A stretch of DNA of 64,000 nt, from contig CM049320.1 in NCBI GenBank assembly GCA_026874595.1, forward strand, positions 21,275,714 to 21,339,713. The letters run 5' to 3'. The notes beneath the pieces were generated by a model that was not told the origin of the DNA, did not search any database, and was given only the letters and a program-made list of their open reading frames with translations. Source of the stretch: Sipunculus nudus (lineage: Eukaryota > Annelida > Sipuncula > Golfingiida > Sipunculidae). Position 1 is the stretch's first letter, and each line of letters begins with the position of its first letter. The position numbers were made by a program, and so were the translations under genes. Positions 1 to 64,000 of the stretch are shown in pieces.

Positions 1-161
1 GGGTCCGGACCACCTCCCCTTTTTTAAAACGTTTTAAAGGGGTTTCAGAATAATTTTTGTGGCATTGACACCCTTCTCCGGACCTGGGAACTTTTTTAGT
101 TTTTATCATTAGTCCTCTTGGGTTGGACTCCTCCTTTTCCTAAATGCTAGACCCGCCCCTG
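1..161. mobile_element. Partial hAT-like non-autonomous element (terminal part)
   Basis: The stretch ends at 147-161 with CTAGACCCGCCCCTG. Read in reverse this begins CAGGGGCGGGTC, the style of terminus seen on other short elements in this window (CAGGCGCGGATC at 11,093 and CAGTGGAGGATCC at 13,157). The other end lies outside the window, so the target duplication cannot be checked. No coding capacity is visible. Assignment to the hAT superfamily is inference from the CAG...CTG terminus style. Confidence 0.4.
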
Positions 162-639
162 GAACGAATAACCATCTAGCGCTTGATATGGCTGCTTCCC
201 AGGGTGCCGAGAAAAGCTACAAGAATGCACAGTCCCGAAAGACCAGGAAGGCATAGTGTAAAGTCAGATGAGACTGATATCGTCAGTGATATCAGACTAT
301 AAATCCCCACCTTTTTATATCATGTTCATGGGTTTTGAATTACGGTAGCTAGGTCCGACTTATTTTGAGTAATTCTGCTTTTAATTCCTGTATCGTCAAC
401 TTTATCAGCCCCGTCAATAAGAGTGTTTTCAAATGGCTTCAAGTAGACATGTATTTTAATGTTCTTAGGATTTCCTTTTCTCTTGAACAGTCATCGCAAT
501 GGTGTGAATTGGAAGTTTAATTAGAATGAAATTCATATGTCAAATCTCTCAATATACTTCGCCTCCCGGCGATTATATCTTGGATTAGGGTTACATATTA
601 ATGAAGGGATTGGAACGGATCGTACTTGTGAGATGGTGT
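162..639. other. Non-coding, no recognised feature
   Basis: AT-rich sequence with no convincing ORF, RNA gene or repeat recognised. Confidence 0.5.
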
Positions 640-1320
640 CATAAATCTCTGTAAACAGCCAAGTCACTCATTATTTTGATAAGTAAAACTATGTACTTAT
701 AACTTTTAAATTATTCAAGACCCTTGCAAAGCATTACAGGTATTCATTTTATGATCATTTCTTCTGTTCTTATAAAACCATACTAAGAGTTACCTGCTCC
801 TGAAATAAGATTTCTGTTTCTGTAAACAGCTTAGTCGCTGTTTCAGCTGTTAAATATATTTTTATGACTTTTAAATCATACAAGACCCGTGCACAGTATT
901 GCATGAATTTATTTATTATTTATAATTTATTTATTTTGCTTTAATTATTATAAAACAACCAAAACAATTGTCATATATCAGGTAAGATGATTTCTGTAAA
1001 CAGTCAGTGTTTTTGAAAGTAAAAATATGTACTTGTGACTTTAAAAACATACAAGATCCTTGCAAAGTATTATAGAAACTTATTCTAATATTGTCTTTTA
1101 TTATTTAAAGGAGTTTTCGGTTCCTGAAGCCAGATATCCACATCTATGAATAGCCGGTCACTGTCTTCATCGGTAAAAAAGTTATATTTATTAGTTTTAA
1201 CCTATACAAAACCCTTGTTAAGCCTTACAGAACTTTATTTTATCATTTTCACTATTATTAAAATAAAACTACGAAAAGAGTTATCAGTTGCAAAAGTGAG
1301 ATTTTTCGCTACAGAGAGTT
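640..1320. repeat. Degenerate ~165-bp tandem repeat, four copies
   Basis: The anchor CAAGACCCTTGCAAAG and variants recurs at about 716, 881, 1052 and 1207, giving spacings of 165, 171 and 155 bp. Each copy also carries a TTTCTGTAAACAG-like block upstream of the anchor and an AT-rich block downstream. Copies have diverged strongly, so this is an old array. An 87-codon ORF across its end has no recognisable domain and is not called. Confidence 0.7.
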
Positions 1321-1784
1321 ACAAAAACAACAGGCTTGCCCGTGTGAGGTATGCCGTGCCTGTACCTCAGCCCTTCGATCAGGCCGGATCACTGGGATGG
1401 CCTAGGTAAATGCTTCCTTCATGTCCCTGGCGTCTGCTCCATCGTCGATCCTGACATTCCAAGGTACTAGTCCGTGAATCCAGGCTTACTAGGGGATCAA
1501 GAGGATTCACCTCCTTCCAAACAAGTCATAAATATCCAACGTTATAACGGTACGCCAGAAAAAACAGCCGCCGCCTATGTAAACAGTGCCGGCTTATAAT
1601 AGAGGACACACGTACACACACACACGCATATATATATATATATATTACTGTACACACATGTAGGCTAAAGTATCGCATAATTATATATATTTGCAAATGC
1701 TTAAGTTTGTATATCATTTAAAACGATGTACAGGTATGTATATTGTTATAATTTGTTTATTTGTCTATTTAGTTATATGTTTAT

Positions 1785-1826
<42 letters not shown>

Positions 1827-2738
1827 TGGGATTTCCATTTGTGTCAACAAATAAATAAGCACAGATTCCCACAGGGAACGGCACCATGTTTTTTACATCA
1901 AAAGCCTGCTCCCGTTTTACACAGCCAAAATGCTTTACGGGAAAAAAAACCCTGTTTTGTTGTCTACGTACAAAAGAAAAGGACGGCACGAGAACTGAGT
2001 GGGAGTTATACATATAAATGAGAATGATCACCAAGAATCAGTCATTTGTTTCTGTGAAATGGTAGTTTTAGTTGTAAGATAGATAAACTTTTATCACAAC
2101 TTTCGAATTTTTTCCCGATTTTAGCAAACCTTTAAATGTGTTACACTATCAAACGACATTTTACCTGGGACACCTCTATTAAAATTTAATCGTATCCTGG
2201 ATACAATTATTGTTTAAGAGACAATTTATTTTCACTCTTCCGTTTTCCCGGCTCACATGTTAGGTGTTACTTTCCTTTTCATCTCTGAAATAACTAAAAA
2301 ATAATCATTTTTACATTACCGGTATGTAAGTTGTTAACAATGCAACTATGCTGTATGGAAAGCAAGTTTAGTGAGACTTCGGGAAAGGAAACCGAGTAAT
2401 GGAATACCGCGAAATCTTTGTAAACATATATACCGTCATTTTGCGAGGCATGATGAGTCAATTTCTATATTCATGTTTGGATAAAAACATTTTTGGTTGA
2501 TGGATGTACTTCGGTCTCCCCCCTGTGCATATCAATCGCTTTCAATTTTTCCTTATTTTTTCTCTTTTATCCGCAATATTCTGTTTCAGCGAGATTTGAA
2601 ATGCATTACAGCTTATTTTCAAAAGCCGAACTACCAGTTCTAGGTCAAGGATTTGCACCTTCTATTTATTTTGACCATGACTTTATATTCAAGGTCTCCA
2701 CTGCCAATTCTCCATTATCGCTCAGTAGCTGGCCGGTT
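1321..2738. other. Non-coding with microsatellites
   Basis: Contains an (AC)n/(TA)n tract near 1,613-1,646 and a pure (TA)n tract at 1,788-1,824. The short ORFs here lack any domain, and some are translations of the TA tracts. Nothing else recognised. Confidence 0.5.
1788..1824. repeat. (TA)n microsatellite
   Basis: Uninterrupted TA dinucleotide run. Confidence 0.98.
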
Positions 2739-2754
2739 GGGGGGGGGGGGGGGG
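2739..2754. repeat. Poly-G tract (16 G)
   Basis: Homopolymer of 16 G on the plus strand, one of many G or C runs in this window. The flanks show no clear element termini. Confidence 0.95.
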
Positions 2755-3599
2755 CTTCCAGAATCAATCGGTGATTGAATACATCTAGTTCATATTTCTT
2801 CTGTAGATGAAACGTTTCTATTCCTATATGTGAAAATGAACAAGATAGTATGGAACACAATATCAAAGAAAAAATAGGAAAACTAAAAACTTATGTCTAA
2901 TATCTGGCAATGCAGAGCACTCACCGCTCGAGGAAGAACTTTAAAATCTAAAACTCTCATCTCAAATAATTTATTGTATGTCAGTTTATCATGTTACAGA
3001 TAATTATTAAACAGAAATATAAAAACAATAAAAGCACATATATGGAAAAACTCAACGCCTAAAAAAATATGATAAGACCAATCAGCCAAGGAAGTATGAA
3101 ATTACAGACACAGAAACTCAAGACATTGCATTAAACATTATTGGGTTAAAATAATTTGTAACGGTTCTATGCCTGTATGGTATATTTTATAAATATTAAA
3201 TATCTTGGAAGTAATTACATGGATGTAAAAGATCCCGCTTACAAACACTGAGGTCGTAGAAGAGGAAATCCATTCCATTTATAATTATTCTTAAGACAAG
3301 TATATTTTAAAAGCCCTTGTATAGATATGGTTTAAAGGGGATCAAAGATGATTTTTTTCAATGACAAAGGGTATTTCTTGAAAGCCCAAGAATTGATACA
3401 GAGATATAACTTAAATACGAATTTTCTCGAATCGTAGTTTGTCTAAAACAATTTCAAAACAATAGGAAAATATTTTGATCCATGAAAAGTGAAATTTAGT
3501 AATTTGCACATCAAGCAAAAAGTCTTGTGAGGTTTCATGTGACACTGGCTCCAATGTTTCACAGAGTAAATGTTTAACCCCCTCTATTACACACTAATA
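2755..3599. other. Non-coding, no recognised feature
   Basis: AT-rich sequence without a supported ORF or repeat. Confidence 0.5.
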
Positions 3600-5345
3600 A
3601 ACAAAAATACCAAGAGCCAACTGCTCTTTCAAAAATATGTATGATTATCTAATGAAAAAAATGCTAAAATATCTTTCCTGAATTTTCTTAACCATACTAT
3701 AATACATCTAGAAAACGAAATATCAGTAATAATGGGAAGAGGTGATTAAAATAAACACATCGATCACTGGAAGAGTTTGCATGATACGTTACAAGTGTTG
3801 TACACTTTATACATTAATTTGATACATTTTTTTGTATAAACTTTGTGTTACTAATCACACCTTACATGCTGTGTGAAACAAAGAGCCAAGGAGATATAAT
3901 CTAAATACGAAGGCCTATTAATACTTATATAGCATATCGATTTTGTTGGACCCTTCTTTGGGTTCTGCCATGGGTATACGCAGTTTGTGTTATTTCCAAG
4001 TGCAACACTTGTAGAGCGCCTTTTCACTTCAAGTTCCTCTACCGAATAATCCCTTTAGAGAGAGACTATACAAAATGATACTTAGTAGATAGTTCTGACT
4101 TTGAATATTGTAATAGACGTATATTTTAATATAAATATATATTACGCTTTTTGGTATGAATTTAATAACTTTCCAAACGTATTTAATGAGAGTCGGATCT
4201 CCGTCACAATTAGACAAGTGATTTTCGGTGAACACGAAAAATACTAACAGAAGAAATCGGGAGATTTTTTTAAGTTATTTGATAATACAAGAAAACTTTG
4301 TATCATGTCTCAATGCGGAAATATCTTTTCTGAATATTCTAAACCATACTATTATAGATCTAGAAAACAAAGTATCAGTTATCATGCGACGAGGCGAGTT
4401 AAATAAATACATCGATTACTTGAAGAGTTGGCGTGATACGTTACAAGTATTGTACACTTGATACCTAATTTTTTTTATAAACTTCATGTTACTAGTTACT
4501 CCTAGTGTTGTATGGAACACGGGGCCAAGGAGATATAATCTTAATACGAAGGCATAGTAATACTGATATAGTGTATCGATTGTGTTGGACAAACATAACC
4601 CTTCTTAAGGCTCTGGCATGGGTAAACGTAGTTTATGTTATTTCCAATTACAATACCTGTAGAGCGCCTTTTCACTTCAAGTTCCTCCATCGGATAATCC
4701 CATTTAGACAGAAAATATACAAAATGTAACTTCAGTAGATAGTTCTGACTGTGAATATTGTTATAAAAGTATTGAATCTCAGGAGCACAGGTTCTACTTT
4801 TTTCGATATACATTACGGTTTTTTGTAGGAAAGAAATATCTTTCGAAACGACTTTAGTGAGAGTCAAATCTCCGTCACAATTAGACAATTGATTTTCGAT
4901 GAACACGAAAAGAATTTAAGAAGGAACCGGAAGTGTTTTTAGTAATTTGATTAAACAAGGAAAACTATGTATCATGTTTAAATGCGGAAATATCTTTCCT
5001 GAATTTACTAAAGCATTCTAAAAGAAATCTAGAAAACAAAATATCATTAATGATGCGAAGAGGCGAGTAAAATAAATACATCGATCACTGGAAGAGTTTG
5101 CATGATACCTTAGAAATGTTGTACACTTGATACATTATTTTTTGTATAAACTTTGTTTATGTTACTCATCACACCTTACATGTAGTTTTCAACACAGCAC
5201 CAAGGAGATATAATCTTAATATGAAGGCATAGTAATACTGATATGGCATATCGATCTTATTGGAGAAACAAACCTTTCTTAAAGTTCTAACATGGGTTTA
5301 CGTGGTTTATGTTATTTCCGAGTGCATTACCTGTGGAGCGCCTTT
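3600..5345. repeat. ~650-bp tandem repeat, three copies
   Basis: The block around CTAGAAAAC recurs at 3708, 4360 and 5029 (spacings 652 and 669). In each copy it is followed by a GAGATATAATC block and then a segment ending CTGTAGAGCGCCTTTTC. Copy 1 runs about 3,600-4,255, copy 2 4,256-4,925, and copy 3 is cut off near 5,345. ORFs overlapping the units (4,029-4,235, 4,228-4,461, 4,505-4,906) are not shared in frame between copies and resemble no protein, so none is called as a gene. Confidence 0.8.
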
Positions 5346-5902
5346 TGTTTACTAATTTCATGATTTCAAATTGTATATTTTTTGTCTGCTACGTTACGAT
5401 GTTTCTTCTTTTTTCGTGTCGTAATGAAAAGAAAAAGAAATAAATAATAAATGTACTTATTGTCTGAGACGAGAAAAATAGGAGGAAAGTCTATAAAAAA
5501 ATTTAAACGTCCTGAGACAGCTTTTTCCTTTGAATACTATCATATTAAAAAACTGATTACATTAACTTAATTCCGAATGTTATCGCACAGATAATACGCA
5601 TTATTTTTAACCGAGTTTGAAGTGTTTTTTTTTTGCTCTTACAAATACAATGGTTGTTTATGGATTAATCTTTAGAATCTGGTTTAAAAGACATAAACAG
5701 GAAGTTTGTCCATTTAATATTTCACGAAATATCAATCAGTTAAAATGTGTCTCAAATGATACATCCTATGTTTATCCAAGGATGGTGTCTTGTCTTGATA
5801 TAGTTCTAATTTCATACACGGTGCATCCATTTATCAATTAGTAATCATATTTTTTAATTTGAAATCCTATGATTAATCTAGATGGAGGCATTCGCCGAGC
5901 AT

Positions 5903-5957
5903 AATGGAAGCTTCCAGAAGAAGCCCACTATTGAGCAATGGTGGGGAAGCTTCCATT
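5903..5957. repeat. Short perfect inverted repeat (13-bp arms)
   Basis: AATGGAAGCTTCC at 5,903-5,915 is exactly complementary to 5,945-5,957 with a 29-nt loop. GGCATTC lies outside both arms as a direct repeat, which could be a short element footprint. Confidence 0.6.
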
Positions 5958-6335
5958 GTGGCATTCACGACAAGGTGTAAAGGTCACGGTAAAAATAAAT
6001 ATCAAATGCAGTTCTGGGAAATAATACCAATATTGTGCCCAAATTTCGACTTTTGTAAATCACCCATGTTGGAGAACTAGCGCAAGCGGAGAAAAGGAAA
6101 AAGAGTCAACTTAGGGGTCTTCCCATATAGTTCCTATCGGTTCAAAAAAATAACCCAAATATGAAAGGAAATTAACCCATTAACCCGTATAAGCCTCCCC
6201 GTTCTACGGGGAGGGGGGGGGGGGGGCTTAATTATATATCAACTTACCGGTATGCTGCGACCGATATGATTTTCAAAGGAAATTCCCGACAAAGTCCACA
6301 AAAAGTAAATATATGCATGTCTTTGTAAGTATTTA

Positions 6336-6338
<3 letters not shown>

Positions 6339-6374
<36 letters not shown>
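6339..6374. repeat. (TA)n microsatellite
   Basis: Uninterrupted AT dinucleotide run. Confidence 0.98.
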
Positions 6375-6378
<4 letters not shown>

Positions 6379-6826
6379 AGGGACTGTAGGTGTGAAGTCT
6401 GTATTGAGTAAGGATAACCAAGTGATTAGAATACAGTATAAGTGTCAAGCATTGTGGATTCAGGGGTTTTTTTTTGCGCGCGCGGGAGTAGAATAACCCA
6501 GGAGACATTGGAGAATATCCCACACTGCGCAGACTCGGACTCACAGGAGTGCGACTTTGATGTTAAGGGATTGTTGTAGCCTTAATCCGACCTCCACAAT
6601 GCACCGGGGCTTCTGGTTACATCAGTGGCGTAGGTATAAATATAATCGGGAGGAACAGGTAGTCCGTTAAGCTATGTTGGATAAGAATCGTTTATAGGCA
6701 AATAACATAAACATGGATTTTTTTTTTTGTTAAGGACTTTACGAAATAAGTTATATTTTGTAAGCATGCACATGTGGAATATAAATAGAAGACCTTTCCT
6801 TAAAATGTAAAGAAGTTTGTTTTTAA

Positions 6827-7160
6827 AGTTTGACAGTTGAGACAAGTAGTCCCGGCCGTCCCACAGTGCCAACACAGAGGAGATTCGCTTCGAGTAGAAA
6901 TTACCTCTGGCGGAAGTGTACGAAAATCTGAGGTTATATCAAGAATTGAACATTTTGTCTTTGAGGCTGTGAAGGTGATCGCACCAGTTTAGACAGATAG
7001 ACATAAATCTGGTTACCAGTTACCCAGAGATTACCACTGACTTTGGACGGACCACTTTAACCTACTCTTGTGGCCACAACGGGAATCGAAACTGGGTCGC
7101 CGGCTAAGAGTGATTTTTTTTTTTTTTTTTTTTTTGCTACACACTGCACCACTCAAATGT
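6827..7160 (-). mobile_element. SINE-like element with Pol III B-box
   Basis: Read on the minus strand, the complement of 7,081-7,096 gives CCCAGTTTCGATTCCC, a good tRNA B-box, preceded by a tRNA-like 5' region that is interrupted by an A-run (T-run at about 7,113-7,135 on plus). The 3' end reads GCCGGGACTAC then TCTCAACTGTCAAACT. That end recurs at 57,433-57,460 in plus orientation, showing a dispersed family. The A-box is not clean. SINE is the favoured reading; a composite tRNA-fragment repeat is the alternative. Confidence 0.5.
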
Positions 7161-7324
7161 TGCTCGATATATCAGCTTTTTATCAATTATTGTGTTTATA
7201 ATTTAAGTTGTATACTGATATTTGCAGCAAAGACTTTCATACAGTTCATACATAGCAGGCTGGTTAACGTTATTGTTTTAATTTATTTAAATGACATGAA
7301 TCATTTAATCCTCAGCTGACTGTA

Positions 7325-8060
7325 AATCACCTGAGCTTTAGCGATCACACTTTGTCCGTCGTCCGTCCGCTTGTCCGGCCGGCCGTCCATAACCAGGGCA
7401 CATGTTGTAACCGGTAGACCTAGAAACTTCTAGCTAAACATCCAGGGAGGTCCTAGACAACCCCTTGGAAACCTGAAATTAGGTCATGGTGACCTATATT
7501 TTGTGACCTACGGGCCGAAAACATGATTTTGAGCACCATGAAACTCAGACGGGGCACAAATTGTATAAATTAGGCCTAGAATCCTCTGACGTAACATTAA
7601 GGGAGTTCCTATAGGCAAATGTCCATGGAAGAGTGAAATTAGGTCACTTTGACTTATATTCTGCGACCTATAGGAAAAGATGTCATATGAGCACCCTGAA
7701 TGTCAGATGGGCACAAATCGTATCTGTGAGGTCTAAAATCTTCTTAAATAAAATTCAGGGAGGTCCCAGGCAAATATCCTTGAAAATCTTAAATTAGGTC
7801 ACTGTGACCTACATTCTGTTACCTATTGGCTAAAAAGTGGTTTGACCACAAAAACAGTCAAATGTGGCACAGAATGTATCCAATTGGCCTAGAATCTTCT
7901 GACCTAATCTATGCAAACCTGCTACATTACAGGCTAAAACATAATTTGAGACTGCTAACGTCCGACGGGTACGCATTGTATGCTTAGGCCTAGGTCCTGG
8001 GCAAATCTCCTTTGAAATTTAAAATTAGGTCATGGTGACCTATATTCTCTGAGCTATGGA
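7325..8060. repeat. Repeat carrying four ERE/IR3-type nuclear-receptor palindromes
   Basis: The stretch opens with a GTCCGTCGTCCGTCCG pyrimidine/GC block of a type I associate with mollusc interspersed repeats. Four degenerate modules follow. Each contains AAATTAGGTCA-nnn-TGACC and then TATATTCTGTGACCTA-like sequence. The palindromes are at 7,481-7,495 (AGGTCATGGTGACCT), 7,641-7,655 (AGGTCACTTTGACTT, imperfect), 7,796-7,810 (AGGTCACTGTGACCT) and 8,027-8,041 (AGGTCATGGTGACCT). No ORF is present. Whether any site is bound is unknown. Confidence 0.75.
7481..7495. promoter_or_regulatory. Perfect AGGTCAnnnTGACCT palindrome (nuclear-receptor IR3 site)
   Basis: Exact match to the consensus estrogen-response-element half-sites spaced by three bases. 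The same 15-mer recurs at 8,027-8,041, and a second perfect variant is at 7,796-7,810. Function is inferred only from the motif. Confidence 0.5.
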
Positions 8061-8529
8061 CTAGAAACATGATGTTAAGCCTTATGGCTGATGTCAACTG
8101 ATCAATGACCAAAATAAAACAACTATTAATGCTTTTTTTATTCCCTAGAAAATTCAGATGACACTTTTTTGTTTCGTTTCATTTTACAGACTACAATTCT
8201 AAGGTTTTCTGTTAATATTTTAGTATCGTGAATTACCTACACTGAGCTCCCCTAACTAATAAATCTCGTGCCATATATAATATGCAGATTTGGGTAGGAT
8301 TTCAAGATTACATAGATTTTAAAACAGTGTGATTCTAAGGATCATGCTTCAACGTTATCTTAAATATATATTACCATTTGACTGCTTTCTCATTAAGTCT
8401 CAAAAAGAAGAGAGGACCTAAATTTGCAATAATACTGAAAAAAAGGCAGAAGAATCCTTAATTAACAGCCTGGATACAACGTTTTGCTCCACAAAATGAG
8501 AAAGAAACATTTTTTATTGGATTTAAAAA

Positions 8530-9215
8530 CTTCGCACTTGTTTACCGATCTGACCTTGACCTTACTTAAAATTTCATCAAATATGAGCTGCAACTGACCA
8601 CTTATACAAATAATGTTTTTGTGGATCATAAATGGATAGCATGGATAAAACTTTTCACTCAGGACGGGTAGTATAAAAAAAAACAAATTATTTTAAAATA
8701 TCTGCTGTTTCATAAGAGGGGCAATTTTTGCATTAAATTAAATACTTAAGACGTTACAGAAATTTTCACTACCCCTACCTCCATCCTGGAAACACAGATT
8801 TATGCATTTTCTTCGCTTGGGTGGTTTATAAACGAAGCGAACCTCTTTTTCACTTGAATCTGCCCTGACAATAATCCAGAGAGCTACAGCTAACTATTGA
8901 TACCATTAATTAGCATATGAATCACAAATGGACAGCTTGGGTAAAACGTTTCACTTAAATAAAGTTATAACGAAGAAAACTGTTTGAAGGAAATTAAGTT
9001 GCATGCACTTGATGACCCCTCTGACATTGACCTTTCACAAAATATCATTAAGCATGATTTTAGGTTAAAATGTAATTTCTACTCTTACATATGAGGGGCA
9101 ATTTCTTGCAATTTATTAAATACTTATGAAGTGACAATTTTTTTTATTACGCCAACCCCCATCCTAGGAACACAAATTTACACATTTTCATTGCCGGATA
9201 AGTTTATAAAAACAA
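8530..9215. repeat. Degenerate direct duplication inside the left arm
   Basis: ATCATAAATGGATAGC near 8,625 resembles ATCACAAATGGACAGC near 8,923. AGGGGCAATTT at 8,716 recurs at 9,094, and both are followed by a CCATCCT(G/A)GGAAACACA-like block. Spacing differs (about 300 against 378 bp) because the second copy has extra sequence. The right arm has only one equivalent (about 18,800-19,060). Confidence 0.6.
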
Positions 9216-9220
9216 CATCG

Positions 9221-9535
9221 GCTTCTGTGGCTCAGGGATAGATCACCGGACTCAGAGCCGGGAGGTCCTGAGTTCAAATCTCAGCCTAAAGGGATTTAAA
9301 TGAAAATGGCAGGAAGCGAGTGATACCGCCCAGTCAAGTGTTCCGAAACCGGAATGGAACTCTGCAGATGTTAATAAGTAATAGCTTAAGAATTAGATAA
9401 GTCAGCATTAAAAATGAAAGCGGTTACCTCCATGTAAAATTATTTAAAAGAGTGTGTAAAAACATGCCTTCACAAAATATTGCACTTGCGTCCACCGTCA
9501 AAGAGACGTTAAGCCGAAACAAGGTACCAATATAA
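9221..9535 (+). mobile_element. tRNA-derived SINE
   Basis: The head has a tRNA-like A-box (TGGCTCAGGGATAG at 9,228-9,241), an anticodon-arm-like CCGGACTCAGAGCCGG, and a B-box (GAGTTCAAATC at 9,270-9,280). An unrelated body of about 250 bp follows, ending near AAGGTACCAATA. The body and lack of a tRNA acceptor end argue against a functional tRNA gene. The element is absent from the equivalent place in the right arm, so it inserted after the inverted duplication or was lost there. Confidence 0.75.
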
Positions 9536-10334
9536 ACTTTCTAGGCGATGGGGTGAGCAATTCGTCTGAAACCTCTCCTGGTCATAGTCTATAATAAATA
9601 TTAATGAACTATATTTATTTTTATATGGATTATAAATTTAGTTAGTTTGATAAATCGAGTCACTCTCCATGGCTAATATGGTGTGTTCGGTAGTGTCTGT
9701 AGAGATGGGAAACCTCTCCTTCTATAAGGAAAATTTCGGCATCACTAGAAAAAAAATTCTGAATTACCTTAAAATGGCCTCACTTATACGAAAATACCAT
9801 ATTAAATCTTTATTCTTTCATAGAACCAACATTACCGTTTCTTAAGAACTCAGCCATAAAAATTAATTTTTTTAGATGTTTTCACCCAAGCATAACAAAA
9901 ATCCGAACCGCCGTGCATAGAATATTAAAATAGGAGAAAGAGTGGCTTTGCTGATGAGGAGCTTTACAAGAATTTACGTTAATTTACATTTAGTTACCAG
10001 GATACTTAATTTGATTTAGCCCGCCAGCTGAGACCCACACAAAAAGTACAAGTCGAATGAAAACCATAACGGCAATTCAGACTGGCCTAAAGTCTCATAG
10101 AAAAGTCTTCTTAAAGACCACGCTGAATCAATACTTTGTTCCCACGTCTTTGTACAACTTTTATCACAATGTTTATATTAAAGTTATTCCATTAGTAACT
10201 AAAAGCCAGCAACTCTTGAAAGAAGCAGCGAAAGATATGTGATATTTTAAGAAACTATAACGGTGTTTACTTTTTGTAAAAAGTCGGGAATTACGATGGC
10301 GTACGTCCCCTGAAGCGATTGTAACTGTTTATCC

Positions 10335-10816
10335 ATGTGTGACGTCACGTAACACAGGTTTAGTAATAGGGACGTATGTGTGACGTCACATTACCCATGT
10401 TATATAGGAGAGCCTTATGTGTGACGTCACATTATACATGCTTCCTAGAAGAGACGTATGTGTGACGACACGTAATTCATGTTATATGGGAGAGCAGTAA
10501 AGGTGATGTCACGCTATCCATGTAATATAGGAGAGACTCAGTGTGACGTCACATTATTAACATTATTAAGGAGAAACGTATGTGTGATGTCATATTATAT
10601 ATACATAATATATAGCAGAGACGTATGTGTGACGTCACATTATCCATGTTATAAAGGAGAGACTCAGTGTAACGTCACATCATTCATGTAGTATAGAAGA
10701 GCTGCATGTGTGACGTCAGATTATATATATATACATAATATATAGCAGAGACGTATGTGTGACGTCAATAAATATTATTCATGTTGTATAGGAGAGACTG
10801 TGTGACGTCAGATTAT
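10335..10816. repeat. 41-bp CRE minisatellite, left-arm copy (12 units)
   Basis: Units of about 41 bp, each containing GTGTGACGTCACATTA followed by a CATGTTATA(T/A)AGGAGAG block and ACGTAT. I count twelve units, at about 10,340, 10,381, 10,422, 10,463, 10,504, 10,543, 10,585, 10,630, 10,670, 10,711, 10,760 and 10,802. Eight keep the perfect 8-bp palindrome TGACGTCA (the CREB/ATF consensus). Small TA-rich insertions interrupt the array. Confidence 0.9.
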
Positions 10817-11092
10817 AAATAAATATATACACATAGCCCAAAAGCCTCAAATTATAGCAGAATCAAAGATCTTTATCAAATAAAATGTAGGACAGATTAA
10901 ACGGAACGAGTACGATGACGAGAGAAGAAGCAATTTTAAAATTGGGACACCGACCCATTTTCGTTCTTTTTTAAATGAGTAGAATAATTGTTTACAGGGT
11001 TCCATTCGGATACCTGACAAATCTTAATCTAAACACGTCCAACGAATCAGACTAACCAGTTTGTCCAAATGAAAAAATATGCTTCACATGTT

Positions 11093-11310
11093 CAGGCGCG
11101 GATCAAGTTTTTTTTTTTTTTTTTTTGCAGGATTGGGTCAACGGGTGTCATGCATAAAATTGTCTAAAAAAAGGTTATTGATTAAGAGCGGGGATGGGGG
11201 TCTCGATCCCCGACAACCCCCGTCAAGCTTTGTCTAAGAACAGGGTCGTCGGTTGAGAACAGGAGAACCCCCCCCCCCCCTCTCCCCACCACCACCTTGA
11301 TCCGCGCCTG
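11093..11310. mobile_element. hAT-like MITE with 15-bp TIRs and 6-bp TSD
   Basis: CAGGCGCGGATCAAG at 11,093-11,107 is exactly mirrored by its complement at 11,296-11,310. CATGTT flanks both sides (11,087-11,092 and 11,311-11,316) as a target duplication. The interior holds a T-run and a C-run. The right arm has a diverged relative at about 15,780-15,870 (G-run and GACAAATTTCATG block), so a related element was probably present before duplication. Superfamily assignment is inference. Confidence 0.75.
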
Positions 11311-12600
11311 CATGTTATCATAAACAACTACTGGGATCTTCAACTTCTTTAAAGCACAGTAAACCACTTGCGGTCACTTTTTTTTGTGGACATGTGTGCT
11401 GTGCTACTTCCAACTTGTATATAGATAAACATGGAGGGGGTGTTTTCGTTCACTTCGCTGTATGTTATTATGCGTTTCTAATGACACAGGTTTGGCTTAA
11501 CAAAGGATGATGGCAAACTATAGTATAATTGTAATTAGAAATCTTATACGGCCAAATACTATTTACGAATGTTATTATTGAATTGCATATATTTTGTGCA
11601 AATAGAAAAAAAAGTCAAGGTAGAACTTCACAGTTAATAGAGTATCATCTTATGCAATAACAATGTAATTTTAATTCGTTAAAAGAGATGTGGTGATATT
11701 TCAGCTCCAGCATCGGGACTAATTTGATCTAAATCGTACAGAAAAATCGTAGTGAAAAGTCCTTATACCGTCGTATTCGTCACCCGGCTTGCGACAGCCG
11801 GGTTTTAAACTTTATGGAAAATAGCGGCCCTCGATGAAGAATAACTGGGAGGATTAACCAGGGTTCGATAAGGGGATGCGACACGAACGTACACAGGAAC
11901 CATTGTCAAGGTAGGTATGTGTGTGTGGAGGGAGTGCTATGACAATTGCCGGGACGTGCAGCGGTTGAGAAATAACCTTATTTTGCGACCACGCCCAAAT
12001 CCGCAAATTTTAGTATGATTAACATACGCCACTCCTTATACACGTAAGGTCAGAAATGCAACAAAAATATAATCCCCATTATCGTTGTTCTAAAAAAAAT
12101 TATTTCTTTCAAATCAGTAAAACTTAATTAATTATTCATGAATGAATCATATAGGTTTTTCCATCATCTTTTAAGCAAACAGCTTATGCATTTTATCTTT
12201 TCACTATTCAAATAAAATCTAAATTCCAGTCCCTATGTGATGTCCCGATGTAAGAAGTGAAACCACAAATCGGTCAAAGAATATCAAACTGGAAAAAAGG
12301 GAAACTTTTCATGAATATATCAAATGGGCCGCAGTGGAATTTGTTTAAAGGAAAATGGTTTCGCTTTGACTTCCGCCTGATACTGGATAGCCGACATTTT
12401 TATCTACCCTATACGATGTTCTTAAGCTAAACGCTAGCTAGCAGATTTAAGGTTATACAGGATCAGTTTTCCGCTCATACATATTCATTACACAGAATAC
12501 CTGTCGTAATCTTACACGCTGACAGAATGTATTTACGGTCTGAAGACCATGTTGCAGCCGAACTTTTTGTCCGCGAATTTTATACATTCCTTAGGAACGT

Positions 12601-13156
12601 GCTTTGTTTCAACGAAACAATATTGCTTGATCAATACGAAACTGGTCCAAGACAAAAAAAAGAAATATGAGCGAAGAAACACTAAAATGAGCACCGTTTC
12701 GGGGGGGGGGGGGGGTTAAAAATTTCACATTATGAAGTTGCGCGATACAGCAACCATGTGGCGGGTGCACTAGATTATTCTAAGCCACTTATTGCGTCCG
12801 ATGCAAGTTTGTCTCCACTTGTGTACATGTTTAAAGCCTCGGTCACAACCCGCTGCGGTCACCGCAAACCGTAGATTACCGTGCGGTTTTGGGGACCGCA
12901 CGAATACTATAAACAAGCGGTTTAAGAAAAAATATTGGCAGATAGCATGATATACCAAGCAGAAAACATTATATTTGATGTATGTTAACAGGCCCCTTTA
13001 ATTGATAAGGTTGATACCGATGCTTCCATATCTTGCAAGGGTTAATTGTAAAATCATATTTCAATGATATATCTAGCATCAAGCGGCATAATGCTGACAT
13101 AAACCCCCTGATCATTTTACTATGATATATTTTGTTGTTAGTTTTCGAGAAGTCTT
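12601..13156. other. Unique part of the inverted-repeat spacer
   Basis: About 550 bp separate the left arm from the spacer element. It includes a G-run near 12,701-12,715 and a GC-richer patch (12,840-12,900), but no supported ORF or RNA gene. Confidence 0.6.
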
Positions 13157-13262
13157 CAGTGGAGGATCCAGAATCTCGGGAACAGGTGGGCGCTAATACT
13201 TGTTTAGCGGTTGATTGGTATTTTAAATAAATACTTTCTCAAGATGTGTATATATTTGTTGG

Positions 13263-13308
<46 letters not shown>

Positions 13309-13890
13309 TAATATTATTTTTTGTTTGTTTTGTAGTACAATCTAGAGGATTTTTTACAGCATATGTTAATAACAGGCACACAAGGGAGGGTTATGGGATG
13401 GAATGTTTAAATATGAAATGTAGTGGACAGTTTGTGGCAGGTTTCACAAAAAAGATCAGGAATTTCTGTTCCTGAACTACTATTCTCTTAAATGACTTTG
13501 CAAACGTAGTCAAACTTAAGGGTGGTGTCTCTCCTATATAAATTAGATAATGTTGGTTCACGTGTGGCCGGCTTTAATAATTACATTTCTTCAAAATAAG
13601 ATATTAAGTGGAAAGGCCAAATATACGATCCATCCCTCAGTAAAGAAAGTAGGACTGCTAATAAATCAAATAACTAACAGAGCTGTTCACAAAAATCCTG
13701 TAAGTTTTAATAAGAAGGTTCTCATCTGTGGATAACTTAATAATTGTATTTGCTGAGGCATTAGCAGATCTTTGAAAAATGGAAATTAGTTTTAAAAAAC
13801 TGGGGAAAATTGATTACATGACAGATGTTATAGCTGGACGGTCCGGTGGGGGGGGGGGGGGGGGGGGGCGTGCCATGGGGTCCTCCACTG
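13157..13890. mobile_element. hAT-like element in the inverted-repeat spacer
   Basis: CAGTGGAGGATCC at 13,157 and GGGTCCTCCACTG ending at 13,890 form near-perfect 13-bp inverted termini. AGTCTT precedes and AGTCCTT follows, an imperfect duplication. The interior has a long (TA)n tract (13,264-13,298), an AT-rich body and a G-run (about 13,848-13,868). A 61-codon ORF (13,550-13,735) shows no transposase motif, so the element appears non-autonomous. Confidence 0.6.
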
Positions 13891-14704
13891 AGTCCTTAGG
13901 GAACGTATAAAATTCGCGTACAAAAAGTTCAGCTACAACGGTGCACCTCAAATGATTTTATCGTGGCAGTTCAAGAAAATCTTAACCAGTCGGTGTTTTC
14001 TTCAGACCATTAGTACATTCTTTCAGCGTGTAGGATTACGACAGGCATTCTGTGTAATGAATATGGATGAGCGGAAAACTGGTTCTGTGTAACCTTAAAT
14101 CTGCCAGCTAGAGTTTAGCTGAAGGCCATCGTTCAAGATAGATAAAAATGTCGGCTATCCAATATCACACGGAAGTCAAAGCGAATCCGGTTTCCTTTAA
14201 ACCACTTCAACTGCGGCCCATTTGATATATCCATGAAAATCTTCCCTTCTTTCCAGTTTGATATTCTTTGACCGAATTGTGGTTTCACTTCTTACATCGG
14301 GACATCACATAAGGGCTGGATTTTCGATTTTATTTGAATAGATAAATAGAAAAAATGTCCTAAAATATTTTGTTCAAAGATGATGAAAACCTATATGATT
14401 CATTCATGAATAATTAAATAAGTTTTATTTCGACTGATTTTAAAGAAATAATTTTTTTTTGGAATACCGATAATGAGGATTATATTATTTTGTTGCATTT
14501 CTGATGTTACCTGTATAATGAGTGGCGTATGTTAATCATACTAAAATTTGCGGATTTGGGCGTGGTCGCAAAATAAGGTTATTCCTCAACCGATACACAT
14601 CCCGGCAATTGTCATTACACTCTCTCCACACACACATACCTACCTTGACGATGTCTTCGGAGTCCTTTCGTGTCGCATCCCCTTATCGAACCCTGATTGG
14701 TTAA

Positions 14705-15112
14705 AAGATCATTCTCGACGTGTAGTGAGAATTAAACATACCTATCAAAGGTGTTTTATTTTTTTAAGTCTGCTAGAAAACCATGTATCTGACATATTTG
14801 ACGTGACTTTGAAACTTGTATGCTAAAAACGGATCCAGGTGTAACACAGGATTATCTGCATTTACCAAAAACTTCACTATTTTGAACGGCTATTTCGTCA
14901 TTTTCAAACTGGGTTAGTATGTGCATGGGAAAACAACAACAAGCCGTGTAGGACAAAACAGGCATTTCAGACCCGGCATTCCGCGGTCGGTTTACAACTG
15001 TCATGCAATGAGTTGGGTAGGTATGATATCCCCACGGACCTTTCACGTGTCGTGAGTGCAAAATACTAGGTTTTATTCGTCTTGGGAGAGCAACGCACTC
15101 GTGGGGTGCTCT
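14705..15112. mobile_element. TTAA-flanked insertion (piggyBac-type target), right arm only
   Basis: TTAA occurs at 14,701-14,704 and again at 15,113-15,116, with about 408 bp between. The left arm has the unoccupied site with a single TTAA at 11,854-11,857 between the same flanks (GAACCCTGG and TCCTCCCAG in reverse). This gives direct evidence of insertion with TTAA duplication. Terminal similarity (AGATCATTCTCGACG against AGAGCACCCCACGAG) is weak. A 69-codon ORF inside resembles nothing, so it is non-autonomous. The piggyBac link rests on the TTAA target only. Confidence 0.72.
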
Positions 15113-16489
15113 TTAATCCTCCCAGTTATTCTACATCGGGGCCGCTATTTTCCATACAGATTAAAACCTGGCTGTCGCAGGTCGGGTGACGAATACGACG
15201 GATACGGTCAAAACTGAACAAGTACACTTTACACTATTCTTTACGATTTAGATCAAATTAGTCCCGATGCTGGTGCTGATATATCACTACGTATCTTTAA
15301 ACGAATTTAAATTACAATGTTATTGCGTATGATGATACTCTATTAACTGTGAAGTTCCACCTTAACTTTTTTTCTATTTTTTAGTAAAGTTGCACAAAAT
15401 ATATGCAATTCAATATTAACATTCGTAAATAGTTTTTGGCCGTATAAGATTTCCAATTACAATTATACTTTAGTTTGCCTTCATCCTTTGTTAAGCCAAA
15501 CCTGTGTCATTAGAAACGCATAATAACATACAGCGAAGTGAACGAATTAACGAAAACACCCCCTCCTGATCAACACATCTTTTATTTTGATTTAAACAGT
15601 CAAACCACACACGCAGCTTAAAGTCGGCTATTCACATACCTTTCTAGTAGTTTTTAAGTGATTTCTGATTTACTCTGGATACATGTAGAAAATACCTGCC
15701 AAGAAACATTTCAATGACGCCCCTGTGGTAGAAATACGAGTTTGTCTATCTACAAGCTGGAATTAGGGTGAGGTATGAGTGTCTGTGGGGGGGGGGGGGT
15801 CTCCTGCTCCCAACCAAATACCTTGTTTTAGACAAATTTCATGGGTTTAGACCCCAACCTCCGTCATGATTCGTGGACGTGTTTGGATTAAGATACGTGT
15901 CAGTTATCCGAATGGGACCCTTTAAACTACTCCGCTCATTAAAAAAAATCACGGGTCGGTGTTACAATTTTGAAAATGCTTCCACGCTCGTCTTCCTATC
16001 TTCCTAGATCTGGTCTATACTCGGCCCGTTTCATCTGTCCCACATTTTATTTAATATAAATCTTTTATTCTGCTATAATTGTAGGCATTAGGCGAGGTCT
16101 AAGTAAAGTATTAACCGCCTTATACTTTGCTGATGCACGTCCACTATACTACAAACTTTCTCCGCAGAAAAGGTTCTCGCCTGGACGCTGTCCTAGAGGT
16201 ACTTTCTTGTCTCTTCCCCTTTCCTTTATAGAACCCTGACAGTTTTATTTCTCGAGTTTCTCGAAACCACTCTTGCGCCTGCCCTTTTTCGTACACTCTA
16301 AAACACGGATGTCATACGGGCTCCAACGCAGAAACCACGTACTATTTGATTAAAAAAACCTAACGTGTGCGTTAGCCGCGCGACAATCGCACACATATAA
16401 AAAGAACATGGCTTTATAACTTGTTGGATTTTCGCCGAGCGGCAAACCCATGCCAAAACGCATATTTAGAAAAGCATCCTTAAATGGAT

Positions 16490-17945
16490 AGTGTTAAGTC
16501 ACACATACGTCTTTCCTATATAACATGGAAAAAGCGACGTCTCACACACGTCTTTCCGTTATAACATGGGGAGCACCACGTCACTCATACGTCTTTCCGT
16601 TATAACATGGGGAGCGCCACGTCACTCATACGTCTTTCCGTTATAACATGGGGAGCGCCACGTCACTCATACGTCTTTCCGTTATAACATGGGGAGCGCC
16701 ACGTCACTCATACGTCTTTCCGTTATAACATGGGGAGCGCCACGTCACTCATACGTCTTTCCGTTATAACATGGGGAGCGCGACGTCACTCATACGTCTT
16801 TCCGTTATAACATGGGGAGCGCGATGTCACTCATACGTCTTTCCGTTATAACATGGGTAGCGTGACGTCATTCATACGTCTTTCCGTTATAACATAGGGA
16901 GCGCGACGTCACACATACGTCTTTCCGTTATAACATGGGGAGCGCGACGTCACTCATACGTCTTTCCGTTATAACATGGGGAGCGCCACGTCACACATCC
17001 GTCTTTCCGTTATAACATGGGGAGCGCCACGTCACACATCCGTCTTTCCGTTACAACATGGGGAGCGCGACGTCACACATTCGTCTTTCCGTTATAACAT
17101 TGGGAGCGCGACGTCACTCATACGTCTTTCCGTTATAACATGGGGAGCGCGATGTCACTCATACGTCTTTCCGTTATAACATGGGTAGCGCGACGTCATT
17201 CATACGTCTTTCCGTTATAACATAGGGAGCGCGACGTCACACATACGTCTTTCCGTTATAACATGGGGGGCGCGACGTCTCTCATACGTCTTTCCGTTAT
17301 AACATGGGGAGCGTGACGTCACACATACGTCTTTCCGTTATAACATGGGGAGCGCGACGTCACACATACGTCTTTCCGTTATAACATGGGGAGCGCGACG
17401 TCACACATACGTCTTTCCGTTATAACATGGGGAGCGCGACGTCACACATACGTCTTTCCGTTATAACATGGGGAGCGCGACGTCACACATACGTCTTTCC
17501 GTTATAACATGGGGAGCGCGACGTCACACATACGTCTTTTCGTTATAACATGGGGAGCGCGACGTCACACATACGTCTTTCCGATATAACACGAATAACG
17601 TTACGTCATATATACGTCTCTCCTATATAACATGAATAATGTGACGTCACACATACGTCTGTCTTATATAACATGAATAACGTTACGTCACACGTACGTC
17701 TGTCCTCTATAAAATGAACAATGTGACGTCACACATACGTCTCTCCTATATAACGTGAATAATGTGACGTCACACTGAGTCTCTCCTTTATATCATGAAT
17801 CACGTGTCGTCACACATATTCTCTCCTATGAATCACGTGTAATGTAAAGTCATTCATTAGGCTCTCATTTTAAAATGGGTAATGTGACGTCACACATACG
17901 TCCCTATTATAAAACCTTGGTAACGTGACGTCACACATTGGTAGA
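16490..17945. repeat. 41-bp CRE-like minisatellite, expanded right-arm copy (~35 units)
   Basis: The unit reads CATACGTCTTTCCGTTATAA then CATGGGGAGCGC(G/C)ACGTCAC(A/T) and is the reverse complement of the left-arm unit. Most of the inner section (about 16,550-17,585) is highly homogeneous, with GCGCGACGTCAC replacing TGACGTCA. The outer section (17,590-17,945) keeps left-arm-like units with ATGTGACGTCACAC. A marked variant block (GGGTAG then ATAGGG) recurs at 16,855 and 17,183, an offset of 328 bp or eight units, which indicates a segmental duplication inside the array. The 16,976-17,179 ORF is a translation of the repeat. Confidence 0.93.
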
Positions 17946-18671
17946 CAGGTACAATCACTTCAGGGGACGTACGCCATCGTAATTCCCGACTTTTTACAAA
18001 AAGTACACCGTTATAGTTTCTTAAAAATAACATATCTTTCGCTGCTTCTTTCAAGAGTTGCTGGCTTTAAGTAACTAATGGAATAACTTTAATATAAATA
18101 TTTTGATTAAAAGATGTACACAGACGTGGGAACAAAGTATTGATTCAACGTGGTCTTTAAGAAGACTTTTCTATGAGACTTTAGGCTTGTCTGAATTGCC
18201 GTTATGGTTTTCATTTGACTTGTACTTTTTGTGTGGGTCTCAGCTGGCGGGCTAGATCAAATAAAGTATCCCGGGAACTTAATGTAAATGAACTGAAAAT
18301 CTGTTTTGTGAAGCTTTTGATTAGCAAAGTCACTCTTTCTCCTAGTTTAATATATTTTTCCCGTCGTTTCGGATTTTCGTTATGTTTGGGTGAAAAAAAA
18401 TCATTAAAAGTCATTAATCTTTTTTTTTTTTTTTTTGCTGAGTTATCAAGAAACGGTTATGTTGGTATTATGAAAGAATAAAGGTTAAACATGGTATAAA
18501 AGTGAGACAATTTTAAGGTAATTAAGAAACTTTTTTTATCGTGTGATGTCAAATGTCTTTAGGTCAATCCAGATTTAGGAAAGACGTTTAATCAACGCGC
18601 TTTTGTACAAAGCAAGTCTTTACTGTAAACATATTTCCCACGCGGGTTGCTACAGTTGAATATGGAACGCT

Positions 18672-18729
18672 CAACCCTCTCTGCTGGGGAGCCGGGTTAG
18701 ATCCTTAGCATGGCTTTGAAAGAGGGTTG
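18672..18729. repeat. 9-bp inverted repeat in a right-arm-specific block
   Basis: CAACCCTCT at 18,672-18,680 is exactly complementary to AGAGGGTTG at 18,721-18,729. It lies inside the section (about 18,540-18,770) lacking a left-arm counterpart, so it may mark a small insertion. Confidence 0.4.
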
Positions 18730-19778
18730 TGGCCCGTCTTAAGGCGGGCGTGTTCCCCGTGTCGTAATTTCCCATCTCTACAGACACTACCGAACACCAC
18801 CCTGTGTTTATACACCACCATAGCGAAGAAAATGTATAAAAATGTAACAAATTGTCCCTTATAAGAAAGAGGAGAAATTTTACTTGCACATCAAGTGTAT
18901 GAAACTTATTTTTTTTAATATTTTGTTCTTTATACTAACCATCTTGAGTGGAAAATTTTATCCAAGCCATCCATTTACGATTCACAAACATATTATTGGT
19001 ATCAGTGGACAGCTGCAGCTCATATTTGATGCAATTAGGGCAAGGTCAGACCCTTCAAAAGTGCGTGGTTTATAAATCCAATAAAAACTAATTTTTTCTC
19101 ATTTTCTTGAGCAAAACGTTGTATCCAGGCTGTATATTAAGGATTCTTCTGGCCTTTTTTTCAGCATTATTGCAAATTTTGATCCTCTGTTGTTTTGAGA
19201 CTTACTGAGAAAGCAAACAAGTGGAAAATTATATTAAGGATAACGTTTCAGCGTCAACCTTATAATCCCACTGTTTTAAAATCTATGTATACTTGAAATT
19301 GTTCCAAAATCTGCATATTATATATGTCACCGGATTTAGTAGTAAGGTGAGCTCACTTGAGGTAATTCATGATACTAATATATTAACAGACAACCTCAGA
19401 ATTGAACTCGTTTAAATGAAACCAAAACATAGTGTCATCTGATTTTTTAAGGGAATAATAAAAGCATTAATAATTCGTTTTATTTTGGTCATTGTTCAGT
19501 TGACATCAAAACCATTCTGTAAAGTATTCCTACAGCCGCCTCTAAACCGAGACCGGTAACATTGAGAAACTCTCATTATATTAAATATGCAACATGAAGC
19601 ACAAATCGGATAAAACATCAGCACATAAATTTTTATGGATTCTCACACACGCTTTGGTATATTTCCCGCTTTTAGCCGTAATCACGTATATGCATTGTCA
19701 TGTGTTAGGACTATGATTTTATTAAACTCTAAAAGGTATGATTCACATCACTTAAATACATTAAATCAATTAACGTTT

Positions 19779-20262
19779 GTGTACAGAAGTTGATGGAAAA
19801 TCAGACGGATTGTAGATTTTTTCGCTTTTATTTTGCAAGTGTTTTGAATTTAAAAGAAGTTCGTGCCACTGCTATCATACTTTCCTATTTAAACACATGA
19901 CGGGGACTATGTGTGCCTCTAGGCCCTTGTTGTGTATGAACTGCTGTGTCCTAGTTATAGGATAACATTTCAGCTGTGCAAAACCGTAGCCGGGCTAGTA
20001 GATACCACAGTTGAATATTCTATATGAATTATTCTTTATCTAGTTTCAGGTTGATTGCTTATGAAGCTAGACGAACTTGTCCTTTTCAAAGATAAAAAAA
20101 CATATTACATTGCAACATTGGTCCGCTATTGGTATATTTTACATTGATATATCATTATCTTCTAATCTAAGAATTCCATTGCAAGAGGTACAGTAACGCA
20201 TGTGCGAATGAAAGCAAAAAAAATCTACAGTCCGCATGACCTTCCATCAACTTCTGTACACA
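19779..20262. mobile_element. Foldback/MITE-like element with ~55-bp inverted ends
   Basis: GTGTACAGAAGTTGATGGAA at 19,779-19,798, followed by a TGTAGATTTTTTCGCTTT block, is mirrored by the complement of 20,205-20,262 (ending CCATCAACTTCTGTACAC). Arms are about 55-65 bp with a few mismatches and enclose about 360 bp of non-coding sequence. A clear target duplication was not identified. Confidence 0.65.
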
Positions 20263-21390
20263 ATGGTGTCCATTGTGAAGGTGACATGAGGCATTGAAGC
20301 GGGATGCGACAAATATAGCGGGAAATTCTTACTTGTCAGTCTTCAATAGAGTCCCGTGGATCCACTTTACGCTCAGGAACATGTCTGTAATCGATTTTCC
20401 GGGACTTCGGTTCCATACTATACGATCTCTCCGATAGAGGCTATATCGTCCTCAGTGTCACACGTGACCCGCATTGGTTTACACACAGCGGAAGTGATTT
20501 AACTTAATTTGGCACGTGAAACGGAGAAAACTCGGTAACTTCAACGCCTGAACTAGGGTGGGTGGGAATTTTCTTTCAACCCTAACAGTTTACATATCTA
20601 ATCTTTATACGTCGCTGCAGCAGTGATCCAGATTTAAGCCAAATGTATCACGAGGTCTTCTGCAATGAATTTACCATGATTTAGGCATTTTGCCATAACA
20701 TATTTTGCCCGGGGCTTTCGTGCCTTGCGTCGTTACTGTCCGTCTAATCCCTATGTATAGTCCCGTGTTCTTCCGTTGAGAATAAACCAGTTTCCGTAGT
20801 ACATTTACTGACTGTAGGGGAAGTCAGTATCGAGTCTCCAGAAAAATTGACTGGAAGCTTCAGTGATCTTCTTGAAGGTCAAGATGAGTACATGGAAGTT
20901 CACAATCAACAGCTACAATGGATAAAAAAAAGGTCTTCTTTGACGAGTGAACTCAATTAACTTGAAAATGTAAATATGATAAATAAAAATGGATTAAGAA
21001 AACAAAGATTTCTTCTCATTACGCTTATATGTATTACAAGGTAGTTGTTCTGATCGTTTACTTTTTATTGAAATCCCAAGTTTGATATAATAAGTAGAAA
21101 TAAAATGATAAGTACAAAATAATAATCCAAGATTAACATAAACACGTGTAAGTTGTGACATATGTTAAACATGATGGTATAATTTACATAGAGGTAATTT
21201 TTCCAGAAGAATGTCCTTCAAACGAAAACCTACCAATTAACACCTAAGGTTGTGAAAAACCAAGGCGAACAAAGGGAAAATCGTACCTAAAATTTTATTT
21301 TGCGGTTTCATTAGTAAAATTCAGCAAAGAATTGTCCATGTCCATGTCCGGAAGCAGTACTACACGTTGTGTAGGCATTTTACCCTTTGG

Positions 21391-21392
<2 letters not shown>
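20263..21392. other. Non-coding, no recognised feature
   Basis: No supported ORF, RNA or repeat seen. Confidence 0.5.

Positions 21393-21441
<49 letters not shown>
21393..21441. repeat. (TA)n microsatellite
   Basis: Uninterrupted TA run. Confidence 0.98.
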
Positions 21442-21444
<3 letters not shown>

Positions 21445-21742
21445 GCTGAGGCGTCCCATTACTAAATGGAGTTCACCACAGTTACCTCACCAGTACCTAA
21501 ACGACAAAAATGTGAACTTTCAATAGAAATCTAAGCCAGGTGCATATTACGCCGGTTTGTTGAATGAGAAAAATCTTAAGTGTTTGTCGGGCTTATATTT
21601 CCTATATGAATGTTATTCTGTTTTACGGCAGAAACTGCAATTATTTGATATAACTGCGTATTTCAGACAAACTTGTACGAAATTCGACGTCGACATAGTA
21701 TGAATACGAGAAAAAAAATTTGTCGTATGTTATCTAACATCT

Positions 21743-21745
<3 letters not shown>

Positions 21746-21840
<95 letters not shown>
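21746..21840. repeat. (TA)n microsatellite, ~95 bp
   Basis: Nearly pure TA run with one CA interruption, abutting the left end of the element at 21,838-22,608. Confidence 0.98.
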
Positions 21841-21841
<1 letters not shown>

Positions 21842-22608
21842 TGTTGTCTTCTTATTTGCGGTGGTTTCAAATTCGCGATATTCACCGTCGCTCTCTGACC
21901 GCGAAAATGAAACCACGCAGTTATGAATGCATGTATACCAGGCCATGATCGTTAATTTCAGAAGCTGCCGTTATAATTATAGTTGGCGACAGTTGAGATT
22001 AATCTTCAGCTACGTGATGATGTCCATCGAGCCTCGTGCATATAATTTAAGTGATTCAGGGTGAATTAAAAACAGGGCCCATTAAACATAATATCGGTTT
22101 GCTTAGATGCAAAAACCGTGACCCTTTGCAGGGATGTGCAGACCCGGTTGGCGCGCTGGCAGTGTTTCCTGCAGCCCCGCACAGTTCTGAAGTCTGAAAA
22201 GTGTCAATGCCCCTAATATTTTAAAATTACGTTTATGTGTGCCAAGCCAGTTGACATCCACTGCAGCTTAAAATGAATATTGAGTAGAAGGTACTCTTTC
22301 ACATTGTGCCGTATTTAGTGATTGTTATTAGATAAAATTTGCCACTAAAATAGTGAACGTAGCCGCTGGGGTAGCGCCACCTTGTAACTGTTTAAAGGAC
22401 TCATTCTGTCCCTACTGAAATCATGACGCGCCAAACCATGTTTGATTCGCTATTGATGACGTGAATTTTGAATACAAATAATAATAAAATATACTACTTG
22501 TACTAGACTAATGATAAAGCGCGAAAAAGGAACCCCGTGAAATTTAAAAAAATACAAAAACCGCGAAAATTCAGCCGCGCCGATAAAAAGGCAACCACAG
22601 TATATATA
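21838..22608. mobile_element. TIR element with a terminal stem-loop, in a TA-rich target
   Basis: The left end reads TATACTGTTGTCTTCTTATT. The complement of the right end reads TATACTGTGGTTGCCTTTTT, so the termini are similar inverted repeats and both abut TA repeats. Just inside the left end is a strong hairpin: 21,857-21,877 (TGCGGTGGTTTCAAATTCGCG less one base in the stem) pairs with 21,900-21,919 (CGCGAAAATGAAACCACGCA). The right end has a matching CGCGGCTGAATTTTCGCGG block. No ORF is present. Confidence 0.5.
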
Positions 22609-23930
22609 TCTTACTATTGGTCATAAGATCCCGCAAATGGCGGACATTAAGCATGGTAGTTGCCCTGGGTTCGATGATTGCGCAACGAAGACAAAGTAAT
22701 GACGAAAATGGGGGTAATTTTCACGAAATATCAGGCCAATCTGAAATGTCCCTGTTGACCTAGGCCATGTCCCAAATTACATGTCCTGACGCCGATAAAC
22801 GTCGCGCGAAAAAATCGCCCCAATATGCATCCGGCTTCATCCTAGGATGTGAGCCCTCTCCAAACAAAACCGGTAAAGCACAGATCGTCCAACGAAAGAA
22901 AAGGATAACCGTAACCGGACAGGAATAAGGGTTATATATATTACGGGAAGATCCAGGATGAGCCAATTAAGGCCTAAGTCCAGGCAAAGTTCAGGATTGC
23001 CGATGCTGCATAAAGGTCTACTAAAGGAAATCCAAGGTATCCGTAAATGCCGGACATTAACAGCCACTGTACGGAGGGTCAAGGACAATACCCCGAAGGC
23101 CTCTGCAAGTACAGCAAGTACGGCAAGCCACCGTGAACACTGTTATCCGGCATCTGACTTTGGCAAGACCGGCTTAATTTGGCACATACCTCTCCATTTC
23201 CGTTTGTATTTAGACATTTGACCGGCAATAAGCCAGTAGTTTACCACTGAAACCTCTGAAGAAATCGCCAATCATCCGATTTCCGACCGGGATAAGGACG
23301 AGTCCTGTGCTAATATACCCGCCGGCTATTCGACGGTTTTGCCCACGGGGTACCGTCGGGCGATTCGGCCCTGACTGTGATACTGTGTTTCGCGTTCATC
23401 TATTGTCCAAGGTAGACCTTGTTCTATCACGGCTCATCCGTGGCCTAACTGTACTGCAATAAATTGCTTTAAATATCACATATGCATAGAGGACTATAAA
23501 CATATATCAAATACTTATTTTTAATCATATTAAATTGACATTTCTCATGAAAGTATATGATCTTTGATCTGATAATTAATGACAAAACAAGTTTGGAAAT
23601 TTATGCATCATCATTTCCAGGAAAACTGTCCTAAAGTCAACGGATATTTAAAAGAAGAAATATTGATTTTTTTTCTTTGGTTTAAGTTTTCACAGGATCC
23701 TTTACCTGTTCATTTATATTCAGATAACAGAATACCCGGCGTAATGTTATGAGCCCACAAGGCCAACACAGGGGAGTATAAAGAAGCCGTCTTAATGCAT
23801 ATGTGCCAGTGCACACTGGGTTGACATGATAAATACTTTTCAAGGGTCACTTGAAGTTGGAACCTTTCGCGATTTTTTTTTTCATCTACTTCTTCTGTGT
23901 TGGCTTCATGAAAGGTCTTTAGGAAGTATC
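22609..23930. other. Non-coding, moderately GC-rich
   Basis: Compositionally distinct from its AT-rich flanks and contains GC palindromic bits such as ACCGTCGGGCG near 23,350. ORFs at 22,760-23,088 and 22,958-23,221 have no recognisable domain and overlap antisense to each other. Confidence 0.4.
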
Positions 23931-24870
23931 AAATGAAGCAGTTTAAAGTATGTTCCCGTGTTGTTCCTTTTTTGTTTAACGGTTTATCAGAGTGCCGCAT
24001 CCGTACGATGCAACCTCCACCAATCACTCAAGCTCATCCACACGGCTTTGTCGGCAGCCAACTGTCCGTCTTTCTGCGTGTTCACAATAATCATGAAAAT
24101 AAGCTGATGCTCTCGAAGCATTTCAGTTCCAAACATTTTCATAAAGCCTACGTCATTTATCCAAAACGGAGCCCGTCCGACTTCTCTGCGAGCTGCAAAG
24201 GGCATTTTCGGCAGGAATACGGACGGTGTTTTCTCGATCACTGCGGACTCCGCTGCGATAATGAGGGCTCGGCCGACGATCGCAGGTCACCAAAACCTGT
24301 TTTTAAATCAGCGATTTTCCAATGGCAATTTTTGAGGTCGCAGAACTCGTTAACAGGTCGCCCGTAGATCGCTCGTGCAGCGGCCAACTTGCGATCCATG
24401 TTCTGGCAGCAATCCGACGATTTTAGACGCATTTTGCTTTAAAATTCGGATGGAGGTGGACAAAGCTGTGCGGCCTACGCGATAACTTCGGCCCCCGGCC
24501 GGGCATCTCCTGTCAACCCAGCTTCCAGTTCATGCTCCGATGAAGTGGACTCAGGCTCTCGTGTCATCATCTTAGAAACTGGTTGCTCCCTTGGTCTTCT
24601 TTGGCGGCATCTTAGCTTGGCCCCATCTTGTGCAGTGCTCTTCACTCTGTCAGACTTCAGACGTATGATGTGACAAACATTAACATGCCATATATATACT
24701 CGACGGGTTGATGCCGGAGCCCGCCCGGGAGTTGCCCAGGTGTCTGGCGGGCATCGACAGACCAAATGACCATCGACCGCAACTCGGAAGGCGCCTGCCA
24801 TTATATCGGGCGGCCGTCTCCCGACTACCGACGGCCGCCGGGGCGATTTTTTATCACCATTATTCAATGG
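23930..24870 (-). pseudogene. Unrecognised, possibly decayed coding island
   Basis: The minus strand carries three adjacent ORFs: 24,475-24,867 (130 codons), 24,238-24,432 (64) and 23,987-24,241 (84). Base composition and codon choice look more coding-like than the surroundings. A start codon in a reasonable context lies at 24,608-24,610 and opens MPPKKTKGATSF before a stop. The following acidic stretch REPESTSSEHELEAG is in another frame, suggesting a frameshift. The last ORF ends LSDWWRLHRTDAAL. MPPKK-type starts are common in retroelement ORF1 proteins, but I do not recognise a domain, and the plus-strand ORF 23,933-24,367 (144 codons) is an alternative. I call it a candidate only. Confidence 0.25.
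24809..24839. repeat. GC-rich perfect hairpin (10-bp stem)
   Basis: GGCGGCCGTC at 24,809-24,818 pairs exactly with GACGGCCGCC at 24,830-24,839 across an 11-nt loop. No T-run follows, so it is not a bacterial-type terminator. It may be a structural piece of a decayed element. Confidence 0.6.
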
Positions 24871-25170
24871 GCACCGCCCGATCTCCGTCCGATATGTGAA
24901 AGGTTCGATTTTAAGTGTAAAAACGCTCGACTTCCTGGCACGCTTGGAATTTGGCGACTATCTGGCGATCAACAAATTCGGGCGGAGGTCGTTGGATATG
25001 TGAGATCTACCACCCAGCGAAATGAACTCTGCCCACCCCTATTTACTATATGTCAGTTGATCGGTTCAGCCAATAACAGACTGTGTAGAGGATGTTCACA
25101 TTGAATCATCCAACAGTTCCTCCTGACCAGAAGCGAAACTGAACTTCCTTTTAAAAAAGATAAGCTGAAG

Positions 25171-25200
25171 TATATATATATATATATATATATACATATA
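25171..25200. repeat. (TA)n microsatellite
   Basis: TA run with one CA interruption. Confidence 0.97.
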
Positions 25201-28200
25201 TGAGAGTGGGTTGTGCTAGCACCGCCAAGGTCGGTGGTTTTCTTCAAGTTTCCTGTACCCCTACAGACTACAGATATATGGAATGATTCACGCTAGGGCT
25301 TATCAAGGGATAGTAGACAGCTAATAAAATGTGTAATTAGCGCGATTAAATACTTGTTACAAAAATGGGATTATAAAATTTTTATATATTTTAACAAATT
25401 TATTTAGCTCTACAAGCGACACAAAACAAAGGCCACCTCCCAAATAAATGCTTTATCGCGAATACTAAATTGCAGATTATATTTGTATGGTAATTTAAGA
25501 CATTTAATATATTGATAAAAGACATTTTGAATGGTAATTGTTTATATACAATGGCAGGAAAACAAATTTTAGTCGGCGTAAGCATATACTAAGAGATATT
25601 TCGTCTGGCGGCCTTTTACTTTTTATTTTCAGGTCTGTCCCAGTATTGTTTATGTTTATATTACTGATACTGTCCAAGGATTGTTGTTAGTATTTATTGA
25701 TTTTATTTAGAAATAGTTATTAGCAACTGTGATATAGAGTAGAGGGTTTAAGCCAGTCATACAGCCTTGGTTTCTTCTCGCTTAAGATTCCCCGACTACA
25801 TGTAGTTTTGAAGTTTACACCTCTTGTAATGTAACATGCTTGTGACAAAATGTAATCTGTATATTAACCCTAGGGTTCAACGATAAAATTTGGTTTATTA
25901 ATCCTTGAAATGAAAGTTATTAGTTAAAAATCAATCATCATAAATCAACAAAGGACAGTATAATTACAGGTATCGGTGTTTCTCGGTATGGTCATCGATT
26001 CCTATCTAACACTATTTAAATAGCTTCTCTACAAAAAGCAATATTTGGAATTTACTAAACCGACACTAAGCAGTGAGATTTGCGAAATACAATATTAATT
26101 CTGGGAATTACCTTAAAATATATTTAACCATAGGAAAACTGGACTTTTCCTACAGTTGTAATAAAATTTTTGATTTGTGTGTTTTTAGGTACCTGACACT
26201 GATTATCCAACTTTGTTAGATTTTTGACGCACCTTGGCCTCAATATAACAATGACAGTGCGGGTTTAAGGTTACATGAGACTTTTTTTCTCTTATTCATT
26301 CCTAATGAAAGGAAGACCCGATGTAATTCTACCCACAAATAAAGAAGAATACGGCGTTTTTAAAAAAACAGCTGGTTTAGGTTGACAAAGTCTTCTTGAC
26401 AGCAGAGTGGTTGCAGGATTTTTTCGGCATTGTATTTCTTTTTAACTGGAGTAGATATCACAGGCTAGTTCATTTTAAAGGTGTAAAAAGACCGTTTGTT
26501 TTCATGTTAGAAACTTAAACGGTGTTGAATAAATATCCATTCAGTCAGTATTTAACGGTTGAGAGTCAATTAGCATTAACATGTCCATTTAATGTGCTAA
26601 CCATTATTTGTAAGACGTAATACATCTTTAATGGTACAGGCTCGGTCTTCACAAAAGGAATAACGATTTCCTATATATGCCCTTTTCTAATTAGAAATTT
26701 GATGCTCTTAATTCTCATCAGAAATATGAATCTTTAACTTGATATATTTCGGTTAAACTGGATTCCTGGTATGGAAGTGTAAGACAAGTTACACCTTTTA
26801 AGATAATGGTTCATCATTTTCACTAATAAACTGAATATTAATCTAATTGAAAACTAATTGTTTGTATGTTATTGCCTTGAATGCAGCACTTTCGATAATA
26901 AGCTTGTGGGAAAAGAATATTAATCAAGGAAAGGTTATGTATGGCTCAGTTGTCGGGATATTTATTACTCGGATCTGTTTTACATACTAGGTATAATAAA
27001 TATTCACGAAACATTGAGAATTCTCATGTACACCAAACATAAAAACGTTGGGAATCGTGAGATAATAACGTGAGGTGATAGAGATACTTTTGCAAATTTA
27101 TATGAACCCCTAAAAGCAAAATAAAGTAATACTTTGTTACATGTACAGCGGGACAAATTATTTACGATCCAAAAAGAGTGTTTGGAATATACTTTTTGAT
27201 CGCATCTTATATGATCAGCACCATTGTTAAAACAACTTGTGAACATTTCTTAAACAATCAGGTTTCATCAAGAATCTGAAACGCAACCATGTTAACCCAT
27301 ATCCAAGGGCGAACATATAGAGGGAACGCAGGGCTCGCGAGCCTCTTTTGTCTAAAAATAGAAAAATAGACGCTTAATACCAAAAGGCCTGGTCTGGTTT
27401 TCCGTCTCACGCCATTTCCCTCTCCATACTTCTCCATGTACAAAGCCTACTGGCTTTCTAGGCAAACTATCCGCTCCTAATGACTGTCATTGGCCAATCA
27501 GACTCTCTTTCCCCGCTGTTTCCGGGATCGTTTGGTGTCAAAACAAAATACACCACACCATTTCACATCACGTGTCAACCGGAACTTGCATCACACGCTG
27601 GGGGTCAGACTTCAGGTTAGGATCAGAGCTTACGTGCCGTACGTTCCTGGTATGGAGTTTAAGAGTTTGAAATCCCTTCACCACTGACCAAAGAACGGTT
27701 CATGTTGCAAAGAAGAGATTCCATAATCCTCGCACATAATTTCTTCCGTTATTACTTAACTTTAAAATATGTTCCCTGCTCCCTTGCAGAAAATATTCCA
27801 GAAGAATGTATTCTAAATAAGTTTTATGCAGAGAAACCTCAAATAAAGTTTGACATGATCACTCGAAGGGTTTTTTCTTCATTACAATTTCAATATATTG
27901 TCAGCTTTGTTATCCATTCGTAAAAACATAAAACTTGACCATTGACCTTGTGATGTTGTGGAAACGGGCTCTATGTCAAGCATCAAATACAATAACGAGA
28001 AGAAACACAAATGTAATTAGTAATTGCAAAGAGATTCATGACATATTTAAATTAATCATTACACACTCATCGTTATTAACTTAAACATTAATTAATATAT
28101 TATATTCTAATCCGATACCATATCCATGCTTAGTTAAGCTTAATTATACAATACATTTCATGATAAAGGAATAGATAATATCAAGCCAATCTGTCTATTA

Positions 28201-29534
28201 TCTTTTGTAAAATTTTATATTTTTTGTAATATGGTTACGAACACAAAACTATACAATTTCCTGGAGTTACCAAGGGGTTCGATAAACATGTGCCTTTCAA
28301 AGCAGCTTTTTCAAATAAAAAAATCCATAATTCCTCATATAATAATTTTTGGTTCATGATATACGGACTGGAGGAGAGACAAATCTAATAAGACACTTAA
28401 AAACCAGACATTGCATTAAAACAAAATTTTATTTAAAATATTGAATTTGTTAAATTTGTATATCGTAATTACTATTAAGCCTGCGTCAAAACACATATTG
28501 ACTTAAAACTGAGAGAAACGGAATGCTCCATGAGGACTTAATTTATAATAAAGGGAAGCAAATTGAGGCAGCGGTTAAGAAAAGAAAGAGAAAATATGCA
28601 TAAACGTATCAAGTTCTCTACAGTGCAGTGCATTTACAGGTATTGTGATCACTTTGTCAACCATGTAATTCTTAAGGGTTAAAACGATCTCCTGTACTTT
28701 GCAAGTTTAGAATTTAACAATAAAACCATCTGGCGGACTCATTCAGTTAATCAAAAGTGTAATGTAAATCGGCCAGGAAATTCTCTGCTTCAGAAATATT
28801 ACACCTGTTTCTTTAAGAGGCAGCTGTTATTTATATTTCTTATAGAAACTTGAATGATAGTGCAATTGGCCGCAAATATGTAATGGATTCAAATGTATTA
28901 AACACGTTGAATCGATGTGGAGAAAATGAAAAATCCACTCTTTGCATTGTATGACAAACACAACCTAAAGCGGGATTCATTTATTTTTCAGTCATGTTCA
29001 CCATTTTAAGGACCAATTTTTTTCGTACCCGGATTTAGAAAAATACAAATGTAATTGATTCAGAGTACATCCGGATATAGTATCAAGGGATGTAGCATCT
29101 TAAAGCTCAACCTAGTACAGATTGTTATAAAACAATTTCTCAAGCCACACTCAAAATATTTTTATCCAAAACCCCACAGTGTTCTTTTCACAATCACTGT
29201 CATCATGTGAACACGATGAATAAATGTATTAGTAGTTCACATCAAAGAATCTGTGGTTGTCACTACAACGAGCAATTCGAATGTTTTTTTTTTTCTTTTT
29301 CCATTTCACAGGGCCAACTACCTTTTTTATTGGAGGTAACCGTCTCCTTTTATATGTTGGCTTAACCAGACAACGTGTTCATCTGCAGAATACCATTTCG
29401 GTTTTAACTTCATTACAGGGAGAAAACACATGGTTGCATCACGGGGCTTTATGTACAGTACCTGTTAGGCCTTTTTATGTGTGAGAGAAAGGAACATCCG
29501 AAACGTCTTTAGTCTCTTAATTTTCATATAGTGC
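25201..29534. other. Non-coding, AT-rich
   Basis: No supported gene. A perfect ATTGGCCAAT palindrome (two overlapping CCAAT boxes) is at 27,489-27,498 in a locally GC-richer patch (about 27,380-27,690). A pyrimidine tract followed by CATTTCACAG at about 29,286-29,311 looks like a splice acceptor, and the next 56 codons are open to 29,481, but the protein is unrecognised, so no exon is called. ORFs at 25,400-25,585, 27,004-27,246 and 27,702-27,923 have no domain. Confidence 0.45.
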
Positions 29535-29739
29535 CTATGCTATTATAAACGTTTACGCTCCATGTAACACAACGGAGAAGATAGCTTTTTTGAACAACTC
29601 CGAACATATGCGATGGGCGTCTTAGACACCTCGGACTATACATTCTTGATGGGAGATTTTAATTCAGTGATAAATCAAAGTTTAGATATTATTTCAGGGA
29701 AGGAACATTAAAAAAAAAGAGAGTAGAGCTTTCAATGAT

Positions 29740-30324
29740 ATGATAAAACAACTTGGGTTGCTAGATATATGGCGTGAACATAACACAGACCGTAGGGACT
29801 ACACCTGGAGTAGAAATAATCCTTTCAAAGCAAGACGCCTTGACTATATATTTATCAATCCAACATTAATAAATAAAATAGATCAAGCAAATATACAAAC
29901 CTACCCTTCTACTAATCACAGAGCAATATCCGTATATATTAATTCCAAAGAACCAGAAAGGGCTCCTTCCTACTGGAAATTTAACAACTCTCTCTTGAAA
30001 GATAAGGAATATATAAAACAAGTAAAAGGTATACTTTTTTCATACACATCAGGATCTAAACAAACCCAGTATAAAAGCCCACAGATTAGATGGGATACGT
30101 GTAAAGTAGAAATTAAATCTTTTAGTGCAGGCTATAATAAATCTAAAGCAAAATCTAAAAAACTTCATGAAAATATAATCAATTCAAGACTAAAGGAGCT
30201 AGAAACGAGCATAGTGAATAACCCGGGCAATAAGATAATAGAAGAAAAATTATTACATGCACGTAAACAATTCGATTTAATAGCATTACACAACGCAAGA
30301 GGAGCCTTTACGCGCTCCAGGTGA
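29740..30324 (+). pseudogene. LINE ORF2 fragment: endonuclease C-terminus and linker
   Basis: 194 codons, in frame with KESRAFND just upstream (from about 29,716). It begins with LGLLDIWREHN and YTWSRNNPFKARRLDYIFIN, the typical C-terminal part of the LINE endonuclease. The final catalytic SDH signature reads S-T-N-H at 29,908-29,919, so the catalytic Asp is replaced by Asn in this copy. The remaining ~120 residues are the lysine-rich linker between endonuclease and RT. The fragment ends at a TGA (30,322-30,324) after FTRSR. The next fragment continues in the same frame. Upstream, NVYAP (frame 1) and MGDFNS (frame 0) are separated by a frameshift, and an A-run at about 29,709 causes another. 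Confidence 0.88.
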
Positions 30325-30330
30325 ATATGG

Positions 30331-31263
30331 ATGGAAGAAGGGGAACGTAACACAAAATACTTTCTGGGCTTAGAAAAAAGTAGAGGTATATCAAAATGTA
30401 TACAAAACATTAGATTTAAAGACGGGAAAGTCGTCAGAACCCAAAAAGATATTTTAAAACGTCAACAAAACTATTATTTGAACTTATATAAAAATAAAAA
30501 TACAGATGAAAAGTTGCTTCAAGTCTTTATACAAGATATAGAACTACCACAGTTGAGTTACGAAGATAAAATGATTTGTGAAGGATTAATAACTAATGAG
30601 GAAGCTACAAAAGCTGTTAAAGAAATGAAAAACGGTTCCAGCCCAGGACTAGACGGTCTTACTACAGAATTTTTCAAATTCTTCTGGCCCGATTTATCTA
30701 AATTATTAATTCACTCATTTAATTATGCTTTCCACACCGGATCACTCTCAACCTCGCAAAAGAAAGGAGTAATGATAATATTGCATAAAGGAAAAAACTT
30801 GGAAAGAGACAATCTAAATAATTATAGACCCATCACTGTTAGTAATACTGATTATAAGATACTCGCTAAGACTCTTGCCATTAGATTACAAAAAGTAATT
30901 AAATCTGTGATCAATACAGACCAAACTGGTTTTATAAAAGACCGAAATATAGCTAACATCATCAGACTAATTGATGATGTCACAACATACACACATAAAA
31001 CAAAAACAAAAGGGGCCATATTAGCACTCGATTTCAGGAAGGCTTTTGACACTTTATCAAAAAATTATTTGACTGAAACATTCCGACTATTTGGTTTTGG
31101 AGAAAATTTTGTCAAATGGTTAGAAATTGTTAACAATGACACAAAAAACTGTATTCAGTACAACGGATGGTTAGGTCAATGGATTACTTTACAATGCGGT
31201 GTCCGGCAAGGCTGTCTATTATCGCCCTTGGCCTTTGTAGTCGCAGTGGAACTGCTGTCGTGA
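30331..31263 (+). pseudogene. LINE ORF2 fragment: reverse transcriptase fingers and palm
   Basis: 310 codons in the same frame as the preceding fragment, opening WMEEGERNTKYFLGLEKSRG, a conserved LINE block just before RT. The RT order is clear: NEEATKAVKEMKNGSSPG (motif 1), NYRPITVSNTDYKILAKTLA (motif 2), DQTGFIKDRNI, LDFRKAFD (motif A, catalytic Asp present), and GVRQGCLLSPLAF (motif B). It ends in a TGA at 31,261-31,263, with a second in-frame TGA at 31,270-31,272, just before motif C. All three stops in this part of the element are TGA, as expected from CGA to TGA decay at CpG sites. Confidence 0.93.
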
Positions 31264-31305
31264 AAAATATGACAATCTAAAAATATTAAAGGTATTCAGC
31301 TCCCC

Positions 31306-31542
31306 ATGAAAAGTTATGATCGTAACGTCTTGAAAATTGTCCAATACGCGGACGACACAACGCTTTTCTTAACTGATAAAAAGAACGTTTTAAACGCCCT
31401 AAAAATTATTGATAAATTTTCTTTATTTTCCGGACTAAAACTAAATAAAACAAAAACTGAAGGTCTATGGTTGGCAGGTGCAGAATCAAATCAAGAAAAT
31501 GAGATAGACGAAATCAGTTGGAAAAAACTCGACATCAAATAA
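31306..31542 (+). pseudogene. LINE ORF2 fragment: RT motif C and thumb
   Basis: 78 codons, in the same frame as the previous fragment. It contains VQYADDTTLFL (motif C with both catalytic Asp residues) and FSLFSGLKLNKTKTEG (motif D/E region). It ends with TAA at 31,540-31,542. Downstream (31,543-32,110) similarity continues in shifting frames, for example YETGGLNLIDIATMQDALHI near 31,858-31,917. Confidence 0.92.
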
Positions 31543-32112
31543 AATAAAAAAGTCCAGGAATTTGGTTTAGAAATTCACGGTCAGCATCTGATATACAAGA
31601 AAATTAGGAAACCAAAGCAGAGAAAATCAAAGATATCTTTCAAAAATGGAGTCGGAGAAATTATCAATTATCGGAAAAATTCTTATGGTCAACCCTTTTA
31701 TCATTTCAATATATATATCTATGTACTTCAAGCATTATGCGCTCCGGATTCGTTCATTAAAGATTTGAATAGAATTATTTATAAGTTTCTATGGCAAAAA
31801 CAATTCAACAACCGGAAAACTATTAAAAAGGTAAAAAAGAAAAACACTCGTTGCTAAATATGAGACAGGGGGTCTTAATCTAATAGATATCGCTACTATG
31901 CAAGATGCTCTACATATAAAATTAATATCAAAACTCAGCACAGATACAAGAGAAACATTGAAAAATATAGCCCTTTTCTCATACAGCAAATTAGGAAAAA
32001 AAACCTTAGTGTATTTGAAAGTAATGTTAGGCCGGAAGACTTTAAGGGATTGGACCTAATTGAGTATCCCTTTTATAAACTTTAAGAAAATGGTTACATT
32101 CAAATAAGATGA

Positions 32113-32502
32113 ATGAAAACAAATGTTCTCCAGTATAACAAACATTTTGTGTATAATAAGAGAGTACTATTTTTTCATAACTGGATTAATTCTGGTATTG
32201 TATATATTCAGGATATGTTAAAAGATAATGGTGATATGGTATCTTTAGAGCATATTAAAAAATTGTTTAAACCTGTATGTCCTGCCGCAATAAGGTTGCA
32301 GTATATGTTGGTGACTACAGTGCTGCGCACATTCATCAAATCCAAAGGACATATGATGACTAAGGATAGGAATATTTACTTCCATGGAAAGACAATACAA
32401 GACTTTAAAACAAAATTACCGCGACTAACATTACAAGATGAAAAAAAACTGAACGGCCGAATATCGAACTTTTCTGGCAAAGAAAATACCCCTCGCATTT
32501 AA
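32113..32502 (+). pseudogene. LINE ORF2 fragment: C-terminal region
   Basis: 129 codons beginning MKTNVLQYNKHFVYNKRVLF, with FHNWINSGIVYIQDML, a block typical of the C-terminal region of L1/Tx1-like ORF2 proteins. After its stop the conserved RLKSLHWKIMHNI block appears in another frame at about 32,549-32,590. Sequence beyond about 32,625 no longer resembles a LINE, and no cysteine-rich end or poly-A tail is seen, so the 3' end is truncated or replaced. Confidence 0.8.
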
Positions 32503-32781
32503 TTAACAGCAATACATGGACAATGGCTGAACAGTGTACCGGAGAAGTGAGACTGAAATCGCTACATTGGAAGATAATGCACAACATATCCCACAAAAAT
32601 TCTGTTGGAGAAGATGAAACCACCCTGGGTGGGGCCGACCGAGATAACTCTCACCGTCTCGCTGTGATTCTAACTCACGATTTCATGGCTTTGTATTCTG
32701 TGCTCTGTCTCTAGGACACCGAAGCCTGCTCGCCTACAACTTACTTATTTTAATTCTAGAAAAGTTCCGCCTGCTCAGATT

Positions 32782-32931
32782 GTTAAAGGGGCCTATTCCG
32801 GTATCTGGCCTCTATAAATTAAAGTCTATCTCCTTCAGCTTTTACACAAATAGTCCAGAAAACGTGGATATCACCACACACAGGCTGCTTGCTTTGTTTA
32901 TATAAACATGTTTTTAACATATGGGGCCCAC
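32782..32931 (-). mobile_element. Short dispersed repeat, copy 1 (GGGCCCCA...GGCCCCTTTAA family)
   Basis: On the minus strand it starts GGGCCCCATATGTTA, then ACATGTTTATATAAACAAA, CCTGTGTGTGGTGATAT, and ends CCGGAATAGGCCCCTTTAA. The same order of blocks occurs at 40,896-41,012 and 43,857-43,999 on plus. Three copies in one window make a MITE-like family likely. No coding content. Confidence 0.6.
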
Positions 32932-33376
32932 CAAAATAACCAAAAATTATAATTTCGAAAACACTATTCCAATGAAATGGTAAGATGCGTAATTAATGTA
33001 AATATACACTGAACGAGTAAATTTCGTGTTGTGGAGGACTATGGAGCTGAAATATTTTGATGTATGTTTTGGTCTAATGCGGCGTCGTGTTTGTTCTTGG
33101 ATAAAGTCCGTTGTTGTTCTCCAAAAAGATTGCAAGCCTTTTCGCTGCTTCCATTTTTCCCTTCAGAGTATGACATAATCGTTTCTTCACACAGTCAGTG
33201 ACTTTGCTTCTCCAGCTGCCTCCACCGTTTATCTGAGGCAGCAGCTTCCGGTCCCTCTTGGCACACCCTTGTAGCGATGATGAGGTTTGGGCAAATCCCC
33301 CCTCCCCCGCTAACGATCCATAGTGGAGGTCCATCGGAATGTGTTTCAAGAAGATACACATATGCACCACGCATGC

Positions 33377-33378
<2 letters not shown>

Positions 33379-33437
<59 letters not shown>
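33379..33437. repeat. (TA)n microsatellite
   Basis: Uninterrupted TA run. ORFs on both strands through it are artefacts. Confidence 0.98.
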
Positions 33438-33440
<3 letters not shown>

Positions 33441-33507
33441 TAGATCTGCAGCTTTTCTGCAAGCAACAACTACTAAACTGCTCTATTGCATTTCACCAGA
33501 GCTTTAA

Positions 33508-33814
33508 AATTATACAAAATGAAGACGAGACAAGTATTTTTAGACATTTTACTATTACGTAGTATATATTATACGTGGTATATCTTTGCCCTAAGGCGCA
33601 CATTTACACTCAACAGTCTTGATTACAAGTGACACAACAGGTCGGTAACTTATATACGTTCAAGGTCGCATATCTATGTAACACGTATATACCAGTATGA
33701 TCTAGTCCATTTCAGCCAGACAGCATTACCTGACGAGTGCAACAACATGTTGCACGAAACTACGTAGTAGTAAAATGTCTGAAAATACTTGACTCGTCTT
33801 CATTTTGTATAATT
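33508..33814. mobile_element. MITE with ~56-bp terminal inverted repeats
   Basis: AATTATACAAAATGAAGACG at 33,508 continues through GAGACAAGTATTTTTAGACA to ACGTAGT at 33,563. It is mirrored by the complement of 33,759-33,814 with only a few mismatches. The ~195-bp interior is non-coding and holds a GTGCAAC/GTTGCAC hairpin near 33,737-33,755. The flanks are TA-rich, so the target duplication is ambiguous (possibly TA or TTA). Confidence 0.82.
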
Positions 33815-34003
33815 ATATATGTATATATATAATATTATATAATATATATATACATATAATATTATTTATTCCGTACAGAGATGGTAAATCAAGTGTGAAA
33901 AATGTTTAACACATGTACTAGTCCAAGAAAATAACAATGTGGGACCACAGTGATAAGAAAAAAAAATTGAAACTTATGTTTAATTCAGCAATATACTTTA
34001 TAC

Positions 34004-34145
34004 CATCTGTTAAATTCCCCAGCCCAAAGACGATGCTTCCTGTATCTTGATCCTCTTCAGAGCTTCCTGGAGACAATACTGTGCAACATAGTTCATTCAA
34101 TTTACTTAAGTTTTGTACTTTAGTTATTTTTTCCACCCAACTAAC
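34004..34145 (-). CDS. Possible single exon, unknown protein
   Basis: On the minus strand a splice-acceptor-like CAATCTAG precedes 34,145. About 47 open codons follow, including KLNELCCTVLSPGSSEEDQD and TGSIVFGLGNLTDG, ending at a donor-like GGTATAAAG (34,003). Residue composition looks protein-like, but no family is recognised, no neighbouring exon is identified, and the frame runs on past the donor into non-protein-like sequence. It lies beside a decayed LINE, so it could also be repeat-derived. Low confidence. Confidence 0.25.
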
Positions 34146-34199
34146 CTAGATTGTTACCAATTTAACCTCAACGGGATATAAAAAAAAACAAGTACATTA

Positions 34200-35440
34200 T
34201 TAGAACCACACTGGCATAATATTACTGTAGACGTGTTTCTTGGTATTCTCAGTTTGTTTGTTGTTGTTCTATGCTGTCTTTTCAAGAATGGGCAAATCGG
34301 TTACTGCCTTTTCTTTGCATTTGTTCAGCCCAGCAGCAAGGAAGAGAACGTCAAAGATGGTTAAACCTAGATACACGAAGTTGTGGATAATAATTCACTT
34401 ATTTCCCCATTTTTGATACCCGGTGGAGGGTCAAACGTTTTGTTCGTCTGATGGGGAAACCTAATTTTCGGAAGCATATATTGAACAACTTCTTAGTCAC
34501 TGTTTTTAGCCATTCATGCGTCCTCTGACGAGAAAATCTCGCAAAAGTTTCAATAATCTTTTTACCTTGCTTTCAAGCCTGGAAACATTGACGAACATTC
34601 CGTCAGATATTGTCCAGAGTTAAATACCTTCCAGAAAACAACCAAAGGCATGTCTTCATCGAGATACCATGTTTCAAAGGAGTCTTGTCAGTGCCAAGAG
34701 AATCCAAGGTTTAGCCGAGTGTTTCGTGTGTAAGTTCTGTGTCAAGTTCTTCTAGTCCTGCATGCATTCAATTGAGTTCTTAACTATATTCTCCGTTTTG
34801 TAATGATGGGAGTAGTGCTCTGGCCAACGCGTCATCTATTATGAATGGTTTTTAATTATATTCTCCTGAGGTTGATTTCTATAATGATCTCTTTTGTTGG
34901 ACCCCATGCATTCTTTATTCCTTCCTCTTGCTGTTGCTAGTGTCTGCTGCTGTCTATATCTTGGAGCAGAATATCTGCTGCTTTGTAGCAGATTCTGCAG
35001 ATACCGTTTTTATGAAGCCAGACTATTTTCTTTCCCGCAATAACAAATAGCATTTCCTCAGAACAAACCTCAAACCAATTTGCCGACTGGTGGTTTTCCT
35101 TGCCTAATACCCAGATGGCAGTGTTGCAGACTATATCTCTTAAGAGTCCCCGTCTTTCTCTGGCATTAGTTTTGTTCGAGCCTGAGAGAGATACCTCCAG
35201 AGCCTGTGTTTATACCTCCACTTTCTGTTGAATACGAAACTTGTCGGTCCGAGATTTGCCCTCCTTCCACGAGGAATGAAGTCTCTTTACGTGCAGTTTC
35301 GTATTTATGTCTAGAAAGGGTGGCCATGCTTTCTGTCATATGCGTTCGAATTTGACACTTGGATACTTGCCGCGCCTGGTTGGGACGAGGGCGATCTTGT
35401 GCCAGTGCCTTTCACTCGGGGTCTACAAGACAGTACATGA
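34200..35440 (-). mobile_element. Strongly decayed RTE-type LINE, internally deleted
   Basis: Minus-strand translation in shifting frames matches the order of a common invertebrate RTE/craniofacial-type LINE ORF. Near 35,150-35,280 is FVFNRKWRYKHRLWRYLSQA. Next come NHQSANWFEVCSEEMLFVIA and a GIKNAWGPTK block near 34,900, then RWPEHYSHHYKTENIVKNSI near 34,800. After a short remnant comes FVYLGLTIFDVLFLAAGLNK, followed by KAVTDLPILEK and TENTKKHVY (34,215-34,375), the segment after RT motif E. The RT palm between the last two blocks is largely absent. Many stops are present. Confidence 0.6.
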
Positions 35441-36687
35441 CTTGGTGTAAAAGGGATCAAGTATACTGAATATACATTAAATATAGGATTTTCTCCTTAA
35501 AATGTTACGGTGTCTGTCCTTACTAGGTTCTAAACCCGCTTGCTTACTCCAGTATACAAGTGTAGAAGCATGCATCACGCTCGTGGCGCAGAATAAAATG
35601 GTCCGGACGCTACCTTCCGCGCATATCAGATTGCCCAACCTTTAAACGGTGTTCGTTACGTGTTTTTTCTTCAAGTTTCTTTCCCTTGTTAAGCAATTGT
35701 AGGGTGGGCGCAAGATTGGAACTCTGGTTACGCAGTCTTGTTATGGTAAACAGACACATGTAGACTGTGTTCAGTCACACACAGAGATATCAAGCCCGTG
35801 TGCCAGGATGGTTTTGCTGGGAAACTAAAGTATTCAACAAAAATGAACTAAAGTATTCAACAAAAATGAAGTAATAACATGAGGTAATACCCATATTGGT
35901 GTAAATGATTATTAACCTTGCAGCTGTAGTGACAGCACTATTCCAGCAGACACCACCCCACCCCCTTCTTATTAATCTTTCTATTGCCAAACTGACCCAA
36001 GGAAGTAAACGAGGGAGTTTTTACTCTGGCACTGAGGTCGCCAAGGATGAAAATGGACATTTCTCTGGATTGTTATGTACAAATCGTCGTAAAGCTCTCC
36101 TTTGTTCATGTCGTGGACGTAAGAGTTAGTGTAAAGTGCTGAAGGGACAGAATTCGCTTGGTCATATCTATTTGAGGAAACATGGATACCAGCGAAGTAC
36201 GTTTAACCGTAAACCCCACTCCATGTTCCCTGATCTCGCGTTGCTATTTCCTTGCCTGGAAAAGGAAACGTTATTCTCCCTCACACATCTGATTCTATGG
36301 ATGGCTGGTGCAAGGTCTCTTTGAGTATAGCGTTTAATTACGAGCATACTTCAAGCTGTATAAAACTTCATATGAAAATCCTGTAAAAGAAAAACATAAA
36401 CGGACTGCTTTCAAATTAACAGACAGAATTAGTTTACTGTATCATTATGCTTATTGTGGAATAAACGCATATATTACAAATCATACAAGGTCAGCTGATG
36501 ACTTTCCAGTTTAAAATAACTTCTTAAAAGAGATTACGTTTTGCCTTATTAAAGTGTTTGTGTCTAACCTGGGGCAAAAAGTGCCGATCAGAATTTAGAC
36601 TCCAAGGGCTTTATCTAACATCCTTTAATTTTATGCTTCACAAATACGCTATATTTATAAATATATGGATCTCCAAGCTTCCGCAAG

Positions 36688-36689
<2 letters not shown>
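35441..36689. other. Non-coding, no recognised gene
   Basis: Includes a 25-bp direct duplication (AAAGTATTCAACAAAAATGAA at about 35,826 and 35,851). ORFs at 35,905-36,129 and 36,136-36,324 are unrecognised and adjoin without a shared frame. Confidence 0.45.

Positions 36690-36730
<41 letters not shown>
36690..36730. repeat. (TA)n microsatellite
   Basis: Uninterrupted TA run. Confidence 0.98.
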
Positions 36731-36731
<1 letters not shown>

Positions 36732-36795
36732 GTATGTGTATAATTCTCTATTTTTACGTAATAAACTGTATCTTTTTGTAAACCTGCTTTGAATT

Positions 36796-37029
36796 TTAGT
36801 TAAGGGACTGACTTTGCATAAACTGCGGAGTTAGTGGAATACGGCTCGGGTTGTTGCCAGTGTTCCTTTGGAAAGGAACTTCGTCAGGTTTGTTGAAACC
36901 ATTTCCTAATGGATCACAAGACTGGCCACCATTCATGTATAATAAGTAAGTGGTATTTACAGATCGGTAATCTAATGCGATGAATAACCAGTACGCGGCC
37001 CCATGTGTCTTCTGAGTGAGTTCATCGCA
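36796..37029 (-). CDS. Possible exon of an unknown gene
   Basis: 78 codons open on the minus strand, between a TGA at 37,030-37,032 and a TAA at 36,796-36,798. The translation includes THGAAYWLFIALDYRS, YLLYMNGGQSCDPLGNG and FQRNTGNNPSRIPLTPQF, balanced and non-repetitive, and locally richer in G+C than the AT-rich flanks. An acceptor-like CTCACTCAG lies just before KTHGAAYW and a donor-like AAAGTCAGT near the 3' end (about 36,812), giving a plausible exon of about 195 bp. I do not recognise the domain and see no partner exon. Confidence 0.3.
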   Translation of the reverse strand, partial: CDELTQKTHGAAYWLFIALDYRSVNTTYLLYMNGGQSCDPLGNGFNKPDEVPFQRNTGNNPSRIPLTPQFMQSQSLN

Positions 37030-37032
37030 TCA

Positions 37033-39380
37033 AATAACGTCTTCAGAGAGGAAAAGCTATTCATTACCTGCAGAAACTTACGCAAATTCTTGATTCATTT
37101 TCTTTAAAATCCTTTTGTCCATAAAAGGTTTTAATCCCAGCTGGTTCCTTTGAATAAAAGTTCTAATGATGTTTACGTGTTTAAAGCCCATATTTAGCTT
37201 TCTTTTGAAAAAGGAATTTTCTATGACAGAATCTGTATTTTTATCATGTTTTCAACCTTCCAAATGATACAAATGGAAATTTAATTGATAATTTCGAATC
37301 AAGCTTCAGTTTTCTTTTATGGTCCATTAATAAATTATTATTGATGAATATATAAATATGATTTTGCACAGGAGTTTGGTTTGTTTCAATTACTAGTCCC
37401 CAGGTGTATTCCTTAAGACCTCAGAACTGCCCATGAGCATGTATTCATATTGTTTCAGGTTTTCCTTAATATTTTATAAACCATTGATCTGTGTCCCCTT
37501 GGCATTTACATACTTTAAAATCTGTAAAAGGGCTCCACATGCAGGTAAATTGAAAGTTTAGCTCATCTGATACTGTTGGATTATATTTAGAGTTTAAAAT
37601 AGTTAATGAATTTCAGATAGTTGACTAAACATCATTATTTCCGGCGGTGTAACTGTAAAAACTACAAAATATGTCATGCTATCATATTAAAATACAGAAA
37701 AAAATCCTTGGACTTTTTTTTAAGATATTAACTCTCAAATTATGATTTTCCATGATTTTTACGTTTTAAATGTATACTTTTTTTTTAAATTTTCACTTAT
37801 GAAAAGCATTCCAATTGAATATGGGCAAAAATAAAGATACACAATTTATACAAAACTCAATATATATACTCTAACTCAATATCGTGAATGTGGAAAGAGG
37901 TGAACCATAAATGGTTGAAATATTTATTTAAAGTTAAGATATATGCAAAATAATGGGGTTTTTTTCTTAAATGTTCCAAATTCAACATAATTAAGGAAAT
38001 AATAATTTTTTACATAAAGTATTGTAGAGAATATTTCTATCTGTTAGAATATGGAAAAGGGGTCATAGAGCAACAATTTAGCTGATATTTAAGGAAAACT
38101 GAAAAAATGTGTTATTAGACTCCTTTGACAGTTTTGAGATATATTAGGTAACAAAACATATATAATAAAACACCACTGGTCTAAAAATATATATATTATA
38201 AAAACAGACTGAAGTATTGCCATCATTTGCTATTTTAGTTATGTCAAATATTTATTTCTGACAATGCTACCTTTGAGACATGGTAGACAAATATGGTCTA
38301 TTTAATTCAAGTATGAATACTGTAATGCAGAAAAAAGATCTACTATATACTGCCGAAATGAACTTAGGGGCCCCACTTTCATCCCTTCCCTGTGTGTAAT
38401 AGATCACATTCGAAACCCCTATGATATAAGCATACTGAAATCTGTACAAAGATTTCCCAAAGATTTGTATAAAAACATCCATATTTCTTATACATGAAAG
38501 TCTTATTTTTTTCACATGGGATATTTTTTCTTCAATTACCATTGCATCTGCATGTGTTTATATTTTTTGTTCACATCCCCTTTTGAGATCGTCTTTGAAA
38601 TTTTATCTTGCTTTCACACTGTTTTATTTGAGAAATTTGATGCAGAATTGGTAAAAAAACATTTTTTCTTAGCAACATGCCAGATGATATTTCAAGAAGT
38701 AATTAATTTTGAGCGCATGCATGGAGATATAAACACCAAAAAAAGGGGCTTTTAATTAAATTCACAATATCATAATTTCAATTAGCTATGAGATATTAAA
38801 CGCTAAACACAATATAAATCTTTAATATTTTATTTTTCACAATCCTATTTATATGTTGCAAGGTTACATACATATCCTGCACAAATGTAATGTCTAATTG
38901 GTGGTTGATTATTACTCATTACTTTCTTAATAAAAAGCTAATAAAATCAACAGAATAATAAAAGCAACAGAAGTAAAAATGTTAAAAGGTACCTTTTTTT
39001 TAAGATCAGAGCTAACATTATATTTGCAGGCGCACCGATGGTACAATTTAGGTTATCGTCCAGTTTAGCACTTAGAGTACATGTTTTTTTAATACCACAT
39101 ACAAGACAAGATAATTAACATTTCAATAAACTTATGTGGTATTTCGAAATTAAGGATGTAACAATACAGATCATGCTTTCTGTGTATTTGTTCATGTGTT
39201 GAAATATTGCGTTAGACAAGTATGGCATGAAAATATCGGTATTTAAAGTACTGCAATAATCTCACATATCCGTATGACAGTTTAAAATATGCAAATTGTG
39301 ACTGTTTTTACTGCATGGTCATTTGTGTACCGGTATTTCTGAGAAACAAAAGCTGTTATACGATTAGAGAGAAAACTAGA
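37033..39380. other. Non-coding, very AT-rich
   Basis: No supported ORF or RNA gene. ORFs at 38,267-38,542 and 38,516-38,755 lack domains. Confidence 0.5.
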
Positions 39381-39590
39381 AGGTGCGGATTTATAGTGGA
39401 CGCAGGGGGCGCGCCTTTTTATAAGGGTCGCGGGGGACGCACCCATTTTTTAAAATAATTAATCAGCTCCATCTATATGTTAGAAATATGAAAAAGTCTC
39501 ATAGCACTCCCGGTATATATTTTAGCTATGGCAAGGTCGAAGCCCCCCCCCCCCCCCCGCCTTTTTTTCTAGGGTCTTACATCCGTCCCT
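39381..39590. mobile_element. hAT-like MITE with internal poly-C
   Basis: AGGTGCGGATTTATAG at 39,381 and the complement of the other end, AGGGACGGATGTAAGA (to 39,590), are imperfect inverted termini. The interior includes GC-rich GGGGGCGCGCC and a run of 16 C from about 39,542. Structure parallels the 11,093-11,310 element. No TSD could be fixed. Confidence 0.55.
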
Positions 39591-40169
39591 GATCACGTAC
39601 ATTTGTGCAGATATACATTTCGAAGAAAACAAAGCAGGTTAAAAATGACGTGTAGCTTATATCTTGTAATCTCATAAAAAGGACTCATTTACCTCCTTTT
39701 TTTTCAGCTAAGAACTGTAACAAAAGAGATCCTAACATATTTTGTGTAGCTATGGTTGACAACATAGCATGACAAATTGGTAAACCACACACGCGAAAAC
39801 AAAACATTGTACTGTGAACTCTGGGAACAAGAAACTATGTTATCGATAGATTTTTTTTATTTATTACTTATTTATTTTTAATTTACCATTTAAAATGCCT
39901 GCCAGGAAAAAAAACAGAAATTGTGCCTTATTTTTTTAAATGGTGCATATGCTAGCAAGAAGTCTAAACCATATTCCATACATTTAAGAGTTCTTTTAAG
40001 GAATTCCGGAAATAACGGCAAGTCCATAAAACATTTTTGACTGGTCTCACTGCCCTGACTTTCCATTAGAGATACCAAGATATTTTACAGATATCAATCA
40101 TATTAGTAGGTGGTTGACGTACCTGTATACCCCTGTATTACTAAAAGGAAGGCAATGAAAAACATTTAA

Positions 40170-40675
40170 GCAAGCTATTTTTCGCGAGCGTGTAATTTTC
40201 TCGATTTTCGCGAGGTAACCTTGAATCGCGAACATTAATGGCTTGCAAATATTACATGCCATACTAAGTAAAACACATGGACGTAAGCATGCCAAGTGCA
40301 AGAAAATGAGGTTCAATTTATCTGGACCTTTAATTTAAATCTTTGTATATTTTTTTTCAGTGAAAATATTTTGATTGTCGTAAAATAAACACACACAAAC
40401 ATATTTGCAAGTCTGAACCTAGTTAAGTGTCATCGGGAAACGAATGCTTTGAACATAAAAAAATGAGCTCATAAAATTTGAGAATATATTAGAATGTTCA
40501 GTTGTTCATTAAGTATATCAAATTAATAGAAACAGAATCAAACCTGTTGGAGTTAATATAAAAAAAGTTTATGAGTTACCACAAGCAATATACGTGAAAA
40601 TTAAATGCTTGCGAAAGGTCGGACCTTGTCAATTCGCAAAATTAGAGTTTCGCGAAAATAACATGTTCTAATATA
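40170..40675. mobile_element. Foldback element with TTCGCGA-rich inverted ends
   Basis: The left end contains TTTTTCGCGAG, TTTTCGCGAGGTAACCTTGA and GGCTTGCAAAT. The complement of the right end contains TTTTCGCGAAACTCTAATTT, TTGACAAGGTCCGACC and TTCGCAAGCATTTAAT, the same blocks in the same order with changes. The interior (about 340 bp) is AT-rich and non-coding. Confidence 0.45.
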
Positions 40676-40895
40676 TTCACCTTCCTTTTGGAATTTATGC
40701 ATAATTATTACTGATTAACATATATAATTCGTGTATAGGAAGGATCTTATGATGTCTTTTTGACAGGCGTACCACCTTCTTTATCTAAAAACTGTTGATT
40801 GGAAAAGGAAAAAAACATGTAACCTTTAAGCTGGTTGGTTGTTTATTTGCTGAAGCTGAAAGTTCACTAGTTGCAAATATTCTTTGCAAACATTT

Positions 40896-41012
40896 GGGCC
40901 CCCACATGTTATAAACATGGTGATATAAAGAAAACGAACAACCTGTGTGCATATTTTCAATGGATAATACAGACGAGTTAACATACTTCAGATATCGGAA
41001 TAAGCCCCTTTA
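40896..41012 (+). mobile_element. Short dispersed repeat, copy 2
   Basis: Starts GGGCCCCCACATGTTATAAA, contains AACCTGTGTGCATATT, and ends GATATCGGAATAAGCCCCTT. Same family as 32,782-32,931 (reverse) and 43,857-43,999. Confidence 0.6.
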
Positions 41013-43856
41013 AAACAGGGAATAAATAAAATCCTGCTTCCCCGAAACATGGTTTCAAAGCAGGTTACGTAATATTAGTCATATTAACCACACAAAATAG
41101 CAAACGTTTAGAGAAAATTTGATTGAAATACATAAATCAGAAATAAAAATAGAAATTTGCGCGATAAAATGTGTAGTTCTCTTAATGACTTCAATGCATG
41201 GGGAGGGCCCGTTAAGTTATAGTACCGCAAGCTCATAACGAAAACCGAGAAGGCCTTATTAAACATCATCTTTGGGACTTCATAATGATACCCATGTCAT
41301 CACGGCCTCCCTTGTAACAGCATGTCGCGTGAGCTCTAAGAATTTCAGATAAAAGCCCGTAATTTAAGAACGCTGTTTAATTTACTTTAATTATTCTGAG
41401 AGTGATCGTAGAGCCTTTGTCACTAATAAGATCTGTGTCGTCAGTGATATTGCTCTCGCGGATCGCTAGCCGAGAGAATTAACGCAAAATGGCTGCCTGC
41501 CCACAAAATGTGTCCCGCCATTAAGAATGACCCACGCGAGACTAATGAGTGGAGAATTTTCCCCACTGATGACGCACTGAACTATTTGAAACTTTAAGAT
41601 CAATAAAAAAATGAAGGACGAAGTGAGATTAAAAATGAAGTTCATGGACACTTTGTAAGTGGCAATCCGTGCATGGCTATAGTCGACAGTGAGATGTAAT
41701 GTTTGCCATATGTTTACACATACATTTTGAGAGAAAAAGGGAGGGGGGGGCGGAGAGGGAAACAAATAAACAGACACAGAGTACGATCCATTAGCCCGGA
41801 TCCAGGAAGAGGGGTTTAGAGAGAACGCATACCCCCCCCCCCCCCCAACCCCCACCACCCACCCCCTACCCCCTCTCCAACCCACTCCCCTCCAGACCAC
41901 CTTGTATAACCGCCTTACGTTCTTGCTTAGAATATTCTTACAAACGATATACTCGAATTTGTTCAGATTCTCGTAAGAAACACCAAATACATGTATTTAA
42001 CATACATTGCGTGACACTTTATTTGGTACTAGATTTTACAAACATAATGGTCAACCCCCCCCCCCCCCCCCCCGTCGATTTCATTTCAACTTACCAACTA
42101 CATTGCTTCCGTATACTTCATCATTTGTCTTAATTTAATAGAAAATTCATGTTGTCTTAGTGTCTTATGAGATAAAGACAGGACTTTACTAACAATATGA
42201 TGCCTGATGGCAGTGCACATGTTGTCTCGGAATACGTAATAATATTTCATATTTCGTTATCCTTGTTGGTTATTTTCGTTTTTCCAGTAAATGCTGAAAT
42301 AATGTAACGAAAACTGTAAGCCTCGTATTTTTATCTGAAATATCCCATGCTATTGACGAGCATCAGTTGATAACATTTGTTTTACAAAGCTAAGGTATAC
42401 TGGTATTACGTGAGTTGAATAATGTTAACACATAGATGTAAAACATATGACTCTGCTGTCATTTTAAGTTAAATATTGTCAATTATATGCATTGTTTAAT
42501 ATACGAAAACACGCCATGAACTAAAAGGTAGGTTGATGAATGAACAGAATTTGGAAAACCCGTCACATGGTTGATACACGGTAGCCATATCCGTTATTTA
42601 TCCAAAATATAAATTAACAGTATATGTCTTTTCTAACTCCTATAAGAACGGCTTGCCATTTCAACTGGACTTCGGGCTGTCAAACAGAGAGGATAAAAAA
42701 CTTGATGTTCTTGAAATCCTGGACGTGTTGGATGTTATTTTATGTTCTTGCATTAATGTGAAACTGATTTTGACAAAGTATGATGGATTTGACGCACAAT
42801 TAATAAACAACTTCAAAAGCTAGCTGCGGCGCTGATATTTAGGACTCCCTTGAATGATAGGCGGCACAAAAAAACGTCTGCCATCCTCCGTAAGATAATG
42901 GCAACTATTTACGGCAATGTATTATTCAGACCATCCCTGTACATTATTTAATCAACCTAAACCAGTATATCCATTAGCGTTTCCCGAGAATTTTATGAGA
43001 AAGGAAACCTTGAACCCGCCAAAGCCTTTATTTTTTCTTGTAATACGTGAGTGTTTTGACTGGACAGTAACTGTGAAATCTTCTCATCATACAACATGCT
43101 TGCCGAAAAAAAATGTGTTTGCAAACTTTTGGCAGTGCTAATATTTATTGTCTAACTTTAACGAAATTTTCTTTTGAAATATACACCCTGAGCCCAGAAT
43201 AGCATGACCTTATGTAAATGTAAATTTTCCAAATAAACGTGACTTAATTGCGAACGAGGTAAAATCTAGATACAATTAGGAATACAAATTTATCGATGAT
43301 TAAAATAAATGTTTAATTTAACCAGATATTGCTTACATATGCAAACCTACTATTTTTATTCCTTTTTCTGGGGGGGGGGGAGCGTTTCCTGTCATAACCA
43401 TAATTAGTGACCGAACTGGATTCGAAATAAATGTTTATACAGGATCGACTATTTTCTTGGTATCATCCGGGCGTGCTAATAGTGTTCAGTAACCTCAAGC
43501 ACACAAGAACCAACAAAGGACAGTTTGTAACAATAAACCATTGTATTGCAAAACATTAGTCGGCTATTCACTCACTTTTCTATAGATTTTATGAAATTTC
43601 TGTCTTTCTCACATTTAATGAGCTCTGGGTAATTCCAGTGAAAAAAGGTTTCAGTAACCCCTCTTAAAGTTGTATAAGCTTGTTAATAAACAAGCTACTG
43701 CTAAACATGGAAATGATGACCAACGGAAAACCACGTAATCTACGGTTGTAGATGCATATGTGTGTAAGTTAATGGCAACTAGTTGCAAAACAAACTCGAG
43801 TTCGTCTGGCTTGCCACCAAATTTTCTTGTTGAATGAATTTGAGTTATTTTAGCCG
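41013..43856. other. Non-coding with C/G homopolymers
   Basis: Contains C-runs at about 41,831-41,846 and 42,055-42,073 and a G-run at about 43,371-43,381. GCCCGGATCCAGG at about 41,793 resembles one end of the hAT-like elements, but no matching end was found. ORFs at 41,466-41,900 and 42,917-43,141 lack domains; the former is a translation of G-rich sequence. Confidence 0.45.
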
Positions 43857-43999
43857 ACCCCAAATGTTATAAACACGTAGATATAAACGAATTAAACATT
43901 TGTGTGCGGTTTGATATGAGTTTTACTCAATGATTTTATAAAAGGTTCAAGGGGTTATCTTTTGTTAAGATACGACAGATATCGGAAAGGGTTCCTTTC
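43857..43999 (+). mobile_element. Short dispersed repeat, copy 3
   Basis: Starts ACCCCAAATGTTATAAACAC then GTAGATATAAACGAA, contains ATTTGTGTGCGGTTTGATAT, and ends GATATCGGAAAGGGTTCCTT. Third member of the family at 32,782 and 40,896, the most diverged at its ends. Confidence 0.55.
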
Positions 44000-46900
44000 A
44001 AACTGAGTAAAAAGATATGAGATTCTGTATAACTGCAACCCTCTAAACTTTTATCATAACATGTAAGGGATTATAAAGTAGTGTGCACCACTAAGCACCA
44101 CTGTAAAACAAAATAATCATAAACCAAAAACAAGTATTGGCACTAAAACAAATTAATTGTACGAAACCAGAAGTTATAGTCCGATAAAACAGTAAAACAG
44201 TTCGAACATGAATGTAAGTTCAATTCGTACTTCAAACTCACAGCTAGTATTTGTTACAGGTAAACAGATGGGTAATGCATCTGCAAATCCAAGGACACTA
44301 TGATAAGATCACATGACGTGACGTCACTTTGGCTCCACAACACAGACGCCCGTTCTTGGTATTTCATACTTATCCTTCTTCTAGATTAACGTAAAGTCCC
44401 GTATTAACAACAATCATTATTCGGTTTTATGCCATTTTCTATTAAAGTGTTTCATAGAGATCATGTTTCAAAACATTACCCCTCTGAAAAAGTGTCCAAA
44501 AGTCTTGAAACGGCAATTATATAAACTACCCTTGCTATATATATATATTTTTAATATATTGGTTAATGTCTAGGGTTCACTTTACGAAATCATTATATGG
44601 AGAAATTTTTACTGCTCAATTTAGTCAGAGCTACCACCACACCTTATTTTGATGTGCTGCATCCATTAAAATTAATTTCAAAACTCTATTTTAAAGTTTT
44701 TTATAATTTAATAAATTACTTTTATTTGAGATAAAAAGAGGCAAGATTAGTCCAAATCATCAATATGATGAGCTAAATGGAATTTTAATGTTATTTTTGT
44801 CATTCCGCGTGTTTCAAGCCTGAAAGTTCACAATATTTAGCTCATTAAAGTAATTAGATAAGTGATTATTTGTTTTTATTAGGGTTGCTTTAGGGGCAGA
44901 GCTATATTTTAATGTTTATATTCCATGTAAACGGCATTTGGGCAATACGCTGTTTTCCTCAATTCGAATGAAATTAAGTTACAAAAGAAAAGATTGTAGT
45001 TTCAATGTGAATGAAATAAAAATTTAAAAAATCACAAAATTTAAAGTCCAAATGGCATTAAAAAACATCCAGATGCAGGCAAAAATAAAATGAACATGTC
45101 CAGGGATATTATCGCTTTCAACACAAATCTGCTTTGCAACTTAAAACTTGTAGCATTTAGAATTATAACTATGCATACATTCGGGATTTATATGTTTTGT
45201 TATTGTTTTAATAAGTTTTGTGACCAAGGCATTACGTGAGAAAAAATAGCATTAACGTCATTAATATGAAGTGGCGCGTCTAAAGTAATCGCTTAAATTA
45301 TCCGCCCCAAAAGTTTGAAAATAAATTTGAAAAAAGACAAATAAGCTGGGGAAACCCCTCTTTGGCTGACACCACTGGGAGTCAGAGAAATGTTTTTTTC
45401 ATAAAACAATTCGAAATATGAGCATTTTCAAGCAGTGATGTAAGTTATACATAATAAAGACAATAGAAGAGATGCTACTCATAATTTTGAAATTAAAACA
45501 TTTAAATTAGATTTTATATTTGTCAGAAAGACTGGCATATTTAGCTCAGTCATTCAAATTTTAAAATTAAAACACAGTTTGTTTGTTTGTTTCATTGAAA
45601 CCTCTTAGGACCTGGCAAAGAGTTTCTATATTTATTTATTCCGCAATATTAAGATATAATACATTTGTTTCTATTTCCCATTCCTTTTACTTTTTGGAGT
45701 AAAATAAAATACTGTTTGTACATTGTGTGATAGGTTTTGTTTAACGCATTCAAAGTTTAACTATTTTTAAAGTCTAGAAATCATCAAAATCCTGATTCAG
45801 TTTCTGAACATATGAACAACAACAAAAATGAATAGGCAGCCCCATTCATCGTCTTTTGCATGACGGTTCTTAAGTACTGGTCAGTATGAATGACGATTGA
45901 TTGAGACAAACGCAGATGAAGGAATTCCTGTAATAGTTTCAATATAATGACAATTTCACTTAACTGGATATTTCAGAGATTTTATTTCTTTTGTCTTTAA
46001 AACAGATTTTTGTAGACACCCTTGTACGTCTTTTACAATTGGAAACAATGCGAAAGTACTAAATTGCATCCGATATCATTCGAGCAGTGTTAAGAAATAT
46101 TTTGTATCAATATTCATTGATAAATTTTTATATAGAGAACATTTGGCCTCAAGGTTATACAAGAAAGATGACATAATATTTGTGTTTTATTTGGTTCGTT
46201 GATGATTCTTTTATATATCTGATTTTTTGTTTTGTTCGCCGAACAAAGACTATTTATAATTCCTCCTTTTTTGTTGATAAACAACAAAACTCAATCATCT
46301 TGTGTATCTCGTCATGATATCTGACAACTGACGACACACCAAATTGTGAGACAATCGGTGAAGCCATCTCTTAGGGGCTAATCTCCTGCTAACACTTATT
46401 CAAACAAATCACTAAATTTGTAAACTTAAGTGAAATTTTGTAGGACTGATAAGGCCATATATTTACATGTTTCTCGTGACTTGAATGTATGTTTCCTTGC
46501 TGAGAATGTAAGTATGTCCAAGAAGATTTCTTAAGAAATTCCATTGTTTACACTTTCGAACGGCCGCAAAGGAGATAAAAAGAAAACCAGCCACGCAACT
46601 AAGTCCAAGTCAAAGAAATAAAACCAGTTCATATGAAAAAATCATTAATTTTTTACCTTTTAGTTAATATATCTTTATTATCTTATTAATGATTTTACCT
46701 GAGTAGCATCTGGGCACAGATGAAAGTTTGATATGTAAATTAACGGAAGATAGAAAAGTTATAAAACATCGATCCATATTAAGTCATTTCCCTCTACAAT
46801 TAGTCTTCTCCTTTTCTCTTGTATAAAAAGTGATTTAAATACAAGCTGTCAAGGCTGTAAGTGTCTAACTCTGAAATGGGCGGAACTTTAAACTCCCAAC

Positions 46901-47554
46901 TGTAAATAAAGGTCAGTTTTGTAGAGTGTACCGTTAGTATTCAGGTCACATGGGTACCTATTCCAGAACTGCATATTTATTTTCTAATAATCAATGTTGC
47001 CGCAACCATAGACTATCAGATTATAAATAGACCCCAAACAGTCCAGTTCTTGACTACTGGCTATCATAGCTTAAGACTTCTTCAAAAATATTTCTAAAAT
47101 CGATAATACGTTTTATAATTAAAAATGTAATTAATATAAAATAATGAAATAAGGAATAAATGGTTAAGCTAATGGTAAGAATAAATTTTGCTCTCAGCTC
47201 GGTTAGGCAGCTCAATTCACACAAAGCTTATGGCCTTAAATTTGTCCAAAGTCTAGTTCCATTCTAAATGCTTACCAACACTTTTTATACATATTCGAAA
47301 TTTGAGATTTTCAATATATAAACTGAGTCTAACGAAAGTAAAAAAAAATCAAAAATTTTTTTTTTCATTGGCATTATCACACTCAAGTTTTCCTGTCCTG
47401 TCGGACACAATACTCAATTAACACAAAATGCAAACGTATACATTAAATATAAACATATATAGTTACTGTTAAAGAACAGTTTGGAGTGTTAAATTATGTA
47501 AGGGTGAACTAAAGGCAGACAATTGACTAGAAGTTCATTGAAAAGGGGTTTAAA
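44000..47554. other. Non-coding, very AT-rich
   Basis: No supported ORF, RNA gene or tandem array. A single ACGTGACGTCAC (CRE-type) site lies near 44,315. Confidence 0.5.
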
Positions 47555-47560
47555 TATATA

Positions 47561-47596
<36 letters not shown>
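47555..47596. repeat. (TA)n microsatellite
   Basis: TA run with one interruption. Confidence 0.96.
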
Positions 47597-47600
<4 letters not shown>

Positions 47601-48558
47601 TCTAATACTTAAAAAAGGAAAACCGCGTTGTGCACAATTGTGTGCAATACATCATTTTAAAGGTTATTATCCCCACAGTGACATAGGCGATATAAGAATT
47701 AATAATTTTTAATGTATTTATTATTTTGAGTGATTTTCCCGTTTTTACTTACTTGCACGGAGGTTTGACCGATCACAGCCGAACGGCGATTCGGCAATGA
47801 CCGGAATGGGTGCATCGTTAATTGTCACTAAACCTCAAACACAACTATTGTTTATATGAAAAGTGAGGGAATTGAGCCTGTCGGGCCTTACATTTGAACG
47901 AGGCTCTCACCCGTGTGCGTGGTCAGTAAAAGAGTAAAACACGTTTCTTGCTTTAAAAAATTGAGAGTGCAACCCAGGAGGATTAATGACAAAACCTAAT
48001 TCAAGGTCCCAAATTCAGGAACAGACGTGGGGTGGGGTCGAGGGTTTCAGGCCTCAATATTTGTCTGATATGATGAAAGACAACGTTGCGGTGGATGAAA
48101 ATGGGTTAGGGACCCTATGCATGGAGTTCCGTTGGTTCCGCTTCTGCTACTTACAAAGTATGCATATTTCTGTTTCTTTCTTCAGGAACAGTTTCCTTCC
48201 AACGTACATTTAAAAAATTTTTCATGTGTTCCTCAAATCAACCAAATCTTTATACGTCCACCGACAGAATCAAGCCAAATATCATCGAAAACCTGAATGC
48301 CCCCGCGTCTCATTCCGGTTCATCATTGACCTGGTCTTCAAGGTAAACATACAGAGGTATAAATTTCTTGCCACGAGGACGGCCAACAAAATAAATGTAA
48401 AAAAAAATATTTATACATATCTTATTGAGACAGTTTCCGACTTAAAACCGGTATTTTCTAATAACTTTTAGAATAAGAAATGAGCGAATATTCCAAATCT
48501 CGGTTAATATATCTCCCCAACCCCGATAACAAGCTCGGTATACCGGATGTATCAGCTA

Positions 48559-48559
<1 letters not shown>

Positions 48560-48605
<46 letters not shown>
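48560..48605. repeat. (TA)n microsatellite
   Basis: Uninterrupted TA run. Confidence 0.98.
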
Positions 48606-48606
<1 letters not shown>

Positions 48607-50465
48607 TTGCTGATATATGTATTAAGAAATTAAGATGTCCTTGCGTTCTTGCCGGCTTAAGTAAAGACTTTTACATCCAACATGTGCTTATTTTGAGTTC
48701 AAACACACTATGTTGCCAGTTATACATCAGAAATGATGTTACACCAATCCATTGGTTTCTGTCCATCAATTTTATGTTAATTTTGTTGTACTATAATTTG
48801 CAAAAGGACACTAAAACTTGCCCGTGCCGGCAAGTGTGGGAACGTATTAGTATGCTGCCGGCTACAATAATGGAATGCAGCAATATATTTTTTAAGACTT
48901 ACCTCATCAAAATACAAATCTTATGCAAAATGTCATGACAACTGTAAATGTCTATACTAATTTTCATTTTTTTTCAAATTAGAAATCAGGATTTCAAGTG
49001 AAATGTTTAAATTAAACTGGATTTGAATCAAATTTCTAATAAAAAAATGAATCACCCATGCCGTTTCAGTTGAACAGACCCACAAATATTCTAATGTGCT
49101 TCAGCTCAAAAAGCCAATTAATACTCAAAATATAAACATTGTTTGATATTTATTTAATTCAATAAACTATCTTTATATAGTGAATTTTTAAATACATAAT
49201 GAGACGTGGGGCTGAATTGACAAAATTATTCGATCAGATCGATAGTTAGGGACTAATTTTGTACGTTTAAACCCAACGTTATAGAATTTAAGTTCATATT
49301 CATATTCATTTTAAAATTCAAATTAAAAAAAAAATACACCTGTAACTTCATTTCAGTCGAATTAAAGAAAACAAACAAATTGCAACCTGCCGTTCTTATG
49401 GAATGTATACATCAAAGCTTTGCTCGGCTATAGAAGAAGATGTATACCCTTATTATAAACAAATAATCACTTATTTAATTGCTTAAAGCAGCTTGAAACT
49501 GTAAACTTTCATTCTTGAAATTCTATGAACAACAAAAATAACAATTTAGTCCACTTGGCTCATCAAATAAAAAAATAACAGTAAACTTTCCAGAGCAGTA
49601 ATGTTTTGAAATATGATCTCCATGAATCACTTTTAACAGAAAATGGCATCAAACCTAATGACAGGGAGTGCAGCAAACTCAAAATTTATGGCTTGTTTGG
49701 AAACTGGCCCAAGGATTTATTTGGAAGAGACCTCTGCTAGCCAAGACCATCACTTTACAAGCGCTGATTGAATAAAAAAATAACAAAGAAATTCCTACCC
49801 GTCAAACCATAACTGAAATTTGATCCATGATATGGCAGGTTTCTCGCAACGCACTGTTCTCCCTTAACGTTGCCTGAATGTTATCAAATCATTATCAAAC
49901 AACAAACAAAAACCATTATCAGTAATTCCACTCATATAGCCGACAGCAAGACTAGTAAAAACTGACAGAGAACTCTCACGTTGTCAACGAAAACTGTTCG
50001 TAAAACCAAAGGATAATGGTATGGACTTAAATCAATTCTATTCATTTTTTACCTAGGTCGGTTAATGTATACAGATGGATATAATCCTCTTATTCCTTGT
50101 CAAGGGCAATACATATCATTAAAAACTCTTGCAAATTTTGCTCGGTTTTTCAGAGAATTCAAAGAAGTGAGAAAACTTTAAATTTTGTAGGATCTTCAGT
50201 TTCACTAAATGGGTCAAACCTCTTCTTGACACGTAACCTAATGACTTTGCCTTGCCTTATTTATATATTTCAGCTTCCACGAAAGTGTCTGTAAATGTAA
50301 ACCGTATATTACAGAGTCAAATTCGGGCGCCTCGACGCCAATTTACAATAAGAAAACTCTGATCTTAGATGGTGAGCAATAATGTAAGGAAAGAAAAAAA
50401 GGCGGGAAGTCGGTCTTGTCAGCGTGGAGCTCATAAAAGGAAAATGTGTGGACTAAAATCGCAAT

Positions 50466-50477
50466 GGTCACGTGACC
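50466..50477. promoter_or_regulatory. GGTCACGTGACC palindrome (E-box/CLEAR-type)
   Basis: Perfect 12-bp palindrome containing GTCACGTGAC, the bHLH-zip (USF/TFEB-type) consensus. There is no gene start nearby to support function. Confidence 0.3.
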
Positions 50478-50837
50478 AGTGCTGCTCAGCGTGAGACCTG
50501 TCACGTTGTCATTTGTTGCAGAAGATTTTTTTTCTAATTCCGTGGCGCAGCCGGTGCGATTAACTGAATAGGACACCGGTCTGAAACTCCTGAAATAACC
50601 TCTACTCAGCGGCCTGACTGACAAATAAACGAACCCATTTAGACAATTAAAATAACAAGGAGCTTTCGGAGGTTTTTTCAAGGTTTTATTGCGAATCACG
50701 TCTCAACTTGAACAGGCAACATACGATGTTCTTGACTTCTCAACAAAAGATTGAAACCAATTGACTTAATAAGAGTCTGTGTCAAATTTCCCATTGGACG
50801 TCAAGAAAACCGCGCTCCATGTTCCGTGATTTTGTGG

Positions 50838-51146
50838 TCATTTAAGCACATTTAAATGCAGAGCATGGATTTTATTGGACGTGAAGATTGGCACAAAGAG
50901 AAGGTTGCCTGGTAACTGTAATAGATGGGTCTTCATTATTCTATCTATTGTCTGATATAAGAATACATAGTTCTCCAACTCTTGAAGAAAGTTTTTTGCA
51001 TGTGCCACTGCTAGTTTAAAAGTTGCACGGTAGGATTTCTCCAATGGATAAAATATAACATCACCAGAATTTAGTTCAAAATCACCAAATATCCGGAAGG
51101 TCTGAACTTTAAAGGAACATATATTATTATTTACTTGCAGAAACAT
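50838..51146 (-). CDS. Unrecognised ORF, 102 codons, overlapping a triplicated block
   Basis: Opens MFLQVNNNICSFKVQTF and includes FGDFELNSGDVIFYPLEKSY and FKLAVAHAKNFLQEL. The sequence is protein-like and not low-complexity. Its first ~42 codons lie in the first unit of a 125-bp tandem repeat. Units upstream (51,147-51,392) encode nearly the same peptide, but 125 is not a multiple of three, so the copies are out of frame with each other. No domain was recognised. It may be an exon whose 5' part was triplicated, or repeat-derived. Confidence 0.3.
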   Translation of the reverse strand: MFLQVNNNICSFKVQTFRIFGDFELNSGDVIFYPLEKSYRATFKLAVAHAKNFLQELENYVFLYQTIDRIMKTHLLQLPGNLLFVPIFTSNKIHALHLNVLK

Positions 51147-51392
51147 GTTGCACGGTAGGATTTCTCCAATGGATAAAATACAACATCACCAGAATTTAGT
51201 TCAAAATCACCAAATATCCGGAAGGTCTGAACTTTAAAGGAACATAAATTATTATTAACTTGCAGAAACATGTTGCACGGTAGGATTTCTCCAATGGATA
51301 AAATATAACATCACCAGAATTTAGTTCAAAATCACCAAATATCCGGAAGGTCTGAACTTTCAAGGAACATTATTATTAACTTGCAGAAACAT
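51022..51392. repeat. 125-bp tandem repeat, three copies
   Basis: GTTGCACGGTAGGATTTCTC begins each unit at 51,022, 51,147 and 51,272. Units differ by only a few bases and a short deletion in the last, so the triplication is recent. Confidence 0.95.
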
Positions 51393-52408
51393 GGCCATAC
51401 TGCCAGTCCTTAGTAAGCACTTCATTAAAGATAAGGAGAGTATTTGGTTTCATCCGTCTCCTAATTTTAAGTTTGGACCCCTAGCTACTAAATTAGTGAA
51501 ATGCACAAGAGTCATAGCATGGGGTCTTCATCCTAAGCCCTTTAAGTGGCCAAGTGAAGTCTAGGCCCCCTCTTACCTATCGGTCACCTTACTTTATCCG
51601 ACGGTGATAATGGGTCAGTCCATTTGAAGTAAAGGAGGGATACATATTCGTGCAAGGGGTGGGGGGTTAAGGGTAGATCTATGGTATATCCGCCAATACC
51701 TCCCATGCCATGTATACTGGCATTACATTTAGACATAATAATCATTAATTTAATAGCAACACCGTGCCCCCCCCCCCTCCCCCCACCAAACTCAGCCGCC
51801 CACATGTGACATCTTCTCTCGGAGACGAATGATTTGTGCGGGACTAACTGTAGTACGGTTAAGAAGGACATTCCCTTTGGCATTTACATAGAATTTAAAA
51901 TCATACTTATTCACACAACATGTCAACTCAAAGCAGGAAATTATTTTTAAAGTGACCTACTCACAATACCAGGCCTGTTTAATATACATGAATGTAGTGT
52001 TTTCTGCATAAAATATGATGTTATCTGCCAATATTTCGTTCTAAAACCGTTTGCTTTCGTTAGGTCTGGCCGCCTCGAGCACGGAGGTACATGGCCCATG
52101 CATTAATTAACCACTTGCACTCTCGATTGGCTGACTTATCCCGGTGAAAGCTCGGGGCACAGTGATTGACAGGCCTGTGGCAGGGCTGGAGTTAATTTAC
52201 AAACACCCTGTCAACACATCTTAGTGTTTACTGAACAGAAATCACCGGCAACTGGCGACCCAAAATGTGCTCAGCTGCGTTAGATCCGCCCAATATTGAA
52301 TATTACGTATAACTATTATGTAAAAACACCAGTCCTGCCATCTTAAATTAGCTTGCACCATCGCAATCTCCACACACATCCCCCCTCCCTAAACAATCCA
52401 AAGAATAT

Positions 52409-52453
<45 letters not shown>

Positions 52454-53424
52454 GCAAATGAAATATATTAATAAATAGAATTATAGACTTTGGTTCCATT
52501 ATGAGTATACCATGAAAGATTAAACCTGGTTTAGAATTATCCTATCCCGGAAACATAATACTATTATTTCTAAAATTTTTATCATAATATATTTAAAAAT
52601 ATGATTAAGTATATAATTGAAATGTGGTATACAGAAGCTAATGAAATATGTTATTAAGACGCTAAGCATATTATATATGTGTGTGTGTGTGTGTGATAAA
52701 ATATAAATGTAGCGTGTACGCCAGCTGGTAGCCATTCACAAAGCAAGATTTTTCAGGCTTTCGACCCCGTGTTTCTTCGTGTTTTCTCCTTCATGTTTCT
52801 CGTTAATTAGGAGATATCACGAATGTCAAGCGCTTAAGATCGTACCTCGATCTGGTCACGCAGTCTTGTTAATGACAACAGAAATATATCAATATGTTTT
52901 TTTTTATATTATGCCAGCTAGTGTGGTTACTGAACATGGCACAAACGGAAGTAGAAAACCTCTGAACGGTAAAAATATGGAGTCACATAATAAATCAAAT
53001 TCATATGCCTCTGAAAAAAATCAACAGTCAAAGTTTTGTTTCCCTTTTCACAACCTCTAGCTCTAAAGTCATGTTTCCCCGAAATAAAGCTCGGTTTTTA
53101 CTTTAATCATGCATGAAGTGCGTTTATTTCTGTTTCAGTGTGTTTATATATTTGTATACTTCATTAAAAGCATTTGTTTACGCCAATATATATTTATTAA
53201 TATGTAAAATGTAAAGCTTAATATACCCAAATCGACAAATGTCGTGAAACGTTTCGGGTTTTTTTGGTCACAAATCAACTAGAGAGAGATAACCCAATTG
53301 CGCATGACCTCTCATAGGTCAGGCCATTCATCAGAATTCTATAAACTCAATGACATCATCGATGTTTAGTGCTGACGTTCATTCTAAACATTTTAAATTG
53401 ATACAGGTTTGCGTTAAAAATAAT
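51393..53424. other. Non-coding with microsatellite and C-run
   Basis: Contains a C-run near 51,767-51,777 and a compound (CA)n(TA)n tract at 52,407-52,453. ORFs at 51,584-51,883, 52,520-52,735 and 52,779-53,060 show no domain. Confidence 0.45.
52407..52453. repeat. (CA)n(TA)n compound microsatellite
   Basis: CA run continuing into a TA run. Confidence 0.97.
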
Positions 53425-54005
53425 ACCCCTTTCACACACAAACCGGTTTTGAAACGCTTTTGTCCAAAGCAGATTGGTCAAATCTGTTTTACATCATATT
53501 GTGCTTTCAAACTGCATCTAGAATGCATGAGGTGCACATTTCACCTGTGACACCATGTAAGAACATAATGCAACAAGCATTTGCGTATGCGTTGTGGTTC
53601 AAAGCTAGTTCTAAATCGTTTTGAATGCAAATTGATAATCGCATTTGAAACGGTTTTAAACCTCTTCCTGAGCTTGATTATGGCCGTTTTCGCCAAAACG
53701 GTGTGAAAACATTTTGATATTCTAAGCCCTTCAAGCACACCGGTTGGGAGGTTCTTAGACCCGTTCCCTGGTCCTTAGGCGTGAGTTTTAATTGAGCCAA
53801 TATATGACGAAGATGCCACTAAGCTAAGCAGAGAAGGGGGGCTGTTCCAGCCACCAGCTTGTCCCGGAGATTTCGAAGAGTCGCTGGAGGAGTCCAGTCG
53901 GCTACAGCATACACCCACATCGTAATTTCATCGGCAGCAAAAAAACTCTTTGGATTACCTGTGAACGGTTTGAAACATTTTATGCATTCACTGTGTGAAA
54001 GGGGT
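53425..54005. mobile_element. TIR element with perfect 13-bp ACCCCTTTCACAC termini
   Basis: ACCCCTTTCACAC at 53,425-53,437 is exactly complementary to 53,993-54,005. The interior carries repeated AAACCGGTTT/AAACGGTTTT motifs and CAAAACGGTGTGAAAAC near 53,693. CCTTTCACAC-type ends are reminiscent of PIF/Harbinger or similar DNA transposons. No 3-bp duplication was found, so the true ends may lie slightly outside. The minus-strand ORF 53,819-54,106 crosses the right end and is not called. Confidence 0.5.
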
Positions 54006-54870
54006 GTCAGAATGGGCTTATATGCCTGAACCCATCCTTGAAGCATGGTTGTATGGGCACTGCTGCAGATTGCTCTGGCGCTAGACGTCATGCAGAGCTG
54101 AAGCACTTGGAAATAAAGATTAATTCATCAGTGCAAGTACTGAACCAGTATGGGGCTTATTGGCGCGTTCTAACAGCCACTTTAAGAGCGGACTGGCTTG
54201 AAGTCCAGCTGGCCTCCCCTTGGTGAAAACTACTTCTACCAAATAAGCATATAAAAAGGAAAACGTTCATTCAAGTAGCTAGCGGGCTTGAAGACCTTTA
54301 GAGAGCGTTGGTTCATTGTCTGTTTTTATTTTCTCTCAAAGCACACACATTCTTGCCATAAGATTCTAGGAAAATGGTCCCGGAAAACACAAATGAATGT
54401 GGCCTGAAGAAATAACCCTCCCTGACCATATAAAGACCAAATCACGCACAGCCCTGCCTCAAGTGTCCCAAGGCTCTGTATTACTGCGTCGGTTGAAGGT
54501 AGTAGCAGACAAATTGCGAAGTGATTAGTATTCAGGCGACTTCCGGTCCAGACTATAGCAAGAAAACTACGTCATTAGGTCTCCTGGCGTTTCCGTGATG
54601 GTCCTATAGTTCCCGCCTGGTGTTTATTCCTTCTGTTTTGGGGCACTTTTTAGTAATTTCACATTGCCATAAAGGAGTCCAGGGACCTGTATGTGAAAAT
54701 TTAGACACATAACTTAGTCATAAGTAAGCAATTTTAATGATGTTAACAACCACTGTTAAAGCAACTTAATTTGGCGAAAATACTCTTTATCTGAAATCTG
54801 TCCATAAGAGTCCATATAAGTCCAATTAATATTAGACCCATGAAGTATTAGTTCAAGTGATCTTTCATAT

Positions 54871-54874
<4 letters not shown>

Positions 54875-54927
<53 letters not shown>
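54875..54927. repeat. (TA)n microsatellite
   Basis: Uninterrupted TA run. Confidence 0.98.
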
Positions 54928-54930
<3 letters not shown>

Positions 54931-55146
54931 ATTTTTTATCATTCATTTTCATATGATATTTTAAGTTTATTTTTATATTTTTAAAAGGTATGTACATGAC
55001 AAAAACTCAAAATCAATTTTCCCGTCTAATGTGTGTCTTTCTTTATTAAAAGTTATTTTTTTTTACTCAAATTTTAAAATTTCAGTATTAGGGTAGATAG
55101 AAACATGAATGCTAATAATCGCAAATTATAAAAATAAGATAAATAT

Positions 55147-55148
55147 TT

Positions 55149-55214
<66 letters not shown>
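55147..55214. repeat. (CA)n(TA)n compound microsatellite
   Basis: CA run continuing into a TA run. Confidence 0.97.
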
Positions 55215-56261
55215 TCTTTTATAATGAATAAAGTGAGGAAGATGGCAAGTTGAATGTTCATCTGAAAAAAATGGTCACCAATCATAAATATTTTCTCAAT
55301 TTAATTTGAACCACGATATGTAAATGTTTGTTCCTTTTTTCTCCTTTTTATCGTATCCTTATTATGTTTGTCTCTTGTTTAGCTGCACTTACATATATAT
55401 GTATGTACCTCTTTGTATAATGTATATTTTGTCACGCTGTGTATGTCTATGTATGTGTATAATAGCTTTCTGATATAATTATTTTTAAAAGATTAAGTAG
55501 GAATCTGCATTCTATAAGGAGTACAAGCCTCAGCCATGAGTCTGAATCAACTTATTCGGCCGATATTCTCAGATTCATTCGTGCATGAATGACTCTGCAT
55601 TTGTGAATTTTCCTTGATGACGTTACTGAATCCGGATCATGTGCCGGATCCACGCCGAAATCTAATCGATTCTTCCTTGGTTCTCTCCCGAAATGTTCTG
55701 AACATTTCATGAAATTTAGTTCATGATTCCGTGATTTATATCTTGAACACAAACACACACACGAAAATACGAGCGGGGATGAAGGCATACCCTCCAGTCG
55801 GAGACAAAATGCACACGGCCACCAGCTATACGAGACAGAATGGTCTGTTGTCATACGCCGGCTCTCTTGTTAACAGTACCGACCGCTGCGCTGTTTGCAT
55901 TGATCGTGACTAAATGAACTCCTTTGATCTGATTGACTGTGTTAATTAGAACCATAACAGTGCTCTTTAATCTGCTTTGTAGTTGCCTCGGCGTCACGTG
56001 CTCCCCCATCCGGTTCCTTCATTACGTTCAGATCATATTCTTCTTTACAAAGGAATTATAGTGGTTAATTTCCACACACATTTTATGAGACTAATGATTC
56101 CTAGTGAAAATGATACCGAGAGTATTAAAAAATTCCCACCTTGATTAGTTTCATATAAAAATTGATTCATACGAGTTGTAGTATGATATTAAGGGTTCCA
56201 AAAATGTCAACACTGGTGGATATCATACTGAAATTGATTTAGCAAAAGTCCGTGTTATGTG

Positions 56262-57150
56262 TTTTATCATGATATAGACGTAAATGGGTGGGGATTAGGG
56301 ATGTTTTTAGCCCGATGTGGATGTAAATGTGTGAGGATTTGGGATGTTTAAGCATAATATGGATGTAAATGGGTGAGGATTTCGGAAGTTTTATCATGAT
56401 ATAGATGTACATAATACGGATTTAGAATGTTTTATCATGATAAACATGTAAATAAGTGAGGATTTGGGATGTTTTATCATTATATACATATAAATAAGTG
56501 AAGATTAGGGATGTCTTATCATGATATAGATGTACATAATACGGATTTGAAATGTTTTATCATGATAAACATGTAATTAGATGAGGATTTGGGATGTTTT
56601 TAGCCTGATATGGATGTAAATGTGTGAGGATTTAGGATGTTACAGCATGATATGGATGTAAATGGGTAAGGATTTCGGATGTTTTATCATGATAAAAGTG
56701 TAATTAAGAGAGGATTTGGGAAGTTTTATTCATGATAAAGATGTAATAAGATGAGGATTAGGGATGTCTTATCATGATATAGATGTATATAATACGGATT
56801 TGGGATGTTTTATCGTGATAAACGTGTAAATAAGTGAGGATTTGGGATGTTATATCATGATATAGATGTTAATCGGTGAGGATTTGGGATGTTTATAATC
56901 ATAATAAATATGTAATGAGGTGAGGATATGGGATGTTTTGTTATGATATAGATGTTGCTGGGTAAGAATTTAGGATGTTTTATTATGATATAGATGTTAT
57001 TGGGTAAGAATTTAGGATGTTTTATCATGATATAGATGTAATTAGGCAAGGATTTAGGATGTTTTATCATGATATAGATGTAATTAGGCGAGGATTTAGG
57101 ATGTTTATCATGATATAGATGTAATTAGGTGAGGATTTGGGATGTTTTTT
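56262..57150. repeat. 42-bp minisatellite, about 21 units
   Basis: The unit reads GATGTTTTATCATGATATAG then ATGTAATTAGG(C/T)(A/G)AGGATTT(A/G)(G). Units near 57,000-57,110 are almost identical, while units toward 56,300 vary in length and sequence, giving a gradient of homogeneity. The 71-codon minus-strand ORF at 56,855-57,070 is a translation of the repeat (42 bp is 14 codons). Confidence 0.93.
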
Positions 57151-57370
57151 CTTGACACATTAAATTAGGTTAACCACATGGTCATCTGTCGCAGATGGAT
57201 CGAAAGATTCGATTACATTATGGATTGCTCTTACAGATACTGATATAATAGTATTGGAGCATCTTCTTTAACTGGTATTGCAGACAGTTCATGTGTTATT
57301 TTATAATTGTAGTGAAAATAAGATATTAAAAATTAAAACAATCAGTCATTCACTGCACTGTTACCTGTCA

Positions 57371-57466
57371 GGTTGGCGTGAGTGCTGCCATCCTTAGGGT
57401 TCGAACCTCTTTCAGTTAAGTACTGTGGAGATTGCCGGGACTACTAATCTCAACTGTCAAACTAAA
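57371..57466 (+). mobile_element. SINE-like tail with B-box
   Basis: GGGTTCGAACCTC at 57,398-57,410 resembles a Pol III B-box. It is followed within about 30 bp by GCCGGGACTACTAATCTCAA and CTGTCAAACT, the same 3' end as the minus-strand element at 6,827-7,160. It appears to be a heavily truncated member of that family. Confidence 0.45.
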
Positions 57467-57639
57467 AAACATTTGTTACGTTTCAAGGAAACGGCATCGG
57501 TTTAAATTTCTCATGCGCTACTTACAAAATATTACGTGTTTCGTAAAGGTATTACTAATAAACACATATTTATCTGACTCGCTTTGAAACAATTCTTATC
57601 CAAACTATTTGCAGGGACCACATAACCCTCTTCACTACA

Positions 57640-60600
57640 TTTCTTCTCCATCTTCTCCTCCTCCTCCTCCTCCTCTTTTTCATCTTCTCCTCCTCCTCCT
57701 TTTTCATCTTCTCCTCCGCCTCCTCCTCCTTTATCATCTTCTCCTCCTCCGCCTCCTCCTTTTTCATCTTCTCCTCCTCCTCCTTTTTCATCTTCTCCTC
57801 CGCCTCCTGCTCCTTTATCATCTTCTCCTCCTCCTCCTCCTCCTTTTTCATCTTCTCCTCCTCCTCCTTTTTCATCTTCTCCTCCGCCTCCTCCTCCTTT
57901 TTCATCTTCTCCTCCTCCGCCTCCTCCTCCTTTATCATCTTCTCCTCCTCCTCCTCCTCCTTTTTCATCTTCTCCTCCTCCTCCTTTTTCATCTTCTCCT
58001 CCGCCTCCTCCTCCTTTTTCATCTTCTCCTCCTCCTCCTTTTTCATCTTCTCCTCCGCCTCCTCCTCCTTTATCATCTTCTCCTCCTCCTCCTCCTCCTT
58101 TTTCATCTTCTCCTCCTCCTCCTTTTTCATCTTCTCCTCCTCCTCCTTTATCATCTTCTCCTCCTCCTCCTCCTTTTTCATCTTCTCCTCCTCCTCCTTT
58201 TTCATCTTCTCCTCCGCCTCCTCCTCCTTTTTCATCTTCTCCTCCGCCTCCTCCTCCTTTTTCATCTTCTCCTCCGCCTCCTCCTCCTTTTTCATCTTCT
58301 CCTCCTCCTCCTTTTTCATCTTCTCCTCCGCCTCCTCCTCCTTTATCATCTTCTCCTCCTCCTCCTCCTCCTTTTTCATCTTCTCCTCCTCCTCCTTTAT
58401 CATCTTCTCCTCCTCCTCCTCCTCCTTTTTCATCTTCTCCTCCTCCTCCTTTTTCATCTTCTCCTCCTCCTCCTTTATCATCTCCTCCTCCTCCTCCTCC
58501 TCCTTTTTCATCTTCTCCTCCTCCTCCTTTTTCATCTTCTCCTCCGCCTCCTCCTCCTTTATCATCTTCTCCTCCGCCTCCTCCTCCTTTATCATCTTCT
58601 CCTCCTCCTCCTCCTCCTTTTTCATCTTCTCCTCCTCCTCCTTTTTCATCTTCTCCTCCGCCTCCTCCTCCTTTATCATCTTCTCCTCCTCCTCCTCCTC
58701 CTTTTTCATCTTCTCCTCCTCCTCCTTTTTCATCTTCTCCTCCGCCTCCTCCTCCTTTATCATCTTCTCCTCCTCCTCCTCCTCCTTTTTCATCTTCTCC
58801 TCCTCCTCCTTTTTCATCTTCTCCTCCTCCTCCTTTTTCATCTTCTCCTCCGCCTCCTCCTCCTTTATCATCTTCTCCTCCTCCTCCTCCTCCTTTTTCA
58901 TCTTCTCCTCCTCCTCCTTTTTCATCTTCTCCTCCGCCTCCTGCTCCTTTATCATCTTCTCCTCCTCCTCCTCCTCCTTTTTCATCTTCTCCTCCTCCTC
59001 CTTTTTCATCTTCTCCTCCGCCTCCTCCTCCTTTTTCATCTTCTCCTCCTCCGCCTCCTCCTCCTTTATCATCTTCTCCTCCTCCTCCTCCTCCTTTTTC
59101 ATCTTCTCCTCCTCCTCCTTTTTCATCTTCTCCTCCGCCTCCTCCTCCTTTTTCATCTTCTCCTCCTCCTCCTTTTTCATCTTCTCCTCCGCCTCCTCCT
59201 CCTTTATCATCTTCTCCTCCTCCTCCTCCTCCTTTTTCATCTTCTCCTCCTCCTCCTTTTTCATCTTCTCCTCCGCCTCCTCCTCCTTTATCATCTTCTC
59301 CTCCTCCTCCTCCTCCTTTTTCATCTTCTCCTCCTCCTCCTTTTTCATCTTCTCCTCCGCCTCCTGCTCCTTTATCATCTTCTCCTCCGCCTCCTCCTCC
59401 TTTTTCATCTTCTCCTCCGCCTCCTCCTCCTTTTTCATCTTCTCCTCCTCCTCCTTTTTCATCTTCTCCTCCTCCTCCTTTATCATCTTCTCCTCCTCCT
59501 CCTCCTCCTTTTTCATCTTCTCCTCCTCCTCCTTTTTCATCTTCTCCTCCTCCTCCTTTATCATCTCCTCCTCCTCCTCCTCCTCCTTTTTCATCTTCTC
59601 CTCCTCCTCCTTTTTCATCTTCTCCTCCGCCTCCTCCTCCTTTATCATCTTCTCCTCCGCCTCCTCCTCCTTTATCATCTTCTCCTCCTCCTCCTTTTTC
59701 ATCTTCTCCTCCTCCTCCTTTTTCATCTTCTCCTCCGCCTCCTCCTCCTTTATCATCTTCTCCTCCTCCTCCTCCTCCTTTTTCATCTTCTCCTCCGCCT
59801 CCTCCTCCTTTTTCATCTTCTCCTCCTCCTCCTTTTTCATCTTCTCCTCCTCCTCCTTTTTCATCTTCTCCTCCGCCTCCTCCTCCTTTATCATCTTCTC
59901 CTCCGCCTCCTCCTCCTTTTTCATCTTCTCCTCCTCCTCCTTTATCATCTCCTCCTCCTCCTCCTCCTCCTTTTTCATCTTCTCCTCCTCCTCCTTTTTC
60001 ATCTTCTCCTCCGCCTCCTCCTCCTTTATCATCTTCTCCTCCGCCTCCTCCTCCTTTATCATCTTCTCCTCCTCCTCCTCCTTTTTCATCTTCTCCTCCT
60101 CCTCCTTTTTCATCTTCTCCTCCGCCTCCTCCTCCTTTATCATCTTCTCCTCCTCCTCCTCCTCCTTTTTCATCTTCTCCTCCGCCTCCTCCTCCTTTAT
60201 CATCTTCTCCTCCTCCTCCTCCTCCTTTTTCATCTTCTCCTCCTCCTCCTTTTTCATCTTCTCCTCCGCCTCCTCCTCCTTTTTCATCTTCTCCTCCGCC
60301 TCCTCCTCCTTTTTCATCTTCTCCTCCGCCTCCTCCTCCTTTTTCATCTTCTCCTCCTCCTCCTTTTTCATCTTCTCCTCCGCCTCCTCCTCCTTTATCA
60401 TCTTCTCCTCCTCCTCCTCCTCCTTTTTCATCTTCTCCTCCTCCTCCTTTATCATCTTCTCCTCCTCCTCCTCCTCCTTTTTCATCTTCTCCTCCTCCTC
60501 CTTTTTCATCTTCTCCTCCGCCTCCTCCTCCTTTATCATCTCCTCCTCCTCCTCCTCCTCCTTTTTCATCTTCTCCTCCTCCTCCTTTTTCATCTTCTCC

Positions 60601-61410
60601 TCCGCCTCCTCCTCCTTTATCATCTTCTCCTCCGCCTCCTCCTCCTTTATCATCTTCTCCTCCTCCTCCTCCTTTTTCATCTTCTCCTCCTCCTCCTTTT
60701 TCATCTTCTCCTCCGCCTCCTCCTCCTTTATCATCTTCTCCTCCTCCGCCTCCTCCTTTTTCATCTTCTCCTCCTCCTCCTTTTTCATCTTCTCCTCCGC
60801 CTCCTCCTCCTTTATCATCTTCTCCTCCTCCTCCTCCTCCTTTTTCATCTTCTCCTCCTCCTCCTTTTTCATCTTCTCCTCCGCCTCCTCCTCCTTTATC
60901 ATCTTCTCCTCCTCCTCCTCCTCCTCCTTTTTCATCTTCTCCTCCTCCTCCTTTTTCATCTTCTCCTCCGCCTCCTCCTCCTTTATCATCTTCTCCTCCT
61001 CCTCCTCCTCCTTTTTCATCTTCTCCTCCTCCTCCTTTTTCATCTTCTCCTCCTCCTCCTCCTCCTCCTTTATCATCTTCTCCTCCGCCTCCTCCTCCTT
61101 TATCATCTTCTCCTCCTCCTCCTCCTTTTTCATCTTCTCCTCCTCCTCCTTTTTCATCTTCTCCTCCGCCTCCTGCTCCTTTATCATCTTCTCCTCCTCC
61201 GCCTCCTCCTTTTTCATCTTCTCCTCCTCCTCCTTTTTCATCTTCTCCTCCGCCTCCTCCTCCTTTTTCATCTTCTCCTCCTCCGCCTCCTGCTCCTTTA
61301 TCATCTTCTCCTCCTCCTCCTCCTCCTTTTTCATCTTCTCCTCCTCCTCCTTTTTCATCTTCTCCTCCACCTCCTCCTCCTTTCTTCATCTTCTCCTCCT
61401 TCTCCTCCTC
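57640..61410. repeat. 3.8-kb polypyrimidine/polypurine higher-order array
   Basis: The plus strand is almost entirely T and C. It is built from units TTTTTCATCTTCTCC(TCC)n and TTTATCATCTTCTCC(TCC)n, with an occasional CCGCC. Unit lengths are 24, 27, 30 or 33 bp. A common order is 24 + 30 + 30, giving an ~84-bp higher-order period repeated dozens of times, with local rearrangements. Because every unit is a multiple of 3, long ORFs run across the array in several frames (minus 57,532-61,413 and 57,570-61,370; plus 57,609-61,523). These encode only EDEKGGGG-, EEKMKKEEE- or FHLLLLLL-type repeats. The array is better explained as satellite DNA than as a gene. Confidence 0.97.
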
Positions 61411-61534
61411 CATCTTCTGCTACGGTGCAAATCACCAAAGTATTTTCGCAACTTGCAGGGTCTGTGACTAATATGAGCAGTGCTACATGTTTTTGGTCTC
61501 TTTATTTTACAGAAACCACTTAAAAATAATAAAA

Positions 61535-61800
61535 TCACATACCTTTACCTTGTAGTGTTTTGGACAACTGGGTTGAAAATTTGTCCAGGGTGTCCGCCTC
61601 CACCCACACGCTTGGCAGATGATTCCACAAATGGATTGCCGTATGGAAAAAAAATAATGCTTTAAAGACACTTGTTTTTGTATGTGGTCCTAAATATGGG
61701 AGTGGCCTCTGGTCCATGCCATGTAAGGGTTAAAGTTAAATGCCCCCCGGAATGTCGACAAGATTATGTAAGATACAGTACCTAAGCCGCTTGTGTATTT
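61535..61800 (-). pseudogene. C-terminal remnant of a CR1/Jockey-type LINE ORF2
   Basis: One minus-strand frame reads IHKRLRYCILHNLVDIPGGI, then two stops, then PLPYLGPHTKTSVFKALFFF, HTAIHLWNHLPSVWVEADTL and DKFSTQLSKTLQGKGM before a TGA. The order LVDIP...RT...FFP-like...WNxLP...A.tL..F is the characteristic C-terminal tail of many non-LTR ORF2 proteins. Upstream RT is absent. It begins about 125 bp from the end of the pyrimidine array. Confidence 0.75.
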
Positions 61801-62562
61801 AGAACCCAAGTGCATTGTAGGTTTGAATTTCAAAGCCCATAATCCCTAACCAGAAGATTCACACTCTTGTGAGTCCGATTGTGCCCAGTTTTGAGTTTCT
61901 TTACCTCTCGTATGATAAGGATTAAAACTAGAAACGCGCTAAAACGCCGAAATATAGATCCCGCTATTGAAAAAGGAATAGAATATATGGCACTTGGTCA
62001 TATTTTCTAGGTTCCTTTGTGAGTAAATTGTGAATTTTGCTACGTCATCGCTGAATCTAGGACGATGTGCACAATTACTTAAAATTAAGTTGGTGAAAAT
62101 ACGTATAACAACTGGATATCGTGAAATATATATACACATATTTTAAATTCGATTAATCTATATTATAGTTAACGGTGGTCGCATTGGACTTTTGTCATGA
62201 AATTTCTCTGTGCAAGTGTTTGGTGGTAAACTGTGTGAATGCTGCAAAGTGTGTCCTAAGGTGGGGTTATTTTAATTATTTTTCCATGAATCCAAATATT
62301 TTTTTTCGAAGACGCTACCGCAGCGACATCTGACGGCAACACAATTGTGTATCAAGGAAGAAAGTAGTTTGGTACCCTGCAGCCCTCCAACCCCATGTTC
62401 CGAATTGCAGAATGTAGAGACTTAAGTTTGATTTAAATTATTTGCATATTAGTTTACAAGTTATCTTCCCTCGTCCTTTTCCTGTGGCCCTTGCAACAAA
62501 ATGTTCACCTGCCATGGGCAGATCCAGAATTTTGGAAAGGGAAAAGTATAACCCAGGAAGAC
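61801..62562. other. Non-coding, no recognised feature
   Basis: No supported ORF or repeat. If the Ig exon belongs to a living gene, its next exon should lie here or beyond, but none was found by eye. Confidence 0.45.
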
Positions 62563-62967
62563 TCAACGAGTACCATTTTGCTCAACACGATTCCATAACA
62601 CAGTATTTGCTGGGTCGAAAGGATGCTCGCTCTTGCGGAAATCCCCTCCACAGCTGACCGATATATTCTTGCCAATTTTAACAACAGCATCGCTTGGTTT
62701 TGGCGATTCTGAAACGAAAGGTTCAGCGTGCTCGGCGTCCAATACGTAGAATTGATATGGGTGGCGCCAGCTGTTGCCCTGTCTGGTAACAGCACACGTG
62801 TAGTTGCCCCGGTCTCCCAGCCAAGGTTTCATTATAATAAGGTTACCATGAATCAGATAATACTTGTTATCTTCAAATGGTCTCGCCCAGTTCTACCGTG
62901 TATTATTCCTGTACCAAGTGAGTGTATCGTTCACACCTTGCAGCTTAGTTTCGTATAAGCCCCCTCT
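62563..62967 (-). pseudogene. Immunoglobulin-domain exon(s), IL1R/RTK-like receptor fragment with an in-frame stop
   Basis: Minus-strand reading from 62,966 gives EGAYTKLSCKVNDTLTWYRN (first Ig Cys and core Trp). A TAG follows at 62,893-62,895, then KYYLIHGNLIIMKPW and LGDRGNYTCAVTR (the D-x-G-x-Y-x-C signature with the second Cys). A short linker leads to a second Ig start: VKIGKNISVSCGGDF and ANTVLWNRVEQNGTR (Cys and Trp), ending at a TGA at 62,563. Two extracellular Ig-like domains, the second half-complete, fit an exon split after the core Trp. An acceptor-like GGTCCAG precedes 62,967. The short C-to-W spacing and L-I-x-M/RGNYTC pattern recall IL-1-receptor-type Ig domains. N-glycosylation motifs (NDT, NNT, NYT, NIS, NGT) suit an ectodomain. 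The stop implies a pseudogene, a sequencing error or an unusual exon structure. Confidence 0.7.
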
Positions 62968-63734
62968 CTGGACCAGGCGTATGGCTGCAACCCCGAGCAG
63001 AAGAGGAACTGAGACACGTTGCTGTGTGTGACATCATCAAGTGTTTTCCGCGCCTGTATAAAATAACTTGTTCAGATGCACAGCAGACATAGACAATTGC
63101 TGCTGTGTGACCGCCCCATCTTTTCCATGCCATGTGGAATGTCGTGACTTCTAAAGAATTTTTCCTACGCCTCGAAAATACTGTGTCTACGTGACGCAGT
63201 GTTCAGGAGCTCCTGGCTCTTTTTACTTTGTAAACGGGTCACACACTGTACAAATACCGCAAAAGCCACATACATATCAACGTCCGTACAGGATTAAAGT
63301 CTATCCTATCTCCTTCATAAACGAGATAGATATATTACAGGCTGCCTATTATTGGAGCATCCGGAACCGAGGACGGTAATTTCTTGTATATCCTTCTTAA
63401 TAAGTAGATCAGGCGTAGCCGCACAAAACGTCATCCGTGTATAAGCACTAATATATTTGTGTAGGCAGACGTACCATCTAAAATATACATAATTGATTAT
63501 AAAATCATGTTCGACAGGGAAAAAAAGATGATCGATTTTCAGTGGATTACTTTGGAAACCTTCCATAATACCGTGAAATCTGCTGTTCAGAATTTTCCTT
63601 AAATAATAACGAAGTGCATTCAGTCTGATATTTAACCACTCTGATAGGTGAAGGCAATGGTCGAGTTTATCACACTTGTTTACTGCAAAAAAAATCAGTT
63701 TAAGGTGGTTTTCATGAGTGCATTGTGCTTATCA
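62968..63734. other. Non-coding upstream of the Ig exon
   Basis: The minus-strand ORF 62,945-63,133 is in a different frame from the Ig exon and has no convincing signal peptide. No other exon was recognised. Confidence 0.4.
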
Positions 63735-63950
63735 GTAGTCTGTATGCGTAGTCCGCATGCGTCGTCAGCAAAAACCACTTTGTGAAGCTTTTAACTGAGT
63801 CATTTTCATTTATCGGTAAGCTTAGTCCGCATGCGAAGTTCATATTCGTACTAGTATAAATGTATGCGTGGTCTGTATGCGTAGTCCGCATTCGTAGTCC
63901 GTATGCGTAGTCAGCATTCGTAGTCCGTGTGCGTAGTAGTCTGTATGCTA
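63735..63950. repeat. 13-bp tandem repeat (TGCGTAGTCCGTA)
   Basis: Between 63,865 and 63,950 the 13-mer TGCGTAGTCCGTA and close variants (TTCGTAGTCCGTA, TGCGTAGTCAGCA) are repeated about six to seven times. Outlying copies occur near 63,742 and 63,825. The minus-strand ORF 63,712-63,990 (ADYAYGLRMRTTHTDHAY) is a translation of this repeat. Confidence 0.85.
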
Positions 63951-64000
63951 AAGCTGTGTTTCCATGTATCCGCAATAAACGTATCCGCAAAAGACGTACG

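Follow-up and report, generated by a model that had tools for sequence, protein, structure and literature searches.

Galileo, a transposon of the P superfamily, is described (PMC3573991) as having long inverted arms with internal tandem repeats that vary between the arms; in most copies the arms measure ~0.3–1.2 kb and 7-bp target-site duplications are present. In Folsomia candida, PMC5490193 describes intra-scaffold palindromes, which contain genes and are recognised by their gene order. In yeast, fold-back priming and inverted duplications made at DNA breaks are described in PMC10622511; such events would yield an inverted copy around a short loop, and in yeast they form dicentric chromosomes. 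An origin-dependent alternative is presented in PMC10766186.

The locus reported here lies in a stretch of 64,000 nucleotides, which is referred to as the window. It resembles Galileo in its long inverted arms and in internal tandem repeats that vary between them, but it is present at one locus, its arms span ~4.5 and 5.6 kb, and no target-site duplication was found at 8089/19508. As in F. candida, the inverted duplication lies within one scaffold, whereas the locus is without a detectable gene. An inverted copy around a short loop is shared with the yeast events; instead of a dicentric chromosome, however, a second join near 19777 would be needed if the same mechanism had acted. We conclude that the locus is very probably an old inverted segmental duplication present at a single site, and it appears to be a common kind of genome scar rather than a new jumping element. 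Its features, in window positions, are:

7113–7304, plus strand: outward continuation of the repeat on the left, of which 7266–7304 pairs with 19777–19738
7305–8088, unstranded: 784-bp piece, largely degenerate 157-bp tandem repeats; at this place the right arm has 229 bp of dispersed repeat (19509–19737)
8089–9682, plus strand: left arm, outer part; dispersed repeat (to ~9600) with internal duplications; 8089–8690 against 19508–18916 is 84.8% identical
9683–10334, plus strand: left arm, single-locus part 1; the genome search returns only the two arms
10335–10829, plus strand: left array of the 41-bp unit, with 8 perfect TGACGTCA palindromes
10838–12593, plus strand: second part of the left arm, paired piecewise with 16092–13897
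12594–13156, unstranded: the 563 bp of the original spacer, in which a module of ~75 bp (within 12813–12929) is dispersed
13157–13890, unstranded: later hAT-like non-autonomous insert, 734 bp, at the inner edge of the right arm
13897–19508, minus strand: right arm, delimited by self-comparison (begun at 13893 in the original prediction)
14699–15112, unstranded: right-arm insert of 414 bp, absent from the left arm and bordered on each side by TTAA (read by eye)
16498–17938, minus strand: right array of the 41-bp unit, ~35 copies, largely of the derived unit TGACGTCG (by eye), with 7 perfect TGACGTCA
19509–19777, minus strand: dispersed repeat that continues the right arm outward as far as a MITE-like inverted-repeat sequence
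19777–20263, unstranded: this MITE-like sequence, placed at the outer junction on the right; its inverted ends are ~56 bp long and the module 19838–19946 lies inside

The two inverted arms proposed in the original prediction are real: in a self-BLAST of the window (E down to 0.0) the left arm, 8089–12593, is antiparallel to and collinear with the right arm, 19508–13897. The reverse-complement chain runs through the pairs 8089–8690 with 19508–18916, 9740–10717 with 18548–17561, 10838–11049 with 16092–15867, 11433–11857 with 15566–15113, 11856–12546 with 14698–13999 and 12551–12593 with 13939–13897. The arms had been described as complementary over nearly their whole length, of which the pairing stands while the extent was overstated, as 2,520 clean columns compare with 4,505 left-arm bases. 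Within the five clean segments 2,234 of the 2,520 aligned bases are equal and 286 differ, with identities of 84.8, 89.5, 84.5, 93.7 and 89.4% by segment (6–15.5% divergence). This count leaves out left-arm positions 8691–9739, 10375–10837 (nearly all of the array), 11061–11432 and 12547–12593; arm identity was taken from the clean segments, a global MAFFT alignment of the arms being misaligned by insertions. The stretch 8691–9682 of the left arm pairs only in fragments with the right arm. Some paired length beyond the 2,520 clean columns is added by the 41-bp array.

Between the arms, the predicted spacer is present at 12594–13896. The hAT-like insertion of ~730 bp that had been placed in it corresponds to the 734 bp at 13157–13890, with 14-bp inverted ends (13156–13169/13878–13891, 93%) and an imperfect flanking duplication AGTCTT/AGTCCTT (read by eye); its CAGTG-type end motif is what we take to place it in the hAT superfamily. 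As this insert is later, the original spacer comes to ~563 bp, for which ~550 bp had been claimed. Among the genomic matches listed for the spacer (40 of 604 candidates scored) all fall within 12813–12929, and the rest of the original spacer is provisionally regarded as single-locus. Inverted duplicates around a short spacer could also have been left by staggered breaks at a small chromosomal inversion, in which case they flank the inverted piece, here the 563-bp spacer. We consider this quite unlikely, as the paired breaks would have to be separated by ~5 kb although the piece that was inverted is much shorter.

The sharp outer ends claimed at 8089 and 19508 do not hold, as homology resumes outside of them and the outer repeat, where it occurs elsewhere in the genome, crosses 19508 towards 19777. 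In a search of the genome (1,426,538,692 bases or 1.43 Gb, 153 contigs) 8089–8690, with 40 of 65 candidates scored, yields at least 63 matches on at least 16 contigs, two of the matches being the arms themselves. This part of the arm is therefore a diverged repeat that is dispersed through the genome. For 19509–20700 at least 42 matches are obtained (40 of 130 candidates scored); 17 of the 42 listed lie in 19509–19777 and 22 in the module 19838–19946, the remaining ones being the window itself and its own inverted ends 19777–19832 and 20207–20263. From the 17 matches in 19509–19777 it follows that the outer repeat extends past 19508 as far as 19777. To the left, 7266–7304 is collinear with 19777–19738 (local score 47 versus a best of 36 in 200 dinucleotide shuffles), and four of seven genomic loci of the dispersed repeat match within 7113–7305, while none of these seven matches 20264–26000, one AT run apart. 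For 7113–7265 the flank of the right arm yields no partner. What looks like a left end at 8089 is the point where the 784-bp piece interrupts the dispersed repeat. The right-arm copy of the repeat stops at 19777 and the left copy goes on to ~7113, ~150 bp further; the breakpoint at 19777 cuts inside the repeat that the left arm carries to ~7113. No 5–12 bp target-site duplication adjoins 8089/19508. Near these positions a single 6-of-7 match is seen, ~9 bp outside each end. In the outer part of the left arm a tRNA-like stretch was read by eye near 9217–9283.

The inner arm behaves differently from this dispersed part. Positions 9683–10334 give three matches in 1.43 Gb, all inside the two arms. 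Positions 11433–12593 give at least 43 (40 of 47 candidates scored), four of which are the arms themselves; the other 39 listed are weak or short (66–92% identity, 39–264 bp) and confined to 11770–12034. The 265 bp of 11770–12034 represent an old dispersed repeat within the otherwise single-locus 11433–12593. Single-locus sequence is common to both arms, namely 9683–10334 and, save for the weak matches at 11770–12034, 11433–12593. Furthermore, a 20-kb stretch was read around each of ten other copies of the outer repeat, picked from the matches to 8089–8690. Not one of the ten stretches contains inner arm, array or spacer (E 1e-5), and in none does the outer part occur a second time in inverted orientation.

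The original prediction had offered two readings, an inverted segmental duplication or a foldback transposon, and had set a genome search for other copies as the test between them. With the outer repeat found elsewhere and the two inner-arm parts 9683–10334 and 11433–12593 matched at this locus only, weak matches at 11770–12034 apart, this search favours the duplication. The alternative is a very long foldback-type DNA transposon, similar to Foldback, Galileo or Tetris, with tandem repeats in its arms. Such an element would explain large inverted arms with an internal tandem array whose copy number differs between them, as is likewise seen, at much smaller scale, in the Galileo F copies described in PMC3573991, and a transposon present as one copy would look single-locus too. 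Nevertheless, we hold it to be very improbable: the ends named for it at 8089 and 19508 are internal to a dispersed repeat, and a Pfam scan of the left arm (six frames of 8089–12600) reveals no transposase domain. As the inner arm is single-locus over 9683–10334 and, weak matches apart, over 11433–12593, as neither it nor an inverted partner occurs in any of the ten other outer-repeat stretches and as no target-site duplication adjoins 8089/19508, the foldback transposon is unsupported and a one-off duplication is supported. As far as the genome of 1.43 Gb shows, the locus is no mobile unit. What looks like a giant foldback element can be composite: its seemingly sharp ends are provided by a dispersed repeat, and its body is a one-off inverted duplication.

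Insertions specific to one arm, as had been predicted, are exemplified by the 414-bp insert at 14699–15112, whose empty site is visible at left-arm 11855/11856 and whose inner portion 14703–15007 matches another locus at 86%. Such insertions suggest that the structure is old. Further dispersed pieces are found in the right arm only. The stretch 15617–15759, which has no left-arm counterpart, is matched by the outermost part of the repeat in two of the seven dispersed-repeat loci (63–73%), 18652–18799 matches four of the ten other stretches and 16176–16304 matches one of the ten. These three pieces fit the duplication less easily; most simply, they would be separate insertions. The tandem repeats anticipated inside both arms are present as an array of the 41-bp unit in each, and the TGACGTCA palindromes within it are, as we presume, CRE-like. 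Since the array occurs in both arms and the right one contains many near-identical derived units, the array probably predates the duplication and grew afterwards on the right-arm side. Assemblies are known to contain erroneous inverted joins, but an artefact, for instance two alleles placed head to head, deserves next to no credence given the 6–15.5% divergence of the clean segments and the separate insertions in each arm, which bear out the earlier rejection of a simple assembly duplication, together with the visible empty site, the different array lengths and a right arm that lacks the outer part of the repeat.

For the inverted segmental duplication the copied segment would comprise part of the dispersed repeat, several kb of mostly single-locus DNA without detectable genes and the 41-bp array, and it would have been copied once and joined in reverse ~560 bp away. 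The likeliest route, which we infer from the layout, would start at a DNA end that was broken or stalled and proceed by fold-back synthesis or template switching, the spacer forming the loop. Either event would produce an arm, a loop and an inverted arm in that order, and would need one more join near 19777. After the duplication the arms would have diverged and taken up separate insertions, and the right-arm array would have expanded. Because the left copy of the dispersed repeat continues ~150 bp past the stop of the right arm, the left arm was probably the source from which the right arm was copied. However, the MITE-like sequence is situated exactly at 19777, and a later deletion there may have removed the outer part of the right arm; this would take away the argument for the direction, and either arm could be the parent. 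If the locus were transcribed through, a long imperfect hairpin could be formed.

Coding genes were sought in the left arm and rejected, as six-frame translations of 8089–12600 give no Pfam match at E up to 1; the flanks 1–8088 and 19509–29000 give none at E up to 0.01 (six frames each). Candidate RNA families in 6000–22000 were likewise discarded, since each of the 11 matches at E up to 0.5 is a microRNA model that falls on an AT-dinucleotide run and stays below its gathering score, and ARAGORN reports 0 tRNAs in the window. Of 15 open stretches of at least 30 codons common to both arms, 14 show more amino-acid-changing than silent codon differences. In the exception, a 31-codon stretch on the minus strand (11940–12032), 3 differences are silent and 1 alters the amino acid, numbers too small to carry weight.

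Beside the array, a block of ~325 bp (~10010–10334) is unusually alike between the arms. In 80-bp windows the identity amounts to 89–97% over 10040–10362, versus 81–88% over 9880–10039 and 84% after the block. The unevenness of the differences in 9740–10374 is such that its variance is reached by 0 of 1000 shuffles; in the remaining four clean segments the unevenness is not significant, being reached by 113 to 627 of 1000 shuffles. On the basis of the codon differences no clear coding pattern appears to account for the block, and a structured RNA is not indicated in it (z -0.69; its fold is matched by 26 of 100 shuffles). Scanning 10000–10400 for bacterial promoters and terminators, a method unsuited to such a genome, gives one promoter-like site (shuffle mean 1.1) and no terminator. 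Both constraint and gene conversion between the arms are possible causes. That the paired arms have been kept, and that the block by the TGACGTCA-rich array is a regulatory or hairpin-RNA module present in duplicate and subject to constraint or to recurrent gene conversion, is unlikely; if true, the inverted pair itself would have a role. This unevenly conserved block is the part of the locus most worth a second look.

The 784-bp piece at 7305–8088 is matched in four of the ten other outer-repeat stretches. Its 157-bp repeats may, by resemblance only, belong to Helentron-type HINE elements, which have satellite-like central repeats according to PMC7492417; this likeness concerns 7305–8088 and not the inverted duplication.

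Elsewhere in the 1.43-Gb genome searched with positions 8089–8690, at least seven copies of the outer repeat, the dispersed and diverged repeat forming the outer part of the arms, lie at about 27.37–27.54 Mb of a single contig (G000:C7), spaced by ~22–27 kb with one gap of 51 kb. Equal scores were obtained for four of the seven copies listed there, and together with the spacing this suggests a tandem segmental duplication at that locus. Inside the right arm, 15617–15759 weakly matches the outermost part of the outer repeat; the left arm has nothing equivalent to this internal stretch.

The left arm harbors a stretch (9217–9283) that appears tRNA-like by eye and is possibly a tRNA-derived SINE. 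No tRNA was called at this stretch by ARAGORN; a match of 84.5% to 9216–9286 is found elsewhere, among the ten 20-kb regions around other genomic copies of the outer repeat. Within the spacer, a 75-bp module (12832–12911) is present at many loci among the matches listed (the best 40 of 604 candidates), and tandem pairs are frequent among these.

Self-comparison of the window also reveals a weaker inverted pair, 44763–44983 and 49341–49568 (71% over 230 columns). By eye, two adjacent open stretches at 29686–31263 resemble the endonuclease and reverse transcriptase of a LINE. Repeats of the CATCTTCTCCTCC type form a 3.8-kb array (57642–61418), preceded at a short distance by an array of a 42-bp unit (TGTTTTATCATGATATAGATG..., 56260–57155). 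Almost all bases on the + strand of the 3.8-kb array are pyrimidines, with a GC skew of about -0.94, and the array contains open stretches in several reading frames, the longest comprising 1,311 codons.
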